This document shows positions 1 through 64,000 of a stretch of DNA of 64,000 bases, in pieces; position 1 is the stretch's first letter; the number at the start of each line of letters is the position of its first letter. The translations under genes were made by a program, and so were the position numbers. Below the pieces are notes generated by a model. The model worked only from the letters and a program-made list of their open reading frames with translations, had not been told where the DNA came from and searched no databases. This DNA comes from Sthenelais limicola (lineage: Eukaryota > Annelida > Polychaeta > Phyllodocida > Sigalionidae). The stretch is taken from contig OW804098.1 of the NCBI GenBank assembly GCA_942159475.1, positions 3,386,383 to 3,450,382 of the forward strand, in the 5' to 3' direction.

Positions 1-1002
1 CTGATTGTTAGAGGGTCTAGTGCTTGTAGCCATATAAATTTGTGTCACAAATTTCAGGACATTGTATGAAATAGATCCCTGAATTTTGAAAGCCTTTGTA
101 TAGAGTATATTTAGTTAGTTTACTGGTAATTGCCCATCCAGAAACATTGCAAAACTAAAATATAGAAATACTTAATATATTAAGAAATACTTATATATTA
201 GGTGTCCCAGTGTTTAGTACCATTGGAATCACCTTGTTCTCCTTTTTCAAATAGGATGATATCTCAAAATTCATTTTTTGCGACTTATGACTCATTTTCC
301 TGAAACACATCTCAATTATTTGTGTGATTTGTATTTAATAGTTTGAATTTTGCCTGAATTTTGAGGTTGAATAGGGCCTCATTGCGACCCAAATTGATTT
401 TTCAACTGGCCTTTTATCTTGATATGTTGCTTTCATTGTTGGGAATTTGTTTCTAATTTTACAAAAATATCATTAGTCATTTCAATCCCAGGAATTTTGT
501 CCAACTAATGTGTTATAGTTTTTGTCATTATGGTGACATAAGTATATCCCATTTGAAGCTATTTTACAAAGCCCTCAGCCAAATTCCACCTGTTTCTGGC
601 CTAAATTGTGAATATCGATTTTGTAAAAAATTATGTCAAAAAACTATAAGGAGAAAGACTAAAATAATCAGTCGTTTACTGAAAGAGGGGGATGAATTGG
701 AAAGAGAATTATTTTGATATCAGAAAATAACCCCCAAACCATTGTAAGTATTGATCATCTGGTATTGAGACTACAGGTACTTATCATAGATAGAAAGACT
801 CTTTACACAAAATATGGTTCTCATCTGTCTCATCTTTATGGGAATCATTGAGTTTTCAATAAATTCCAACAATGAAGGCTCTATTTTCGTCACAGTATGT
901 GAGGACAGATATTCAAAAGGCACAAAAAGACCAACTCCCCAATCCGATTTTGTTGGAATAAAGTTTTCCTGAAAGCATAAAACCTATATATATATATATA
1001 TA
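1..1002. repeat. Gene-free flank with old dispersed repeat
   Basis: I see no convincing gene here. Bases about 50-170 (CAGGACATTGTATGAAATAG and the following TAGAGTATATTTAG and CCAGAAACATTGCAAAACTA) match by eye the sequence at about 23225-23350, in the same orientation. A second block at about 285-310 is the reverse complement of a GTGTTTCAGGAAAATGAGTC block at about 13200. This indicates a dispersed interspersed repeat of a few hundred bases with at least three copies in the window. The flank ends in a TA microsatellite at about 985-1002, which is the insertion target of the next element. A 69-codon open frame at 508-717 has no recognisable features. Confidence 0.5.
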
Positions 1003-1499
1003 TGTAGTGAATACGGTTTTAAATAGATCCGAGACAATTGGTCTGACCGGGCGTTGCTATAATTGGGTGCACGCGCCTCAACTGAACGCGCTCCCGGTTC
1101 AGAAATGGCCTTTCGGATTCCCGCCTTTTCTTACTTGGACAGAGTTCCAGTAAACCAATATCAAAGGTAACTTAAATCTAGTCAACTCTTTTACCATAAT
1201 GTGTCTTAGAGTGCTTCCGGATGCTCCGGTAAGACTCCGTGTTGTTTCACTGTGTTACTCCTATGTAAAACCATGTTAACTGTTTGACTCTCAACACCTG
1301 CAATGATCGTGTACCATAATTGCCACTTGTCCTTTGAGGCCAATACCTGGTCACCTCTGTTGGGTCCGATAAACACTATCGGACATGGTTTGTGTGGAGA
1401 ATAAAGCCTGTGATACCTAAAGAGCTGTGTGTCTGGTCTTCTTTCCCTTCGCGAGAATAGATATCGAACTTGGGTAGTGTGAGACGGAAAAACACTACA
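1003..1499 (+). repeat. 5' LTR, 497 bp
   Basis: The sequence begins TGTAGTGAATACGG and ends AACACTACA, so it has TG...CA ends within a 7-bp terminal inverted repeat (TGTAGTG/CACTACA). A polyadenylation signal-like GAATAAAG lies near 1401, so R and U5 probably fall in the last 100 bases. The LTR matches the 3' LTR at 11856-12352 except for one visible substitution. Confidence 0.95.
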
Positions 1500-1500
1500 A

Positions 1501-1518
1501 TTGGTGCCGTAAACCAGT
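1501..1518 (+). other. Primer-binding-site-like sequence
   Basis: TTGGTGCCGTAAACCAG follows the 5' LTR after one or two bases. This is where minus-strand synthesis of an LTR element is primed by a tRNA 3' end. The TGG start fits a tRNA CCA end. I could not assign the tRNA from the sequence alone. Confidence 0.6.
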
Positions 1519-1617
1519 TTCTGGCCGCAGACCTTGTTGATAGTGTGACTGTTGTTTCTTGGTGAAACAGGACTGCGTTGTGCAGAGGTTCGGAGATTGG
1601 CTGATAGACCCGACCAA

Positions 1618-3600
1618 ATGGCTGAAGCAGCGGATGGTACCGTTGCCCCGCTGGGCACGAAGTCTCCGCCTAAAGTCAAAGTGGTCAAGTCTCCGGCGAA
1701 GGTCGCTGCTGTGATCAAGCCTCCGAAGTTGTCGTATATAGTTACGGAAACCTTTGGTCCTCCGTTGACAGGACTATTGGGTCCCCGTAAGGAGCAGGAC
1801 CGTAAGGATCTTGTATCCCGTAAGGATGAGGGAACTTTCGCTTATGAGGGCGATGGTTCTGTGCACCGGGTAGATGTTGGAGCAGGTAGTGCTTTCAATC
1901 AGTGGCGTCGGTCCCCGGAAGATTTGACTGAGGATGAACTCCGTCACGAATTCCGGAAGATGCGTGCCGACTTTAAAGCTCATAGAAGTGCTGCTGAAGA
2001 TTTGCATGCGCGTATGGCAGACGTTACACAGCAGAATGCAACTCTTCGCGGAGTTATACATGATGCTGTTTACGGACCGCCTCCGCCGGTAACGGTGGAA
2101 GATTGTGTTTCGGAGGATGGGACGGAAGATACGCCCCCGCCGGACACTTCGCAGGGTGAGGATTTGCTTGGTATGTTGCTGAAGGTTAAAAGTGCATACA
2201 CACCCAAAGCTCCAGTGACGTCAACTTTTGCTGATCCGAAGTTGTCATTTGCACCAATGTTGGACGATCCGTCCATTGTTGCAGCTAAAGGGCCGGAGGA
2301 TGTAGACAGGCATGTTACGTTCTCAAAGCAGGCACAAGCTTCGTCTTCCCCGAAAGGGAATGCAAATGATGGTTCATTTTTGGCCGGCAAGAATGTTACC
2401 CCGCGCAAGGAACAGAACAATGTGGTTGTTCCGAAGTCACGGAACGCTGTCGTTAAAGCTCCTAATGGTAGAGTTCGTGATGGTACATACTACCGCAGTT
2501 CCCCTGGTTCCCCCAGTTCTGTGTTATCCAGTACTAAAGCCCGGAAGAAGCCTTCTGGAGGTGATAGTGACTCAGATGACTCTGATGACGACTGTGGAAA
2601 AGATTATTGTAGATCTAGTAGGTCCCGCCGGAAAGATCGTTCTCTTGTCCAGGGTCTTGAGTATACTGGACCGGATGAGTCGGATGAAGATTTTAATTAC
2701 AATCAGTCTTCGACCCGTGAGAGTATTGCTCCGAAAGTATCCGTACCCAGGTTGTGGGATGGTGTTATTTCGTGAAGGATATACTTGGCGGAAATGAAAG
2801 TAATTGCTACCGCGCACAACTGGAGCCCCGAACAGTTGTTACGACAGTTGATCTGTGGTTCTAGGAGACAACTGGCGGAAATGGGAGATTTGCCGGAGAA
2901 CTTGACTCTTGTGCAGTTTGTCGACCATATGGAGGCAAACTTTGGCGAGAAGTCTAGACCCAGAAAGCAGGCAGAATTCTATAATTCCCGCCAGACTCCG
3001 AACCAGTCGGTTAGACTTTTTGGTAACGACGTTGCTCGGAAGGGGCGACGTGCTTTTGGTCCCTTGGATAATACGTTGAGGTCAGTTTCCCTCCGTGTAT
3101 TCCTGCAGGGAGTGACAAATCAGGATATGGCTGATTGGGTTCGCCTGAAACAGCCGAAGGATCTCCTGAGAGCCATACACTGGGCGGAGGTGTGGGAAAG
3201 TTGTTACTTGGAGAGTGGCAGTGTTGCCTCTATAAGTGCACTTACCACTGCTGGCCCGGATGTGAGAAAGAAAAACCCAAAGGTTTCTGTGCAAGCTACA
3301 GCTGCCGAACCTGTGGCGGACGACTCATGTGGCGATGACGTCCCTGAAGCTGTCGTCCAGGCTCTACGGTCCTGGGTAGGACAGTCTGGACAGAAGTTTT
3401 CCGGTAAAACATCGAAGTTTAACTGGAAAAGAGGTGTGAAGCGGACTGGTTGCTTCCAATGTGGTCAGGAGGGTCATTTTATGGCTAGCTGTCCGCAGAG
3501 GGATGTCTGGAAAGACGCAACTGGTAAGGGAGCTTCCGCGACAAAGGGTGATCAAGCAGTGAAGCCGGAGTCGTCGGAAAACTCCAAACGGATCTCATAA
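1618..3600 (+). pseudogene. gag: gag frame interrupted by one in-frame TGA
   Basis: This frame would encode the structural polyprotein that forms the cytoplasmic particle. The first in-frame ATG with good context is at 1618. The N-terminal third is basic and rich in Pro, Lys and Val. The middle is acidic and serine-rich, with an SDSDDSDDD run near 2568-2590. The capsid-like region (about 2740-3220) includes an LAEMK...NWSPEQ stretch typical of retrotransposon gag domains. A CCHC zinc knuckle, CFQCGQEGHFMASC, lies at about 3451-3492. A single TGA at 2773-2775 interrupts the frame at the start of the capsid-like region, and the same frame stays open to TAA at 3598. Given the near-identical LTRs, this is probably a recent nonsense change or a sequence error. 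Programmed readthrough is possible but would be unusual inside capsid. The pol ATG lies 8 bases downstream in another frame. Confidence 0.85.
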
Positions 3601-3608
3601 GAAGCGAG

Positions 3609-6600
3609 ATGGGATCCGGGGAATTGTTTGCGCTTCCTAGTACTACAGTTCATGATCGTTCTGTGTCTAAAACGAAGACTGGGTGTGGGGCTCTAGCTCC
3701 CGTAAGTACTACTGAGCCCGGGGCTGTCTGCCGGGGAGGTACGAAAGCGGTTCGGGCGCGTCGAGCGGACGAGACCACTCATTCCAGGAATGGTGTAGAT
3801 TCCAGGGATTTTCCTGTAGTTGCAGACTCCGACAACGTTTGTTGGGGTAAGGCAGGTTACCAAGCTGAGTTAGGGCATTTGGTGATAGCGGAGTCAGGTC
3901 CCATCACGGGTGCGAGTATTCAGAAAGTTTCCGTGGATGATCAGAGGGTGTTGAAGCTCCGTGATCCATATATTGCGGATAGATGGTACGCTTCAGTATC
4001 AGTGAATGGGGATGTTGGTGATTTCCTTTGGGATCCGGGCGCTACCACTAGCCTGGTGACGAAGACGTTCTATGACGCCCTGCGTCGGCCGCCGCCACTG
4101 GTTCCGTGCCGGTTGGCGTGCACGATGGGAAACGATTCACAGATTACTGTGCATGGTAGCGCTCTGTTCCCTTTGACGTTAGGGAAACGGACGTACATGT
4201 TAACGTGTTTGGTAGTGTCGGGTTTATCTGGCCCGGAGTCTGGAATCTTGGCGCAGGACTTCAATCTTGTGCATAGATGTTATGTGTGCTGGTCAGGGAA
4301 ATTGTCTTTGAATGATGGAGAAGACGCTGTGATCATGCATCACTGGCGTGGTGATCCGCCAAAGCAATTGGGTCCCTCGGTGAATATGATTACAACTAGT
4401 GAAGTAGACGATGGAAGACAGGTAACACTTCGGAAAGCGGTGGTCCTTCGTCCTTATTCAGCTACACTGGTTAAGATCGATGTTCGCGGGTGCTCGGATT
4501 CGTCAACGGGTTTGATGTTTGAGCCAGACCAGGGTTTTCTAAAGGATTACACTGTGGGATGCCTTGATTCATATATCTCGGCTGACGCTACGGCGACTGT
4601 GGCCTTTAGTAATCCGTCCGCAGAAACCCTACGTTTAGGTGTTGATATGGTGGTTGGACGAGTGAGTGATGTGACGCTGCTATCGTCACCTACTACTAGT
4701 CCGGAGGGGGTGAATATGTGTCCGGAGGACAAAATAAAGGATGCGATCATCAACTCTATACAGGTGGTAGAAAACCCGTCTGTGGTAGATGAGGATTTGA
4801 TTGCCCCGGATGACCCTGTGCCACCAAGTACGGAATGTCCGTTGAAGAAACTTGTAAGGGACTCTGATTTGACTGATCCGACAGAGAGGTCAAAACTGAT
4901 GGGTCTTCTTAATGAGTTTCGTGGGAGCTTTTCGCTACCCGGAGATGGTTGGAGAGAAGATCCGGGTTGCACCCATGTCGTGAAACACGTAATTGATACT
5001 GCCGACTCTCGACCTATTAAGCTTGCTTATAGGCGGATTCCGGTGTCTAAGCGTGAAGTAGCCGAAGCGGAGATCTGGAAGATGTACGAGCAGGGGCGAA
5101 TTGAGCATTCTAATAGTCCGTGGGGAGCACCCATCGTGATTGTTGGTAAAAAGGATGGAACTCAACGCTTCTGCGTCGATTATCGCCAGCTCAATTCCGT
5201 CACAGTGAAGGACAGCTTTCCACTCCCTAGAATAGACGAGTGTGTCGAGGCGTTGGGCGGAAATAAATGGTTCTGCACCCTCGACCTGGAAAGTGGGTAT
5301 TGGCAGATAGCGATGGACGAGGAGAGTAAGCAAAAGACGGCTTTCCTGTCCAGCGTTGGATTGTTTCAATTCAAGGTTATGGCCTTTGGATTGTGCAATG
5401 CTCCTGCCACATTCCAGCGGATGATGGATCGTATGCTAGACGACCTTCGCTGGAAGTCTTGTCTGGTGTATCTCGATGATATCGTTGTATTTGGCGAGAC
5501 ATTCGATGGTTGTCTGCTAAATCTGCGATTGGTTCTTGAACGAATCCGGGAATACAGGTTGAAGCTGAAACCCAAGAAGTGTGAACTATTCCGCCGTGAA
5601 GTGGAGTACTTGGGGAGATTAGTATCGGAAAAAGGAATTCGGGCGGACCCGAAGAAGATACAGAAGGTCCGTGACTGGCCCGTTCCGAAGACTGCGAGGG
5701 AAGTTAGACAATTTATAGGATTCGCGTCCTACTACAGGGAATTCCAACCGAATTTCGCTGCAGTTGTCTCCCCGTTGCAGGACGTAGTAACGGCAGCCGG
5801 AAGAGAAAAACGATACACAAAAGCAATAAACTGGACCCCGGAGTGTGCAGTTGCCTTCCAGAGCGTGAAAGATTTGTTAACCCGGGCTCCGTTGTTGAGA
5901 TACCCTCGAAAGGAGGGGGAGTTTATCTTGGACACGGATGCCAGTGGGTATGGCATGGCAGGGATTTTGTCCCAGGTCCAAGATGGTAAGGAGGTAGTCC
6001 TTGGGTACGCTAGTAATAGCTTGGATAAAGCCCAACGGAACTACTGTGCGACCAAACGAGAATTGTTGGCCGTGCTTACCTATCTGAAGAAATTCCGGCA
6101 CTATTTATTAGGGAATCGGAATTTCTTTGTTCGGACGGACCATGCTTCGCTGCGTTGGCTCCTGAATTTCAAGGATCCTATGGACATGCTGGCGCGCTGG
6201 TTAACCCAGGTGCAAGAGTATGGCCTGGATCAGCGAATGATTCTCCATAGAGCGGGGAAGAAACATGTAAATGTCGATGCGCTTTCCCGGGTTCCGACCC
6301 GGAAGTGTGCTCGATTTGACTGTGTTGATTGTGGGGCGCACGACGCTGTTGTTGCTGCGACCACTGTGACCCTTGCTGCTACGGGGGAAATCATCCGGAC
6401 AGCTCAGCAAGACGACCCAGAGATCCTAAGAGTGATTGCTATAGTGGAAGGAGAAGTCTCGGTTCCGGACAAGCAGTCCCTGTCCGGTGAATCAGACGAA
6501 TTCTGTACCTATATGCATAACTTGGGGAGTTTGTCGATGAAGAATGGTGTGCTGTGCTTGTCGTGGACTCGACCTCGCACAGGGATCACGTACGTGCGCA

Positions 6601-8174
6601 AAGTAATTCCTACTGCGCTTCGCTATGAGATATTCCAGGGAATGCATGGACCGAAGACGGTTGGGCATTTCGGATCTTTCAAGACTGGTTGGACAGCCAA
6701 GAAGAAGTACTTCTGGCCCAACATGAGAAGTGATCTGAAAAGGTGGCTCAGGGCATGTCCGGAATGTAGCATGCGAAAGACGAGGGGTGGTGGCGGAATC
6801 ATGCCTCTCAAGAAGGAATTGCATGGAGAACGCTGGAGTCGTATTGGATTGGATATAATAGGTCCGTTCCGTCTTACCCCCAGGGGTAATAACTACATTA
6901 TGGTAGTGACGGATCACTTTTCAAAGTGGGCGGAGACCTATCCAATGCCAGACCACACGGCTGAGAGATGTGCGGAAGTTCTCTTCAGGGAATGGATCCT
7001 CCGGTTTGGTTGTCCCGTATCGTTGCAAACGGACGGAGCACCAGAGTTTCGGTCCACCCTGTTGCGGAGCTTGTTGGAGATGCTAGGAGTTGAAAAGCTC
7101 ATTACCTTACCGTATAGACCGCAGTCAAACGGTCAAACGGAAAGAATGAACCGAGTCCTAGTAGAACAACTGTCCTGTCTGACGGATTATAGTGCGACGG
7201 ATTGGGATTTGTTGGCTCCGTGTGTCGCTCACGCGTACAGAGCAAGTGTGCATGCGAGTACGTTATGCACACCTAACTCTGTGGTGTTTGGTGACGAGCT
7301 GGTAACGCCTATGGACTTGGTCCACGGGGTGGAACCAGGCGGTCTGGATTTTCCATGCAGAGTGCCGTTCGTGGAGAATTTGAAGCATTGGTTGAAGCTT
7401 GGGCATAAGTTCGTCCGTGAGAATCTCGGAGTGGCAGCGATCCACCAGAAACGGGATTTCGATCGGCGAGCTAAGCCTAAGACCTTTGAAGTGGGGGATG
7501 TTGTATACCGCTACAACCATCCGCAGGCCAGTAAAAAGATCGGTCCCAAGTGGGATGGCCCCTTCAAAGTAAAACGGTTTATAGGGGGTACAACCTATGA
7601 ACTGGAAACAGTTGCAGGAGTCGTAAGGTGTCATGTCAACTACCTTAAGCAAGCTTTTGACAAGGACGGACCCGTGCAGGTTGTTAATCTTGACAGAGCA
7701 CCGGAGTTCCGTGCATTGCAGAAGGCTGGCCGCGACGTCCTCAGACTTGAAAGTGGGAAAGTAATAGCTGGCAAGGAATGTCCTGATCTGAAAGAGAGGG
7801 AAAAAGTCTCCGTGTTTGTGAAACGACGGGGAAGGCCTAAGAAGGGGAAACAGAGTTTGAAAGCCACGAAGACCGCTGTTCTGCCTGTTCCGCCCTTGCC
7901 CCAAGCTAACGTTGTCATGCGGAAACGCGGAAGACCACGAAAGCTACGGTTGCCAGACCCGCCTGTTCCGGCTGTAGCTCCACGGAGGGGTAGACCTCGT
8001 AAAGTTGTTGCTGATCCGCTGCCGAAACCTACCGCAAAGAAAGTAGGGAGGCCGGCGAAAGATTCAGTAGCACGAGTAAAGAAAGTCAGAAAGGATAGAG
8101 CTAGCTCTCCTGTCGAGGTTGTAAAGGGGAAACGGGTGCGCCGTCCCCCAGACCGATTACAACTGAAGTCTTAG
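3609..8174 (+). CDS. pol: Pol polyprotein: protease, RT, RNase H, integrase, AT-hook tail
   Basis: The intact 1521-codon frame has the domains in Gypsy order. A retropepsin-like motif WDPGATTSLV places the catalytic Asp at about residue 142, but the usual DT/SG is DPG here. RT carries YLDD at about 621-624. RNase H has LDTDASG with Asp at about 775. Integrase has an HHCC zinc region (about 1012-1050, ending ACPEC) and a D-D-35-E core: LDIIG near 1082, QTDGAPEF near 1142 and QSNGQTERM near 1178. WDGPFKV is a GPY/F-like module. The last 120 residues hold four GRP-core AT-hook-like motifs (about 1406, 1438, 1458 and 1477) in a Lys/Arg/Pro-rich tail, and I saw no typical chromodomain. The start is the ATG 8 bases after the gag stop, in a different frame. 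Expression could be by reinitiation or frameshifting; the sequence does not decide. Confidence 0.93.
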   Translation: MGSGELFALPSTTVHDRSVSKTKTGCGALAPVSTTEPGAVCRGGTKAVRARRADETTHSRNGVDSRDFPVVADSDNVCWGKAGYQAELGHLVIAESGPITGASIQKVSVDDQRVLKLRDPYIADRWYASVSVNGDVGDFLWDPGATTSLVTKTFYDALRRPPPLVPCRLACTMGNDSQITVHGSALFPLTLGKRTYMLTCLVVSGLSGPESGILAQDFNLVHRCYVCWSGKLSLNDGEDAVIMHHWRGDPPKQLGPSVNMITTSEVDDGRQVTLRKAVVLRPYSATLVKIDVRGCSDSSTGLMFEPDQGFLKDYTVGCLDSYISADATATVAFSNPSAETLRLGVDMVVGRVSDVTLLSSPTTSPEGVNMCPEDKIKDAIINSIQVVENPSVVDEDLIAPDDPVPPSTECPLKKLVRDSDLTDPTERSKLMGLLNEFRGSFSLPGDGWREDPGCTHVVKHVIDTADSRPIKLAYRRIPVSKREVAEAEIWKMYEQGRIEHSNSPWGAPIVIVGKKDGTQRFCVDYRQLNSVTVKDSFPLPRIDECVEALGGNKWFCTLDLESGYWQIAMDEESKQKTAFLSSVGLFQFKVMAFGLCNAPATFQRMMDRMLDDLRWKSCLVYLDDIVVFGETFDGCLLNLRLVLERIREYRLKLKPKKCELFRREVEYLGRLVSEKGIRADPKKIQKVRDWPVPKTAREVRQFIGFASYYREFQPNFAAVVSPLQDVVTAAGREKRYTKAINWTPECAVAFQSVKDLLTRAPLLRYPRKEGEFILDTDASGYGMAGILSQVQDGKEVVLGYASNSLDKAQRNYCATKRELLAVLTYLKKFRHYLLGNRNFFVRTDHASLRWLLNFKDPMDMLARWLTQVQEYGLDQRMILHRAGKKHVNVDALSRVPTRKCARFDCVDCGAHDAVVAATTVTLAATGEIIRTAQQDDPEILRVIAIVEGEVSVPDKQSLSGESDEFCTYMHNLGSLSMKNGVLCLSWTRPRTGITYVRKVIPTALRYEIFQGMHGPKTVGHFGSFKTGWTAKKKYFWPNMRSDLKRWLRACPECSMRKTRGGGGIMPLKKELHGERWSRIGLDIIGPFRLTPRGNNYIMVVTDHFSKWAETYPMPDHTAERCAEVLFREWILRFGCPVSLQTDGAPEFRSTLLRSLLEMLGVEKLITLPYRPQSNGQTERMNRVLVEQLSCLTDYSATDWDLLAPCVAHAYRASVHASTLCTPNSVVFGDELVTPMDLVHGVEPGGLDFPCRVPFVENLKHWLKLGHKFVRENLGVAAIHQKRDFDRRAKPKTFEVGDVVYRYNHPQASKKIGPKWDGPFKVKRFIGGTTYELETVAGVVRCHVNYLKQAFDKDGPVQVVNLDRAPEFRALQKAGRDVLRLESGKVIAGKECPDLKEREKVSVFVKRRGRPKKGKQSLKATKTAVLPVPPLPQANVVMRKRGRPRKLRLPDPPVPAVAPRRGRPRKVVADPLPKPTAKKVGRPAKDSVARVKKVRKDRASSPVEVVKGKRVRRPPDRLQLKS

Positions 8175-9282
8175 CTGTTTGTGTACCAATACGGGGAATG
8201 TAGGTCTGATTCCCCGGATCGAAACACAACAAGAAGTCGACCAGGGATGCCAGCACGGAAGAATACACCCTGGGTCCCCAAACGGCGTATGGAGCTTTTA
8301 TTAGTTTCGTATGGCCGGGAAAGAACCTAAGTTATTCCGGCGGATTGATAACTTACCGCATGAGAACCGTGATGTGGCTTGGACTAGGCCTATGGGGAAT
8401 AGAGATTCTAACCTTGTAACGCTATTGGTCCTGGATCTTGGTTGAAATAGCTTGAAAATGCTGCCTGAGGTATCATGCCAAAGATCCGCGGAATATGTTT
8501 CCACCCTTGTCTCTGGTGGAAGATGGGTTGGTTGTCCGTGTTCATAATATTCCCAGGAGGGGAACGGATATACTAACCCAACGTGAAGAAAACCCTAACA
8601 TAAGGTTAGGCGGGTTGTGCACGGAGGCAATGGCGCTGAGGTGTGCGGTGAGACGTGAGCGAACTAGCGTTGTAACGGTGTAACTAGCGGTAGTTGCAAC
8701 CGCTGCTCACTAGTTCTCTTCCCTCACGGAGCCCTCTTTGCTTCCGGACTTCAACCTGTAAGTATGCTTTCTAACGATGCTCTTCATATTTGGTTGATTT
8801 GTATGTGTGAACCATATGAAATGTTGCTGTTAGTTTGCTAAAGTAAAGGAAATGTGTTTTATGTACCGCTAGTAGTAGGCACGGAAGTCGTTGGTTTGAT
8901 TTATTGGTGGGTTCTCTCTATTTTGCATTGGAGATAGACCGCCACGGCCACGACCCACATGCTCTGCATCGTGTGGGCTATTTGAACATGAGCCACGCAC
9001 ATGGGTTGCAAATCCCTATGTAAGCTTGTTGGGTACGTTCTAAACTTTCGGGTAGTGATTTTAGAACTAGGTCCCTCCAAGAGGATTGTCTAGTAAATGT
9101 TCCGTCATTCCTTTTGGATGATCTTTTAGTTTCGGTTTCGGTTTCGGATGATGTAAATAATGTTCCGGCTACAGCGTTCCAGATTTGAATGTAATGCTTT
9201 TTGTTGCAGGAACGAGAACTGAAACGCAGCCTTTTAAAGCTACTGACTACCTGATTGCCTGATTACTTGAATGTAAGACGAG
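8175..9282 (+). other. pol-ORF3 spacer with predicted intron 8758-9209
   Basis: This is a 1.1-kb non-coding spacer in the LTR element. It has a strong donor, GTAAGTATG, at 8758. An acceptor preceded by a pyrimidine-rich tract, TTTTTGTTGCAG, ends at 9209. Removing these 452 bases would join the upstream leader to a short exon whose first strong ATG is ORF3 at 9283. The simplest reading is that ORF3 is made from a spliced subgenomic RNA, or from an internal promoter in 8180-8750. Several short upstream frames, such as the one at 8495-8683, look incidental. Confidence 0.55.
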
Positions 9283-11316
9283 ATGTCGAAGCCTAGCGAC
9301 GACATCATCGACCTGGACGTCTCCGGTGACTCCGTAGAGGTGCCCATGGAAGACGAGAACGAGTTGTTGGGTGACGGAACCGGATTGATCGGCCTAGCGG
9401 CCATGCAGATCAATGAAGGTGACGACACCTCGGCAATCGAGGAGGATGGTCCGGTCGATCCGGCGCGACCTAAGCGGGGTCGTGCTGCTGATAGACCGGA
9501 GACTAGGTCCCAGTCCAACTCCCCAGTTAAGTCCGCTAGGACTACGGGTGAGCGTGGAAGGGAGTTGGAGCGTAAGCACAACCTCCGAGCAGTAACCGTG
9601 AGTGTGGAGCGTGTTCCGCTGAACACTGCCTCCACCAAGAGTTCTGATGCATCATCTCCTGCTCCGACTTCTGGCAAGTCCGGGACCAGTACCAGCCCTG
9701 GTGCAACGTCCAAGACTCCGGCCGGAAAGAAGAAGCCGGTTGTGAAGGTGCATCGCCAGCGGATCGAGCACAAGACCGAGTTGTATGCCTTGAAGGAGTC
9801 ACAGTGTGATATCCGTGGCCTGTTGACTGCAGGCACCGGGGTCCTTCCCATCAACCCGGCCGATGACTCCCCGGGAGTCCGTGTTCCCCTGGCTGACGAA
9901 AGTGAGGATGAGGATACGGAGTTCGCTGACGATCTCCTGATGGACCGCTTCGAGACCCGTCAGTGGCCCAGTTTGGTTCGACAGGATGCTCTGGATCCTG
10001 GAACGTACCAGAAAGTGTGGGATGCCCCTAGCATCTGGGAACCCGGATTCCGGTGTCCTTTTGCTATTTGCCGTCACAAAGGGATGAATCCTTACGGGAT
10101 TCGTGTCTTTAGAACGAGGCCCCGCCTGTTCCGGCATCTGTGCGAGGAGCACGCCCCCCATCGCATGGTGTGGGAGTGTCCCTCCAGAAGATGTAAGCAG
10201 AAGGTAGACCGCAGGATCGAGTTGGTCCGCCATCTCCAGTACGGAGAAGTGGTGGCTCACAACATGGGATTCGCGGTAGCTGCGGAGAAGGTGATGAAGC
10301 TGTCACCGTCGATTCAGGTGAATCATCTGTTCAGTCGGATGGCTTACCTGACGTCGACAGACCTTCAGGTGATCCGGCGGAAGGCTACACACAAGTTTGT
10401 GAAGCCTAAGGCCGTGGCTGCCCCTTCTTCTCCGGCTCCCTCCACTTCTGGCACGTCGAGTTCCACTCCGTCAAAGAAGAAGAAGAGGAAAAGATCGCGT
10501 TCGCACTCCGGCTCTAGCGAGCGTGAAGGCTCTCCTGTCCCCGTGAAGAAGAGCAAGAAAACGAAAACCCTGACTGCCGTAGCCAAGCAGGAGGTCACGG
10601 ACATGGAAGCTAAGCTCCCGGAGCAAGCTGCCGTGTGCCATGTTATACAGCAGTCAAGGGCGGATGTTGGGGAGGCTCTCGAGCTGGCTCGGGCTGCCCT
10701 GACAGACGTTGAGACCCAGGTTGGCACTGCTGTAGACCGGTTGACGGAACCTCTACAGGCGCTGGAAGCTGTGCGAGAGTCCATCGGGGAGTTAGCTGCT
10801 CTCCGTGAGGAAAATCGCACCCAGTCGCGCCTGATCAGAGACTTGAAGGCGAGTCTTCACCGGAGTGACTTGCAGGTTAGGTCTCTGGAGGAAACCGTCA
10901 GTTCCCTGCGAGCAGATTTGGAGGCTAACGGTGTGTCAGCGCCTGACACAAGTGAGGATCGTGAGCCCTCCGGCTCCGTCCAATTTGGCCCCAGCAGTGC
11001 AGCTGGCAGTCCGGTCAGGAGAAATCCTTTGACCACTGCCCCCGCTATGATGACGGATGCGGATCGCTACTTATGGATGGGTCAAATGATGGCTTCCTTC
11101 ATGAGTGCTCCGCCTCCTATGTCCCTGCCCATGGCCGGAACGTTTCCTGGTTACGGGAATCCCGGCATGAGTCCGCTAATGATGGCCTCCCTAGCACACA
11201 TGGGAAGCCCATTGCGGGGTCCGGCTCCGGCGGCTCAAGGTGCCCCTCCAGAGGATATGGAGGATTCAAGTAGCACCCATAATGAGACGCCCGGAGACGA
11301 GCAGCAGCCGCTGTAG
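9283..11316 (+). CDS. Third ORF of LTR element: zinc-finger/coiled-coil protein
   Basis: This is an intact 677-codon ORF of unknown function. It starts at an ATG in good context (GACGAGATG). The N-terminus is acidic (about residues 1-60). A Ser/Thr/Pro/Lys-rich linker follows. At about 258-325 are two Cys/His modules: CPFAIC followed by RHLCEEH, and CPSRRC followed by VRHL...H, resembling C2H2 fingers. Then comes a Lys/Arg tract KKKKRKRSRS at about residue 400, a likely nuclear localisation signal. A long Leu/Glu-rich helix (about 445-560) looks like a coiled coil. The C-terminus is rich in Met, Pro and Gly. I see no signal peptide, transmembrane segment or furin-like site, so it does not look like an envelope protein. 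A DNA- or RNA-binding nuclear accessory protein is an inference. Codon use resembles gag and pol, so it belongs to the element. Confidence 0.8.
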   Translation: MSKPSDDIIDLDVSGDSVEVPMEDENELLGDGTGLIGLAAMQINEGDDTSAIEEDGPVDPARPKRGRAADRPETRSQSNSPVKSARTTGERGRELERKHNLRAVTVSVERVPLNTASTKSSDASSPAPTSGKSGTSTSPGATSKTPAGKKKPVVKVHRQRIEHKTELYALKESQCDIRGLLTAGTGVLPINPADDSPGVRVPLADESEDEDTEFADDLLMDRFETRQWPSLVRQDALDPGTYQKVWDAPSIWEPGFRCPFAICRHKGMNPYGIRVFRTRPRLFRHLCEEHAPHRMVWECPSRRCKQKVDRRIELVRHLQYGEVVAHNMGFAVAAEKVMKLSPSIQVNHLFSRMAYLTSTDLQVIRRKATHKFVKPKAVAAPSSPAPSTSGTSSSTPSKKKKRKRSRSHSGSSEREGSPVPVKKSKKTKTLTAVAKQEVTDMEAKLPEQAAVCHVIQQSRADVGEALELARAALTDVETQVGTAVDRLTEPLQALEAVRESIGELAALREENRTQSRLIRDLKASLHRSDLQVRSLEETVSSLRADLEANGVSAPDTSEDREPSGSVQFGPSSAAGSPVRRNPLTTAPAMMTDADRYLWMGQMMASFMSAPPPMSLPMAGTFPGYGNPGMSPLMMASLAHMGSPLRGPAPAAQGAPPEDMEDSSSTHNETPGDEQQPL

Positions 11317-11837
11317 ATGACGAATCGGATTGACCCTGGACTCTGGAACCCGGACACGGACTTGACATGGCGGACCTGAACTAAACCTGACGTGGAACGC
11401 CCTTGGACACCGCGATGGAACACGGATCGGCTCGGATTGACTTGATGCTGACCCCGTTTGACCCCGGAATACCCTTTGATTCGCGGAAGAACGTACGCTG
11501 TGTTGTTCTAAAGAAGTTTTGGTGTAGTAGAAACTAAATTTTTTTAACCTGTGCTGGATCATGTTTTGTACATAGATAGGACTCTGGAAGCTCCTTGTTG
11601 TCGAGATGCCGCTGGATGGTTAAAAATATTCTCAAAGCTTAAAAATTATAACTTCTATTTCTACTTACGGAGATGTTGCGACTTGTTAACTATGTAGTGA
11701 GGACACATATATGCTCCTGCTTGTACTTGTTTGCCGTGTGAATTCTCTTTTTATAACTTCTTAGAACATGTTACTTATTCACTTCTTTTAATAATTTATG
11801 CCTCCGGAAGATTATTTACTGTGGGGTAAAAATCTTT
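11317..11837 (+). other. 3' non-coding region of the LTR element
   Basis: These 521 bases lie between the ORF3 stop and the polypurine tract. The first 150 bases are GC-richer and the rest AT-rich. No open frame or motif was recognised. Confidence 0.5.
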
Positions 11838-11855
11838 AAATTTTGGAGGGGGTAT
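11838..11855 (+). other. Polypurine tract
   Basis: A purine-rich run, TTTTGGAGGGGGTAT, lies immediately before the 3' LTR, where plus-strand synthesis of LTR elements is primed. Confidence 0.7.
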
Positions 11856-12352
11856 TGTAGTGAATACGGTTTTAAATAGATCCGAGACAATTGGTCTGAC
11901 CGGGCGTTGCTATAATTGGGTGCACGCGCCTCAACTGAACGCGCTCCCGGTTCAGAAATGGCCTTTCGGATTCCCGCCTTTTCTTACTTGGACAGAGTTC
12001 CAGTAAACCAATATCAAAGGTAACTTAAATCTAGTCAACTCTTTTACCATAATGTGTCTTAGAGCGCTTCCGGATGCTCCGGTAAGACTCCGTGTTGTTT
12101 CACTGTGTTACTCCTATGTAAAACCATGTTAACTGTTTGACTCTCAACACCTGCAATGATCGTGTACCATAATTGCCACTTGTCCTTTGAGGCCAATACC
12201 TGGTCACCTCTGTTGGGTCCGATAAACACTATCGGACATGGTTTGTGTGGAGAATAAAGCCTGTGATACCTAAAGAGCTGTGTGTCTGGTCTTCTTTCCC
12301 TTCGCGAGAATAGATATCGAACTTGGGTAGTGTGAGACGGAAAAACACTACA
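11856..12352 (+). repeat. 3' LTR, 497 bp
   Basis: This is the direct copy of 1003-1499 with one visible difference. It is followed by TATA and a TA-rich tract, matching the TA tract before the 5' LTR. Confidence 0.95.
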
Positions 12353-12367
12353 TATACATATATATAT

Positions 12368-14405
12368 GGCCCATTCTCACGAAAATGGTGCAGCCCATCC
12401 GAAAAGTGTCAAAATTATATTTTGCTTGATTGATCTGAGACTTGGTAGGTTTGAAGGTAATATATAGGCGGTACTATATCTGAATTTGCCATTACATTTG
12501 ACCATTATTTTTTGTATAGGAGGTAATCAAAGTTTGGTGTAGAAAAGTTGGTGTAAAAACGTCGCCCACCCCTATATTTCTTAGTAATGAACATTTCTCT
12601 TATTTAATTTGTATATCATCAACTATTTATGCCTCCATTCTCTAACTAACTGTTTTTTTGATGTAATAGCCAAGAAAAGTTTTTCTTTCCTGTATAAAAA
12701 CGTTTCAAATCAGGGACAAAAAAAACCCTCAGAAACTGGATTCCCACATCAATCAGATGAAACATCCTATCATTAACTGTATTTTTATTTATTATTCTCA
12801 AATCGTCCTAGTTTTTCTGTTATAATATGATCAAATATTATCTTTCACCCCTGAGTATGATTAGTTACCAAATTTTTGGTAAATTATCCACGTTTTAAGG
12901 CTTCAAATTTGGGCGACGTTTTTTCTGAGTGAAAAAACGTCGCCCAATCTATGTCACATTTATTCAATTATCTAAAGCTTGATTGTTATTTTTGATGTTT
13001 TTAATATTCGCGATTCAATAAACAGCTGAACAAAAAATACTGTGAGATGTTTCCAGTTGAGTTGTCTCCTCCCTATTCATCATGATGTTTTTAATACATG
13101 ACTGATACCATTTTAGACCATTTTTTGAAGATTTGTCATTCATGACAATATCCACTCAAGGATGGTGACGTTTTCATGCAGTAGAGTCATATATATGATG
13201 TGTTTCAGGAAAATGAGTCACAAGTCAGAAAAGGGATGTTATTCAAAGTGGTTAAATTCTCAGATCACTTTGTTGGAATATTCTCATTTTCAGAGTGGTT
13301 TGTGCTAATGATCATGGCAATATCTGTACCAAATTTCAGGACAGTGTATTAAATATATCCTTGATATATTTGTGTATTCTTGTCAAAGAATTGTAACAAG
13401 AATATATGTTGCATCCTGTGAGGTCCATACCTCTTTCATGCAATGTATCATAATCACTCATCTACATGAAATATATTTATCAATCTTTTTTATTTTGTTA
13501 GAGGAAGCTACCTAAGGGCCTGTTCCTTAAAACTGAGCAGGATATGAACATCAAAATCAAATTATTTCTTAAATACAAGGATTCTAATAGGGGCGACGTT
13601 TTTACACTGCCAAGTCATATATTGAGTGAAAACTGTAAAACTTCGCCCTACCTAAAGTCTAAATAACTCACTTTTTGGAATCTTAACAGTTTCTGGAGAT
13701 CATTTCCCACATAGTCTAAGATGATATAATGGTAAATAAGTGGAAAATGATTTAATTTGGTCAATATTTAGCTTATATTCTCATGTAAAAACGTCCTCAT
13801 ACTGTGGAAAAAACGTCGCCACTGGGCGACGTTTTTTCCACAGTATGAGGAATTATGATTATTATCATAATTCCTTATTATGATCACAGTCACCTAAGGT
13901 CTGAGAATATTCCAATGGTGGTATACATGTGTCTGCCAACCTATGCTTATGAAATCCCACTTCTTAGACAAAATTAATTTAATTATTTTAGAAAGCACAG
14001 CTATTTTATCTGGCGACGTTTTTACACCTCAATTTAGCCATTTTCACATTAACTGACTTAGGAGCAAAAATTCTGCAGTTATATTCAAACTTAATACATC
14101 ATTTTATTCGATTTACAGCCCTCCATTCTATGGCACAAATTTTATTTATGCATATTGATTCAACTATATTTTTTTCCAACATAACTGTGAGTTTGGTAGT
14201 GATTATTGGGTTCTTTTCCTTGATTTGATAGTACATAATTAAAAAAATATACATCACAGATACAGAAAAGTATATATTTTCATAATGTTTATACCAAGAC
14301 GGATTTAGCTAATCAATTCCTATGTATTTAAGATCAATATCGACCAAGATATTGACCCATATATGGGAAAAATGGGGGGTTGCACTACTTTCGTGAGAAT
14401 GGGTC
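12368..14405. mobile_element. 2.0-kb TIR element with GGCGACGTTTTTAC words
   Basis: The ends are inverted copies: GGCCCATTCTCACGAAA on the left, and the reverse complement of TTTCGTGAGAATGGGTC on the right. Both lie in AT-repeat flanks, so a 2-bp TA target is plausible, as in Tc1/mariner-type elements. The interior has no long frame, so it is non-autonomous. The word GGCGACGTTTTTAC, or its reverse complement GTAAAAACGTCGCC, recurs at about 12555, 12910, 12940, 13590, 13790-13840 and 14010. Part of the dispersed repeat seen at 1-300 and 23.1 kb lies at about 13190-13370. Confidence 0.7.
13795..13850. repeat. 56-bp near-perfect palindrome
   Basis: CCTCATACTGTGGAAAAAAC pairs with GTTTTTTCCACAGTATGAGG, with the GTCGCC/GGCGAC word completing the stem around a 4-base centre. 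This is a hairpin of about 26 bp per arm inside the TIR element. Confidence 0.85.
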
Positions 14406-14559
14406 ATATATATATATTAATTACAGTCACAGTGTCTTAGAATAGTTTGAGAGACTTTCAAAATTTGCCCCTCTCCCACACTGTCATGTAGCAAAAGAGC
14501 ACACATGAAAAAACTGACCCAGCCTGAACATGTCATTGTGAATATAAGTCGTACAGAAT

Positions 14560-15414
14560 TCAACAATTCAACACTACGCAGATGACACCGTCCTATTCTG
14601 CAGTGACAAAAATCAATCAATCATCTATCAAAAACTCCAAACAGATCTCGATTGGATAGACACTTGGTGTAAAGCAAACAAAATTTCAATGAATGTAGCA
14701 AAAACTCAGTATATTAACTTCAAAAAAAGTACTACAAAAATGGCAATAGACCAGAAACATGCTCTTACCCTGGGTGAAGAACTATTATCCCAGGTAAAAG
14801 ATTACAAGTATTTAGGCCTCATAATAGATGAGCACCTATCTTTCAAGCAACATGTAAACAAATTGATAGACAAACTACGATACAAAGTGAGGCTATTGTC
14901 CAGCTCACGTTATATGTTGACTAAAAAAGCAAAAACAGACATAATCAAAATGTTAATTATCCCCAATATCGATCAAGGGGATATATTCTATTCATCAACC
15001 AATAAACACCTGTTAAAAAGGTTGGATTCGCTGTTAAACTCGGCAATCAGATCCTTACACAATCTCCACAAAAGAGCAAACGTGGTAGAAGAACTAGGGG
15101 AGCTAAATATTTTACCAAATAATGTAAGAAGGGATGTACATATCCTTGAAAGCGCACACTATTTGGCACAAACTATTTCAAATTTAGATCAAAGAAAATT
15201 ACCCACCAGAAGCCATTCGATAAAAAGAAGAAACCTAAAAATTGACCGTCCAAAATTATCATTATACCAAAATAGTTTCTTATACAAAGCAAAAGTGGCC
15301 TGGAATTCATTACCAACCAGAATCCAGGCACTAGAATCAAAAAAGCATTTCAAACAAGAGGTAGAAAAGACTCAAAGAAACAAAAGTCATCTCGAAAATA
15401 GAGAAAAACAATAA
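14560..15414 (+). pseudogene. CR1-like LINE relic: C-terminal half of reverse transcriptase
   Basis: The open frame starts at the RT catalytic motif YADD (14575-14586). It continues through WCKANKISMNVAKTQ, the thumb (YKYLGLIIDEHLSFKQHV) and the C-terminal tail typical of CR1/Jockey-group ORF2 proteins (NSLPTRIQALESKKHFKQEV). It ends near 15412. Endonuclease and fingers are missing, so the copy is 5'-truncated. Its 3' end lies at 22161-22445, beyond the younger LINE inserted at 15428. Upstream, 14406-14560 shows a short TA tract and no clear coding. Confidence 0.85.
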
Positions 15415-15427
15415 ATATGTACACCCC
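15415..15427. repeat. Target-site duplication, left copy
   Basis: ATATGTACACCCC is repeated exactly at 22148-22160. The two copies bracket the L1/Tx1-like LINE and prove its insertion into the older LINE relic. Confidence 0.9.
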
Positions 15428-16203
15428 GGACTTCCGGTTTATCTGGGGAGCGAAAAGGTGTCCGTCAAAAGGCTTGTGCCTTGTTGTCCCTTTTTTTTCA
15501 GATTAACCGAAGTGTACGAAGACAAGTTTTTGTCAAAACATCCGTGAAATATCCAAGAATAGGCAGGACTTCTGTTTAAACCATAAGGCTTAAAGTGTCA
15601 AGTGGATTAGACATTATATAGTTGGCGCACGAGGCTAGGCTTCGGCATCCCAGTCGCCATATTGAATATCAACGGTTACGACGAAGACAGGAATAAGTCC
15701 TTAGGAGAGGGTAAAACTTCTTCAAACAAGGGCAATAGACGCAAAAAGTGAACAAGAAAGTGCACGGATTTAAGTTTGTGAGCAAAGAATTGGACTTTTA
15801 CCGTATACAGTGAGTTTATTCTCATCTAATTGAGTTTGCCGCCATAGACATGCGCACTCGGTACTAGTTGATCGGGACTAGGAAGCCGAGCTTGCACAGA
15901 AAGCCGCCATCTTGAATACCGTATCGGTCAAAAGTAAATGCTTTATATATGATAGTACAAGACAATATGAGTGACTTTGAATTGGCAGAAAGGTCGGATT
16001 TCATGTTATAAAGGCTTAATCGAACTCTCCAGAGATATCGACCTGAATTACCGAAAAAAAATAGAAGTTGTGTGCACCATCTCTCAAAGTACCAGTGCGC
16101 AAGACAAATAGGAACCGGAAATATAGACAAAACAATAACATCCGGCAAAAACTGGCAGTTTTATCGAAATCTAAACTTAGACAATTGAATCTAAGGGATT
16201 TTA

Positions 16204-17628
16204 ATGAAGCAGGGTAAAGAAAGCGACACAAATAAGAGACGAAGAAGTGAAGACGGCTCAGAGATATCTAGTAGCAAAAAACCAGTCACTGAAATGGCAG
16301 GCTTTTCGAATGCGGATATAAAGAAAATGTTTGATGATCTGAAGCTGCAGATAGCCACCTCGGCAAACAATCACAAGGAGGCAGTAGACAAAGTCCAGAA
16401 ACAAGTGGACCAGGTTGAATGTGATAACTTTGTCAGAGACAAAAGAGTGGACGATTTGGAAAAAGCTATGAAGCAACAAACGGAAGAAATGGAAATAATG
16501 AGGATTAATTCGGTCAAGAAGAATGACCCTCGTCTGCTAGCACTTGAACACTCAACAATGGGTGACGAGGAAGATGGGATTAGAAAACAGATCCAAGAGT
16601 TAGAGCTGAACCTGATAATCGATGGCATAACAAAGAATGAAAATGAGGACGTGTTAAGCTTGAAGGTAAAAGTTGACGACATCTTTGAAAACCTTATGGG
16701 TGTCATCAGAGGCCTGCAGTATGAAACGAAAAGGATGGGAAAAGGTCTGATGGCGCCGACCATGGTATCCTTTAATACTCTAGACGAAGTTAAAGCTGTA
16801 TGGAGTAAGAGATCCAATCTGGAGAAAACTGTTGATGCGGAAAATAAACGCCTTTTCTGGATTAAGAAGGACCTGCCGCTTGTAATCAGGAGGAGAATTG
16901 CTAGGGCCAGGCCCTGTGTGGCCGCCGCAAGACTGTCTGGAAGGTACAATGATGTGGCTAATGCCCACGGTGACGTGATTCTAGACAAAAAGAGATATAA
17001 ATTCAACCAACTCGAATTGCTACCGAAACAATTCACCCCGGCCTTCTTGGCAAAACGAGAAGATGGAAATACCTTTGTCTTCTTCACGAGGGAATGTCCC
17101 TTGTCTAACCACTACGTTGCAAACTTCAAAGCTGGGAAGAGGTGGTTCAACTGTGTTGAACAATATCTGGCGTATACCAAAGCCATGTTAGATAATGATA
17201 TCAACAAGGCAGAGTTCGTGATGGAATTAGAGGATCCGGCAAGATGCAAAACCTCCTTGGACGCCTTTGTTTCAGACGAGGTCTGGGATAAGTGGGAGGA
17301 AGGTTTGATGGATACCCTCTCAAGAGGTCTGAGACGAAAAATCAGACACAACGAGCATATAGCTGACTACTTACTGGCCACCGATGGAAAAGTTTTGGGA
17401 GAAGCTTCTCCATCACAGTCACATTGGGGCATCGGCATGAGTCTACATAATCCTGAGGTGCTAAACCAAGAAAAGTGGACCAAGAATGGTAATCTACTAG
17501 GAAGAGCGTGGATGGCCGTCAGGACTCGTCTGATAGAAAAGATGGAGAGAGAGAAGGCAGAAGAGGAAGACACCAAAGGTTCGGCTGAAGAAGGCATGGA
17601 CGTGGTCCAAGGGAAATCTTCTGATTAA
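16204..17628 (+). CDS. LINE ORF1 protein with C-terminal NADAR domain
   Basis: The frame has 474 codons. It starts with a Lys/Arg/Ser-rich segment, followed by a heptad-like coiled coil (about 40-125). An RRM-like region (about 133-215, starting ELELNLIIDGI) and a basic region up to about 280 follow, the usual plan of L1 ORF1 RNA chaperones. Residues about 290-447 then match the NADAR/YbiA family. LSNHY is at 300-304, Glu319 is in NCVEQYLAYTKA, LLATDGKVLGEAS contains Glu400, WGIG follows with Trp408, and NGNLLGRAWMAVR comes near the end. Known NADAR proteins act on NAD/ADP-ribose derivatives, and some reverse guanine ADP-ribosylation. I infer an ADP-ribosyl-hydrolase-like module carried into the LINE RNP. 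The acidic tail is Glu/Lys-rich. The fusion is one uninterrupted frame, so it is not an assembly join of two ORFs. Confidence 0.88.
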   Translation: MKQGKESDTNKRRRSEDGSEISSSKKPVTEMAGFSNADIKKMFDDLKLQIATSANNHKEAVDKVQKQVDQVECDNFVRDKRVDDLEKAMKQQTEEMEIMRINSVKKNDPRLLALEHSTMGDEEDGIRKQIQELELNLIIDGITKNENEDVLSLKVKVDDIFENLMGVIRGLQYETKRMGKGLMAPTMVSFNTLDEVKAVWSKRSNLEKTVDAENKRLFWIKKDLPLVIRRRIARARPCVAAARLSGRYNDVANAHGDVILDKKRYKFNQLELLPKQFTPAFLAKREDGNTFVFFTRECPLSNHYVANFKAGKRWFNCVEQYLAYTKAMLDNDINKAEFVMELEDPARCKTSLDAFVSDEVWDKWEEGLMDTLSRGLRRKIRHNEHIADYLLATDGKVLGEASPSQSHWGIGMSLHNPEVLNQEKWTKNGNLLGRAWMAVRTRLIEKMEREKAEEEDTKGSAEEGMDVVQGKSSD

Positions 17629-17675
17629 ATATTGGTTGTTGATATAGTTCACGTTAGACCCTGTTAACTGATACA

Positions 17676-17888
17676 ATGTATGTACACACAGCTTCAGCAA
17701 AGCCCTTGCCCAGGCTAAAATGGGTAAAAAAATGTAAGCTAGTCAGGTATGAAGATGTAAATCTCACAGGTGTCAACGGGATATATGTTAATAGAAGATA
17801 TGGAGATGTGCTATGTGAAACAGGATGGCAGTTTGACGGAAAGTGTAGATGGGAGTCCCTGGTAAAAACTTTTAATGGAAGGGAATAA
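17676..17888 (+). CDS. Small ORF overlapping the ORF2 start
   Basis: This 70-codon frame lies in the ORF1-ORF2 spacer and contains WVKKCKLVRYEDVNL and a Gly/Arg/Trp-rich end. Its stop codon lies inside the first codons of ORF2, whose ATG is at 17875, giving a 14-base overlap. No family is recognised. It could be translated and couple ORF2 translation by termination-reinitiation, or be chance. Conservation in other copies of the element would decide. Confidence 0.35.
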   Translation: MYVHTASAKPLPRLKWVKKCKLVRYEDVNLTGVNGIYVNRRYGDVLCETGWQFDGKCRWESLVKTFNGRE

Positions 17889-20800
17889 CATAAATTTCTA
17901 CTCTCTTAATGTAAACGGCGCAGCCAATATAATCAAAAGAAAAGCAATTTTTAGATTCTTGGGTTCAAAGAAAAGATCAATTTTTGCCCTGCAAGAAACG
18001 CATAGCTCAGCTAAAGAAGTCAAAATATGGAAGAACCAATGGCAGGGTGTTTCACATTTTGTACACGGTAGAAGAAACGCCAAAGGGGTAGCGCTGCTAA
18101 TATCTAAGGATCTCAATATTACTATACATAAGAAAGGGGGGGACGATCAGGGAAGAATAGCCCATATGGATGTGTCTATCGAGCAAAAAATGTTATCAAT
18201 ATTTTCTGTATACTTTCCTACGAAGGACAAATACAAAGAACAAGTCGAAATGTGTAAGTCTTTAAGAAATATCATAGAAAGTAAATCAGAATATTCTACC
18301 ATATTAATGGGCGACTTTAATCTTAACATAATGGATATAAATGACTTCTTGAACCTAAGTGAAAGTCAGCAGAGTAAGCTCGAAGGTTTAAGGAAAATGT
18401 TACAAATGATAGAAGATCTCGATATGTGTGATATTATAAAAGAATTATCCGCGGATGGGACCAATATGAATACCTGGTCGAGAAAAGCCCAAAATTCGAG
18501 GCTAGATTACTGTATAATAGACGCGGTTCTTAGACCTGAAGTAACAGAAGTTGGGAATGAATTTTGTGAGCATTCTGATCATAATATAATACATTTTGCG
18601 TTAAAATCTGATGAACAGGCCAGAGGGCCAGGTCTATGGAAATTTAACAAATATCTTTTGAATGATGACGATTATATTGAGATGATGAAAGAAAAGATTG
18701 TCGATGCATATAATACAGAGGGTTTGAGCAGTTCCAAAAATAAATGGGATTACATCAAATTCGTAATTAGAAGAGATACGATACGCTATACTAAGCAGAA
18801 AAATTATGAAAAAAGAAAGAAAGAAAAGGAGTTCAGAAACAGAATGAACGATCTCTTTCAAAAAGGAGTTCTTGATGAAAAAGAGAGCCAAGAGATAGAA
18901 AACATTCAAAATGATTTAAAATTCGAGCAGTACATCAAAGCTCAAGGAGCAATGGCTCGAAGTAGGTCGCAATGGCTGGTAGAAGGTGAAAAACCGACCG
19001 CATATTTCCTTAATTTAGAGAAAAAGGAATTATAAAAGAAAAATAATATCACAGCTAGAATTTGAGGACCAAATAATAAACAAATCTGATGAAATATTAA
19101 AAGCGGAAAAAGAGTTCTATCAGGAGTTATACAGTGAAAAACCAATGATCTCACCTGAATCTAATACCTTTATGTCTGAGTGTTCTAACTCATCCTTCGA
19201 GCAGTTGGATGTCCAATTGCTTAATAGAAGATTGAGTAGTGAAGAGATTAAAAAAACTCTAGATTCCTTTGCGAATAACAAAGCTCCAGGACCAGATGGC
19301 CTCCCAGCGGAATTTTTCAAACGCTTTTGGAGCATATTAGGCCCTATATTTGATGAGGTAATTTATGAATGTGTAGAGGATGATCGTTTGTCAAACGAAA
19401 TGTACAGAGGTGTAGTCTCTCTTATTCCAAAAAAGGATTGTAATCTTAAATTAATTGGAAGCTGGAGACCCATAACCCTGTTAAACTCTGACTACAAAAT
19501 AATCTCAAAAGCTTTAAGCATAAGGCTGAAAAATTGTATAGGTAAGGTAATAAATGAAGACCAATATGGATTCATAAAAAATAGATATATAGGTTGTGCT
19601 GTTAGAAGGCTTGAAGATGTCACGCAATACTTAGAGAAAAACAACAAGAAAGGTCTTTTTGTATCGTTGGATTTCAGGAAGGCGTACGATTCTGTGTCAT
19701 GGAGTTTTTTATATAAATGTTTATCTGATATAGGGATAGGGGACGAATTCTTGAGATGGATAAAGCGATTAATGTTAGGATCGCAATCTTGTATTATTAA
19801 CAATGGATATACCTCTGAGTGGTTTAAGGTGAATAGAGGCGTTAAGCAGGGAGACCCCATATCATCGCTCCTCTTCGTAATTGTTGTGGAAAAACTTGCT
19901 GAGAAGATTCGCAATGACCCTGATTGTAAGGGTATAGTTTTCGGAGGTACTGATAATAGAATCATACAATTTGCAGACGATATGACTGTTATCGCCAGCT
20001 GTGAAAAATCGCTATGTAAAATGATGGAAATCATTGAGGAATTCGGCAGAGTATCAGGGCTACATCTCAATATAGGCAAAACAAGAGGCTTTAACATTAG
20101 GCAAATGGTCCTTTTCCAACCACTGGCAATGAATATAAATTGGGTTAATTCCATGAAAATTCTAGGCGTTCATCTGCTATATCCATATAAAAAAGATTTG
20201 CAAAATGATATGAATTTTGAGTCAGCCTTGGACAAAGCGCGCACAGTTGCCACACATTGGGGAAAGAGAGATATTTCCTTGAAAGGTAGAATTATAATTG
20301 TCAACGTATTAATTATCCCTCTATTCTTGTATGTTGCTAATCTCATAGCAGTAGACGAAAGAATGATATGTGAAATCCAGAGGTTGGTAGGTAAGTTTAT
20401 ATGGAGAGGTGGTAAGCAAAGAGTCGCCAAGCATTATTTAAGCAGAGAGATCGAGGACGGTGGATTAAAACTACATGATATAAGAGCAAAACTAATGTCC
20501 GGAAAATTAAAATGGATCCAGAGGATACTAAATGATCCTGATAGTAAATGGTGTGCTAGCTTAAGAAACACTTTCGGTGCTAATTTAAAAGAAAGGTTGA
20601 AGTGTAGAAGAATAATGATCATGAACGAGTCAAACTTTTATAATGATGTATTCTCGATATGGAATAGATTCTACAGCTCCTGTAAACCAAAATGTAAAAA
20701 AAGTGTACTATGTGAGTCCATATGGTCGAACAGTTGGATCAATCTGGAAGATGCAATATGTAATGTCAAGCTATGGAAGAGAAAGGGCATAAACAAGATA

Positions 20801-21636
20801 GAAGATGTTTAACCAATGATCGAGTCAAAAACAAAAATGAGTTCAAAAGTGATTTCGGTATCAAAATTAATTATTTAGAAGAAATGAGCATAAAAGGGAA
20901 AATCCCTGAACGTTGGATTGCCATAGTAGTCAATGGAGAAATTGATAATTACAAAGAAGAAATATTATGCTCCATTGGGGAAAAACAGATTAACATTAGT
21001 AATGCTCACTTCAAAGAAATATACATAGCAATAAAGGCAGTGCTATATTCTCAGGAAGACAGAAATGTCGATTGGCATGTACGATTTTTACAGAAAGATA
21101 TAGACATATCGAATATGGAATTCAATATATGGTATCGTGTACCTTTTCTTTGCACTAGAAATGTGAGATTACAGTCCTTCCAATATGGGGTAATCAATAA
21201 GTTAACCGTTTGCAATGTCCACTTGTGTGATATGGATATAGTTGTTTCTAATTTATGTAAGTACTGCGACTCAGTGGACGACCTGTTTCACTTCTTTATA
21301 GATTGTGAGAAATCATGCAATTTCTGGCACTGCTTAATAAACTGGGCTAAAAGAAATGTGTATTTAGATAATGAAATAGCTGAGAACATGAATGCTATTT
21401 TTATGATGCTGGGTGTTCCAAGCTTGGAAGAAAAATATTGTGTGTGGAATAATATATTGATATATGCGAGATTTTATATATACAAATGTCGTTTGTTTAA
21501 GGATAACAACTTGTGTTTCTTCGAATTCCTTAGGGAATTAAAATTTAAGTTGAAAACAATGCGTGATGGGGCATTTATAAATGCTTCTCACAAGAAGGAT
21601 TGGAGAAGATGGGAAAAAATATTTGAAACAATGTAG
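17875..21636 (+). pseudogene. LINE ORF2: APE endonuclease, reverse transcriptase, CCHC; two frameshifts
   Basis: The N-terminal endonuclease (17875-about 18610) has FYSLNVNGA, LQETHSS, MGDFNLN, LDYCIID and SDHNIIHF, the residues expected for the exonuclease-endonuclease-phosphatase fold. RT motifs follow in a second frame (19145-20812): SWRPITLLN, VSLDFRKAYDSVSW, GVKQGDPISSLLF and QFADDMTV. The C-terminus (20773-21636) has C-x2-C-x7-H-x4-C in LCKYCDSVDDLFHFFIDC. The frame changes once near 19024-19030 and returns near 20805-20815. Both points lie at short homopolymers (GG and TTT). The total length, 1254 codons, is what an unbroken ORF2 would have, because the two shifts compensate. They could be real inactivating changes or sequencing errors. 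Confidence 0.9.
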
Positions 21637-22147
21637 CAATGTGATAGTTGTATCACTATAATAATGTTATGGTGTTCCCCTCAGACCCCAGTCAAAGTTG
21701 TTCACATGTTTAAGCAGTGATATAAAATATGATCTGAAAACACTCTCCTAGTCAAGTCGGCGTGATAACGTCAAATCCGCGGTCCTTTTTGATTTGTATT
21801 ATATGACCCCCCCACCGTATTATCGGGTCGGATCAATGGGTGCTAGACCGTTGGTGAACCTACGCCTCTTTGTCTGTAATCTTGCCACATGATCTGTAAA
21901 CCCGGACGCTTCTAATGTGTTGCTGGGAAGATGTGTTCTTGCAGTCATAATGATTTTTAGGTGAAAAACTTCAGTAAACGAATGGGAAAAAATAATAACT
22001 ACTGGTTTGCACAGGTCACTTTATTGTCCTTTTTCTAATTTTTGTTTCTAAGTTGAGAAGGAAGCGATGTATCAAATGTAAAAGCTTCTCACTGTTGACT
22101 TTGTCTACTTTGGAAATAAAGACCCGGTGTTGGGAAAAAAAAAAAAA
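21637..22147 (+). other. LINE 3' UTR and poly(A)
   Basis: This is about 500 bases of non-coding sequence after the ORF2 stop. It contains a C-rich stretch (ACCCCCCCAC near 21810), an AATAAA signal near 22117 and a terminal A run that abuts the right target duplication. Plain A tails are typical of L1-group elements. Confidence 0.75.
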
Positions 22148-22160
22148 ATATGTACACCCC
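22148..22160. repeat. Target-site duplication, right copy
   Basis: ATATGTACACCCC is identical to 15415-15427. Its first A merges with the poly(A) tail, so the left edge is uncertain by a base or two. Confidence 0.9.
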
Positions 22161-22445
22161 TCAGATGTGAAAACAATTAGGTGCTAACCATATCTTATCT
22201 GTACTACTTTATATAGGGCTGTACTTGTACTGGCTCGCTTATATTGTTTATATTATATTATATTATGTTGCTTTTATTCTGTCTTGCCATTTTAACATTC
22301 TAGTTGCCTATGTAGATATCTGTCCTTTAGTAAAGGTAACGGCTGGAAGAGCTGGGACCTTCCCAGAGGCCTGTAGACCTGTTTGTCTATCTCTTGTATT
22401 ACTTAGACAAATAAAAGATTATTCAATTCAATTCAATTCAATATC
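22161..22445 (+). repeat. 3' end of the older CR1-like LINE, with TTCAA microsatellite tail
   Basis: This continues the LINE relic that ends at 15427. It contains GGCTGGAAGAGCTGGGACC, an AATAAAAG signal near 22412 and an (ATTCA)n terminal repeat (about 22420-22440), the kind of short-repeat tail seen in CR1-group LINEs. A related 3' end lies in reverse orientation at 43905-44035. Confidence 0.8.
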
Positions 22446-23079
22446 TATTATTTTTTTCTACATCATCTGTAATATAATGAGCAGCAAATATTGTTAAAAT
22501 ACAAATTATAAAATTAAAATACAAATTATATTTATCCACTTAAAATGCACCAGGAGGTGTATATTTTCCCGGGAGAACCCTCCTGGCCCTTCTCTGAGTG
22601 CTTCCCGCCTTCGGCGCTCAGAGACTCCCCAACATTAGCCTTTTCTAAGACCTGAACCCCCCCCCCCCTTCAGGAAATCCTGGATCCGCCCCTGTCAGAC
22701 TATCCCAGGAGCAAGCCAATAAACGGCAAGACACATGGAATGCAGCTCGGGGACGACCCCGGTCTTTTATTGAAGAAGGCCTGCCGCCTATACCCCACTG
22801 CTGACGGGGACAGGCTGCCTAAAACCGTCGGCACTTGCCCCCTATTTCTGGCCTTATTTAGCTTTACTTGGGCTGGGTAGATATTCAACAATCATATCCA
22901 TGAGAGGTGGTCAAAGTGAGGTGTATGCCTTAGCAGTGTAGTTCCACTCTCTTTACCTAGGTGGCAAATGACGCAAGCATTATAAGTATGGGTATATTAT
23001 ACAAGTGGGTGCCATGTATCGTTACCCTAGGATTGTCAGTACACAGCGCAGTAAATTAATCCCAGACATTACTTCAGGG
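22446..23079. other. Intergenic, no gene recognised
   Basis: I see no gene. A C-run is followed by CAGGAAATCCTGGATCCGCC (about 22670-22690), which looks like a repeat edge. A GC-richer patch at 22690-22880 has short open frames on the minus strand without recognisable features. Confidence 0.3.
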
Positions 23080-23441
23080 CCTATGTATGTGATGTGTTAC
23101 AGGACAATGAGTCACAAGTCGCAAAATTGCTATTTTTCAAGGTGTTTTATTTGCAAAATGTATTTGTGGGAATGTTTTTGGGGTAGCTTAACGCTCTCCG
23201 TGGCATAGATAAAAGTACCAAATGTCAAGACATTGTATTAAATATATCTTTCTATTTCTAAGGTAATACTATAGAGTATATTTAGCAATTTTCTAGAAAA
23301 CGTCAAGCCAGAAATATTGCAAACTTGTTTTACCAAACTAAAAATATAGAAATGATTCCAATGGTGGTAGACATGAAGGACATCTCATAAACATTTGGAC
23401 TTCAAATACTCATGAGATGTCCTTCATGTTTACCACTAAAA
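23080..23441. repeat. Dispersed repeat copy ending in a 25-bp-stem hairpin
   Basis: Bases 23085-23350 repeat the family seen at 1-300 and at about 13190-13370: TGTGTTACAGGACAATGAGT, GACATTGTATTAAATATATC and TAGAGTATATTTAGCAA. At 23366-23440 GTGGTAGACATGAAGGACAT pairs with ATGTCCTTCATGTTTACCAC around a loop of about 20 bases. Confidence 0.6.
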
Positions 23442-23522
23442 GATGAAAGTGGTAGTATAGAAAGCACAACCAAATCAACCAATAAGTTAAAGATTTAAGT
23501 ACATAACAAAACATTGATGCAC

Positions 23523-23730
23523 CTGCGTTATCTGGTGAGAGAGGCTCTTTGTTATCGTCCTTACCTTTGATAACACTTTTTACTCTAGGTCTACTGAAGC
23601 CCAGCACGTGAAGAATGTATTTCTGATTAGAGTGTTTCAGAGCTTGTAAGAATCCATCAAATTTATCAACATTGCCCCGCTTGATGTGATCAATTAGACA
23701 CCGCACTTGTAGGTAGTTGGTGGGCTGAGC
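23523..23730 (-). CDS. CARD-domain gene, coding exon 3
   Basis: This is a 208-base internal exon. On the minus strand the acceptor TTGTTTTACAG precedes 23730 and the donor GCAG|GTGCATC follows 23523. It opens in phase 0 and ends in phase 1. The product AQPTNYLQVRCLIDHIKRGN followed by FDGFLQALKHSNQKYILHVL matches the second half of a caspase recruitment domain (CARD): a helix, a short Gly turn, then the F-x2-F-x2-AL helix. A Lys-rich linker ends in EPLSPDNAG. This tail echoes the end of exon 1 (QPVSPDNRG), which also ends in phase 1. CARD proteins act by homotypic assembly in apoptosis and innate immunity. The next exon is not visible to the left and may lie outside the window. Confidence 0.75.
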
Positions 23731-24550
23731 CTGTAAAACAATAGTAATACATCATTCAATCATTACCACATACTTAAAGCAGGGCCCACCAAATGTCTAA
23801 AAAAAAGAAGAATCTCAAAGGCGGTTGCCCAGCAACAAAACATGGTTTTCCAGGACGCTTTGTGTTCAAATATAAAATAAAGCTTCAGTTAAACAAAATC
23901 TGTTTCAGTTAAAGAGATGGTAATGCTATTCAAATAGGATCCTTCAGAAAGAAGGTCCATCGTATTAAAAATATAACAAAACTGTATCGAACATTCAAAC
24001 ATATTTTCCAATCTTGTATCACATAAAAGAAGGAGACATGACTGGTGGTCGGCAGACATTGTAGGCACATACATAACTTGCTATAATCTCATAAACTACC
24101 AACAAAAGAACCTGTGAACCCCTTAATCGTAGTTATCTGTGAAACCTCTGATTGTAAGATAAACAACAAGGTTATTGCTGCATTGGGAACAAAAACAGTG
24201 TGTGGGCAACCTCAAGTATTTCTTCAGTAACCCAGACTGACATTTTGGTTGTCGCGGGCACCATGAAAGGGCCCTGAAGAGGGTATTTATAGATGACAAG
24301 ATTTTCCCACCTAACTATGAGGTTTTCCTAAGGGGTTTTCTTAGTGATTTGCCAACTGCTAATCAATATTTATACCTGTCTGACTGTCCCACCTACCCAA
24401 GGATTACTTAAGGCATTACCCATCCTCCTTGTCACCAACTGCTGATCAGTATTCACACCTATTAAATTAGAAGTAGGTAGACTATCTGGTAACGTTCTAC
24501 CAGCGGTATTATACAGCACTGTGAAGGGGTCTACAAGTTAGAATACATAC

Positions 24551-24714
24551 CTGTATGTTCTGGCGGGTCAAGTCATCAATGACTCTAAGGGAGATAAGGT
24601 GCCCTATCATAATGTCTACTTTGATGTCCTTCTCCAGATCAGCCATCTTCTCTGTGAGCAGCTCATAGTGAGGTGTGTGCCTGAGGAGGGTGTGACTACT
24701 GGGTAGAGCGCCAC
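24551..24714 (-). CDS. CARD-domain gene, coding exon 2
   Basis: The exon is 164 bases. The acceptor CTTGACGTCCAG precedes 24714, with a possible branch site TAACTAAC upstream. The donor CAG|GTATGTATTC follows 24551. Phase 1 in and phase 0 out fit both neighbouring exons exactly. It encodes the first half of the CARD: HYELLTEKMADLEKDIKVD then IMIGHLISLRVIDDLTRQNI, the Leu-rich helices and the turn before helix 4. The phase agreement across three exons is the strongest evidence that this is a host gene. Confidence 0.78.
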
Positions 24715-25149
24715 CTGGACGTCAAGTAATACAACAGTTAGTTATATACAGGCATCTCATATACTTGCATGAGAACATTTGATTGTTGAAAAAAATAGAT
24801 GAATTATCAATCAATAACTTATATTTGGGATGGATAGACTGAGATTTATGCACAATATTGCATTTCCAGTGTATTTGTAGAAATGCGAAATGCAGAATTG
24901 ATTTACTTAGATGCAGAATTGATTTACTTAAATAGACTTAACATTTTGATACAGAGCATCAGGAGTAATGAAGACTGGAGAATGACTGGGTATCACACCC
25001 GCCTGGAATTTACAGCCAAGTTAATGATGCACTTGTGAAACTTTGGGTATGGAATTTCCAATATTCCTTTTCAGTATTTTTTTTTATACTCCAGTTGTTT
25101 ATACTTTATTAGGCATATTTTCGATAGGCAGGTGTACTTTAATTAACTT

Positions 25150-26186
25150 CAGATCTTGTTAACGCCAACGTCTTCCGAATTAAGGAAAAGGAGTTAAATA
25201 TTTACAACTGTTCGTGTAGAGAAGTGTTCAGGGAGTTGATCAAAAAGGACCCTCCTGACTATGACAAGTTAAGGTCGTGGGATCAGGTTTTAGAGGAGAA
25301 ATACATATATTATAAAGTCAGGATCGTCTTAGCTTGTATAATGTAGTGTTGAATAGTCGAGTAGGAGGAATGACAACCAGACACTTTCAGATACCGTTTC
25401 CAACTAACTAGATCTTTATTGAGCAAGCAACTCTCACAGGAGCAGCTCACGTGCTACTCCTGGAGGTGGGCGGGGCTCTATCAACGATAGGCCCAATGTA
25501 GAATGACAGTCAGGTGTGAGTCATGGAGGGAGGGGCAAGGATGAACTTGGCTGTATAGCACATAGACCCGGAAAGGGATATCTTTGGGTTTATTTTCAAG
25601 ATTCTATTTACATCGAGCTCAGAACCGAGACTCCAGTCATTACAATATCATGTCATTCATAAGACAATATGCTGTAGTTTATATCGTAGAAATATCACCA
25701 TTAAAGAAGAACCCAGCTGTAGCTATTGCATTGAGGTATATAACCTTCAACATTTCTTTATCTACTGTCCAAAGGTAAAAGCCTTCTGGGGCCATATAGG
25801 TGTGTTATTTAGGCGAACTCGCATACTTAGAGATTTGTTTAATTTTGGAATAAATGACTGCAGTATTCTGTTGGGATACATGTCAGGTAAAAAAGCAGGT
25901 ATAATGCTTTTCTAAACTGGTTCTTACTGATGGCCAAGAATTATATCCATCGCCAGAGGCTATTTTACTACAACGCCTTAAATGTCAAAGCTTTCTTCAA
26001 TGAAGTTGGTGTAAGATATAGAGCCATTTCTGCAAGAACTTTCCTGTTTCCAGTACGAAAATAAAAACGTTCAAAAAGAAAAGAAGCTATAATGCTGTTT
26101 TTAATAATTCTAGTCGGAGATGGAATGACAAAGTTGACAAATACATCAAGGCTATTCTTAGAAATATTAAGTTGATTAATTTTTCC
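25150..26186 (+). pseudogene. Degenerate L1/Tx1-like LINE ORF2 C-terminus
   Basis: Pieces in shifting frames read as the end of an L1/Tx1-type ORF2: FRELIKKDPPDYDKLRSWDQ near 25225-25285, CSYCIEVYNLQHFFIYCPKV near 25716-25775, MAKNYIHRQRLFYYNAL near 25931-25980, and a final RWNDKVDKYIKAIL near 26115-26160. The Cys/His knuckle corresponds to the one in the 15.4-22.1-kb LINE. Stops and frameshifts show that it is dead. A non-coding stretch at about 25343-25570 interrupts it and looks like a separate insertion of unknown type. Confidence 0.7.
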
Positions 26187-27549
26187 TAAAGCCTGTCTTC
26201 CACATACAAGGCAACCGACAAAATTCTGGTCACCGACAATTGGTCACCAGAGGTGACCGACAATCGTGCATGTAGATACCGGGTCACCGACAATCGGTGA
26301 CCCCCTCACGATTGTCGGTGGCTTGTCGGTGACCTGTCGTGGACCCCTCCCGACAAGTTCTAAAATTTTAGAACTTGTCGGGAGGGGTGACCGATTGTTG
26401 TGACCCTAAATTTTTGTCGTGACCCTAAATTAATTCTTTCCCCCTGTTATTTTGGCGAAACCAAAGGTGCTTATGATCTTGATGAGCCTCCTGTTCATTC
26501 CTGTTCACTTCTGTGAAGTTTAGAATATATTTGTACATTTATTTTTATTGTTTAAATTGATTTATATAGAATTATTGCCATTTTTAGTGAATGTTTCGAT
26601 TTGTGCGTGGTTTGAAGGTCCCTGATTTTGGTGAATAGTTTGGCGTTGATTTGTACATTTATTTTTTATCATTTCTATTGATTTATAATTATTTATTGGT
26701 ATTTGTTAGGGATTATTTCAACTTCAAACGTCTCCCAATCGTACATCATGTCACACCACGTTGTAGCATACCTATTTAACTTAATATTTCTTTAATTAGA
26801 TATACCGAATATAGGTTTTAATATATTTCCATATATGGCTAGACATTTGATTTATTACTGTGTGGACATTTCTGGTCATATTTCTACATATATAATTATT
26901 AGCAAACAAAACTCTCCTTGATATTACTAGTTATATTAATTTGAAATATATATTTTAAAAATAGGCTGGGCAAACAGAGTCATGTTCACTGCCTTGTGTT
27001 ATGGGACTGACTGGATTTTCAGTGGCTAGAGAGAGTGAGCTAGTGAGACTTCTTATATTGTTCTTATTGTTCCTGATCGATCTGCATATTATTCAACATT
27101 GATATGTACCTTCACAATGATTATTATTTAAATAATTAATTAATTCGAATTCTAAATTAATTGTTTTTTCTGTTTTCTTTTGCCAAACCAAATGTGCTTA
27201 TGATGCGACCCTACCTATTCCCCACATTAATCCTCTCTCCACCTACCCATAGACTTCAATACTGTTTGAGTCGGACACCTGCTTACTCTGACGTCCACGC
27301 TTTTAGTTGATATCATACCTGAGACTTGACGACACACAGATGGGACTTTGATTTTCCCACGAAAAGAACCAAACCATACGGTATGCCAGTGTAAACGATA
27401 ACCTGGTCAAAACCTCCTATAGTCCAGTCAATTTATGAAAAAGGTCAAAAAAACTAGAACAGAAATGTGGTTTTCACCATGCTTTCCCACAAGGGCCCTG
27501 TATTAACATACTAAAAATGTAGAAAAATTTATCGTTGGGAAATAGGGGA

Positions 27550-28250
27550 AAATAGCCATTTTCCAAAATGGCTGCCATGGGGAAAGTGCCAAGCAAATAA
27601 TCTATGTAACTTTTGATCAAAACATAGCAAATGGATGAACTTGGTGTCTATGATGGGGTTTTCAGGTATGCCCAAGACACTGGTGATATTTAAAAACATT
27701 TTAGACATTGCCTAATTACCTATATTCAAGATGGCGGCCACTGAAAATCTAACATTTTTGGAAAAGTTCAAAACTTTGGATTAAAACATGGTATAAGGCC
27801 AATGTTGGTGTTTATTATGGGGTTTTCAGGTATGCTCAATGCTGTGATAACATTTGAAAACAGATTAGACATTGCCTGACAGCTCATATCCAAGATGGCT
27901 GCCATTGACAGTCTGCCATGGGATAAGTGCCCAGCAAAAAATCAATGTAACTTTTGATCAAAACATAGCAAATGGATGAATTTGGTGTCTATGGTGGGGT
28001 TTTCAGGTATGCCCAACACACTGGTGATATTTAAAATCATGTTAGAAATTTTCTAATAACTGATATCCAAGATGGCTGCCACTGGAAATATGACATTTTT
28101 GGAAAGGTTCAACACTTTTGATAGGAATATGGTATAAAGACCAATTTTATTTGCTATTAACAGGTTTTCAAGTATGCTTCAACACAGTGGTGACATTTAG
28201 AATCATTTTAAAGATTACCTGTCATATATCCAAGATGGTCACCCCAGAAA
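27550..28250. repeat. Degenerate tandem repeat, unit about 165 bp
   Basis: The phrase CAAGATGGCTGCCA or a variant recurs at about 27573, 27730, 27894, 28070 and 28232, a spacing of 157-176 bases. Alternate units resemble each other more closely (GGGGTTTTCAGGTATGC and AAACATAGCAAATGGATGAA recur), which suggests a higher-order unit of about 330 bp. It lies inside the 4.5-kb TIR element. Confidence 0.75.
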
Positions 28251-28299
28251 CTTAGCCAACTGTGTTTGAATAATTCATAAAGTTTGATAGAACTTAGTA

Positions 28300-29700
28300 C
28301 AAGTTTTACTTTGTTTTTTTGTCAGAGCATGTTCCATGACATTCACCTTAGCGGAAGGAGCAGTCAATGACATATTTTTTGCAATTGCACGTCATGCTGC
28401 TACATCCTGATGTACAGCTGTATTTAATCATCACCAATAGTTAATCTGGTGCTGGTGGCTTGTCCATCATTGCTGGATACATCAGACCTTTCACTTCCCA
28501 CCCCTAGTCTGTGGGCTGAAGGCTGTAGTTGCCTAACCATAACTGTACACTAGTAGGAATCAGGAATTTAGCTACTCTGAAAGTTGGGGGTAGAGTCTTA
28601 GTCTACACACAAGCTGTCCTCTTTATAACTGTTTGATGAAACTGGTGGTAACAATGTTTGTCAAGGGAATTGTTTTGGTCTCCCAGAATCAGACCCAGAT
28701 CTTTGTTGAGTCATGCTTCTCTTCTGGCTTTAGAAATATCCTCTGTTGGCACTGTTGCCCTGGCAGCATAAGAGTATACACATGTATGTATGTATCATCT
28801 GCAGCAACAATTGTTCTTCGTCAGCAGCAGCAATCATTTGGACAAGGGCAAGGTCAGCTTGTACCAAGATGTCACACTAAGTGTCCTTTACTGATGAGCC
28901 ATCCGAGTACCCATCAAATACAATAATGCACCATACTTGGCTTTCCCATAATGAACATAATTGCCACAGATGTCTTTGAATTTACACCACAGGCCCAAGC
29001 GATTTTATGTAGCAGGGTGCCTCCATCGAAACCATGATGTGCTTGAGAGAACAGGACACAACATGTTATGATGTATGACAAAACCTTACTTTGTTCCATA
29101 GTACATCTGCTTATACTGCAGATGTTTTGAGAGATCTGTTTGAGGGTAGCTACAAAACCTCTTGAGCAGGTCCTGTCTATCTATGCTCTCTCTCGCAGCA
29201 ACTGAAGTCATCTTCACCTGACCACAGTTACCCTGGTCATGCCTGTGGCATTGATCAATGTTCACAGGTACTGAAGCCACTACACCTGAGATAATAATAT
29301 GCAATGTTTCTGTCTTTATGAAGGGGTTTATACACCCAGAAAGTTTACCAGCTTTGTTGAGTATTTGAAGCTTCTACATGTTGATCACTATTGTGATATG
29401 TTAAGCCAGTAAATTCCTGTATTACTTGAGAGAATTACCCCAGACCAGCCTTTGCGTACCAATAGCCTCCGACATGACTGGAACTATATTATAATGCATA
29501 GAGCCCTAACATTTCTTGATAGATTTCAAGTATTTGTCTTCTTTTTACTTCTTTTTACTAAATTTTCTATCTTTTCCATAGCCAATAAAATACCGCTAAC
29601 ACTTCATCAATGATCTGAGTGGCAAAGCTTCAACTTCTGTTAATTTAAAATTACCACTAACACTCCATCGCTAAAGATCTGAGTGGCAAAGTGCAACCTT
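28300..29700. other. Interior of TIR element, no gene recognised
   Basis: Several open frames of 60-97 codons occur on both strands (for example 28633-28926), but none shows a domain or codon pattern that I recognise. A decayed coding core cannot be excluded. Confidence 0.3.
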
Positions 29701-30905
29701 CCAATCAACATCAACTGATTTTGGTGAATAGTTTAGAGTTAATTTGAACATTAATTTTTACTATTTTTATTATTCATTATAATTAATCCCCCCCCCCCCC
29801 CAGCCCCATATTACCTTTTCAAAAAACAGGATTTATTTGTGAGACTTTTCTTATATTGTAGCCATGCATTGTTAAATTGTTGCTATTATTCCTGATCGAT
29901 CTCCATATTATTTATTATTGATATTTACCTTCACCACGATAATTAGTTAAATCATTAATCCGAATAGATCACATATTAACAATACTAACAACAATTCATA
30001 CATTTTCACTTTTTAAGTCGAAATAGTCGAAATAATCACTAAAAATACCAATAATTAATCATTAATCAATTGAAATGATAAAAACAAATGTACAAATTAA
30101 CTCCAAACTATTCACCAAAATGGTCATAAGCATATTCACGACCAGGAAACCACCCACATATCGAAATAGGCAGTAAAATATGGCCAAAATGGCCCTAAAT
30201 TAATCAAAAATCAAGTGAAATGATAAAAATAAACTTAAAATAAATGTACAAATGTACTGCAAAATGTTCACATGTGCCAACCAGAGGTACCTGGGATAAC
30301 AACTAACTTAGATAGGCCTAAAACGTTCATTGAAATTCAGGAAAAATAAAAAATCTCGCACCCATAGACTTACTATAGAAATTCTCTTATTGGGCCATAA
30401 AAACGCTAAATATTAAAATATTTTCAAAATATTTTCGTCCATATGATGGGAAAAGTCCCCCAGACTACAATTTTAAAATATCAAATCCTTACAAAACTTA
30501 GCCAGCTTGGCAGAACAATTCAATCTCTTGGGGTGACCAATTGTCGGTGACCAAAATAGCCACTTTTTGTTGTGCATGTAAATACCGGGGACCGACAATG
30601 TGTACCCTCCCATTGTCGGTCACCTCTGTCGGTCACCCTGTGCCCCTTTTGTCGGTTGTATTTTGTCGGTCGTTTGCCTTGTATGTGGAAGCCCCATTTT
30701 ACCTTCACGTTATTAACCTGCTTATAGAAATCCGAAAACCCAATAACAATTCTAAAAAAGAAAAAGGTGGTTTGACTCAACCTGGTGAATAGGAAACTAT
30801 ATACTTGTACAGTTGTTGCACATTAGAAGAACATTAGAATTGTACGAGCCAAGAGGGCAGCTAGCACCTTGAATAAAATATGTTCCAACAATAGAGCTTA
30901 TGTAC

Positions 30906-31015
30906 CTCTGTTATCTGGTGAGACAGGCTGTTTGAGGTTGTCCTTATGTTCCACACCGAGTAGTGGCAGCACATGTGCCTGATCAGAGTCCTCGCTACCT
31001 CCTCCTGTAGACATC
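30906..31015 (-). CDS. CARD-domain gene, first coding exon
   Basis: The ATG is at 31014 on the minus strand, one base after an acceptor (TCTTTGAACAG). The exon ends in phase 1 with donor AGAG|GTACATAAG. The 36 complete codons begin MSTGGGSEDSDQ and end KQPVSPDNR, followed by the first base of a Gly codon that exon 2 completes. The peptide is acidic and Ser/Gly-rich with no domain of its own. The acceptor directly before the ATG implies a non-coding 5' exon upstream, probably near 34000-34200. Intron 1 of the coding part (24715-30905) contains the LINE relic and the 4.5-kb TIR element. Confidence 0.65.
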
Positions 31016-32669
31016 CTGTTCAAAGATAAGTGTTGGTGTAAATTATCACTAATCTTTAGTAAAAAATGTTTTCACTAGACAGAGTAGTCACTACTGAGAT
31101 ATGTGTGGTAGTCATGGCAACCAATTCATTTTTTAACAAGTTTACGACAAAATTCAACTTTATGACTAAGAAATGTTTTCTATTAATATTATTTAAAGCA
31201 TCTATATAACAAGACAACAGAACATCAGTTTTTATTTTAACATGCCTGGGCATGTTAAGGGTCTACTGACCCAATTGGGTCGACCATACCAGTTGCAGTG
31301 ATATCACTCTATCAGTTTAGTAACAAGAAATAATACCAAGTGCAGTCCTATACGTTTGTGGTGTATGATACATGTTAAATCGTCCCCAGGAGTAATCACA
31401 TACTTTCAGTCTTCCAGACCTTTAAAAATTCCAAATTATTTTGAGTACAAAATATGAGTATTCGTGAGAGATGGAGAGATTCATATTAATTTTAAAAAAA
31501 GTTGGTCTTAAAAAAGGTTGGTTGTATTGTAAAAAGATTAGTAAGAAAAAAGTAGTAAAAAAAATGTATAATTATAATTTGAAATAGTACCTTTTTTTAA
31601 ATTTAGAATTATTTTTTTAAAATTTACTTTTATTCAATTAGCCTTTTTGAAATAACTTATTCAACTAGCCTGCCCTCTTTGCACATTAACTTTGTACTCT
31701 TAGTTCTGCAGCGGTCATGGAACTGCTGACACAGGCACAGTTGGTGGTTTATGCTACCTCACACAACAGGGGGAAATTCCATAGCCATACATCACAGATG
31801 TTATACTGTCACACCCATTTTATGCTCACCTATTACCTCATTTGAGTTACGTAACATTACGTAACATTACCTATATATATAAATTGACATAATTATTAAT
31901 ATTCATAAACTGTATTAATATACCCATAACCATGCTCACATATGTAGATATACATGTTATGTAATACAGTGCGACATGATAGTTCACAGCATGCTCGCCA
32001 GGTCAACAGGTCAGGCACGGCTAGCACGTGACCAACCTGACCCTCATTGGGTAATGAGTTATGAATATATAATCATTCCATACTGCGGCCTGATTGGCCT
32101 ACATATATATCCATGTGACCTTAATGTAACCGTACCTGCTATATGTCTACGGAATAAAGGACCAGTTCTTAATTAACAGTTGTACTGGCAACTCCTCTTA
32201 CTGTTCTCATTAGTGGGCTAATGACCCACGTGTTTCATTAACCTAGAAATCGTCCACCTTCGTTCACAGATCCAGCTCTATCCTCGATTCTACAATATCC
32301 AGAGTAATCACTGTATATCAATACCGCCTGAATATTGGTAAACATTGAGACGTGCACTGGAGTATTGTCCGCATGTAGAGTGACTACATTAGGAGGGTTT
32401 CTATATATTGTATATACATTAATTTAATAACAGTCATATCTATTAAAACATATCGACCGTCATAATAAAACAGTTAACTAACTCGTTGGTTTCCGTCTCT
32501 CATATACATGCTCCTTCAACTAACGTGTTAGTTAACCTTTATACATTGATCAATCAAACAGTTAAACCTGACTGTATGCTACAACATACATGGATCCACC
32601 GAACACAACAGATGTCAACTGACCATTGGTCAGTCAGCACTAATTTATTATTCGGGTGACTGGGCTAAT
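31016..32669. other. CARD-gene 5' intron: AT-rich sequence with a possible solo LTR
   Basis: No exon was recognised. A block at about 31960-32294 looks LTR-like. It starts TGTAATACAG and ends TTCTACA. It contains a TATA-like ATATATATCC, and about 50 bases later an AATAAA (GGAATAAAGGACC near 32150). Clear target duplications are lacking, so the solo-LTR reading is weak. Confidence 0.3.
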
Positions 32670-33269
32670 CAGGGTTCACGAAACGTGGTCATCATGCACT
32701 CGCCCACAGGACTAGTAGAGTATAAACCACTAGTCCTTATATAAATCTGATAGTCCTTACAATATGAGCATCTCTTTTGTTGCAAGGTAGAGGCAGGGAC
32801 ATGGGGCTGACTAATGTATCGAATAACATTTAAAATACCTAATTATTGAGAGAAACCAAACAAGAGAGAATCTATTTATTCATGTTAAATATTATAGACA
32901 AACATGTTTCCTGTATCTCTTAAAGAATTAAAAGATAAGTAAAATGAATACACATGAATAATGCATGAAAATAATATTTATTTCAACTGAAATGAGATCT
33001 TTTCCGCGACGAATTCTGTGTGGGAAACTACCCATTTAATAGTCAGAGAGAGGATTCAGCCTGATGAAAGAAATAAAAGAATGACTGGAGAAGCTGCCTC
33101 AATGACATAACTGTCTCTGATGTGATGACTATTGGCCTCGATTCTGCAATAATGCGGTAATGGTCTAAATTTCCCCAAAATGTCCACTCGCCCACAGATG
33201 AGTGGCCAGGTAGGTTCTACTAGTAGTTCTTACCCAATTCTTGTCGCCTGGGGTGTTTTGTGAACCCTG
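32670..33269. mobile_element. 0.6-kb hAT-like MITE
   Basis: The ends are inverted copies: CAGGGTTCACGAAAC at the left and the reverse complement of GTTTTGTGAACCCTG at the right. GCTAAT flanks both sides, suggesting a 6-8-bp target duplication. ACTCGCCCACAG occurs near both ends. CAG ends and duplications near 8 bp are typical of hAT elements. There is no coding capacity. Confidence 0.6.
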
Positions 33270-33999
33270 CTAATAAAAAGTCTACATATTGAGATACATT
33301 TCGTGAAATTATATTTAAGATTAAAATTTAGTAGAGACGGGGTGGGGGTTGCGAAAAAAAAGGGATGAAAGTTCTTTGCAGCTATGATCGACTTTTCCTA
33401 ATACAAGTTGTAACTGCCAAATAATAATGTTGTTAATTAGAAATTAGAATGACTAACGTTACCGTATATTAATTGTTTTTCGACCAACTTATTTCGACAT
33501 TCCTTGACATTTAGGCTACATGAATCATTGATATTTACTGATTTAAACATCAATATGTTTTTATTCTCGCTGCGTGCACCTTGTTTGGCTTTGCAAAATT
33601 CTAAAGTAGATCATACAGACGTAAATGTTTTAGTGTGCTGGTTTTATAAAGGCGGAAGTATAAAATAGCAATGGATTTCAAAATAATCAGTCGGATCGAT
33701 ATAGGCTATATAGCAGTGGTCAGGGACAGTGGTGTGTAACGATCCAGAAGAATCTAATGGTCACATCACATCTATGAACCTATTAATACCGGTACTATAT
33801 AAATAATAATATCTAAATTCTAATTTAGGCCTAGGCCTAGGCCTATCTGTGAACTACGTTCAGGCATGTTCAGGAATTGTTGCGGAAAACGCGACAGATA
33901 CCGAGGTCTGAGTGATAGTAGAGGCATATGCACAAATTAAGGTTAAATATAAGAGAGCACGATCATTTCGCTTCAGATTACAAGTGAACGAACACTTAC

Positions 34000-34220
34000 T
34001 TGGGTGGGTTGAGCCCCTCAACCTATTGGTCAGTCTGCGCGGGAGCCGAGGTGGGCCGAGCTGCTACCTATAGCTACCGCACACCGTGTACCTGTGAGTT
34101 GTTGGCCGCTTCCGCGGTCGTCGCACCAAGCAAGCGCGTGATGGAAGCTCTGTGGCCTGGAGGTTAAGTAGCGCATAGCCCAATATAGCAGTTTAGTAGG
34201 CACAACGTTGCCTGACGCAG
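34000..34220 (-). promoter_or_regulatory. Likely 5' UTR exon and promoter of the CARD gene
   Basis: On the minus strand CCACCCAA|GTAAGTG gives a good splice donor at 33999. Upstream 34005-34220 is GC- and CpG-richer than its surroundings, with a CCAAT box (ACCAATAGG at about 34022-34030). This suits a TATA-less promoter with a short non-coding first exon. The transcription start cannot be placed from sequence. Confidence 0.4.
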
Positions 34221-34317
34221 CTGGTAGCGGGGGAGTGGGAATAGACTAAGAGAAGCTAAGAGAGAGGGAGAGGGAGGGAGAGATCACCAATAATCACCAA
34301 TAGATTATAAATGGAGA

Positions 34318-34436
34318 GCAATTACTACACTCTGTTTGAGTCCTGAAGGCATCAAAGACAAAGGGGGCAACGGTTAACCTTGTGGGGTGCCGCTACCTAG
34401 AGGAGCTTGAAGGACTCAAATAGAGTGTAATCATTA
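34318..34436. repeat. Small foldback element, about 119 bp
   Basis: ACACTCTGTTTGAGTCC on the left pairs with GGACTCAAATAGAGTGT on the right, with AATTACT/TAATCATT extending the stem. It is a short MITE between the CARD promoter and the divergent exon. Confidence 0.6.
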
Positions 34437-34679
34437 GCTATCATTATTAGTTTTGTGGCTAACTATCTTACTATCTGGAAGTCACTTCCTGGAGGGTTTT
34501 AATATATCTACTTTTATTTTCCACTGCCTTTGTTTAGTAACGACCTATTCACCTACAAGTTCTTTATGATAATTGTATGAATCATTTCCCGATAAGATAT
34601 CTTATTGGTTGGAAGCTGTTGGAGCCCCCTAGAATTTGATATATATTCAATGATGACAAGCAAGAAAGGTTCTTTTGAC

Positions 34680-34860
34680 AAATGACTGCCGGTTGATGCC
34701 CAATAGCGCAATAGGGGACTTGCATGTGCCATTGCGCATGTGTGTTGCAGTGCATGCTGGGATGGATTCTGATAAAATCTGACTTATAAATATTTAGGAA
34801 CATTTGATTGAAAATTGTAAAAATGGTAATGGCCGGAAGAGATGGAATCTGATTCAATAG
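34680..34860. repeat. Dispersed repeat, copy 1 (second copy 46840-47000)
   Basis: GCAGTGCATGCTGGGATGGA with TTCTG...AAATCTGAC and ATAAATATTTAGGAACATTT is closely related to 46885-46950 (GCAGTGCATGCTTGGATGAA and following). Orientation is the same. The family is unassigned. Confidence 0.6.
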
Positions 34861-35863
34861 GCTTGTTGACCCCTTTGTTGTGTTTCTTACAAATGTATTT
34901 TATTGGAAAATGAAAGATTTTTCAATTAAATTCAATACATCAATAAGCTGTTGAGTTGAATCAACAACAATTTAATGACTCATCATATTTCATATTTCTT
35001 TCTCTGCATCTAATCCAATTCTACCTTCTGTCTTGATTCTTCATGAGACGTCTCCACTCTCATCTCCTGAAAAAAAGTAAATTACAGTAAGTAGGCTAAT
35101 CAAAAACAAATTACTCAGTCAAAATACCGATCTCATTTAAACAACTAATAGCCTACTTAATCTTTCCATTTCGTTTATCAATAATGTCCACTCTCTGGTA
35201 CTTTTCTTCCCTTTAACTTATATGATATTGTTTTTTGTATCCTTAAATGGACTCTTACTTCGTTAATTTCTGTACCACCGGTATGTCCTCATTATCAGGC
35301 ACATAAAGCTAAAAGCCATGACTTGTCATGATGAAACTTGCTACAGTAATTTCAAACTGAGTGGTGTAACCTTAATATCAATTATCCAGTACTCCTAGCC
35401 TTTAAGTCCTATGATGAAAGCTTGGAAAATTATAGCCTACTATTAATATTGCATATGAAACACATGTGTAGCTAAAAGCAGCCAATAAACAATTCTCTTT
35501 AGTTGCCGCCACAATCATAGCCTAGCAATTTTTTTTTAACATTTCTTTATTCAGGAGTCCACCCCCACCATCCGCCCTTGACTGGCAGATTCCGTTATTC
35601 CACCATAGGGGCGCCACCTCCTTACTCAATACTGCCATCTAGTGTTAACTGATGAAGTGATATATCAATGGCGACAAGGGAAGCGTGACGCCCGGGGCTC
35701 CCGCGCACACTGTACGATTAACCAGGCATCCTACACTATCCCAGCGCTACGAGAAAGGTTTTTCCAGCAGGATAGCTAGAGAAAAAGAAGGGAAGTATTA
35801 AATTGTTCTCCCGGGGGAAATATTGTGAATCTGAACTGTTGTTGGGCAGATAGTGAGAGAGAA

Positions 35864-36058
35864 ATGTTTGAGTGGGATCGAGCAACCATGTGCGTGACCA
35901 ACCTATGTAACTTCATAGACGTTTTAAGAATGGACCCGCTACTCGGCGCTGGCGACGTTTATGTTGTTCTGCGCAGCTTTTTGCGCAACGTGCATTGTTT
36001 ATTTCCGGCCCGGCACCCGGCAAGCAGAAAGCAAGCAGACGAAACTTTCAGAGTGACG
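35864..36058 (+). CDS. Probable first coding exon of an unidentified host gene
   Basis: An ATG at 35864 opens 65 codons that run without a stop into a consensus donor (GTGACG|GTAAGTGACG), ending in phase 0. The peptide begins MFEWDRATMCVTNLCNFIDV and continues with a hydrophobic/Leu pattern (DVYVVLRSFLRNV) and a basic end. Codon composition is balanced, and the surrounding 35690-36060 is GC/CpG-rich, as expected for a promoter-proximal exon. I do not recognise the family. The gene would be divergent from the CARD gene, about 1.7 kb away. Downstream exons were not identified with confidence. Confidence 0.5.
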
Positions 36059-36429
36059 GTAAGTGACGATGTACAGTGGTTGATTTACAAAACATCAGAC
36101 TTGTTGGTGACTTAATATCCATTTTAGAACTATCATAGACTATGCCAATGCATATTAGGCATAACATCGGGCAAAATTAATCATTTTAAGCCAGTTTGTA
36201 TTTTCTTCATAATGCAGTTGTGGCTACGACGACGTCGACGTCGACGTCATTGTTTCGCCTCACGGTCGCCATAGGCATACGGTAATCTATTATTAATGGA
36301 GTACGTAGAAAACAAAACAATGTTTGTTTAAATTGATTACCGAGAATATATTCAATATAACTGTGACTTGCTACGCCTGTATATGACACATTTGTGTTCC
36401 AAATAATAAATGAGCATAATTAGCGCTGC

Positions 36430-36630
36430 CCCATCTCTCCCTATCTATCTCTCCCCTCTCCCTTCTGTCTCCTTTCTCTCCCTCTCCCATGTATATCTCG
36501 CTCTCCTCCCCCTCTCTTATCTGTTTCCCCCCTCCCACTCTGTCTCCTTTCGGTGTCTTCTGCTCTCCCCTCTCTAGCTCTCTCTGTCCGTCTTTCTCCC
36601 TCTTGATTCTCCCTATCTCGTTCTCTCTCC

Positions 36631-36696
<66 letters not shown>

Positions 36697-36700
36697 CTCC
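36430..36700. repeat. CT-rich microsatellite
   Basis: This is a pyrimidine-rich tract that becomes a pure (CT)n run at about 36633-36691. Open frames on both strands here (Leu-Ser or Arg-Glu repeats) are products of the repeat, not genes. Confidence 0.95.
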
Positions 36701-37995
36701 TCTCTTCAGACTCTTATAGCTTCTTATGCTTGATTACAGAGAAAATAATTAATGTAGCTTAATGTCATTGTAACTGTGTATATCTATATAGGAGAGAGAG
36801 AGTTGGCGTGGCGGAGGGTGGGGGTGGGGGTGGGGGGCAACTTCACCCAACTAGTCAGAATATTTGTAACCTTACGATATTAGACCAAAGGTTGCTACTA
36901 CTAGTAGAGTAGAACCTATTTATTTTGATCTTTTTTAGCAAGTTTATTCAAAGTTGTAGCTGCGACGTCATTTGCCATTCACTCATTCAGAGCTATTCAG
37001 TGACATTGTTTCGACGTAGGCCTACAGTCACCTACACATAATTATGTCAAAGACAAAACAATAATTATGTATATATGTCACATGGTAGGCTCAAAGCTCA
37101 GAGAGAGTCTCTTTTAATTTGAGGGAAAGCCTCTTGCACCTGACTACAAAATACCATTAGAATCACTTTAGGACGCTTAATTACTCCAGGCCATGGAAAA
37201 ACAATTATATAACGTATAGTAGGCATCCAATCACTGACATACCACTCTTATCTGATCTGAGAGGCTGTGGACCAAAACTACAGCTTCCACTCAAACAAGG
37301 GAAACTACTTCTTTTACTAGCCATAAATACTAGACTTACGAATATATTCTTCAATATTTATACAGACGCAACAACCACCGTGGAACAGATTCATCTCTTT
37401 AACAAACCACCCACTCTATGCTCAGAGCTGATCGACGGAGAGAAATTTAAGTCTCAAACTGAGAGAAAGCCTCAATCTCTCTCTCCCGACCACTCCTGAC
37501 ACCCACCTTCTCTTATTGACTTTTCCGACCGACTTTCCAACATTCCAAGTGACTTTTCCAACTGACGTTTTCGACTGATTTTTACATAGGCCCAAACTTA
37601 AACAATCATATCTCCCTGTCTGACACTCTCCGTCTTCCTCTGTCTATCTCCCCCTGTCAAGTTCTCACAATCCACACCTCTTCTTTCTCTACCCCAATTG
37701 CTACTGCCATTTCGGTGTTCCTGTATCTCTGCATCAATTTGAGCACTTTATATCTATCTCACATTGCCTTGCAAAGTGACCAATAACAGCACCTAAAAAA
37801 GTTTCATTCGTGGCATGAACAGAAATAAGGGCACTCGAGCTGTTATATAGATAGAAATTAAAAGAAGATGGCCAAAGAGGAAATGAGGAGTGATGACCAT
37901 GTGCGCCAATGCCCTACTAGCAAATCATGTGTTTGCCATGGGTATTTACTAGGAATTCCTTAATATGACATCACACAGCAGTGTGCAACATAACT
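36701..37995. other. Intergenic or intronic, no gene recognised
   Basis: There is a GGGTGG-rich patch near 36810-36835 and CTCTCTGAG-type repeats near 37100 and 37430-37490. I see no exon or mobile-element end that I can support. Confidence 0.3.
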
Positions 37996-38223
37996 CAGAG
38001 ACCGACGCCCAGGTCTCCATTGAATTTGTGTCGGTCTCTGATATTTATATTAGGCTGAGTCTGACTGTCTCCAATGAAATGAACAAGTGATAAAATTATG
38101 TTGTCTAACTTTTCTTATTCTGGGTTATTTTTTAATTACCATATTAATACCCCCCTTTTTTCGGTCTCTGTAAAATCCTGTCGGTCTCCACTGTTACAAT
38201 TTGACAGAGACCAACGGTCTCTG
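37996..38223. mobile_element. 228-bp MITE with CGGTCTCTG words
   Basis: The left end CAGAGACCG is matched by CGGTCTCTG at the right. CGGTCTC or its complement recurs at about 38000, 38031, 38161, 38181 and 38215. It directly precedes the left TAGGAT array. Confidence 0.6.
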
Positions 38224-38229
38224 GGCCTC

Positions 38230-38400
38230 GTTGTACTAACATAGGATCATCCTACCATAGGATGATCCTAAATGTAGGATCCTTGTAACGATATAGGATA
38301 ATCCTAAATACCGTTGTACTAACGCGATCCTACAGGGATCCTACCTAGGACGATCCTACCTGCCGTAGGACGATCCTACGGCGGGGAAGGATTCTTAGGG
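38230..38400. repeat. Left TAGGAT palindrome array
   Basis: GTTGTACTAAC occurs at 38230 and again at 38313. Between and after these are repeats of TAGGATCATCCTA-type palindromes (TAGGATGATCCTA, TAGGATAATCCTA, TAGGACGATCCTA). An inverted partner array lies at 49830-49989. Confidence 0.8.
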
Positions 38401-39430
38401 ACAAACATTTCAGCTGACACAGCCTAGTGACCTTCACCTTGGCCTAAGGATCGTCTGCTTCGCAGCCTGAAAACAAAGTCTGCAAGGTGAGTTCTTTTAA
38501 TCCATTTCATTGTATTAAACTTGCTAGAAATGCTGTAGACCTATGTATTCGATGTAAAATGAGAGGGTCTGTCTAGGCAAACTATATACTTGAAGATATA
38601 TGGGCAGAAACACCATATTTATCACAAAAACACCGATCAGAAATTACAAGCTGGCCTTAGACTTAGCCTTAGGCTTCAGTGTGCGCGCTCCGACGACGCA
38701 AATTCAGACATGTTTTATTCAAAAAGTACTCGATGTAGAGCCACCATCTTTGAAACGCATGTTGTCAGTAAGTAGTTCCTGATGATTCTCGAAGGATATC
38801 TTAATATCTATAATATCCATGGAGTTATGGCGATTTAGAAACGGGCCGCCGACATGTAAAAACATTAAAAAGTGGTCGCTCAACGACATCATAATGACGT
38901 CTTCTATATACACAAGTCACAAGCGCCTTCGGCGATTGAGCCCAGAGTCAGAAATGCATAGCTACGCATTGCATTAGTACACATTCGGCACTTGAATTTA
39001 TTTTATGCAGCTTAGGCCTCTAATTAACTTATGTATGTTATATCAAATGAATCGCAAACATGTCAGCATCACAGAGAAACAAATGGTGACACAGACACAG
39101 TGGCCCGTAGTACGTAACATATGATGAACCAATTAACAGTTCATAATCACCCTACATATATTTTGGAGATATCAACTTTTTAATTTTTTTTTAGATAATC
39201 CCTTAGATTTTATAGAATGTAGAGCTGATCATGCTTTCAGCATCTACCAACGTGTTATACAACGAATAGTAGGCCTATATATATATATTGCTGAAAATAT
39301 TTTGCTATTTTTGATAACATTGTAGCTAACTATTTGTCTGTCAGATGTCTGTGCACTGTAATAGTAGTCATGCATATTGACACATGCAAATCCCTTATCC
39401 CTCTCCCGCTCACACCATAGAACACCTAAT
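38401..39430. other. No gene recognised; one good splice donor
   Basis: TCTGCAAG|GTGAGTTC at 38485 is a consensus donor, and CTTCGCAG ends 21 bases before it. A micro-exon or first exon is possible but unsupported. The remainder is AT-rich with no domain-bearing frame. Confidence 0.25.
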
Positions 39431-39431
39431 G

Positions 39432-39737
39432 CCCCCCTCACACTATACGCATCCGACGAGTTGTAAGCCTTACAACTAGTTTTCCAGTTGTAAGGCCCGT
39501 TTTTGAGCTGTTGTTGACGACAAACTCAAGATTCAAATGTTGAATCGAATCGCATAGTGTGAGCGCCAGTTGTGAGGCTTACAACTCGGACACAGCGAGT
39601 CGTAAGACGTACAACTCGGAAAAGAGAAAAAAAACGAGTTGGGCTATCCGTTACCGTACAACGTGCGTTGTAAACACTTTTTTCGCCTATTTTTATAGGG
39701 GTGCTCCCGATTTGAGTCGGCCAGTGTGAGATGTTGT
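39432..39737. mobile_element. 0.3-kb MITE with GTTGTAAG/CTTACAAC words
   Basis: CTCACACTATACGCATCCGA at the left and TCGGCCAGTGTGAG at the right form imperfect inverted ends. Inside, GTTGTAAG, CTTACAAC and GAGTTGTA words recur at about 39459, 39468, 39487, 39567, 39580 and 39600. Confidence 0.6.
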
Positions 39738-41744
39738 GAGAATTCCCTCCCTCCCCCAGTCCCTTCCCCCCATCCACTAATGAGTTTTGCACAGGGAACA
39801 CAAGATAATTCTATTTCTGGTTGCTAGACAATCAAGCATGTATACACACAACAACAGCATTCCTCCCTCCCCCTCTCCACCCAGGTCCCGCGTGGCGGCC
39901 AAGGCCCAGGCAGAGGTGAGGGGGGGGGGGGGAGAGGGAGGGGGGGGACGGCTATTTTAGTTGGTAAATTCAACCCAAAAGAATGCAATTCTTAACAATA
40001 TATTAGCGAGAGTTTTTCAAATTAGAAAGAAGTGGTCCGTCCTGGGAAAAAAGAATACTTTTCCAGTGGGATTAATTGAGATTATGAATTACATTTTTAA
40101 GAAATGGTGAGGAAATAAGGTTGGTTATATATTCATTCAAAAATTATTTCTGCCGGTGTATTAATTGCTGTATTGCAATAAGCACCCGCCCATTGAATAA
40201 GGGCAAGGATTGTTTGAAAAAAAAAAACGCTGGGCGTTTTATCGGTAAAATATGATATTGTATAAAGACCCAATGTTGGGGAAAAAATACATATCATATA
40301 TAATATCATTACATGTGCGTGAGCGACCAAATTTTCAGGGCGTAGCTTCAGAGCAATTCCTTTATTCTATTGTCAATATTGTTTCATATAATAAGAAGGT
40401 TTAAACGCTATAACTTCAACTCTTGATTGGAGTTGTAAGCGAGAATAGAGCAACGTTTATGAATTACGATTAACTTGCAACATCAAAAGTCAGAATGAAA
40501 GGGTTTTGAAAACAAACTCCTGAGTGAGTGAGATTGGTTGCTTTACGCCCTTATCAACACATTTAATATGGTTATATCAAAGGGGGGGGGGAAGAGCTGA
40601 GAGGGAGTGAGTGAGTGAGATTGGTTGCTTTACGCCCTGATCAACACATTTAATATGAAATGCAATATGGACATCAGTGGTATAGGCCTACAGCACCTAC
40701 AAACTGTGAATTAAACATTGAACATTTCATTTTCGTCTTGATTCTATTCTAGACAAAATGCAGTAACTTTCTGGTCTGATTTTTATTATTGTGTTTCCTC
40801 TCTCCCCTCCCCTGTCCCGCCTCTCACTTCCGTGCCCTGTTCCTTTTATTTACTCCCCTTGCATCCGATACACAGGAGATAATCCCCTGGCTTGTTTACT
40901 CTAATTTAGAATATTGCAAATTTCTAACTAACTTAAACACATCTGTTCGATATTTCTTAAATGTTCACATTTGATAAAGTTTCTAAATCATTTCTTTACA
41001 TATAGGCCTATGACGCCTACCAACGGCGCCTACGACTGTGAATTAAATCAAATTGATAAACCCTCTGACTGTTCCTTAACTCCCGGACTTTCATTTATAC
41101 AAATGCTCATGAAAGAGACAGATTATGATATCATATTTCATCATTTAGGAAATCAACATCAGGAAGTGGATAGGGAAAGGACTCATCCAGCTCTATGAGT
41201 GTGAGAAGGAAGTCATCGACCACATTGGCCCAATGGGTGTGGTGGGTTCATTTCTTTTGTTTTTAAAGTGGCTATGGACACTGTTTGACTATATATCATT
41301 TAGAAATATGTTTGTAGTTTTTGATGACATGCATAAGTAGGAACATTTGTGTGGAATACCAACGCTATATATTCCTTAGATTAATTGATATTTGTTAATG
41401 AAGAATGTGGCAGAGGTTCCATTGGGGAATTCAAATCTGAGAAAGCAGTAACTAGACCATAAGGTGCTGACCTCAGTGTATGGTAAAGGGATGTGAACTA
41501 AGAGCGAGGCAGGAGGTACATAGTGACATATATACCCTGTCCCATCCAGCTGGTATCACTTAACTCTCATTAAGATAAGAGGCGTCTGGGACCTTCCCTA
41601 ACTGTCTGGCAGTTGGGTAGGGTGACTCCAGCACCCTACGAAATTGGAGTTTTAAACTCTTAAATACACACAATATATGTAATTTCTACATTAATGCTCC
41701 CGGGTATACATTACAAATATACTAATCTAGAACATAGTTGAAAT
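39738..41744. repeat. Intergenic with an 86-bp-spaced direct repeat at 40523-40657
   Basis: A block starting GAGTGAGTGAGATTGGTTGC, with TTTACGCCCT and CAACACATTTAATATG, occurs at about 40523 and again at about 40609, separated by a G-run. Similar GAGTGAG...TTTACGCC sequences are common in mollusc repeats as I recall, which is my only taxonomic hint. G/C-homopolymer patches occur at 39918-39950. No gene was seen. Confidence 0.5.
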
Positions 41745-42206
41745 TCAGGCAAACTTTCCCCAAATCGGGAGCTCAGTGGCATGTGTCACTTTAAATGCTT
41801 TATTCATCACAACATTATGTAGTTTACACACACATTTGGAAAATATTCTATTATTATTATTGTAATGAAGGATTTTACTAGATGGTAATTTAATTATAAG
41901 AGCTAGCTCATTGATGCTATTAAGAAATGTAATTGGTTTATTTATCCACACTAATTTTTTGCTGTGTACAACATTCAATGCTCTCACAATGTTGCAAAAG
42001 GCTTTATACTGACGCCAACAGTCCACAGTGATGTTACCCCAGCAGGGTGCGATAAGATCGCCTCCCAAATGCCCGAGATGGGTTGATATTTGGGCTAGCC
42101 TTTGTGTACAGTATCCTATTTGTAGAGCATTTAATTTGCCCCAGGCCGACAGGCAATAAGAACCGTAAAATTGATCATCATTTGTTTGTATAGTGGCCAT
42201 TTTCAA
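41745..42206 (-). pseudogene. 153-codon frame, possible LINE ORF2 relic
   Basis: The open frame on the minus strand has no recognised domain. The stretch CWRQYKAFCNIV followed by LVWINKPITFLNS loosely resembles the post-RT region of L1/Tx1-type ORF2 proteins, where an LW-N-I motif follows a Trp-rich segment. There is no RT core or knuckle. It is probably a transposon fragment; the identity is uncertain. Confidence 0.3.
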
Positions 42207-43249
42207 GCAACTGAAAATTCAGTTGGTTGAAAAGGAATTGTAGAGCATTGTCCCATGAATCACCAAATCAACCTCTTTTGTTAAATGCTGAATTTTGAGA
42301 TAATTTGGATTCTGTCGTGGGTATTGTTCTTTCTTAAATATTTTTTTATTTCATCTGCTGCAATGAACCCATCTGTGGTAATCTAAACTGACCTACTTTC
42401 CAAACACGGGGCAGTGCATGACCCAAGACTCTGGAAAACCCCCAGTTACTTTTTATACTGGAAACTACATTTGATAAATTCCTACCTGTGATACGTGGGG
42501 GGGGGGCTTCTAGTTCTAGTATATGAAATGGGGGCTGAAAGAATAATCTAATGCATAATCTGAATGTTTATCATGAGACCTCCCCCCGCTAAATACTCCT
42601 GGGGGTTATATGACTGTATAGATGTTTACATAGTATTTAGATCTAGTGTCAAGAAGTGGAAAATAAGTAGAGACTTCAAATGTCCTAATAATGTGATATA
42701 TCAGCTCGTAAAAATAAAGTTTAACTAGTCATCACAAAACTTATGATCTGTAGTAGGTTAATGTAACATTAGGCATGGCTGGGTTTAAATAGTGTACCTC
42801 CCAACAGGTTCTACATAGTTAAGACATTGCACTGTTGAACCTATGGCACTGTAGCTTCGTTTGTCCTTCATGTACATGAAAGAAAACAATTTTAAGATAT
42901 GTACCGTAGAAAGATTTTTAGGCTTAAATTTATTTTCACACAAAATCCTGTTCATTTTAGGAGCATAGAATCATATTCTTTCTTAGTTGAGACAGACACA
43001 GAACTGGAAAAGGTACAGTAACTAATAATTGTGATAAAACCAAAAGACAAATATGTGCTTCTGCCTGCCCATGGAAATGAAAAGTTTAGTGTATACATAG
43101 ATCCTTTAACCACTGCTATAAGGGAAAGGTGATGACTTCCTCAAGTCCACGCCTTTTACCCTTTGTGGAAAGGTGACATTTGCTGCTCTGACATTGATCA
43201 TGGAAAGGCACAGCTACATAACAAAACCATGCACACAAGCACCACATGA
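42207..43249. other. Intergenic, no gene recognised
   Basis: The stretch is AT-rich with a G-run near 42500. I found no exon, TIR or domain-bearing frame. Confidence 0.3.
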
Positions 43250-43525
43250 TAAATATCTGGGTATACTTAATTACAGTCTACTACATGTATATGAATAGCC
43301 AGGGATGTATAATGCAATATACCCAATACTCCCTGGGTGTACTTATTACCCAGTTTACTATATATGTTTAGCCAGGGATCTATGATGCCCCGGGGGCACA
43401 CATATGCCAAGGGTCTACTTACTTACCCAGTCTACTATATGTTTAGCCAGGGATGTATAATGCCCCAGGGGCATATTCATGCCCCTGGATGTACTTACTT
43501 ACACAGTCTACTATATGAATAGCCA
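43250..43525. repeat. Tandem repeat, unit about 80 bp, three to four copies
   Basis: ATAGCCAGGGATGTATAATG or a variant with TTTAGCCAGGGAT recurs at about 43296, 43369 and 43443, and partly at about 43520. CCCAGTCTACTATATG recurs between these. Confidence 0.8.
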
Positions 43526-43904
43526 TGTATGATGAAATTCCCTTAATCTGCCCTAATACCAGATACAGATTTTGGAACAGGTTTTGTCATAATAGTCCGA
43601 TCTTAAAAATTCAAAAAGGCATAATTTTGCCACCTCCTCTCTCTCTCGCCCCTCCATCCCCCTCTCTCTGTCTTCCACAAATATGATGATGATGATAATT
43701 ATAATAATCCTGTCTCAACTATTTGTTATATTTATTGAACTTGATTATCTATGATAACAAAAATAACAGCTCTACTTTGTTCTTTCAGGGTTTCAACCTT
43801 TCATCTGTTGCGGATATATATCCTGTCTGACCTAATCTGCATGGCAGAGCCTCCCCCAAGAAGTTGAGAATATCATCACAGAAAGGCATATACAGAAATA
43901 CATG

Positions 43905-44070
43905 ACCAATATTGAATTGAATTGAAAAATCTTTTATTTGTCAGTAGTATAATAACATTTACATTGAAAAGAACAAATTGGTCGACAGACTTCTGGGATA
44001 ATCCCAGTTCTTCCAGTCGTTCCCATGATCATATTATTTTCTGACATGTTCTTCAATTCAATTCAATAAT
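43905..44070 (-). repeat. LINE 3'-end fragment(s)
   Basis: Read on the minus strand, the sequence contains GGAAGAACTGGGATTATCCC and ACAAATAAAAGATTTTTCAA followed by (TTCAA)n. It is related to the CR1-like 3' end at 22340-22440. A second (TTCAA)n run starts at about 44052. Confidence 0.65.
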
Positions 44071-44273
44071 TCTTTATTGCTGATGTTGATACAATAAGGT
44101 GGTCCAACTATCTAAATAAACATGTGTTTAAATAGGTCTTCCATTGGGTGCCTGTATGTTCTTGATTATATGGAGATCAGAAATCAGATCTGTATTGTTA
44201 GGATTGTGAAAAGGCCTTACTGTTGCAAGACACAATAGTGCTGTGCAAAGTTGTACTACAGATAGCTAAAATA

Positions 44274-45645
44274 CAGTGGTCGAAATAAGGAATAAAAACA
44301 GGTTGTCCACCCGGGCAAGCTACTGACAAAATAAGGTTGCCCACCAGAATTTCTGGTTGCCCCCCTCCCCCTGCCTGAAACTTCCAGTTAGTTTAGGGCT
44401 TAAGTATGGTTTTATTTAGTGGGATCGCTTAGTATGGGTCACAACTGACCGCAGTGAATATTGAAAAATTAGATATTCGTACTAAAATATTTACTAAAAA
44501 TTAAAGATATCCAAACAATTACTGTACCGAGTCTGTTTGCAAATTCTTAGGAACTTGAAAAACTGTATCTCAGGTCCTGAGGTGAACAAGTTTATTCAAG
44601 GGCCCTGCCTGTAGTTTGTAAGCACACTCCATTCAACTGATCACCCTCTCTGAGGAAACGTTCTGACAACCAACTCTGGATAGGGCTGAGTTGTAATACA
44701 AACTAAATTTTATCATGACAGTACAATTACTTTGGTACTTGAAAGTTTTCCTACTGATTCCGAGATTGATTCGGTAAAATATCCTGAAAATACAGGAACT
44801 ATAACTCCAATCGGCGGGGCCTACTGGGGCCTATACATCCAACGCGCGGGGCCTATAAGTCCTGGGGCCTATATATAGGTCTGTACCCCGATATGGATAT
44901 GAAAAAATAATGTGGAAGAAATGAAAGCAGGTTGTCGGTAATAGAGTTGAGGGTTTCTAATATCGTCAATCATGTTTTGAAAAAAATGGGAATCAAACTG
45001 AGGAATTCAAGATTTCTGCTTAAAATATAATGAATATGATATAAAGATTCATGCAGTAATTATAGCTTGCCCGGGCGGGCTGAATCTGAGAAATACTCTT
45101 GGAACAAGTTGCCAACGGAAGCCCACCAACACTTAGATATTAAGCCTTTTAAAACTTTGGCCAGATCTGGCTCTCCACCTGGTGGTATAACACTATGGAA
45201 TGGTGACTATTTTGTATATTATTTTGGCCAAAATTCATGGATTCGTCTTATAGTCTACCTGCATGATCCAACAAATATGTGTAAGTCAAGGCCATATGTA
45301 TGAATGTTCCTTTTATTAATTACCCAACGTTTCGAGAGCTTTGCTCTCTTCCTCAGGGGTGGTTGATGGTACAATGTGAAATAACTACTTTGGGGTTTGC
45401 TGTTGTGTATTTTAAAGACCTTTTTTCGCCTGCTAACGACTTTATTTTTTTGCAATATGAATTGGGCTAATTAGTCAGTAATTTTGAAGACTATAGAGTT
45501 AGTATTAATGACTATACTTATTACTTACTATTTTATACTTTACTCATTATGTTGGTGGGCAACCTGACATTCTGGCGGGCAAGCTGATTTGTCATGGAAC
45601 TTGCCTGGAGGGGCAACTTAATTTTTTTCCTTATTTCGACCACTG
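44274..45645. mobile_element. 1.4-kb hAT-like TIR element
   Basis: CAGTGGTCGAAATAAGGA at the left is matched inverted by TCCTTATTTCGACCACTG at the right. Just inside, GTTGCCCACC/GGTGGGCAACC and CGGGCAAGC words recur at both ends. CAG/CTG termini suggest hAT. The interior has a GGGGCCTATA minisatellite (about 44815-44880) and a captured LINE fragment at 45088-45222. No transposase is visible. Confidence 0.7.
45088..45222 (+). pseudogene. CR1-like LINE ORF2 C-terminal fragment
   Basis: YSWNKLPTEAHQHLDIKPFK, followed by TLARS and LWNGDYFV, aligns by eye with the last 35 residues of the ORF2 at 53404-56271 (YAWNRLPTMAHLVLDKQRFK, LARS, LIWNDDYF). It is a short relic inside the TIR element. Confidence 0.75.
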
Positions 45646-45806
45646 GTATTTCTTCAACCTTAGGGGGTCCTAATTGCCTCATTACCCCCAGTCCCTCCCC
45701 ACTCACTGTCCATCTCCGCCTCCCCAACACTCACTCACCCATTCCCAAACTCTCACCCCCACTAAGTCCACATTAACACCACTGTTTATTACACCCACTC
45801 AGTCGC

Positions 45807-45935
45807 ATAGTGGTGATAGAAAAATTGAAAATCCCCCAAAAATATAAGTGGGTTAACGCAGGATGTGTCTTAGCTATGTAAAAGCCCAGATGGCAGGTAT
45901 ATTCGAATAAAACCCTTTAAAAAAAAAAAAAACCA
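45807..45935 (+). mobile_element. Short retroposed insertion with poly(A) and 10-bp target duplication
   Basis: ACTCAGTCGC lies at both 45797-45806 and 45936-45945. The 129-base insert ends in AATAAAACCCTTT and an A run, followed by CCA. It is the product of LINE-type machinery: a SINE or a severely truncated transcript copy of unknown source. Confidence 0.7.
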
Positions 45936-46194
45936 ACTCAGTCGCCATTCCCCCAACTCACAGCTTAATACATCAACTCACAATTATTATATTTAAGACG
46001 GAGTGGGGAGATAGAGATGGAGAGAAAGGTGAAAAGTTAGGAAAAAGAGAGGGGAGATAGAGAGGTGAATGGGGACCAAAAATCCCAGAGGCTCCAACCT
46101 GAGGAAGGCTGAGGTCGGCAGATCTCCCGATTTCACATTTTGTAGTAGTAGGTCGGGAGATAATTATTTGTTTTGTCACCAAGGGAGTGTGAGC

Positions 46195-46790
46195 CTGCCC
46201 CCCGCCCCCCCCCCCCCCTCCACACTCAGGGGTAAAAAGTGTACACTTTTTTGTTCCCAATTTCGTGGAGAAAGGGGTTTTTCACACATGAACGTGGGTC
46301 ATGATATCGGAAATAAGGGTATGAATTTTGCAACTGAACTCCACAAAATTCTGAAAAGGGTGGGGAGGGGGAGGTATTGTTAATAACAGGGCAGTATTTG
46401 ACTAATTTGTTGTTTACAATGGCATATAATTATAACAGCATCCACATCAAGTCATGTTCACATGGGATATTCCTTCATGTTTGTGAAAATGGTAATATGT
46501 TATACAAGACTGCCTAAAATCATAAAAAGGGGTCCTTTTGGCATAAAATTTTCTGTGTTTTGCCACAAAAAGGGGGGTAAAATGGGTATCATGTTAAGCT
46601 AGACTCCTTGAAATCTTAAAAAGAGGTCAGAGTTTCCACGTTTTGCCACAAAAGGGGTGGTGGTAAATGCGTTGAAAATTCGCGGAAAGGGGTTATTTTT
46701 TAAAGGCTGGAACCAAAAAACACTTTTCACCCCTGAGTGTGTGTGTATGTGTGGGGTGGGGGTGGGAGTGAGAGTGTGAGAATCCGCCCC
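46195..46790. mobile_element. 0.6-kb MITE, CACACTCAGGGGT ends
   Basis: CACACTCAGGGGTAAAAAGT at 46220 is matched inverted by ACTTTTCACCCCTGAGTGTG at 46722-46741, with TTTTTTGTTCC/GGAACCAAAAAA extending the stem. AAAAAGGGGT words recur inside (about 46526, 46566 and 46618). There is no coding capacity. Confidence 0.65.
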
Positions 46791-46839
46791 CTTGTCACCC
46801 ACACCCACGCTAAATCCCTATGAAACTTTTCATATTTTT

Positions 46840-47000
46840 ATATGTGTAATAGCGGATTTGCATATCTTACTGCGCATGCCTACTGCAGTGCATGCTTGGA
46901 TGAATTCTGTTGAAATCTGACATACAAATATTTGGCAACATTTTTATCGAAAAATGCAAGAGTGTTTTCACCAATATCAGAGCTTGTATAAAGGACATAT
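46840..47000. repeat. Dispersed repeat, copy 2
   Basis: This partner of 34680-34860 shares the GCAGTGCATGCTTGGATGAA and ATACAAATATTTGGCAACAT blocks. Confidence 0.55.
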
Positions 47001-49829
47001 GAAAACCAAATGCTTGATTGGAAAGGTGGGTACTTGTGCGATGGAAACATGCATAATACATGGATATTGACATTAGAACATTGATAAATATTCCATGCTG
47101 AAGATGAATGTTTTCTATAGATTTTATACTGTACCATTAGTCCCATAATTCCGTGCGAATTTAGATTCAAAGTGGCGGCTATGCAACTCCCCTATTGTGA
47201 GAACTACTGACATTTGCAAACCTTATGCTGTAATACTGTAAGTTGGTGAAGAAATAATACTTTTTTAAAGGGTTAAAAATTTGTTCTAGCCTATGTCAAA
47301 ATGAGCGTTTGCAAAGCACTTATTCGGCCATTTTTATGCTTGGGGTTCAGATCAATTTTCATTTCATGAATGAATCATTTCGGGTTAATTTCCACTAAAT
47401 GCAAAATTCTAAATAAATTAGTTGGCTATTAACAATATGACATTTAAATGTATTGATTAGAATTTTCCGAAAGTTATACATATTAACACTCGACTATTAA
47501 CATAGATTACCATCTGTTAATGTCCGCTCTGATTTTCATGTTGTTTATCCTATTTAATCAATTGACATGTATCAATTAATTTTTTATATGTATTGTATGA
47601 ACATGGTGGTATGATCTTTAGGTTATCCATTGAACCTGACTCTGAACCTGTATCTATTATCGTACTTATTTACGCCTCCTTGTTTTAGAGGTTGTCCTGG
47701 AAAATCTATGTAGTAGAGGGAACATCCCATTTTGTATTATGACTGATTTCTGAATAAAAGTTGTTATAATATATATATATGCCTGTGATTGTGAAATGAA
47801 TGCATTGCATTAGGAGCAGCTCTCTGATACAATGTAAAGGAAAGATGTGCTATCCTGTTAAATATAAAGCTTCCCAGTCAGTCCATAGGTAGATCTGACT
47901 GGGAAGCTGCTATAATCATTGAAAACATCATGTTGACTGATTGGAAGATCTGGAGCCAATTGAATTGTGGAGTAATAAACAAGCCATTTAGTACTCCAAT
48001 TCAAGTACCTTGCTTTACTAGAGTTATTCTTACAGCTTAACTAGTTCGACTGGAATATCAACACAACTATAATTATATTTAATAGTTCCCTGATCTACAA
48101 TATCTCATTCGATTGACATTAAGTCATCAGCCATGAACACATCTAGATGGCAATACAGCAATCAGAGTTAGTTCGTATACAATCAGTATTGGGAATATTA
48201 GTCAGAATAATTCACTCTCCAAGACTTACATACTTAGTAACGATGACAGTGATTTTGAAACTTCTATGTTTATACTCTCCAGTATTATTATACTACAAGA
48301 ATCAACTTGAGAGAAGGATTTACAAATATCATATGACATAATTAGCCTTGTATTAAGGGTATGTATTTTTTTATTTATGCCATCAATTCCTTCGACTTTT
48401 AAACCATCTTAACACATATATAATAATCATAAAATGTTTCATGCGTGCAACAGATATAACTGTATAACATCCATAGAGTGTCATCAACTTATACAGTGCT
48501 ATATATTTAACGTTGCAATGCCACTTTAATTATCACGCCTGGAAGGTCAAAATACACATTATATCAATAAGTGTTCATTTTGAATTCCTTCAAATCATAC
48601 ATTACTTTACTACCCGAATGGGCATGCATCAGCTGGTTATATACCTGAAAGGATTACCTGGGTGTAATCCTTTCATGCTAAATGGCCAGGTGGGCCTCGA
48701 TCGTCCAATGAGGGTGCATCATTAATCAGTCCCTCGCTAGCTTTCATAGAGGTAGGAGCTAGCACACATAAATTAAAAATGACTGATGTGACACAATGAA
48801 TGAGTTATAACAGTAGCATGTTTTAAAAATAGGGTCGGACAAATAAAACAAGTACACCATGAAGACAATAATATATGTGACAGCTCATTGAGAACTTGGG
48901 CCGAAGGAATAAAACAGCTGTGAAAAAAAAGGGAATAGTATTTTTTATCTAAAAATATACCTTATTCAATATTGCGTTAAGTCAATAAACTTGACTTGTG
49001 GCTAATATAAAACTCCTGGATTGGATAGTGTTATTGGATAGTCGGATTATTTAACCTTGATTATAGGGACAAGGAGATTATACATAGGCCCATAACTTCC
49101 TCATTTCCGATTATAGAGCCACAAAACTAGGGTTCCCATGAGAGATTTTGACAATTTACACTCAGCCAGTGTCATACGATTTAGATCCGTCATGATTGTT
49201 ACCCTGTTATCAATAAAAAATAATTGCTGTCAGTCTCTGTCTGTCTGTATAGATGAAGAATTTATAAAAATCTATGCATAACGTCCACGCCCCCCCCCCT
49301 CCCCCCACTACCCCACCTCCACAGTAGTCACAGATATACAAAATCCTATGTGCCCACCGTCGATGACAGGCTGTCTTATGTCGGCGGGAAAATGTCATTA
49401 TGCAAATGAGTTTGACCCATGACCTGCTTGCCTTGTGACGTGAGGCCCTGACGTAAGACCACAGGAAAGACACACAGACACTCAGTCCAATGACGCCGAG
49501 ATTCCCTGCCTTTGTTTACACTTGTTATTGAGTTCTTTTTAATTCAGGGAAGCCTCGAAAGGCAAGTTTATTTCTCAACTATCATTTAATCCTAATAAAC
49601 CCATGGTTATGTCAGTATAGCGGTAACTGAAATATCACAAAATTGTGGTTTTTAGCGGAATTTCGCTGCCCTTTATATATGCGTCACTTTTTGAAAATTG
49701 ATTGGCAAGATACGTATCAGTGAAAATGGATTCTTCTCTTCAAAATAACATCAGTTATTGTCATTTGTTCACGCACAATTTAGGGTTGGAAGCATGATCG
49801 CAAGACAGTATTTTGTGGGGTTTTGGATT
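47001..49829. other. Intergenic, AT-rich, short hairpins only
   Basis: I see no gene. There are two clean hairpins: 47868-47908 (AGCTTCCCAGTCAG pairs with CTGACTGGGAAGCT) and 48646-48675 (TGAAAGGATTAC pairs with GTAATCCTTTCA, 6-base loop). An AT microsatellite lies near 47770 and a C-run near 49290. Confidence 0.35.
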
Positions 49830-49989
49830 CCGTCCTAAGACTGGTAGGACACCTATGACGTTGTCCTAGGATTTAGGCCGATTTAGGACAGATCCTACGA
49901 AATCCTATGTTAGTACAACACACCCGTCCTACGTAGGACGATCCTACCGGATCCTATCCTAAATTCCTATCCTACATCGTTAGTACAAC
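49830..49989. repeat. Right TAGGAT palindrome array (inverted)
   Basis: GTTAGTACAAC occurs at 49909 and at 49979, the reverse complement of the left array's GTTGTACTAAC pair. Between them are ACGTAGGACGATCCTACCGG and related words. The outer flanks on both sides also share an inverted ATGTTGCACACTG block (about 37980 and 50010). Confidence 0.8.
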
Positions 49990-50135
49990 ACCCCCCTGGT
50001 CTCCCAATTCACTATGTTGCACACTGGACATGTTATGTGTTACAGAAAAATTAATCTTAGTCGCAAAAATGATTTCAAATGTTTGTTCCACAAGAACTAA
50101 ATTTTCAACAATATCTATTTTATCTTATTTTTTAG

Positions 50136-50252
50136 AGAGACATCGCTAAGTTGAAGCAGCAGTAAAGCCAAAAGACAGCTATTACAATAATTCTATGCAG
50201 GACTGGTATCAACTATGCATATTTTCAAGAGAAGTGAACTAATCTAATAGAG
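50136..50252 (+). other. Possible exon-like segment
   Basis: An acceptor with a T-rich tract (TTATTTTTTAG) ends at 50135 and a donor GAG|GTATGTAC starts at 50253. In phase 0 the segment would encode only RDIAKLKQQ before a stop. It could be a terminal or non-coding exon of the gene starting at 35864, but nothing else supports this. Confidence 0.2.
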
Positions 50253-50846
50253 GTATGTACATAATGTTTGTTTCGAATATAATATAAATAGACAGTGACG
50301 ATTTTTGATATATGAAATATAGCGATGGTTGCTGTTTCGGCTGTTTATTGTAGATTGTCACACGGCATAATTTTATGGTTAATATACTGAATATATGTTA
50401 ATCTTAAATATATTTCTCATGTTTAACATGTTCAAGATGCCGTTGTTTTTGCTTGAATCGACAGATATATTGTGAAAATTAGCTTATTTCTCTGAGTTTT
50501 GACCGTTTCATAGACTTGAGGCATGCCCACCCAAAAAATCTAGTGGATAAAATAAGAATATTCTTCTAAATAAAAGATATGCACCATTTAAAACGAAAAT
50601 AATCCACTTTTATTTTTCCATAGGTTAGGGAAACCTGTGAGGGCACATATCCTTGGACACAGGCAAGCGCTGAAATGGCCATTGAATTACCACATTGGTG
50701 ACACCAAACTTGCATGCCTGATATTGATGGCTTTTTTTAGATGAACAACTTATAATGGACGACCTTATTTGATAAAAAAAAAAAGTGGGGAACCTGAATG
50801 ATGAATTATTTGAAATCAGGTTTATTGTCTACTTGTTTTGAGCATT

Positions 50847-51035
50847 ATTCTCCCAGTACAGGGATTTATTTTGCTATTTGCCAAGAACATTTCCGTCCGT
50901 TCACCTCCCAGTATAGGGAGGGAAATAAGAATATAAGCATTGTTTTCTCCCAGTATGGGGACTTTTTATATATTGATGTGAATTATGTAAATACCAAGAA
51001 CAATTCGTTTGTCAACCTCCCAGTATAGGGAGCAA
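50847..51035. repeat. Four copies of a CTCCCAGTATAGGGAG hairpin word
   Basis: CTCCCAGTACAGGGA, CTCCCAGTATAGGGAG, CTCCCAGTATGGGGA and CTCCCAGTATAGGGAG occur at about 50849, 50907, 50949 and 51017. Each folds as CTCCC/GGGAG around six bases. They are embedded in otherwise unrelated AT-rich sequence. Confidence 0.75.
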
Positions 51036-51989
51036 AATTACTCGTTTTTGTGTGAGGTTAATTGGGGAGACAGTTTTGAAGGTGTGCAAACATGATATCC
51101 ATTGAATGTATGTGTACTCCATTTTGGATGATAATAATTTAACATAATTCTAAAAAAGCATTCAAATTATAAAATGTGCATGTGGTAATCTAGATGTAAC
51201 CAGACCAGATAGTGTGTGGTAGGGGAAAATTCAGGACTGGAATATTTTCAGAGTTGGGAGTTTGGGGATAATTTTTAAAAATGTTAAACTAATCGTCGTC
51301 GACCCCAACTGTTAGCCCCACACTCCCCCACCTACCCCAAAATAAATCCGCTGGGGGAGGGGAACTGGCCATACATGTCCACCCTACATAAGGTGGACAT
51401 CTATTCAAGATGATTATCATTCTTTTTAGTCGATATAAAGCATAAAATAATTATATTTATAAAAAATATTTTTCTTTGTTATATCTACCACCGCCTGTAT
51501 CAACCAGGTTTGATACCTGTGGTCTGCCTGATGCCAGGAGCGAAACCATGTATTGCCAGCCTCCCCCTCCCCCAGTGGGAAGGGCCCCCTCCCCTGCCTA
51601 CTATTGGATTATAGGAAATATGAATAAATAAATTTTCTCATTTTTATGAAATAAACACAGCAGACTGGATATTATTTATTTAAACCATCATTTTTAATGA
51701 AAATAACAATAAATAATATAAACAATTAAAGCATCACAATTGTTTCTTGGCAAAGCCTATGGCGTAATAGCCGGATCGTGATGTAATAACATTGCTATGG
51801 AGACTTTCCAGTCTTTATTGCATGGTAGCAATTTGGTTTGAGAGGGTTGCCAACTTTTGGGTGTGCCCAATGCCTGAGGTTTTTGTGACATGGTGTTGAA
51901 GGCACACACGCAAGCTAGGGGGCTATGTTTCAGAAATGATTTAAAACAACAGTAAAACGTAGTTTGATGGAATAAAATGGCCTTATTCC

Positions 51990-52316
51990 GCTATCAGCCA
52001 GTAGGGACCTTGCACATGAGAATTATGACTTTTCTACAAAATAGACCAAAAATATAATATTCCCAGGGTGGAATCGATCTCATATATAATGTTTATGTGT
52101 CCAAAGCTTAGAATTCATTCAAAACAACCATTACTGTGTAGTTTCATAATGGAGAAAGGCCTAATACATGTATTCTATTTTGAAATAGGGACCTTGCACG
52201 TGCGATTTTTCATTTTTATTTAAAGAATAGACCAAAATTAATAACTTTCCCCAAGTGGAATCGGTCTTATTCATAATGTATGTGTGCCTATGTGTTAGAA
52301 ATCCATCTAAAGCAGC
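51990..52316. repeat. Two diverged direct copies of a repeat of about 170 bp
   Basis: TAGGGACCTTGCAC followed by AATAGACCAAAA, GTGGAATCG and TATGTGTGCC-like blocks appears at about 52009 and again at about 52187. The second copy abuts the left end of the next TIR element, with which it may be associated. Confidence 0.55.
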
Positions 52317-53403
52317 ATATGGCCAATTCCACCAATTTGACAACATTTGGCCCCCAACCGTGGAAAGTGATAAAATGGGCTTAAATCAAATTAATTACTA
52401 TTAATTTGATTTTTTTTGGGTTGGATGGTTCTACCAACCTGCGGAACCACATTTTTGGCATTTTTAGTCCAATTTTTTTTTCTTTATTTCAAAATCCCAT
52501 TTTGGGGGCAAAAATCATTTTTTTAAACTGCCATTAGTCCGTGGAATTGCTGGATATCTAAATAATCTTCAAAATTGAACATTTTTTTTATATGTTGTGA
52601 TAGTAGGTTACGTGAACATGATCTGTTTAAAAAAAAAATGGAAAAAAAAATTTGCCCATGTCGTGTGCCATCACGATGTGTGTGTAAGGTGGATTAAAAA
52701 ATTAAAAAAATAAAAATATATCAAATTATGATGAATAATGATAAAATGCATGGGATTATATATGTATAGAAGATCAAATGTATTGATATTAGTTTTTCTT
52801 GAATTGTAGCAGAGAAATAACAGTGGCAAAAGGTGGTGGGTACCCTAGCACCTGTTGTGTGCCGTCACGCCTATTTTAGGGATTTTAGTCTTATAAGGCA
52901 CAACTTTAATAGTAAACTTTAAATTTGACATTTATTATTGACTTTGCTTGATATCAATCTATGTAGATTGAAATTCATGATTTCCGTATAGTTTTTACAT
53001 GATTCTTAAGGCAAAATGCTTTAAAAATTTGCAGTCACATTGTGTCGTGTGCCTTCACGTTGTGTCGTGTGACGTCACATTTGCCGTCACATAATGTCAG
53101 AACTTATATAGAATAGAATAGAATAGAATAGAAAAACATTTATTAAGTCATGTTGACTACTTATGAGGGAAGTTTCTCCAAACAGATGGGAGGTGTTCCT
53201 AGCCCTCAGGCGTAGATTACAGTTTGTGAAGTAAGGAACAAAACCGAAGCGTTCAATGAAGGCTACGGCTCCTTACTATTATTTACAATTTCTTTAATGT
53301 TCTATTACAATTTGCTGTTGAATATGGTGTTCTGGTTACAGTAGTTGGGTATACTCGAAAATACAATCTGCGTAATTATAATGATTATAATGGTGGTATA
53401 TCT

Positions 53404-56271
53404 TTATTGAATAAAGTAGTCATCATTCCATATTAGGGTGGACCTGGCTAAGTTTTTGAACCTTTGTTTATCTAGTACCAGATGGGCCATGGTTGGGAGA
53501 CGATTCCATGCATATGGGATTGTGTTAAGGGTTGATTTACGGATTTGTGCATTTTTTGGGGCAGGATGTTTTAGGATTTTTCTGCCTTCCATGAAGTTTC
53601 TCGTATATATAAGTCGTAAGTCTATGTTTCTGGGATCTTGCGCCTGCTTATGACCCATCTGGAGTAGATGTAGTCTCCTACGGTGTTTCAGAGGGAGGAG
53701 TTTCTTCTCTATGTGGAGGTCTCTGACACTTTCTCTAGTAGGGATACGATAAGTAATTTTTAAGATTCTATTCTGGAGGATTTGCAGTCTATGCAGATCA
53801 GCTGCCGAATGAGATTCGAGGAATATATCCGACTGGTCCAGAGTGGGTAGTACTATAACTTTATAAATCATAAGCATAGTTTTTTTCGGTATCATATCTT
53901 TTAACTTTGAAAACTGCCAACACTTGTAGCTTAAGGTACTTGTCATTTTTGTTATTTGCTCCTTGAATTTTAAGGAAGAGTCGACTATGGTGCCTAAGTA
54001 CTTGTATGTTTCTATATCCTCCAGTTCTGCATCTCCCAGTTTGATGACATGCTCGGGTAGTGCTGAAAGATTTTGGGCTTTCCATCTTGACCTAAGGACA
54101 GGCCTCGGGAATATGGTCTGGACCTTGGATTTATTATAGTTTAATGAAATTTTATACTTTTTACACCAACGACTCAAGGAGTCTAGGTCGGTTTGTAGCT
54201 TTTTTGTGGCTTCTTGTGTACTATGTTCAGAACTATAAATTATCGTATCATCTGCAAACATTTGGATTTTGCAATTTTCTATGAAATTAGGTAGATCGTT
54301 TATGTAAAGGTTGAACAGTACAGGTCCGAGGGTTGTCCCTTGCGGAACCCCACAGGTGACTGGAAGCTGCTTTGATTTAAGTTTATTGACATTTACTAGT
54401 TGTTTCCTGTTATGGAGGTAGTTATAGAACCATTCATATTCTTTACCCTCCACACCAAATGTCCTGAGTTTTTTCAGGAGGTGTTCGTGGTTTACAGTGT
54501 CGAAGGCCTTCCTTAGGTCAAGATAGGCTGCCCTTACAATATTGCCCTGATTGATTTGGGTGTATACTTCATTAAGGTATGCTAATAGAGCGTCTTGGGT
54601 CGACCTACCGGATCTGAATCCGAATTGGTGCTCATACAGTAGGTTGTTATTATCTAAGTGTTCTATTAGTTGCTTATAAGTTACTTTCTCTAGGATTTTG
54701 GCAGGTAACTGTATAGTGGATATGGGCCTATAGTTTCCTGGGTCGGTGCACTCTCCAGCTTTGAAAATTGGGGTGACTTTTGTTTCTTTCCATGCGTCTG
54801 GGATGGTAGAGGAGTTCTGGGTTAGTGTTATGAGCTTTTTAAATTCAGGGAGTAGTGTTAGTAGAGCTTGTTTTAAGATTCTAGTTGGGAGATTGTCAAT
54901 ACCTGAGGCCTTCGATGAAGGCATTTGCTTTATAATATTTCTCAGTTCCTGATCTTCTACTGTTGCGAAATGGAAAGTATTGTTTCGTTCTTGTGGCTCC
55001 ATTTGTTCACTCAACATTTCGTCTTCATGCTTTGAGAGTGGGGGGATTAAGTTAGCTAAGTCATTTCCGATGGAGGCAAAATACTCATTAAATTTATCTG
55101 GGACTTCAGCATTGGGTATTTGTGTACCGTTTGACTCTAACTTGATGTCCTCATGGTTTTGCTGTTTTTTGTTGTTTATTAGGGGGCCAAGTAATTTCCA
55201 GAATTTTTTTGGATTTTTTGTATTATTTTCAATTTGTTCTTTTACATAATTGTTTTTTAAGTTTCTAGCGTGGTGATTGATTCTATGCCTGAGTTGTTTT
55301 GCTTGGGCCATCATTCTAGGATCTTTCAATTTTTTTGCATCTTTGAATAGTTTATCCCTAGCCTTCATTTGGGCAAAGAGATCTCCAGTGATCCAGGGTT
55401 TCCTGGCTTTCACATTTTTATAATTACGAATGGGACATAGGTGGTTGGTTACTTCAAGGATTTTGTTAATCATTGTTTTCCAATATACATTTGGGTCAAG
55501 AGTGTCTAGTGATTGGTTCCAGTTGTGATTTCTTAGTTGTTGGGCATACTGCTCATCACTGAAGTTAGTGTAGGATCGGCAAGTAAAACTAATTCTTGGG
55601 TAGAACTCTTTTTGTTTTTTTAGCACTATTAGGGTGGGGAAATGGTCACTCAAGTTTGCTTCTAGCACTCCTACGGTTTTAACTATCTTGGAGTTGGTGT
55701 AAATAAGGTCAATACACGTTTCGGTGGTTGTAGTGGTGCGGGTGGGGATGTTGATATATTGTCTCAAGGAGGCACAGTGCTCTAGCGCTAGTAGTAGGGA
55801 TTTTTGTCTCGAGGGTGTTAAGTAGTTTACATTAAAGTCTCCCAGCATGACTATCTCCTCATTATCTTCATTATGTGAGAGGATTTGCTGGACGAGCTGT
55901 ATGGCGATTGGGAGGTCGCCATCTGGAGGGCGATAGATATTGTGGATTTTAATCCGTTTATTTTCATTTATCTTTATTTTCAATGTTTGGACTTCAATGT
56001 CTGGAGTGGAGATCGTTTGTGTGTCACCGACCCAGGTCGCCTCCAGGTTTTCTTTAACGTATACTGCTAGACCTCCTCCTCTTTTCTTACCGCTTTTCCT
56101 ATCAAGTCTTAGTATTTTATAACCTTTTATATTAACTAGGTCGTCATAGACTTTGTCGTTTAGCCAGGTCTCACCCACACAGATGATATCAAATTGTATT
56201 TTTTGCATAATTATTTCTAGTTCGTTTACTTTGTTTAATAAGCTTCTAATGTTTAAGCTCATGATTTTCAC
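53404..56271 (-). CDS. LINE ORF2: APE endonuclease and reverse transcriptase, intact
   Basis: This is an unbroken 955-codon frame. Its endonuclease shows MSLNIRSLLNKVNEL, CVGETWLN, MLGDFNVNY, CIDLIYTN and SDHFPTLIV in order. The RT shows NYRPISTIQLPAKILEK, YLDLRKAFDTVNHE, GVPQGTTLGPVLFNLY and MFADDTIIYSS. A C-terminal region ends YAWNRLPT...LIWNDDYFIQ, and a fragment of a related element carries the same end at 45088-45222. There is no RNase H and no terminal zinc knuckle. EN nicks the target and RT copies the RNA at the nick. All catalytic motifs look present, so this copy could supply enzyme in trans. Confidence 0.93.
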   Translation of the reverse strand: MKIMSLNIRSLLNKVNELEIIMQKIQFDIICVGETWLNDKVYDDLVNIKGYKILRLDRKSGKKRGGGLAVYVKENLEATWVGDTQTISTPDIEVQTLKIKINENKRIKIHNIYRPPDGDLPIAIQLVQQILSHNEDNEEIVMLGDFNVNYLTPSRQKSLLLALEHCASLRQYINIPTRTTTTTETCIDLIYTNSKIVKTVGVLEANLSDHFPTLIVLKKQKEFYPRISFTCRSYTNFSDEQYAQQLRNHNWNQSLDTLDPNVYWKTMINKILEVTNHLCPIRNYKNVKARKPWITGDLFAQMKARDKLFKDAKKLKDPRMMAQAKQLRHRINHHARNLKNNYVKEQIENNTKNPKKFWKLLGPLINNKKQQNHEDIKLESNGTQIPNAEVPDKFNEYFASIGNDLANLIPPLSKHEDEMLSEQMEPQERNNTFHFATVEDQELRNIIKQMPSSKASGIDNLPTRILKQALLTLLPEFKKLITLTQNSSTIPDAWKETKVTPIFKAGECTDPGNYRPISTIQLPAKILEKVTYKQLIEHLDNNNLLYEHQFGFRSGRSTQDALLAYLNEVYTQINQGNIVRAAYLDLRKAFDTVNHEHLLKKLRTFGVEGKEYEWFYNYLHNRKQLVNVNKLKSKQLPVTCGVPQGTTLGPVLFNLYINDLPNFIENCKIQMFADDTIIYSSEHSTQEATKKLQTDLDSLSRWCKKYKISLNYNKSKVQTIFPRPVLRSRWKAQNLSALPEHVIKLGDAELEDIETYKYLGTIVDSSLKFKEQITKMTSTLSYKCWQFSKLKDMIPKKTMLMIYKVIVLPTLDQSDIFLESHSAADLHRLQILQNRILKITYRIPTRESVRDLHIEKKLLPLKHRRRLHLLQMGHKQAQDPRNIDLRLIYTRNFMEGRKILKHPAPKNAQIRKSTLNTIPYAWNRLPTMAHLVLDKQRFKNLARSTLIWNDDYFIQ

Positions 56272-57177
56272 TCCTTTAAGTTCTTTAAAAAACTCATCTT
56301 GATCGAGTGTAACATTTACATTCTTTATTGGACTTTGATTTTTTTCGCTCGTGCCTCTGTAGATGGTGTGCGAGGCTTGCTGGGTTTTTACTGCCCAGTC
56401 GTATTACAATTTACAGTGGAGGTGTTACTCAATATTGAGTAAATTTTGGTTTGTAATATTTTCACCGAGAATCATAACTAAGATATTGCATATACTGTGT
56501 TTTTCCTTGGACGGATGTTTTCACTCTATGAACATATATACATCAGCGGAGGTAATAAACATATAACTTCGCTTAACACATCTTAACTAACAGCATCATT
56601 ATCACTACAGCAGGCCGCTGTATATGCCACTAGGGTGGCTGGGGTAATGTAACAACTAGCTCACTTTCTCACATGTGTACCCTAATCTGGTTGTACAGTA
56701 TAGACTTGTGTACTTTTAGGGGTGACTATGCACCGGGTAATTACTAAGCTATAATAATACTCATATTTGCATAGCAACTGCTATATTCAAATGTATGGTC
56801 AAGCCATATCCGATCTATTACCTTACTCTTAAAGATAGTTATTTTTATCACACTTGAAGTTTTACTTCGTTAGGATAGGCGGCTAATTAACAGTGTTAAT
56901 ACCTTAATGTGCGTATGTGTCAGACAATGTAAATGTCTTGAACTTATAATATGGGGTATACCCGTTGGTAGTTATTACGATTGTTCAGCTTCCAGTTCAG
57001 GACGTTGGCTTGGTTGTTGGGTGATAAGTAAGTAACTGCCAGTCGGGCAATAAGGTGAATAGATTGTTAGTTAAGTTGATAGGAGTCTTCTATGAAGGCT
57101 CCTATAATTGAAACGTGTACTTATCAGTCTGCTGGTCATGTTGGTCGTGAACGCTGCCCATAGCCTTGGAGATTGGT
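56272..57177 (-). other. 906-bp spacer between SGNH ORF and ORF2
   Basis: This spacer is non-coding on the LINE strand. No frame with recognisable features was found. It is long for a LINE inter-ORF gap, so ORF2 may depend on internal initiation or a separate transcript. That is inference only. Confidence 0.4.
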
Positions 57178-57822
57178 TCAATTGTTCTTAGTAATGTGTT
57201 TGCCGAGCTGGCGCGCCCATCTTCGGAGTCCTTCGTCAGAAAGATGACATCCGTCAATATCAAGTTTTAGGTAGTGGTTGGATTTGACGCCCTTGTTATT
57301 ATGGTGTATATAATCATGTAGGGGCGGTGTTGAGAAGCCATTCTGGTCATTTTTCCCAACGATCTGCCTGTTGACTTGGATGATTGTTGCGTCTAATTGG
57401 GGTTGGGTGGCTTCCCTGGCCGCTGGGTTTCTGGTGTTGTACCAGGAAAGGTCCATTCCAGTTAGTGTACAGAAGATGGTCTTGGTGGTAAATGGGTAAA
57501 CAGTATGCTCGATGTGATTTTGTACCCAGTCCATGTCTTCCATGAAGACAGTGGTTGCCTTCTCGGCGGTCAGGTGGGCGAGTCGTACTATTCCCTCCTC
57601 CTTTTTCGTGATAGTACACAGGCCGGCAGTGAGGTAGATTGCTGATGGTTTTTGTATGAATATGTCGTTGGCAGCTAGGTGGGCAGTCATTTTTAGTGAG
57701 GCTCCCGAGTATGACTTGACTATAGTTCTACAGTACAGGTGGTTGGGAACATGCGGCTGTAGGTAGGGCGCGAGGAATCGCACCCTCGAGTCGCCCAATA
57801 TCATAATAGGTCGGGCCGGCAT
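57178..57822 (-). CDS. SGNH/GDSL hydrolase-like protein of the LINE
   Basis: The frame has 214 codons. The N-terminus MPARPIMILGDSRVRF has the block-I GDS motif (Ser12). SYSGAS supplies a block-II-like Gly, LTAGLCTITK resembles the block-III Gly/Asn region, and DIDGCHLSDEG near the C-terminus has the D-x2-H pair (Asp190, His193) expected of the catalytic dyad. Esterase domains of this type are known in ORF1 proteins of some CR1-group LINEs. Here the domain is its own ORF, about 90 bases after the ORF1 stop. Substrate and role are unknown; lipid or membrane association has been suggested for the family. The block-III Asn looks weak, so activity is uncertain. Confidence 0.75.
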   Translation of the reverse strand: MPARPIMILGDSRVRFLAPYLQPHVPNHLYCRTIVKSYSGASLKMTAHLAANDIFIQKPSAIYLTAGLCTITKKEEGIVRLAHLTAEKATTVFMEDMDWVQNHIEHTVYPFTTKTIFCTLTGMDLSWYNTRNPAAREATQPQLDATIIQVNRQIVGKNDQNGFSTPPLHDYIHHNNKGVKSNHYLKLDIDGCHLSDEGLRRWARQLGKHITKNN

Positions 57823-57911
57823 TTTTGCTATAGTCTTGGTTTGGCGTACGGTTACGTTGTGAGTAGGTGAGCTACGTGGCCTGCAAGTAAATGAATGTTA
57901 TGATACAGTCA

Positions 57912-60900
57912 TCAAGGTGTGAAATGTTGTTTTAGCTCGAGTAAAATTTCACCGAACTGATTTTTGCCTGGGATGTGGACCGCTGGGTTGAATGCCGGGT
58001 CGTTGAGCTTATGCCCCGTGCCCCATTTTTTATCTGCGGTCATTTCATAGAAATGGTCATATTGCGAGTCTACAAGCTTTTGCCGTAAGTCATCATGCTG
58101 CTGAAACTTAAACCCCGTTATTTCTTTCAAAACACCCCTCTCACCTTGATACCATTGAGGTCCTGGGACAATCTGTGCGCCTTTCTTTTTGATCTCGTAA
58201 GGATTAGTTAGAGACAGAATGTCGGTCGCTAGTTTGGTATTCTTTGGCGTATCAGAGGAGAGAGCTTTGGTGTGTTGAAACGCCTGTTCAACGGAACAAT
58301 ATTCAGTATCATTATAATTAACCCTTTAAGGGCAGAGGGTCTGATAAGGGAGGTTGTCTTTTAAATTGTCCCTTATTGTGGCCGTACCAAGCATTATAAA
58401 AACGAAAAAATCTTTTTAATACGCCAAATATTAGTGAAGTTATAGTCTTTCAAAGTTGCCTGCCTGTTAAATTTTGAGCTAAACTACTTAGCCTAAGTGA
58501 CTTTTTAAAAGGAGATAGATGATGTAAAAGGCAATGATGTCCAGACAGTGAAAATTAATCAGGACAATGCCACATAGTCTTTTTATCACCATTTTGCTGT
58601 AAGAAATGCGATTTGTACTGAGTAAATTGCACATGAACCTAAATTTTCTGCTCTACTTGTTATGAGTTGTAATTTAGAAATTTCATGTTTTATGTCACCA
58701 TAGCAACCATTTACCAGGTATACACCTTTTCAATTGAAAAAAACGGGCTGTTTGGTTGCCATGGAAACCATTCTAAAGGAACCATTTTCAAAATCTATCA
58801 ACTTTTACGACCATTCATTTTATTCAGCATGAAAAACTGAATGAATGGCATTTTTTCAAAAAAATAAATTTAGATTTAGTTTTTTTCCAATTTAAGAATG
58901 AATATTGCATAAATAGAGTTATAATTCTTCCAATTTAGCCACAATCTATTATGGACACCAAATTTTCTGCATCTACCAGGCACAAGAACATTTTTTTGAT
59001 TATTGGTCCTTACAACATTTGGAACACATTGACATAGGAGGAAGAGGGTAAAATAGCAGGTTTTATTAAATGAATAGCATGTCTTATAGGCAATATTATG
59101 GGGAAAATGACCCAAATAATAGTGCATAAATGCACTACTCGCCCTGTATGATAGAATTCACCTCTAAAAATAAAAGAAAAAAGAAATTTTATTCTACAGG
59201 AGTGATGCCATTTTATAGATACTTAACCAATACCCTACTCATGAGGAGCTAATTGCTGCACCAACTTCCACAACTGTTTACTAATGGTAACTATGGATGG
59301 GATATGTTGCTTAGTGACTAATATGTACATAGATAAATTACAACAACTCCATTTCACTCATTGGGATTAATTCAGACATGTGATTGCTTTTAAAATGCTA
59401 TTTTTCAACTGGATTGTCCACAAGGGGCTGATTCTCCATAGAATTTCATTTGTGACCATGGAAATGCCTCGTTGCTAAGCAACCAAGGCAGATAGAACAA
59501 TTTCAAGGATACCATTGAATTCCTTGGGGTCAATTTAGTGGGGGAAGGTGTCATCAAAATCAAAATATCCCTAAAACTAATGAAGATATGGGCCGATTAC
59601 TTCTCAGCCAATCAGATTTCAGCTAATTTGCATAAATAGGGCCCAAAATGGCCGAAATATTGAAAATAAAAAATGCCAGGCAATCTCATTGTTTTCAGCA
59701 CCCTTGAAAACCCCTATATCAATTGAGAAAATAAAATAAACATTGATATTTAAAAAAATGGCCATAAGGCCCTGGACTACTGATAGGGTTAATCTTACAG
59801 GGGTAGAAATTGGACAAGTAAACCAAGTCGCCTTGGATTCCGATCGCTTTTGTACCTGGAAACTCTTGTAGTTTCGCATTCGAGGGTCTAGCTCCGTTGG
59901 GCAGCTTTTCTAGGTCATTGACCCCGTAGGTAATACCCTTGTAGATCAATGACGTCATGCGCACGTTTGGGGGGTTTTCCTTGTCGATGGCTGCAAGGAG
60001 TTTCCCACTCTTCCGGATCTTCCCGCTTTGTTTCTGAAGTATTTCAGGTACATCGCGGTTGATCCAAAGGTTTGCATTATTGGCGTGGCGTTTGATATCT
60101 GGGGCTCTGCGTAGGACCTTGTCTTTCATTGAAATGGAGAGGAGGGTGACGAGGATGGGACGAGGTTTCCTGGGGTTTTCTTTCCCCAATCGGTATGCTA
60201 TGTCAATATCATCGGCATCAAAGTCGTTGACGGCCATTGAGAAGAGGTCTGCGAGTTTCTGAGATAGGGACTCATTTCGTTCTTCTGGGATCCCATCCAC
60301 TGTTAGATTTAATTTCCTGGTTTTTAGGTCTAGGAATTCGCAACGTTCAGTTAAACGATCTAACTGGTCTTGTAGTTTTGATCGCTCTTGCTTTGATTTT
60401 TCTAGCTCGCTTTGCATTTGGTCTTGCCTGTCTGTCATCGCATCCAGGTCACCGTTATTGGGCCCTGGGGCGGTGGGCGTGGCAGCTTGCAGTGGTTGTT
60501 GCGGGAGTTGTGCTAGTATATTATCTTTTAGTTGTGGTTGGACTTTATCCTTAAATAAGTCTATTAGACTTTTTTCATCAACTTTTTGCTCGACGTCTTT
60601 AACCCTTTTTTGGATAGCTTCGATTTTCTCCTTATTTGATTTCTTGAATGAGTCAAAACCGTCAGTAAAAGCTCTGATTTCTGCTTTTATTGCGTCTGTT
60701 TGTTGGGCCATGGCAATTTCATTATGTTTCTTCAATTCATCTAGGTAAGTTGCTAGTGTTGCTGTATTTTGTTCCTTCATTGAAGTCAAATGATTATTGA
60801 GCATTAGTTGCAAACTAGAGGTGTTTGAAATTTGGTCTTTGGATTTGTGATCACTGGGATCAGCTGCTAGGTCATTTTCTTGGCCTATTACTTGTGCATG

Positions 60901-61245
60901 GCCTGGGGCAGAAGCAACCGCAGGTGCAGGTTGCTGTTCTGCTTCTTGGCCTAGTTTTTGGGCCGACATTGTTTGTATATTGTGTTCGTCGCGGTCTAGT
61001 GATTCAGTGCCTGGCGACCTTGACCTTTGTTTATCACAAGAATTGTTATTATCTATATCAATAATCGTAGGATCGGATTTGCTACTACTACGTGTTGCTC
61101 TTTTAGTATTTAGGGAATCAGAATTATCAATATTTTGCTCACTGAGTGTCCATTTGAGTTTGTTTTGAAGGCGTTGGAGGGCTGGTTTGGTCACCGGCGT
61201 TCCCGCGGCGTCCCCGGACGATATTGGGGGATGCGATGTATTCAT
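57912..61245 (-). pseudogene. LINE ORF1 with C-terminal NADAR domain, split by a MITE
   Basis: Translation starts at ATG 61245. Ser/Asn/Gln-rich sequence is followed by coiled coils (about 150-235 and 280-325). An RRM-like region starts at about residue 330 (LNLTVDGIPEERNESLSQKL, then DIDIAYRLG), followed by the usual basic ORF1 C-terminal domain. A NADAR domain begins at about residue 470: LSNFYPCKI, then the frame hits the TTAA-flanked MITE at 58318-59792. On the far side NADAR continues with YCSVEQAFQHTKAL, FYEMTADKKWGTG and PGKNQFGEILLELK, ending in a stop at 57912. The coding parts total 1863 bases, exactly 621 codons counting one TTAA, so the frame was intact before insertion. With the MITE present the protein is cut early in NADAR. 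ORF1 proteins coat LINE RNA. Confidence 0.88.
58318..59792. mobile_element. piggyBac-like MITE, 1.47 kb, TTAA target
   Basis: TTAA flanks both ends (58318-58321 and 59789-59792). Termini are CCCTTTAAGGGCAGAGGGTC on the left and, inverted, CCCTATCAGTAGTCCAGGGC on the right. CCC ends and TTAA duplication are hallmarks of piggyBac-type elements. The interior has no transposase. It has several X-box-like words: 58694-58708, 58755-58768, 59453-59466 and 59471-59483. It interrupts ORF1 of the LINE within its NADAR domain. Confidence 0.8.
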
Positions 61246-62552
61246 TGACTATTTTGTATCAGAAATCCTTTTGAGGTTGATCCTGTCAATTCCTATTTGG
61301 TTCATTGGATTCTCGGTAACAAACCTATTTGTTTCTCCTAGTTTGGTGCTTTTTGCATGTTGGAGATCGTAATCCTGGGCAGTAATATTGCTCACCTACT
61401 CACATATACGTTGGCGACGAGCGACGCCATATTCATATTCATATTCATATTATATCTCTCTAACATATACATAATATTAGAACCTTTATCCTTGCAGATT
61501 TTGCTTCTAAATACTTAAACAGAACAGGAACAATCAATACAAATATTCGAATCAACTTAAAAAGATAAAAACAAGGGTAATAAATAATATACATATTCTA
61601 AATACAGTGAGTAATATAATGTGTATGGGCAGAGGGTCAAAGACCTGTCAGCCTTACCGCTACCATTATGATTACCATTACTGAATGGTTATTTGGCTGT
61701 AACTTTTCTTCTAGTTAGAATATTTTCACAAACTAAAAACTGTTATCACCCTTATGTCGAGACCTTTCAAGTACAAAATAGTTCAATACATTATGTGCAT
61801 ATTTGTGTTATTTATTTCTAATTTAAATACTCATTTATGTAGAAATATGTACCATTATTCGGTGCCCTTATCATCATTATTTTTCATGATTTTCCATGAT
61901 TTTGTGACGGCACACAACATTACCTCCCCATAGCAATGTTTGTATATGAGAGTTCCCTGAAATTATTATATTGTATTTATAGTATATAAAATTAATCTAA
62001 TGTGACGTTTTAGACACAAGTCCATACTGGGAAAAACATTAGTGTCTGGTAAAATGTTCTCACCTTTTAAATCGAATGTCTTTCCACACTATTTACATTT
62101 ATAATTATTATGTCTCTTTGTTAGGCAATGCTAAGAAGTAAAGCTGAAAATATAACCTTAATTTCCAGCTTGATTTGTGATCAATTTATAAACATTTACT
62201 GTCATTATTCATATTTTATCAATTTCAATTATCAGTCTTTCCCTATGCATATTATATGCTATGGTGGCAAATAAAATGAAAATATTTAATTAACTTGTAT
62301 TTTATTATCTTATTCATGTAGCGTGATGGCACACGACATGCTATTTTTGGCATTTTTTTCTTATTTGGGAGCTATTTTTCAACCCCCTGTAAAAAAATAG
62401 CTAATATTCACAATGGTTCCATACTTGGTAGTTCAATGCGCATATATATAAGGTTGATAAAAAAATACTAATAAAATAATAAATTTTGGGTACCCAGGGG
62501 GGGGGGGGTCTCGGGGGCCAAATGTTGTCAAATTGGTGGAATTGGCCATATA

Positions 62553-63060
62553 TATTGCTGCAGAATCATAATAGGGGGTTATCTGGGGAAATTAATTCTA
62601 CATAACTTGCATCCAATTATAAGAGTTTGGTCATCTAGCGAATCGCCTTTTGCGATTCAGGAGCAACTCGTTTTCAGAGTCGGGTTTTATCAAACATAAT
62701 TATTGCTTTATTAACGAATCGCCTCACGATTCGTTCTGAGTCGCCTGAGACTCTGTAGTGATTCGCTTTTGTTGTCTAAGACTCTGGCCTGCTTTAGGTC
62801 CGCGTTTTGTGTATAAATATGAGTGATTATGTGATTTGGTTCATAATAAACCTGGCTGTCTGTGAAGCACCTTGTTTGTTCCCTTGCTCGAAGAAGATTA
62901 TCACACTAGAAGACGAGAATACCAGTAGAAGCCGAGAATTATCGATACTATCTTTAATCAGAGACTTAGCTATAACACGCCTCTCCGAATCGCCTAAACT
63001 ATATCTCAGAATCGTCTACGTTTAAACTGGTAAACTACTCAGATCCACGAGAACACCACC
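62553..63060 (+). promoter_or_regulatory. LTR-like or promoter-like region with GATTCG words
   Basis: CGAATCGCC, GCGATTC, CGATTCG and GAGTC words cluster at 62637-62770 and again near 62985-63015. A TATA-like GTATAAATATG at about 62812 is followed some 35 bases later by ATAATAAACC. This spacing resembles the U3-R part of an LTR, but no partner LTR, PBS or gag is visible. Confidence 0.3.
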
Positions 63061-64000
63061 AACCGATATGAGCTATTCATCTACTCCTTCACTTGATCAT
63101 CTCTGGGATGAAGACGAGCCCCTCCCTTATCTAGAGCCCGGTCCCTTTGGACTCCCTATGAGTTGTCCCCGCAACAATATATTCTATTCTTGGTCAAGTC
63201 GGTTTGACATGTGTATGTTTCATTTTATATCTTTTTCACACAGGTGAATAATTTATTTTTGGTGCATTTTGTAGAAAAGTAATATTTCTTATATATTCTG
63301 TATTCCTGGTTTTTTCCAAAATCTTGTAAAAAATAGAAAAGTCACATATTTCCTCACTTTTTTGCTTGATTAACATAAGATGATGAAAGATTTACCTTTC
63401 TAGTGGTACTTGAGTCCCAAAACTATACACAATGAGGTTGTCAGCATAAAAAAGTATTAGTTAGAAATTATAGATAAATTCTCACGTAAGAGAACACTAT
63501 TTAAAGACTGTTTAACCATAACCTGGAGTAGGACATTTATATTTCAGACCCAAAATAATGATTTTTGCTGAATGTTATAGATGTGAGGAAGGGTGTACAT
63601 AATAATGGAATAGAAACTATGCATATTAAGTCTGTGACGTTATTTGTAAAGGAAGTGATAATAGAAATCATGATATTTATGTAAAAATCATTGAAAACCG
63701 ATTTTTATGTATTGTTATAGGATAGCTTATTTTGATTGGTATAGGGGTGACGATCGTCACCCAGGTATGTTAGTTATGTGTTCTGGGGTTCATTGAGTCT
63801 GCTCCTAAATGTGTCAACACCCCATTACTTTAGGTATGGGGACGAGGGGACGAGCCGTCACCCATGTTAAACCGTCCCCCTTCTTTTTATGGTTATTTTA
63901 TGAGTATTTTATGTGTTCTCCTCGAGTATATAAGGCTCACTGTGAGTCGTGTAGTTTTGTCATTTACCATCTTGACCCTTCCCTGGATACTTGTACTGGA
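63061..64000. other. Window end: no gene recognised, TATA-like promoter near 63930
   Basis: A short frame opening ATGAGCTATTCATC at 63069 is Pro/Asp/Glu-rich and lacks clear limits. At the very end GAGTATATAAGGCTCACTG (about 63924-63942) is a good TATA box. An imperfect GGGTGACGATCGTCACCC palindrome lies at 63746-63763, and CCGTCACCC is repeated near 63850. It may be the U3 of another LTR element running out of the window. Confidence 0.3.

Follow-up and report, generated by a model that had tools for sequence, protein, structure and literature searches.

The window analysed here, a stretch of 64,000 nt from the annelid Sthenelais limicola, contains two LINEs, referred to as LINE A and LINE B, in which the first open reading frame (ORF1) carries a NADAR domain at or near its end (Table 1). 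The LINE A copy lies between exact 15-bp repeats, the right one preceded by an A-run, and blastn matches to its ten nearest sister copies span at least 6,700 bases of it. Its ORF2 is split across three frames. Scored against human L1 ORF2p and R2, the two references used for this placement, its reverse transcriptase (RT) gives 213 and 75 bits, respectively; it is thus far nearer the former, on the L1/Tx1 side of the LINEs. With an L1-closest RT, an AP endonuclease, an A-rich tail, and target-site duplications, LINE A is a LINE of the L1/Tx1 group. By eye, it lies within the 3' end of a further LINE-like element (14689–15414 and approximately 22161–22440, forward strand, with AATTC repeats at its end); the ORF at 14689–15414, which abuts LINE A, resembles the C-terminus of another LINE's ORF2 but has no Pfam match.

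Table 1. Features of LINE A and LINE B in the window (positions count from the first nucleotide of the window; TSD, target-site duplication).
Feature	Position	Strand	Evidence or remark
LINE A, left TSD	15413–15427	+	exact 15-bp repeat, same as 22146–22160
LINE A, L1/Tx1-like, full length, ~6.7 kb, A-rich 3' end	15428–22145	+	15-bp repeat at flanks; sister matches
LINE A, right TSD	22146–22160	+	exact 15-bp repeat, same as 15413–15427
LINE A ORF1, 474 aa: coiled coil, RRM, CTD, NADAR, variable tail	16204–17628	+	
LINE A ORF1 coiled coil, residues 36–133	16309–16602	+	predicted helices 36–107, 109–133
LINE A ORF1 RRM and CTD, residues 134–284	16603–17055	+	
LINE A ORF1 NADAR domain, residues 293–443	17080–17532	+	
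LINE A ORF2, endonuclease part; frame broken after it in window copy	17875–19035	+	PF03372, E 3.7e-11
LINE A ORF2, RT part	19145–20812	+	PF00078, E 1e-42; human L1 ORF2p, 213 bits
LINE A ORF2, C-terminal part, third frame	20773–21636	+	ORF call; single-frame ORF2 of sisters
LINE B ORF2, endonuclease and RT, 955 aa	53404–56271	-	PF00078, E 6.8e-41; PF03372, E 2e-14
LINE B middle ORF, 214 aa	57178–57822	-	in 4/4 other copies fetched
LINE B ORF1, second part of NADAR	57912–58317	-	whole in sisters L058–L061
1,467-bp insertion within LINE B NADAR	58322–59788	-	TTAA on both sides; absent from L058–L061
LINE B ORF1, first part: coiled coil, RRM, CTD, start of NADAR; frame continues into insertion	59719–61245	-	

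Elsewhere in the window, the body of a Gypsy-like LTR element (1552–8174, forward strand) encodes a CCHC zinc knuckle followed by RT, RNase H, and integrase in one frame of 1,521 aa. Downstream, a 677-aa ORF (9283–11316, forward strand) has charged and low-complexity stretches and Cys/His parts, with no Pfam family over its cut-off; one guess is a gag-like product from an element of the DIRS type or a relative of that type. A tandem repeat of 75–76 bp, in about 2.5 copies, is found at 43288–43525.

LINE ORF1 proteins are RNA-coating proteins, and in L1 the coiled coil, RRM, and CTD of this protein (ORF1p) form a trimeric coat on the RNA of the element. LINE A ORF1 has a coiled coil, a single RRM, and a CTD in the order of the LINE-1 type II ORF1p; its match to human L1 ORF1p begins at residue 87, overlapping the coiled coil. 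Pfam matches of the coiled coil to Poty_coat, Tup_N, and CHASE3 fell below cut-off and were dismissed. The C-terminal region matches the NADAR profile PF08719 with 79.2 bits, against a curated cut-off of 35.1, and also an NCBIfam model for a riboflavin-intermediate N-glycosidase, over that model's cut-off. In structure comparisons made with VIA-align, its predicted fold is YbiA-like. The initial annotation had read this ORF as a NADAR domain fused to ORF1 of an L1/Tx1-like LINE, and had named the profile and the YbiA fold as the comparisons to make; the PF08719 match, the 15-bp duplication, the RT near L1, and the predicted fold all agree with it.

The genome of S. limicola (1.13 Gb in 161 contigs) has at least 90 scored matches to LINE A ORF1, drawn from 4,831 candidates. 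Eleven, with the window copy among them, are 96–100% identical, and the remainder belong to families with identities of about 79, 75, 72, 57, and 55%. The domain recurs in the other copies: 88 of the 90 matches extend to residue 433 or further, and 78 have no stop. Thirty-two of the 90 were fetched, 20 as 8.2-kb stretches and 12, all in the list's lower half, as ORF1 only. All 32 were selected from stop-free rows, with the state of ORF2 no criterion, so that ORF1 is open in 20 of 20 long loci and conservation figures tilt towards intact copies. ORF2 is a single frame of 1,244–1,256 aa in 15 of the long loci and of 1,156 aa in one; in four it is broken. Direct repeats of 11–24 bp flank 11 of the 20, nine of these belonging to the ten closest to the window copy. 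One of the others, L009, matches the window copy end to end, yet has no flanking direct repeat; in the eight other loci without repeats, the match falls short of one or both ends. Taken with these repeats, the ORF1 DNA identity of 95.7–98.7% between the ten nearest copies and the window's suggests that LINE A moved recently. Among 5.8 billion proteins, 18 relatives of LINE A ORF1 were found, all 18 with a precomputed NADAR annotation, and all 13 of those rescanned were over the Pfam cut-off. Homologous ORF1-NADAR fusions occur in other public contigs; in viral contigs, P0001 gave four pattern matches and no relative, and no segment of the NADAR alignment was conserved to the degree that such a search needs.

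LINE B has a different structure. In the window copy its NADAR is interrupted by an insertion with inverted CCCT-type ends and without an internal ORF of 120 aa or more; this resembles a non-autonomous piggyBac-type element. The flanks join in frame to give a protein of 620 aa, and in this joined frame the NADAR has an E-value of 6.9e-18 and 65.9 bits against PF08719. Four sister copies 97–99% identical to it (L058–L061) have an unbroken ORF1 of 620 aa with the NADAR at its end, so the joined frame reflects the element itself. ORF1 is also whole in two copies at 72% identity (L063 and L064), while one at 82% (L062) has a stop at 564 aa, within the NADAR. Nine of 10 protein relatives of LINE B ORF1 have the NADAR, and the tenth (P0025) ends inside it.

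Four fetched LINE B copies other than the window's, whose ORF1s share 99, 74, 49, and 41% identity with that of the window copy, all have the order ORF1-NADAR, an ORF of the 214-aa type, and ORF2. Since the middle ORF is conserved in all four, LINE B is a three-ORF LINE. ORF2 is whole in just one of them (L065, 952 aa), with 559, 786 (running past the end of the stretch), and 657 aa in the others. The middle ORF is 210–215 aa long in the copies, with conserved GDSRVR and DGCHL motifs, which make it a candidate SGNH hydrolase. It has no significant Pfam or PDB match; the best PDB profile matches are weak (SCO3965, E 0.06; a GDSL-like lipase, E 0.1), and a single-sequence model of low confidence (pLDDT 31) was not used. 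ORF2 is not L1-like (77 bits against L1), its RT is about 26% identical to that of LINE A, and it may be CR1-like. The ORF1-NADAR layout is thus common to LINE A and LINE B, ahead of different ORF2s.

In the numbering of the P. nicotianae NADAR (PMC11543638), with equivalences taken from alignments, E43, K50, W89, E125, and W133 correspond to E319, K326, W364, E400, and W408 of LINE A ORF1, and none of the five varies among the 33 ORF1s examined from this genome (the window copy and the 32 fetched). LINE A has the E43 and K50 that most of the superfamily keeps, and at position 125 the glutamate of the YbiA subfamily rather than Asp or His. When the set is widened to 30 ORF1s that include LINE B, all 30 retain E43 and 28 retain E125, the other two (P0025 and P0028) being cut off or out of frame there; the K50 position is K in 19, R in 10, and S in one. 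The W133 position is W or F across diverged families, and that of W89 is S in one row. Just nine of 159 NADAR columns are invariant across 27 ORF1s, both glutamates among them. The equivalents of E43, K50, E125, and W133 are also kept in an alignment of eight distinct LINE B copies chosen for open frames, two of which bear two locus ids each (L058/L065 and L063/L066).

Other positions differ. The residues R79, Y84, D86, R93, and D130, which contact the ligand in the P. nicotianae structure (8bau), are replaced in LINE A ORF1 of the window by A, E, W, L, and Q, equivalences that are unsure because of insertions and deletions in the aligned loop. In place of the Asp that the YbiA subfamily has five residues past the Glu (D130), the window protein has Q405, a counterpart mapped by spacing; among the 33 copies this position is Q in 21, K in four, I in three, V in two, and M in two (32 of 33 tallied). 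The YbiA Asp that spacing places here is reported to be important for N-glycosidase activity (PMC9303266). In E. coli YbiA itself the residues at Y84, D86, and R93 are P, R, and K, and this enzyme acts on guanosine-ADP-ribose RNA, less than the C7 NADAR does (PMC11833690), so changes at these three positions need not kill the enzyme. With Arg for K50, the E. coli C7 NADAR retained hydrolysis in vitro but did not rescue cells (PMC11543638).

Mean pairwise identity among 17 representative ORF1s is 0.49 for the coiled coil, 0.57 for the RRM, 0.73 for the CTD, 0.68 for the NADAR, and 0.24 for the tail. In 17 diverged ORF1s from this genome (open frames chosen), 50 of 159 NADAR columns are invariant, as against none of the tail's 31. 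The dN/dS within family A is 0.05 for the NADAR, 0.04 for the RRM, 0.05 for the CTD, and 0.15 for the coiled coil; the ratio is read within this family, synonymous sites being saturated in most pairs between families and in part of the LINE B pairs. On these figures the NADAR is kept up about as well as the RNA-binding part.

Whether the domain was acquired once or several times was considered from alignments and trees. By hhalign, the LINE A and LINE B groups are homologous both in the RRM-CTD region (E 3e-28) and in the NADAR (1e-30). The LINE B group is a single clade in trees of 56 and 66 NADARs (100/100 and 100/99), both of which involve long branches, and P0026, P0027, and P0029, although found with LINE B ORF1, are positioned with LINE A's kind. 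The L1/Tx1 rows are not one clade; the second tree has four label changes, at least two of them forced by well-supported branches. That tree took nine of 16 bacterial loci and omitted P0049, and in it P0037, P0040, P0042, and P0047, “other” in the first tree, are labelled ORF1, by eye from the upstream residues. Constraining the L1/Tx1 rows together gave a p-AU of 0.08, and all ORF1 NADARs together 0.16, neither of which is a rejection. The second tree thus somewhat favours repeated gain or loss, with a single origin not rejected.

The initial annotation had supposed the fusion to be uncharacterised. This stands for its function, within the literature searched, but not for the fusion itself: the ORF1s of several Crassostrea gigas Tx1 LINEs are reported as appearing to hold a NADAR of the YbiA family, with processing of an RNA intermediate suggested (PMC12477816). 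Like LINE A, these are L1/Tx1-group LINEs with the domain in ORF1, and LINE A, matched to them by description only, is probably of the same kind; the mention is one sentence long in the excerpt and has no second LINE type. The same paper describes a NADAR in an Ectocarpus Gypsy lineage, also a retrotransposon. That element is of the LTR type, however, with the NADAR N-terminal in Pol and possibly of bacterial origin according to the authors, whereas in LINE A it is C-terminal in ORF1. No further report of LINE NADARs was found in the literature searched, mostly open-access. As far as that search extends, the second, three-ORF LINE type, the copy numbers, the structure and active-site analysis, and the purifying selection are new.

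Other known systems resemble LINE A in part. Human LINE-1 ORF1p (2ykp, 2yko), a type II ORF1 as defined in PMC4120745, has no NADAR, a term absent from that paper. The P. nicotianae NADAR and E. coli YbiA (2b3w) share with LINE A the fold and all five active-site positions, but they have no ORF1 part and LINE A has no counterparts of R79, Y84, D86, R93, and D130. The DarT1-associated antitoxins share the NADAR fold and the E43/K50 positions; they have Asp at E125, however, and adjoin DarT1 (PMC11543638), while LINE A has the YbiA-type Glu and no ADP-ribosyltransferase (ART) in its own frames. No ART family had a Pfam match in LINE A's four frames, nor in the 12 scanned of the window's 24 ORFs of at least 120 aa; among these frames, LINE A has no DarT1-type toxin linked to it. 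The NADARs that RNA viruses of invertebrates carry are likewise built into a protein of an RNA-borne parasite, but in a polyprotein with the polymerase (PMC9503650), where LINE A has its NADAR on an RNA-coating protein. Nematode SNA-3, like LINE A ORF1, is an animal NADAR protein tied to RNA; it is a host splicing protein with three NADARs (PMC9303266) and not part of a transposon.

The fusion, the predicted fold, the conservation, and the active-site identities of the LINE A NADAR are well established by these comparisons. As to function, NADARs take ADP-ribose off guanosine, in DNA as well as in RNA, and among the hydrolase families tested NADAR alone acted on RNA bases (PMC11543638, PMC11833690). 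This makes it plausible, as the annotation had proposed, that the domain removes ADP-ribose from LINE RNA or cDNA, or counters host ARTs. The product of LINE A ORF1 is an ORF1p of the LINE-1 type with a NADAR added at its C-terminus. In the mechanism envisaged, ARTs of the host (or of a parasite) would mark guanine of the LINE RNA or cDNA with ADP-ribose; and the NADAR, held in the RNP, would reach the element's own RNA and new cDNA in cis and remove or neutralise the mark, upon which reverse transcription and integration could go on. We give a nearly even chance to the domain being an N-glycosidase or ADP-ribosyl-guanosine hydrolase, or else an ADP-ribose-binding pocket, that acts in cis in this way. 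The apparent changes in several substrate contacts and in the D130 counterpart would speak against hydrolysis in LINE A.

A source for such a mark may be looked for in the host. Shellfish CARP-1 is a DNA guanine ART, with a proposed role in innate immunity and/or NAD control. The Scabin-like family PF22596 has no match in the S. limicola genome, but the control was likewise silent in 14 of 14 genomes, so that this zero carries no weight. The literature covered, partly in excerpt, holds no report of guanine ADP-ribosylation of retrotransposon nucleic acids. Invertebrate RNA viruses carry NADAR, largely to the exclusion of macrodomains, and the viral domain has been proposed to take host-set ADP-ribose off macromolecules (PMC9503650). 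In a viral fold search, phage and giant-virus NADARs came out on top, with the polyproteins of Ingleside virus and yellow head virus also listed. A broader proposal, which we think possible though on balance doubtful, is that ORF1-NADAR is a counter-defence module of at least two LINE superfamilies, whether by ancient descent, ORF1 exchange, or separate gains, that strips guanine ADP-ribose from retrotransposon RNA or cDNA, nucleic-acid ADP-ribosylation being a means, so far overlooked, by which hosts defend themselves against mobile elements.

The foremost rival gives the NADAR a role in binding or assembly like that in SNA-3: it would be a non-hydrolytic part of the RNP, with a pocket for RNA, for a cap-like or ADP-ribosylated ligand, or for a partner protein, and would aid RNP assembly or export. 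The NADAR domains of SNA-3 serve trans-splicing, the YbiA-type Asp (Q405 here) and several ADP-ribose contacts are lost in LINE A, and the CTD is somewhat better conserved than the NADAR, as a shared RNP role predicts. However, the catalytic glutamates, the basic phosphate-site residue, and both tryptophans persist in diverged families, with LINE B among them, aside from the cut or out-of-frame rows and the single serines at the phosphate site (one of 30) and at W89. SNA-3 itself is impaired by mutating residues homologous to the catalytic ones (PMC9303266), so catalysis is possible even there. We consider such a role unlikely, if still a serious contender. Less probable again is action on a small molecule, such as cyclic ADPR or other ADP-ribose signals or the flavin-synthesis intermediates on which YbiA acts, by which ORF1p would blunt a diffusible host signal or damage metabolite. 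The NCBIfam match fits this, as does the argument that phage NADARs target mainly small ADP-ribose derivatives; against it, the NCBIfam name reflects family resemblance alone, the NADARs of animal RNA viruses are argued to target macromolecular adducts (PMC9503650), and the attachment of NADAR to an RNA-coating protein in two kinds of LINE would favour a substrate bound to nucleic acid.

The two remaining explanations would leave the domain without a task in the element. A passive passenger, retained by descent and doing no work of its own, would be in keeping with the drift of several substrate-contact positions in LINE A and with there being no known phenotype. Such a domain would hardly be conserved above the coiled coil and RRM among families with mostly saturated synonymous sites, nor show so many invariant columns beside a tail with none, nor have invariant catalytic positions, and we think this very improbable. 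An annotation artefact, in which the match arose by chance or belongs to a NADAR gene of the host beside a LINE, has nothing in its favour and is refuted: ORF1 and NADAR share one frame, nearly all copies reach into the end of the domain and most do so without a stop, direct repeats surround over half of the long loci, and other public contigs hold homologous fusions.

Of these readings, action in cis on guanine ADP-ribose is the one preferred here. Whichever applies, ORF1p has kept a domain of an ADP-ribose-processing family, catalytic glutamates and all, across many families and both types of LINE, and the one-sentence report from oyster Tx1 elements is extended to a second type with three ORFs. 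This offers a genetic handle on whether parasite nucleic acids are ADP-ribosylated by the host, and whether the parasites reverse it. If the counter-defence proposal is true, the persistence of ORF1-NADAR, beside the NADARs of invertebrate RNA viruses, would point to a host defence that has gone unrecognised.
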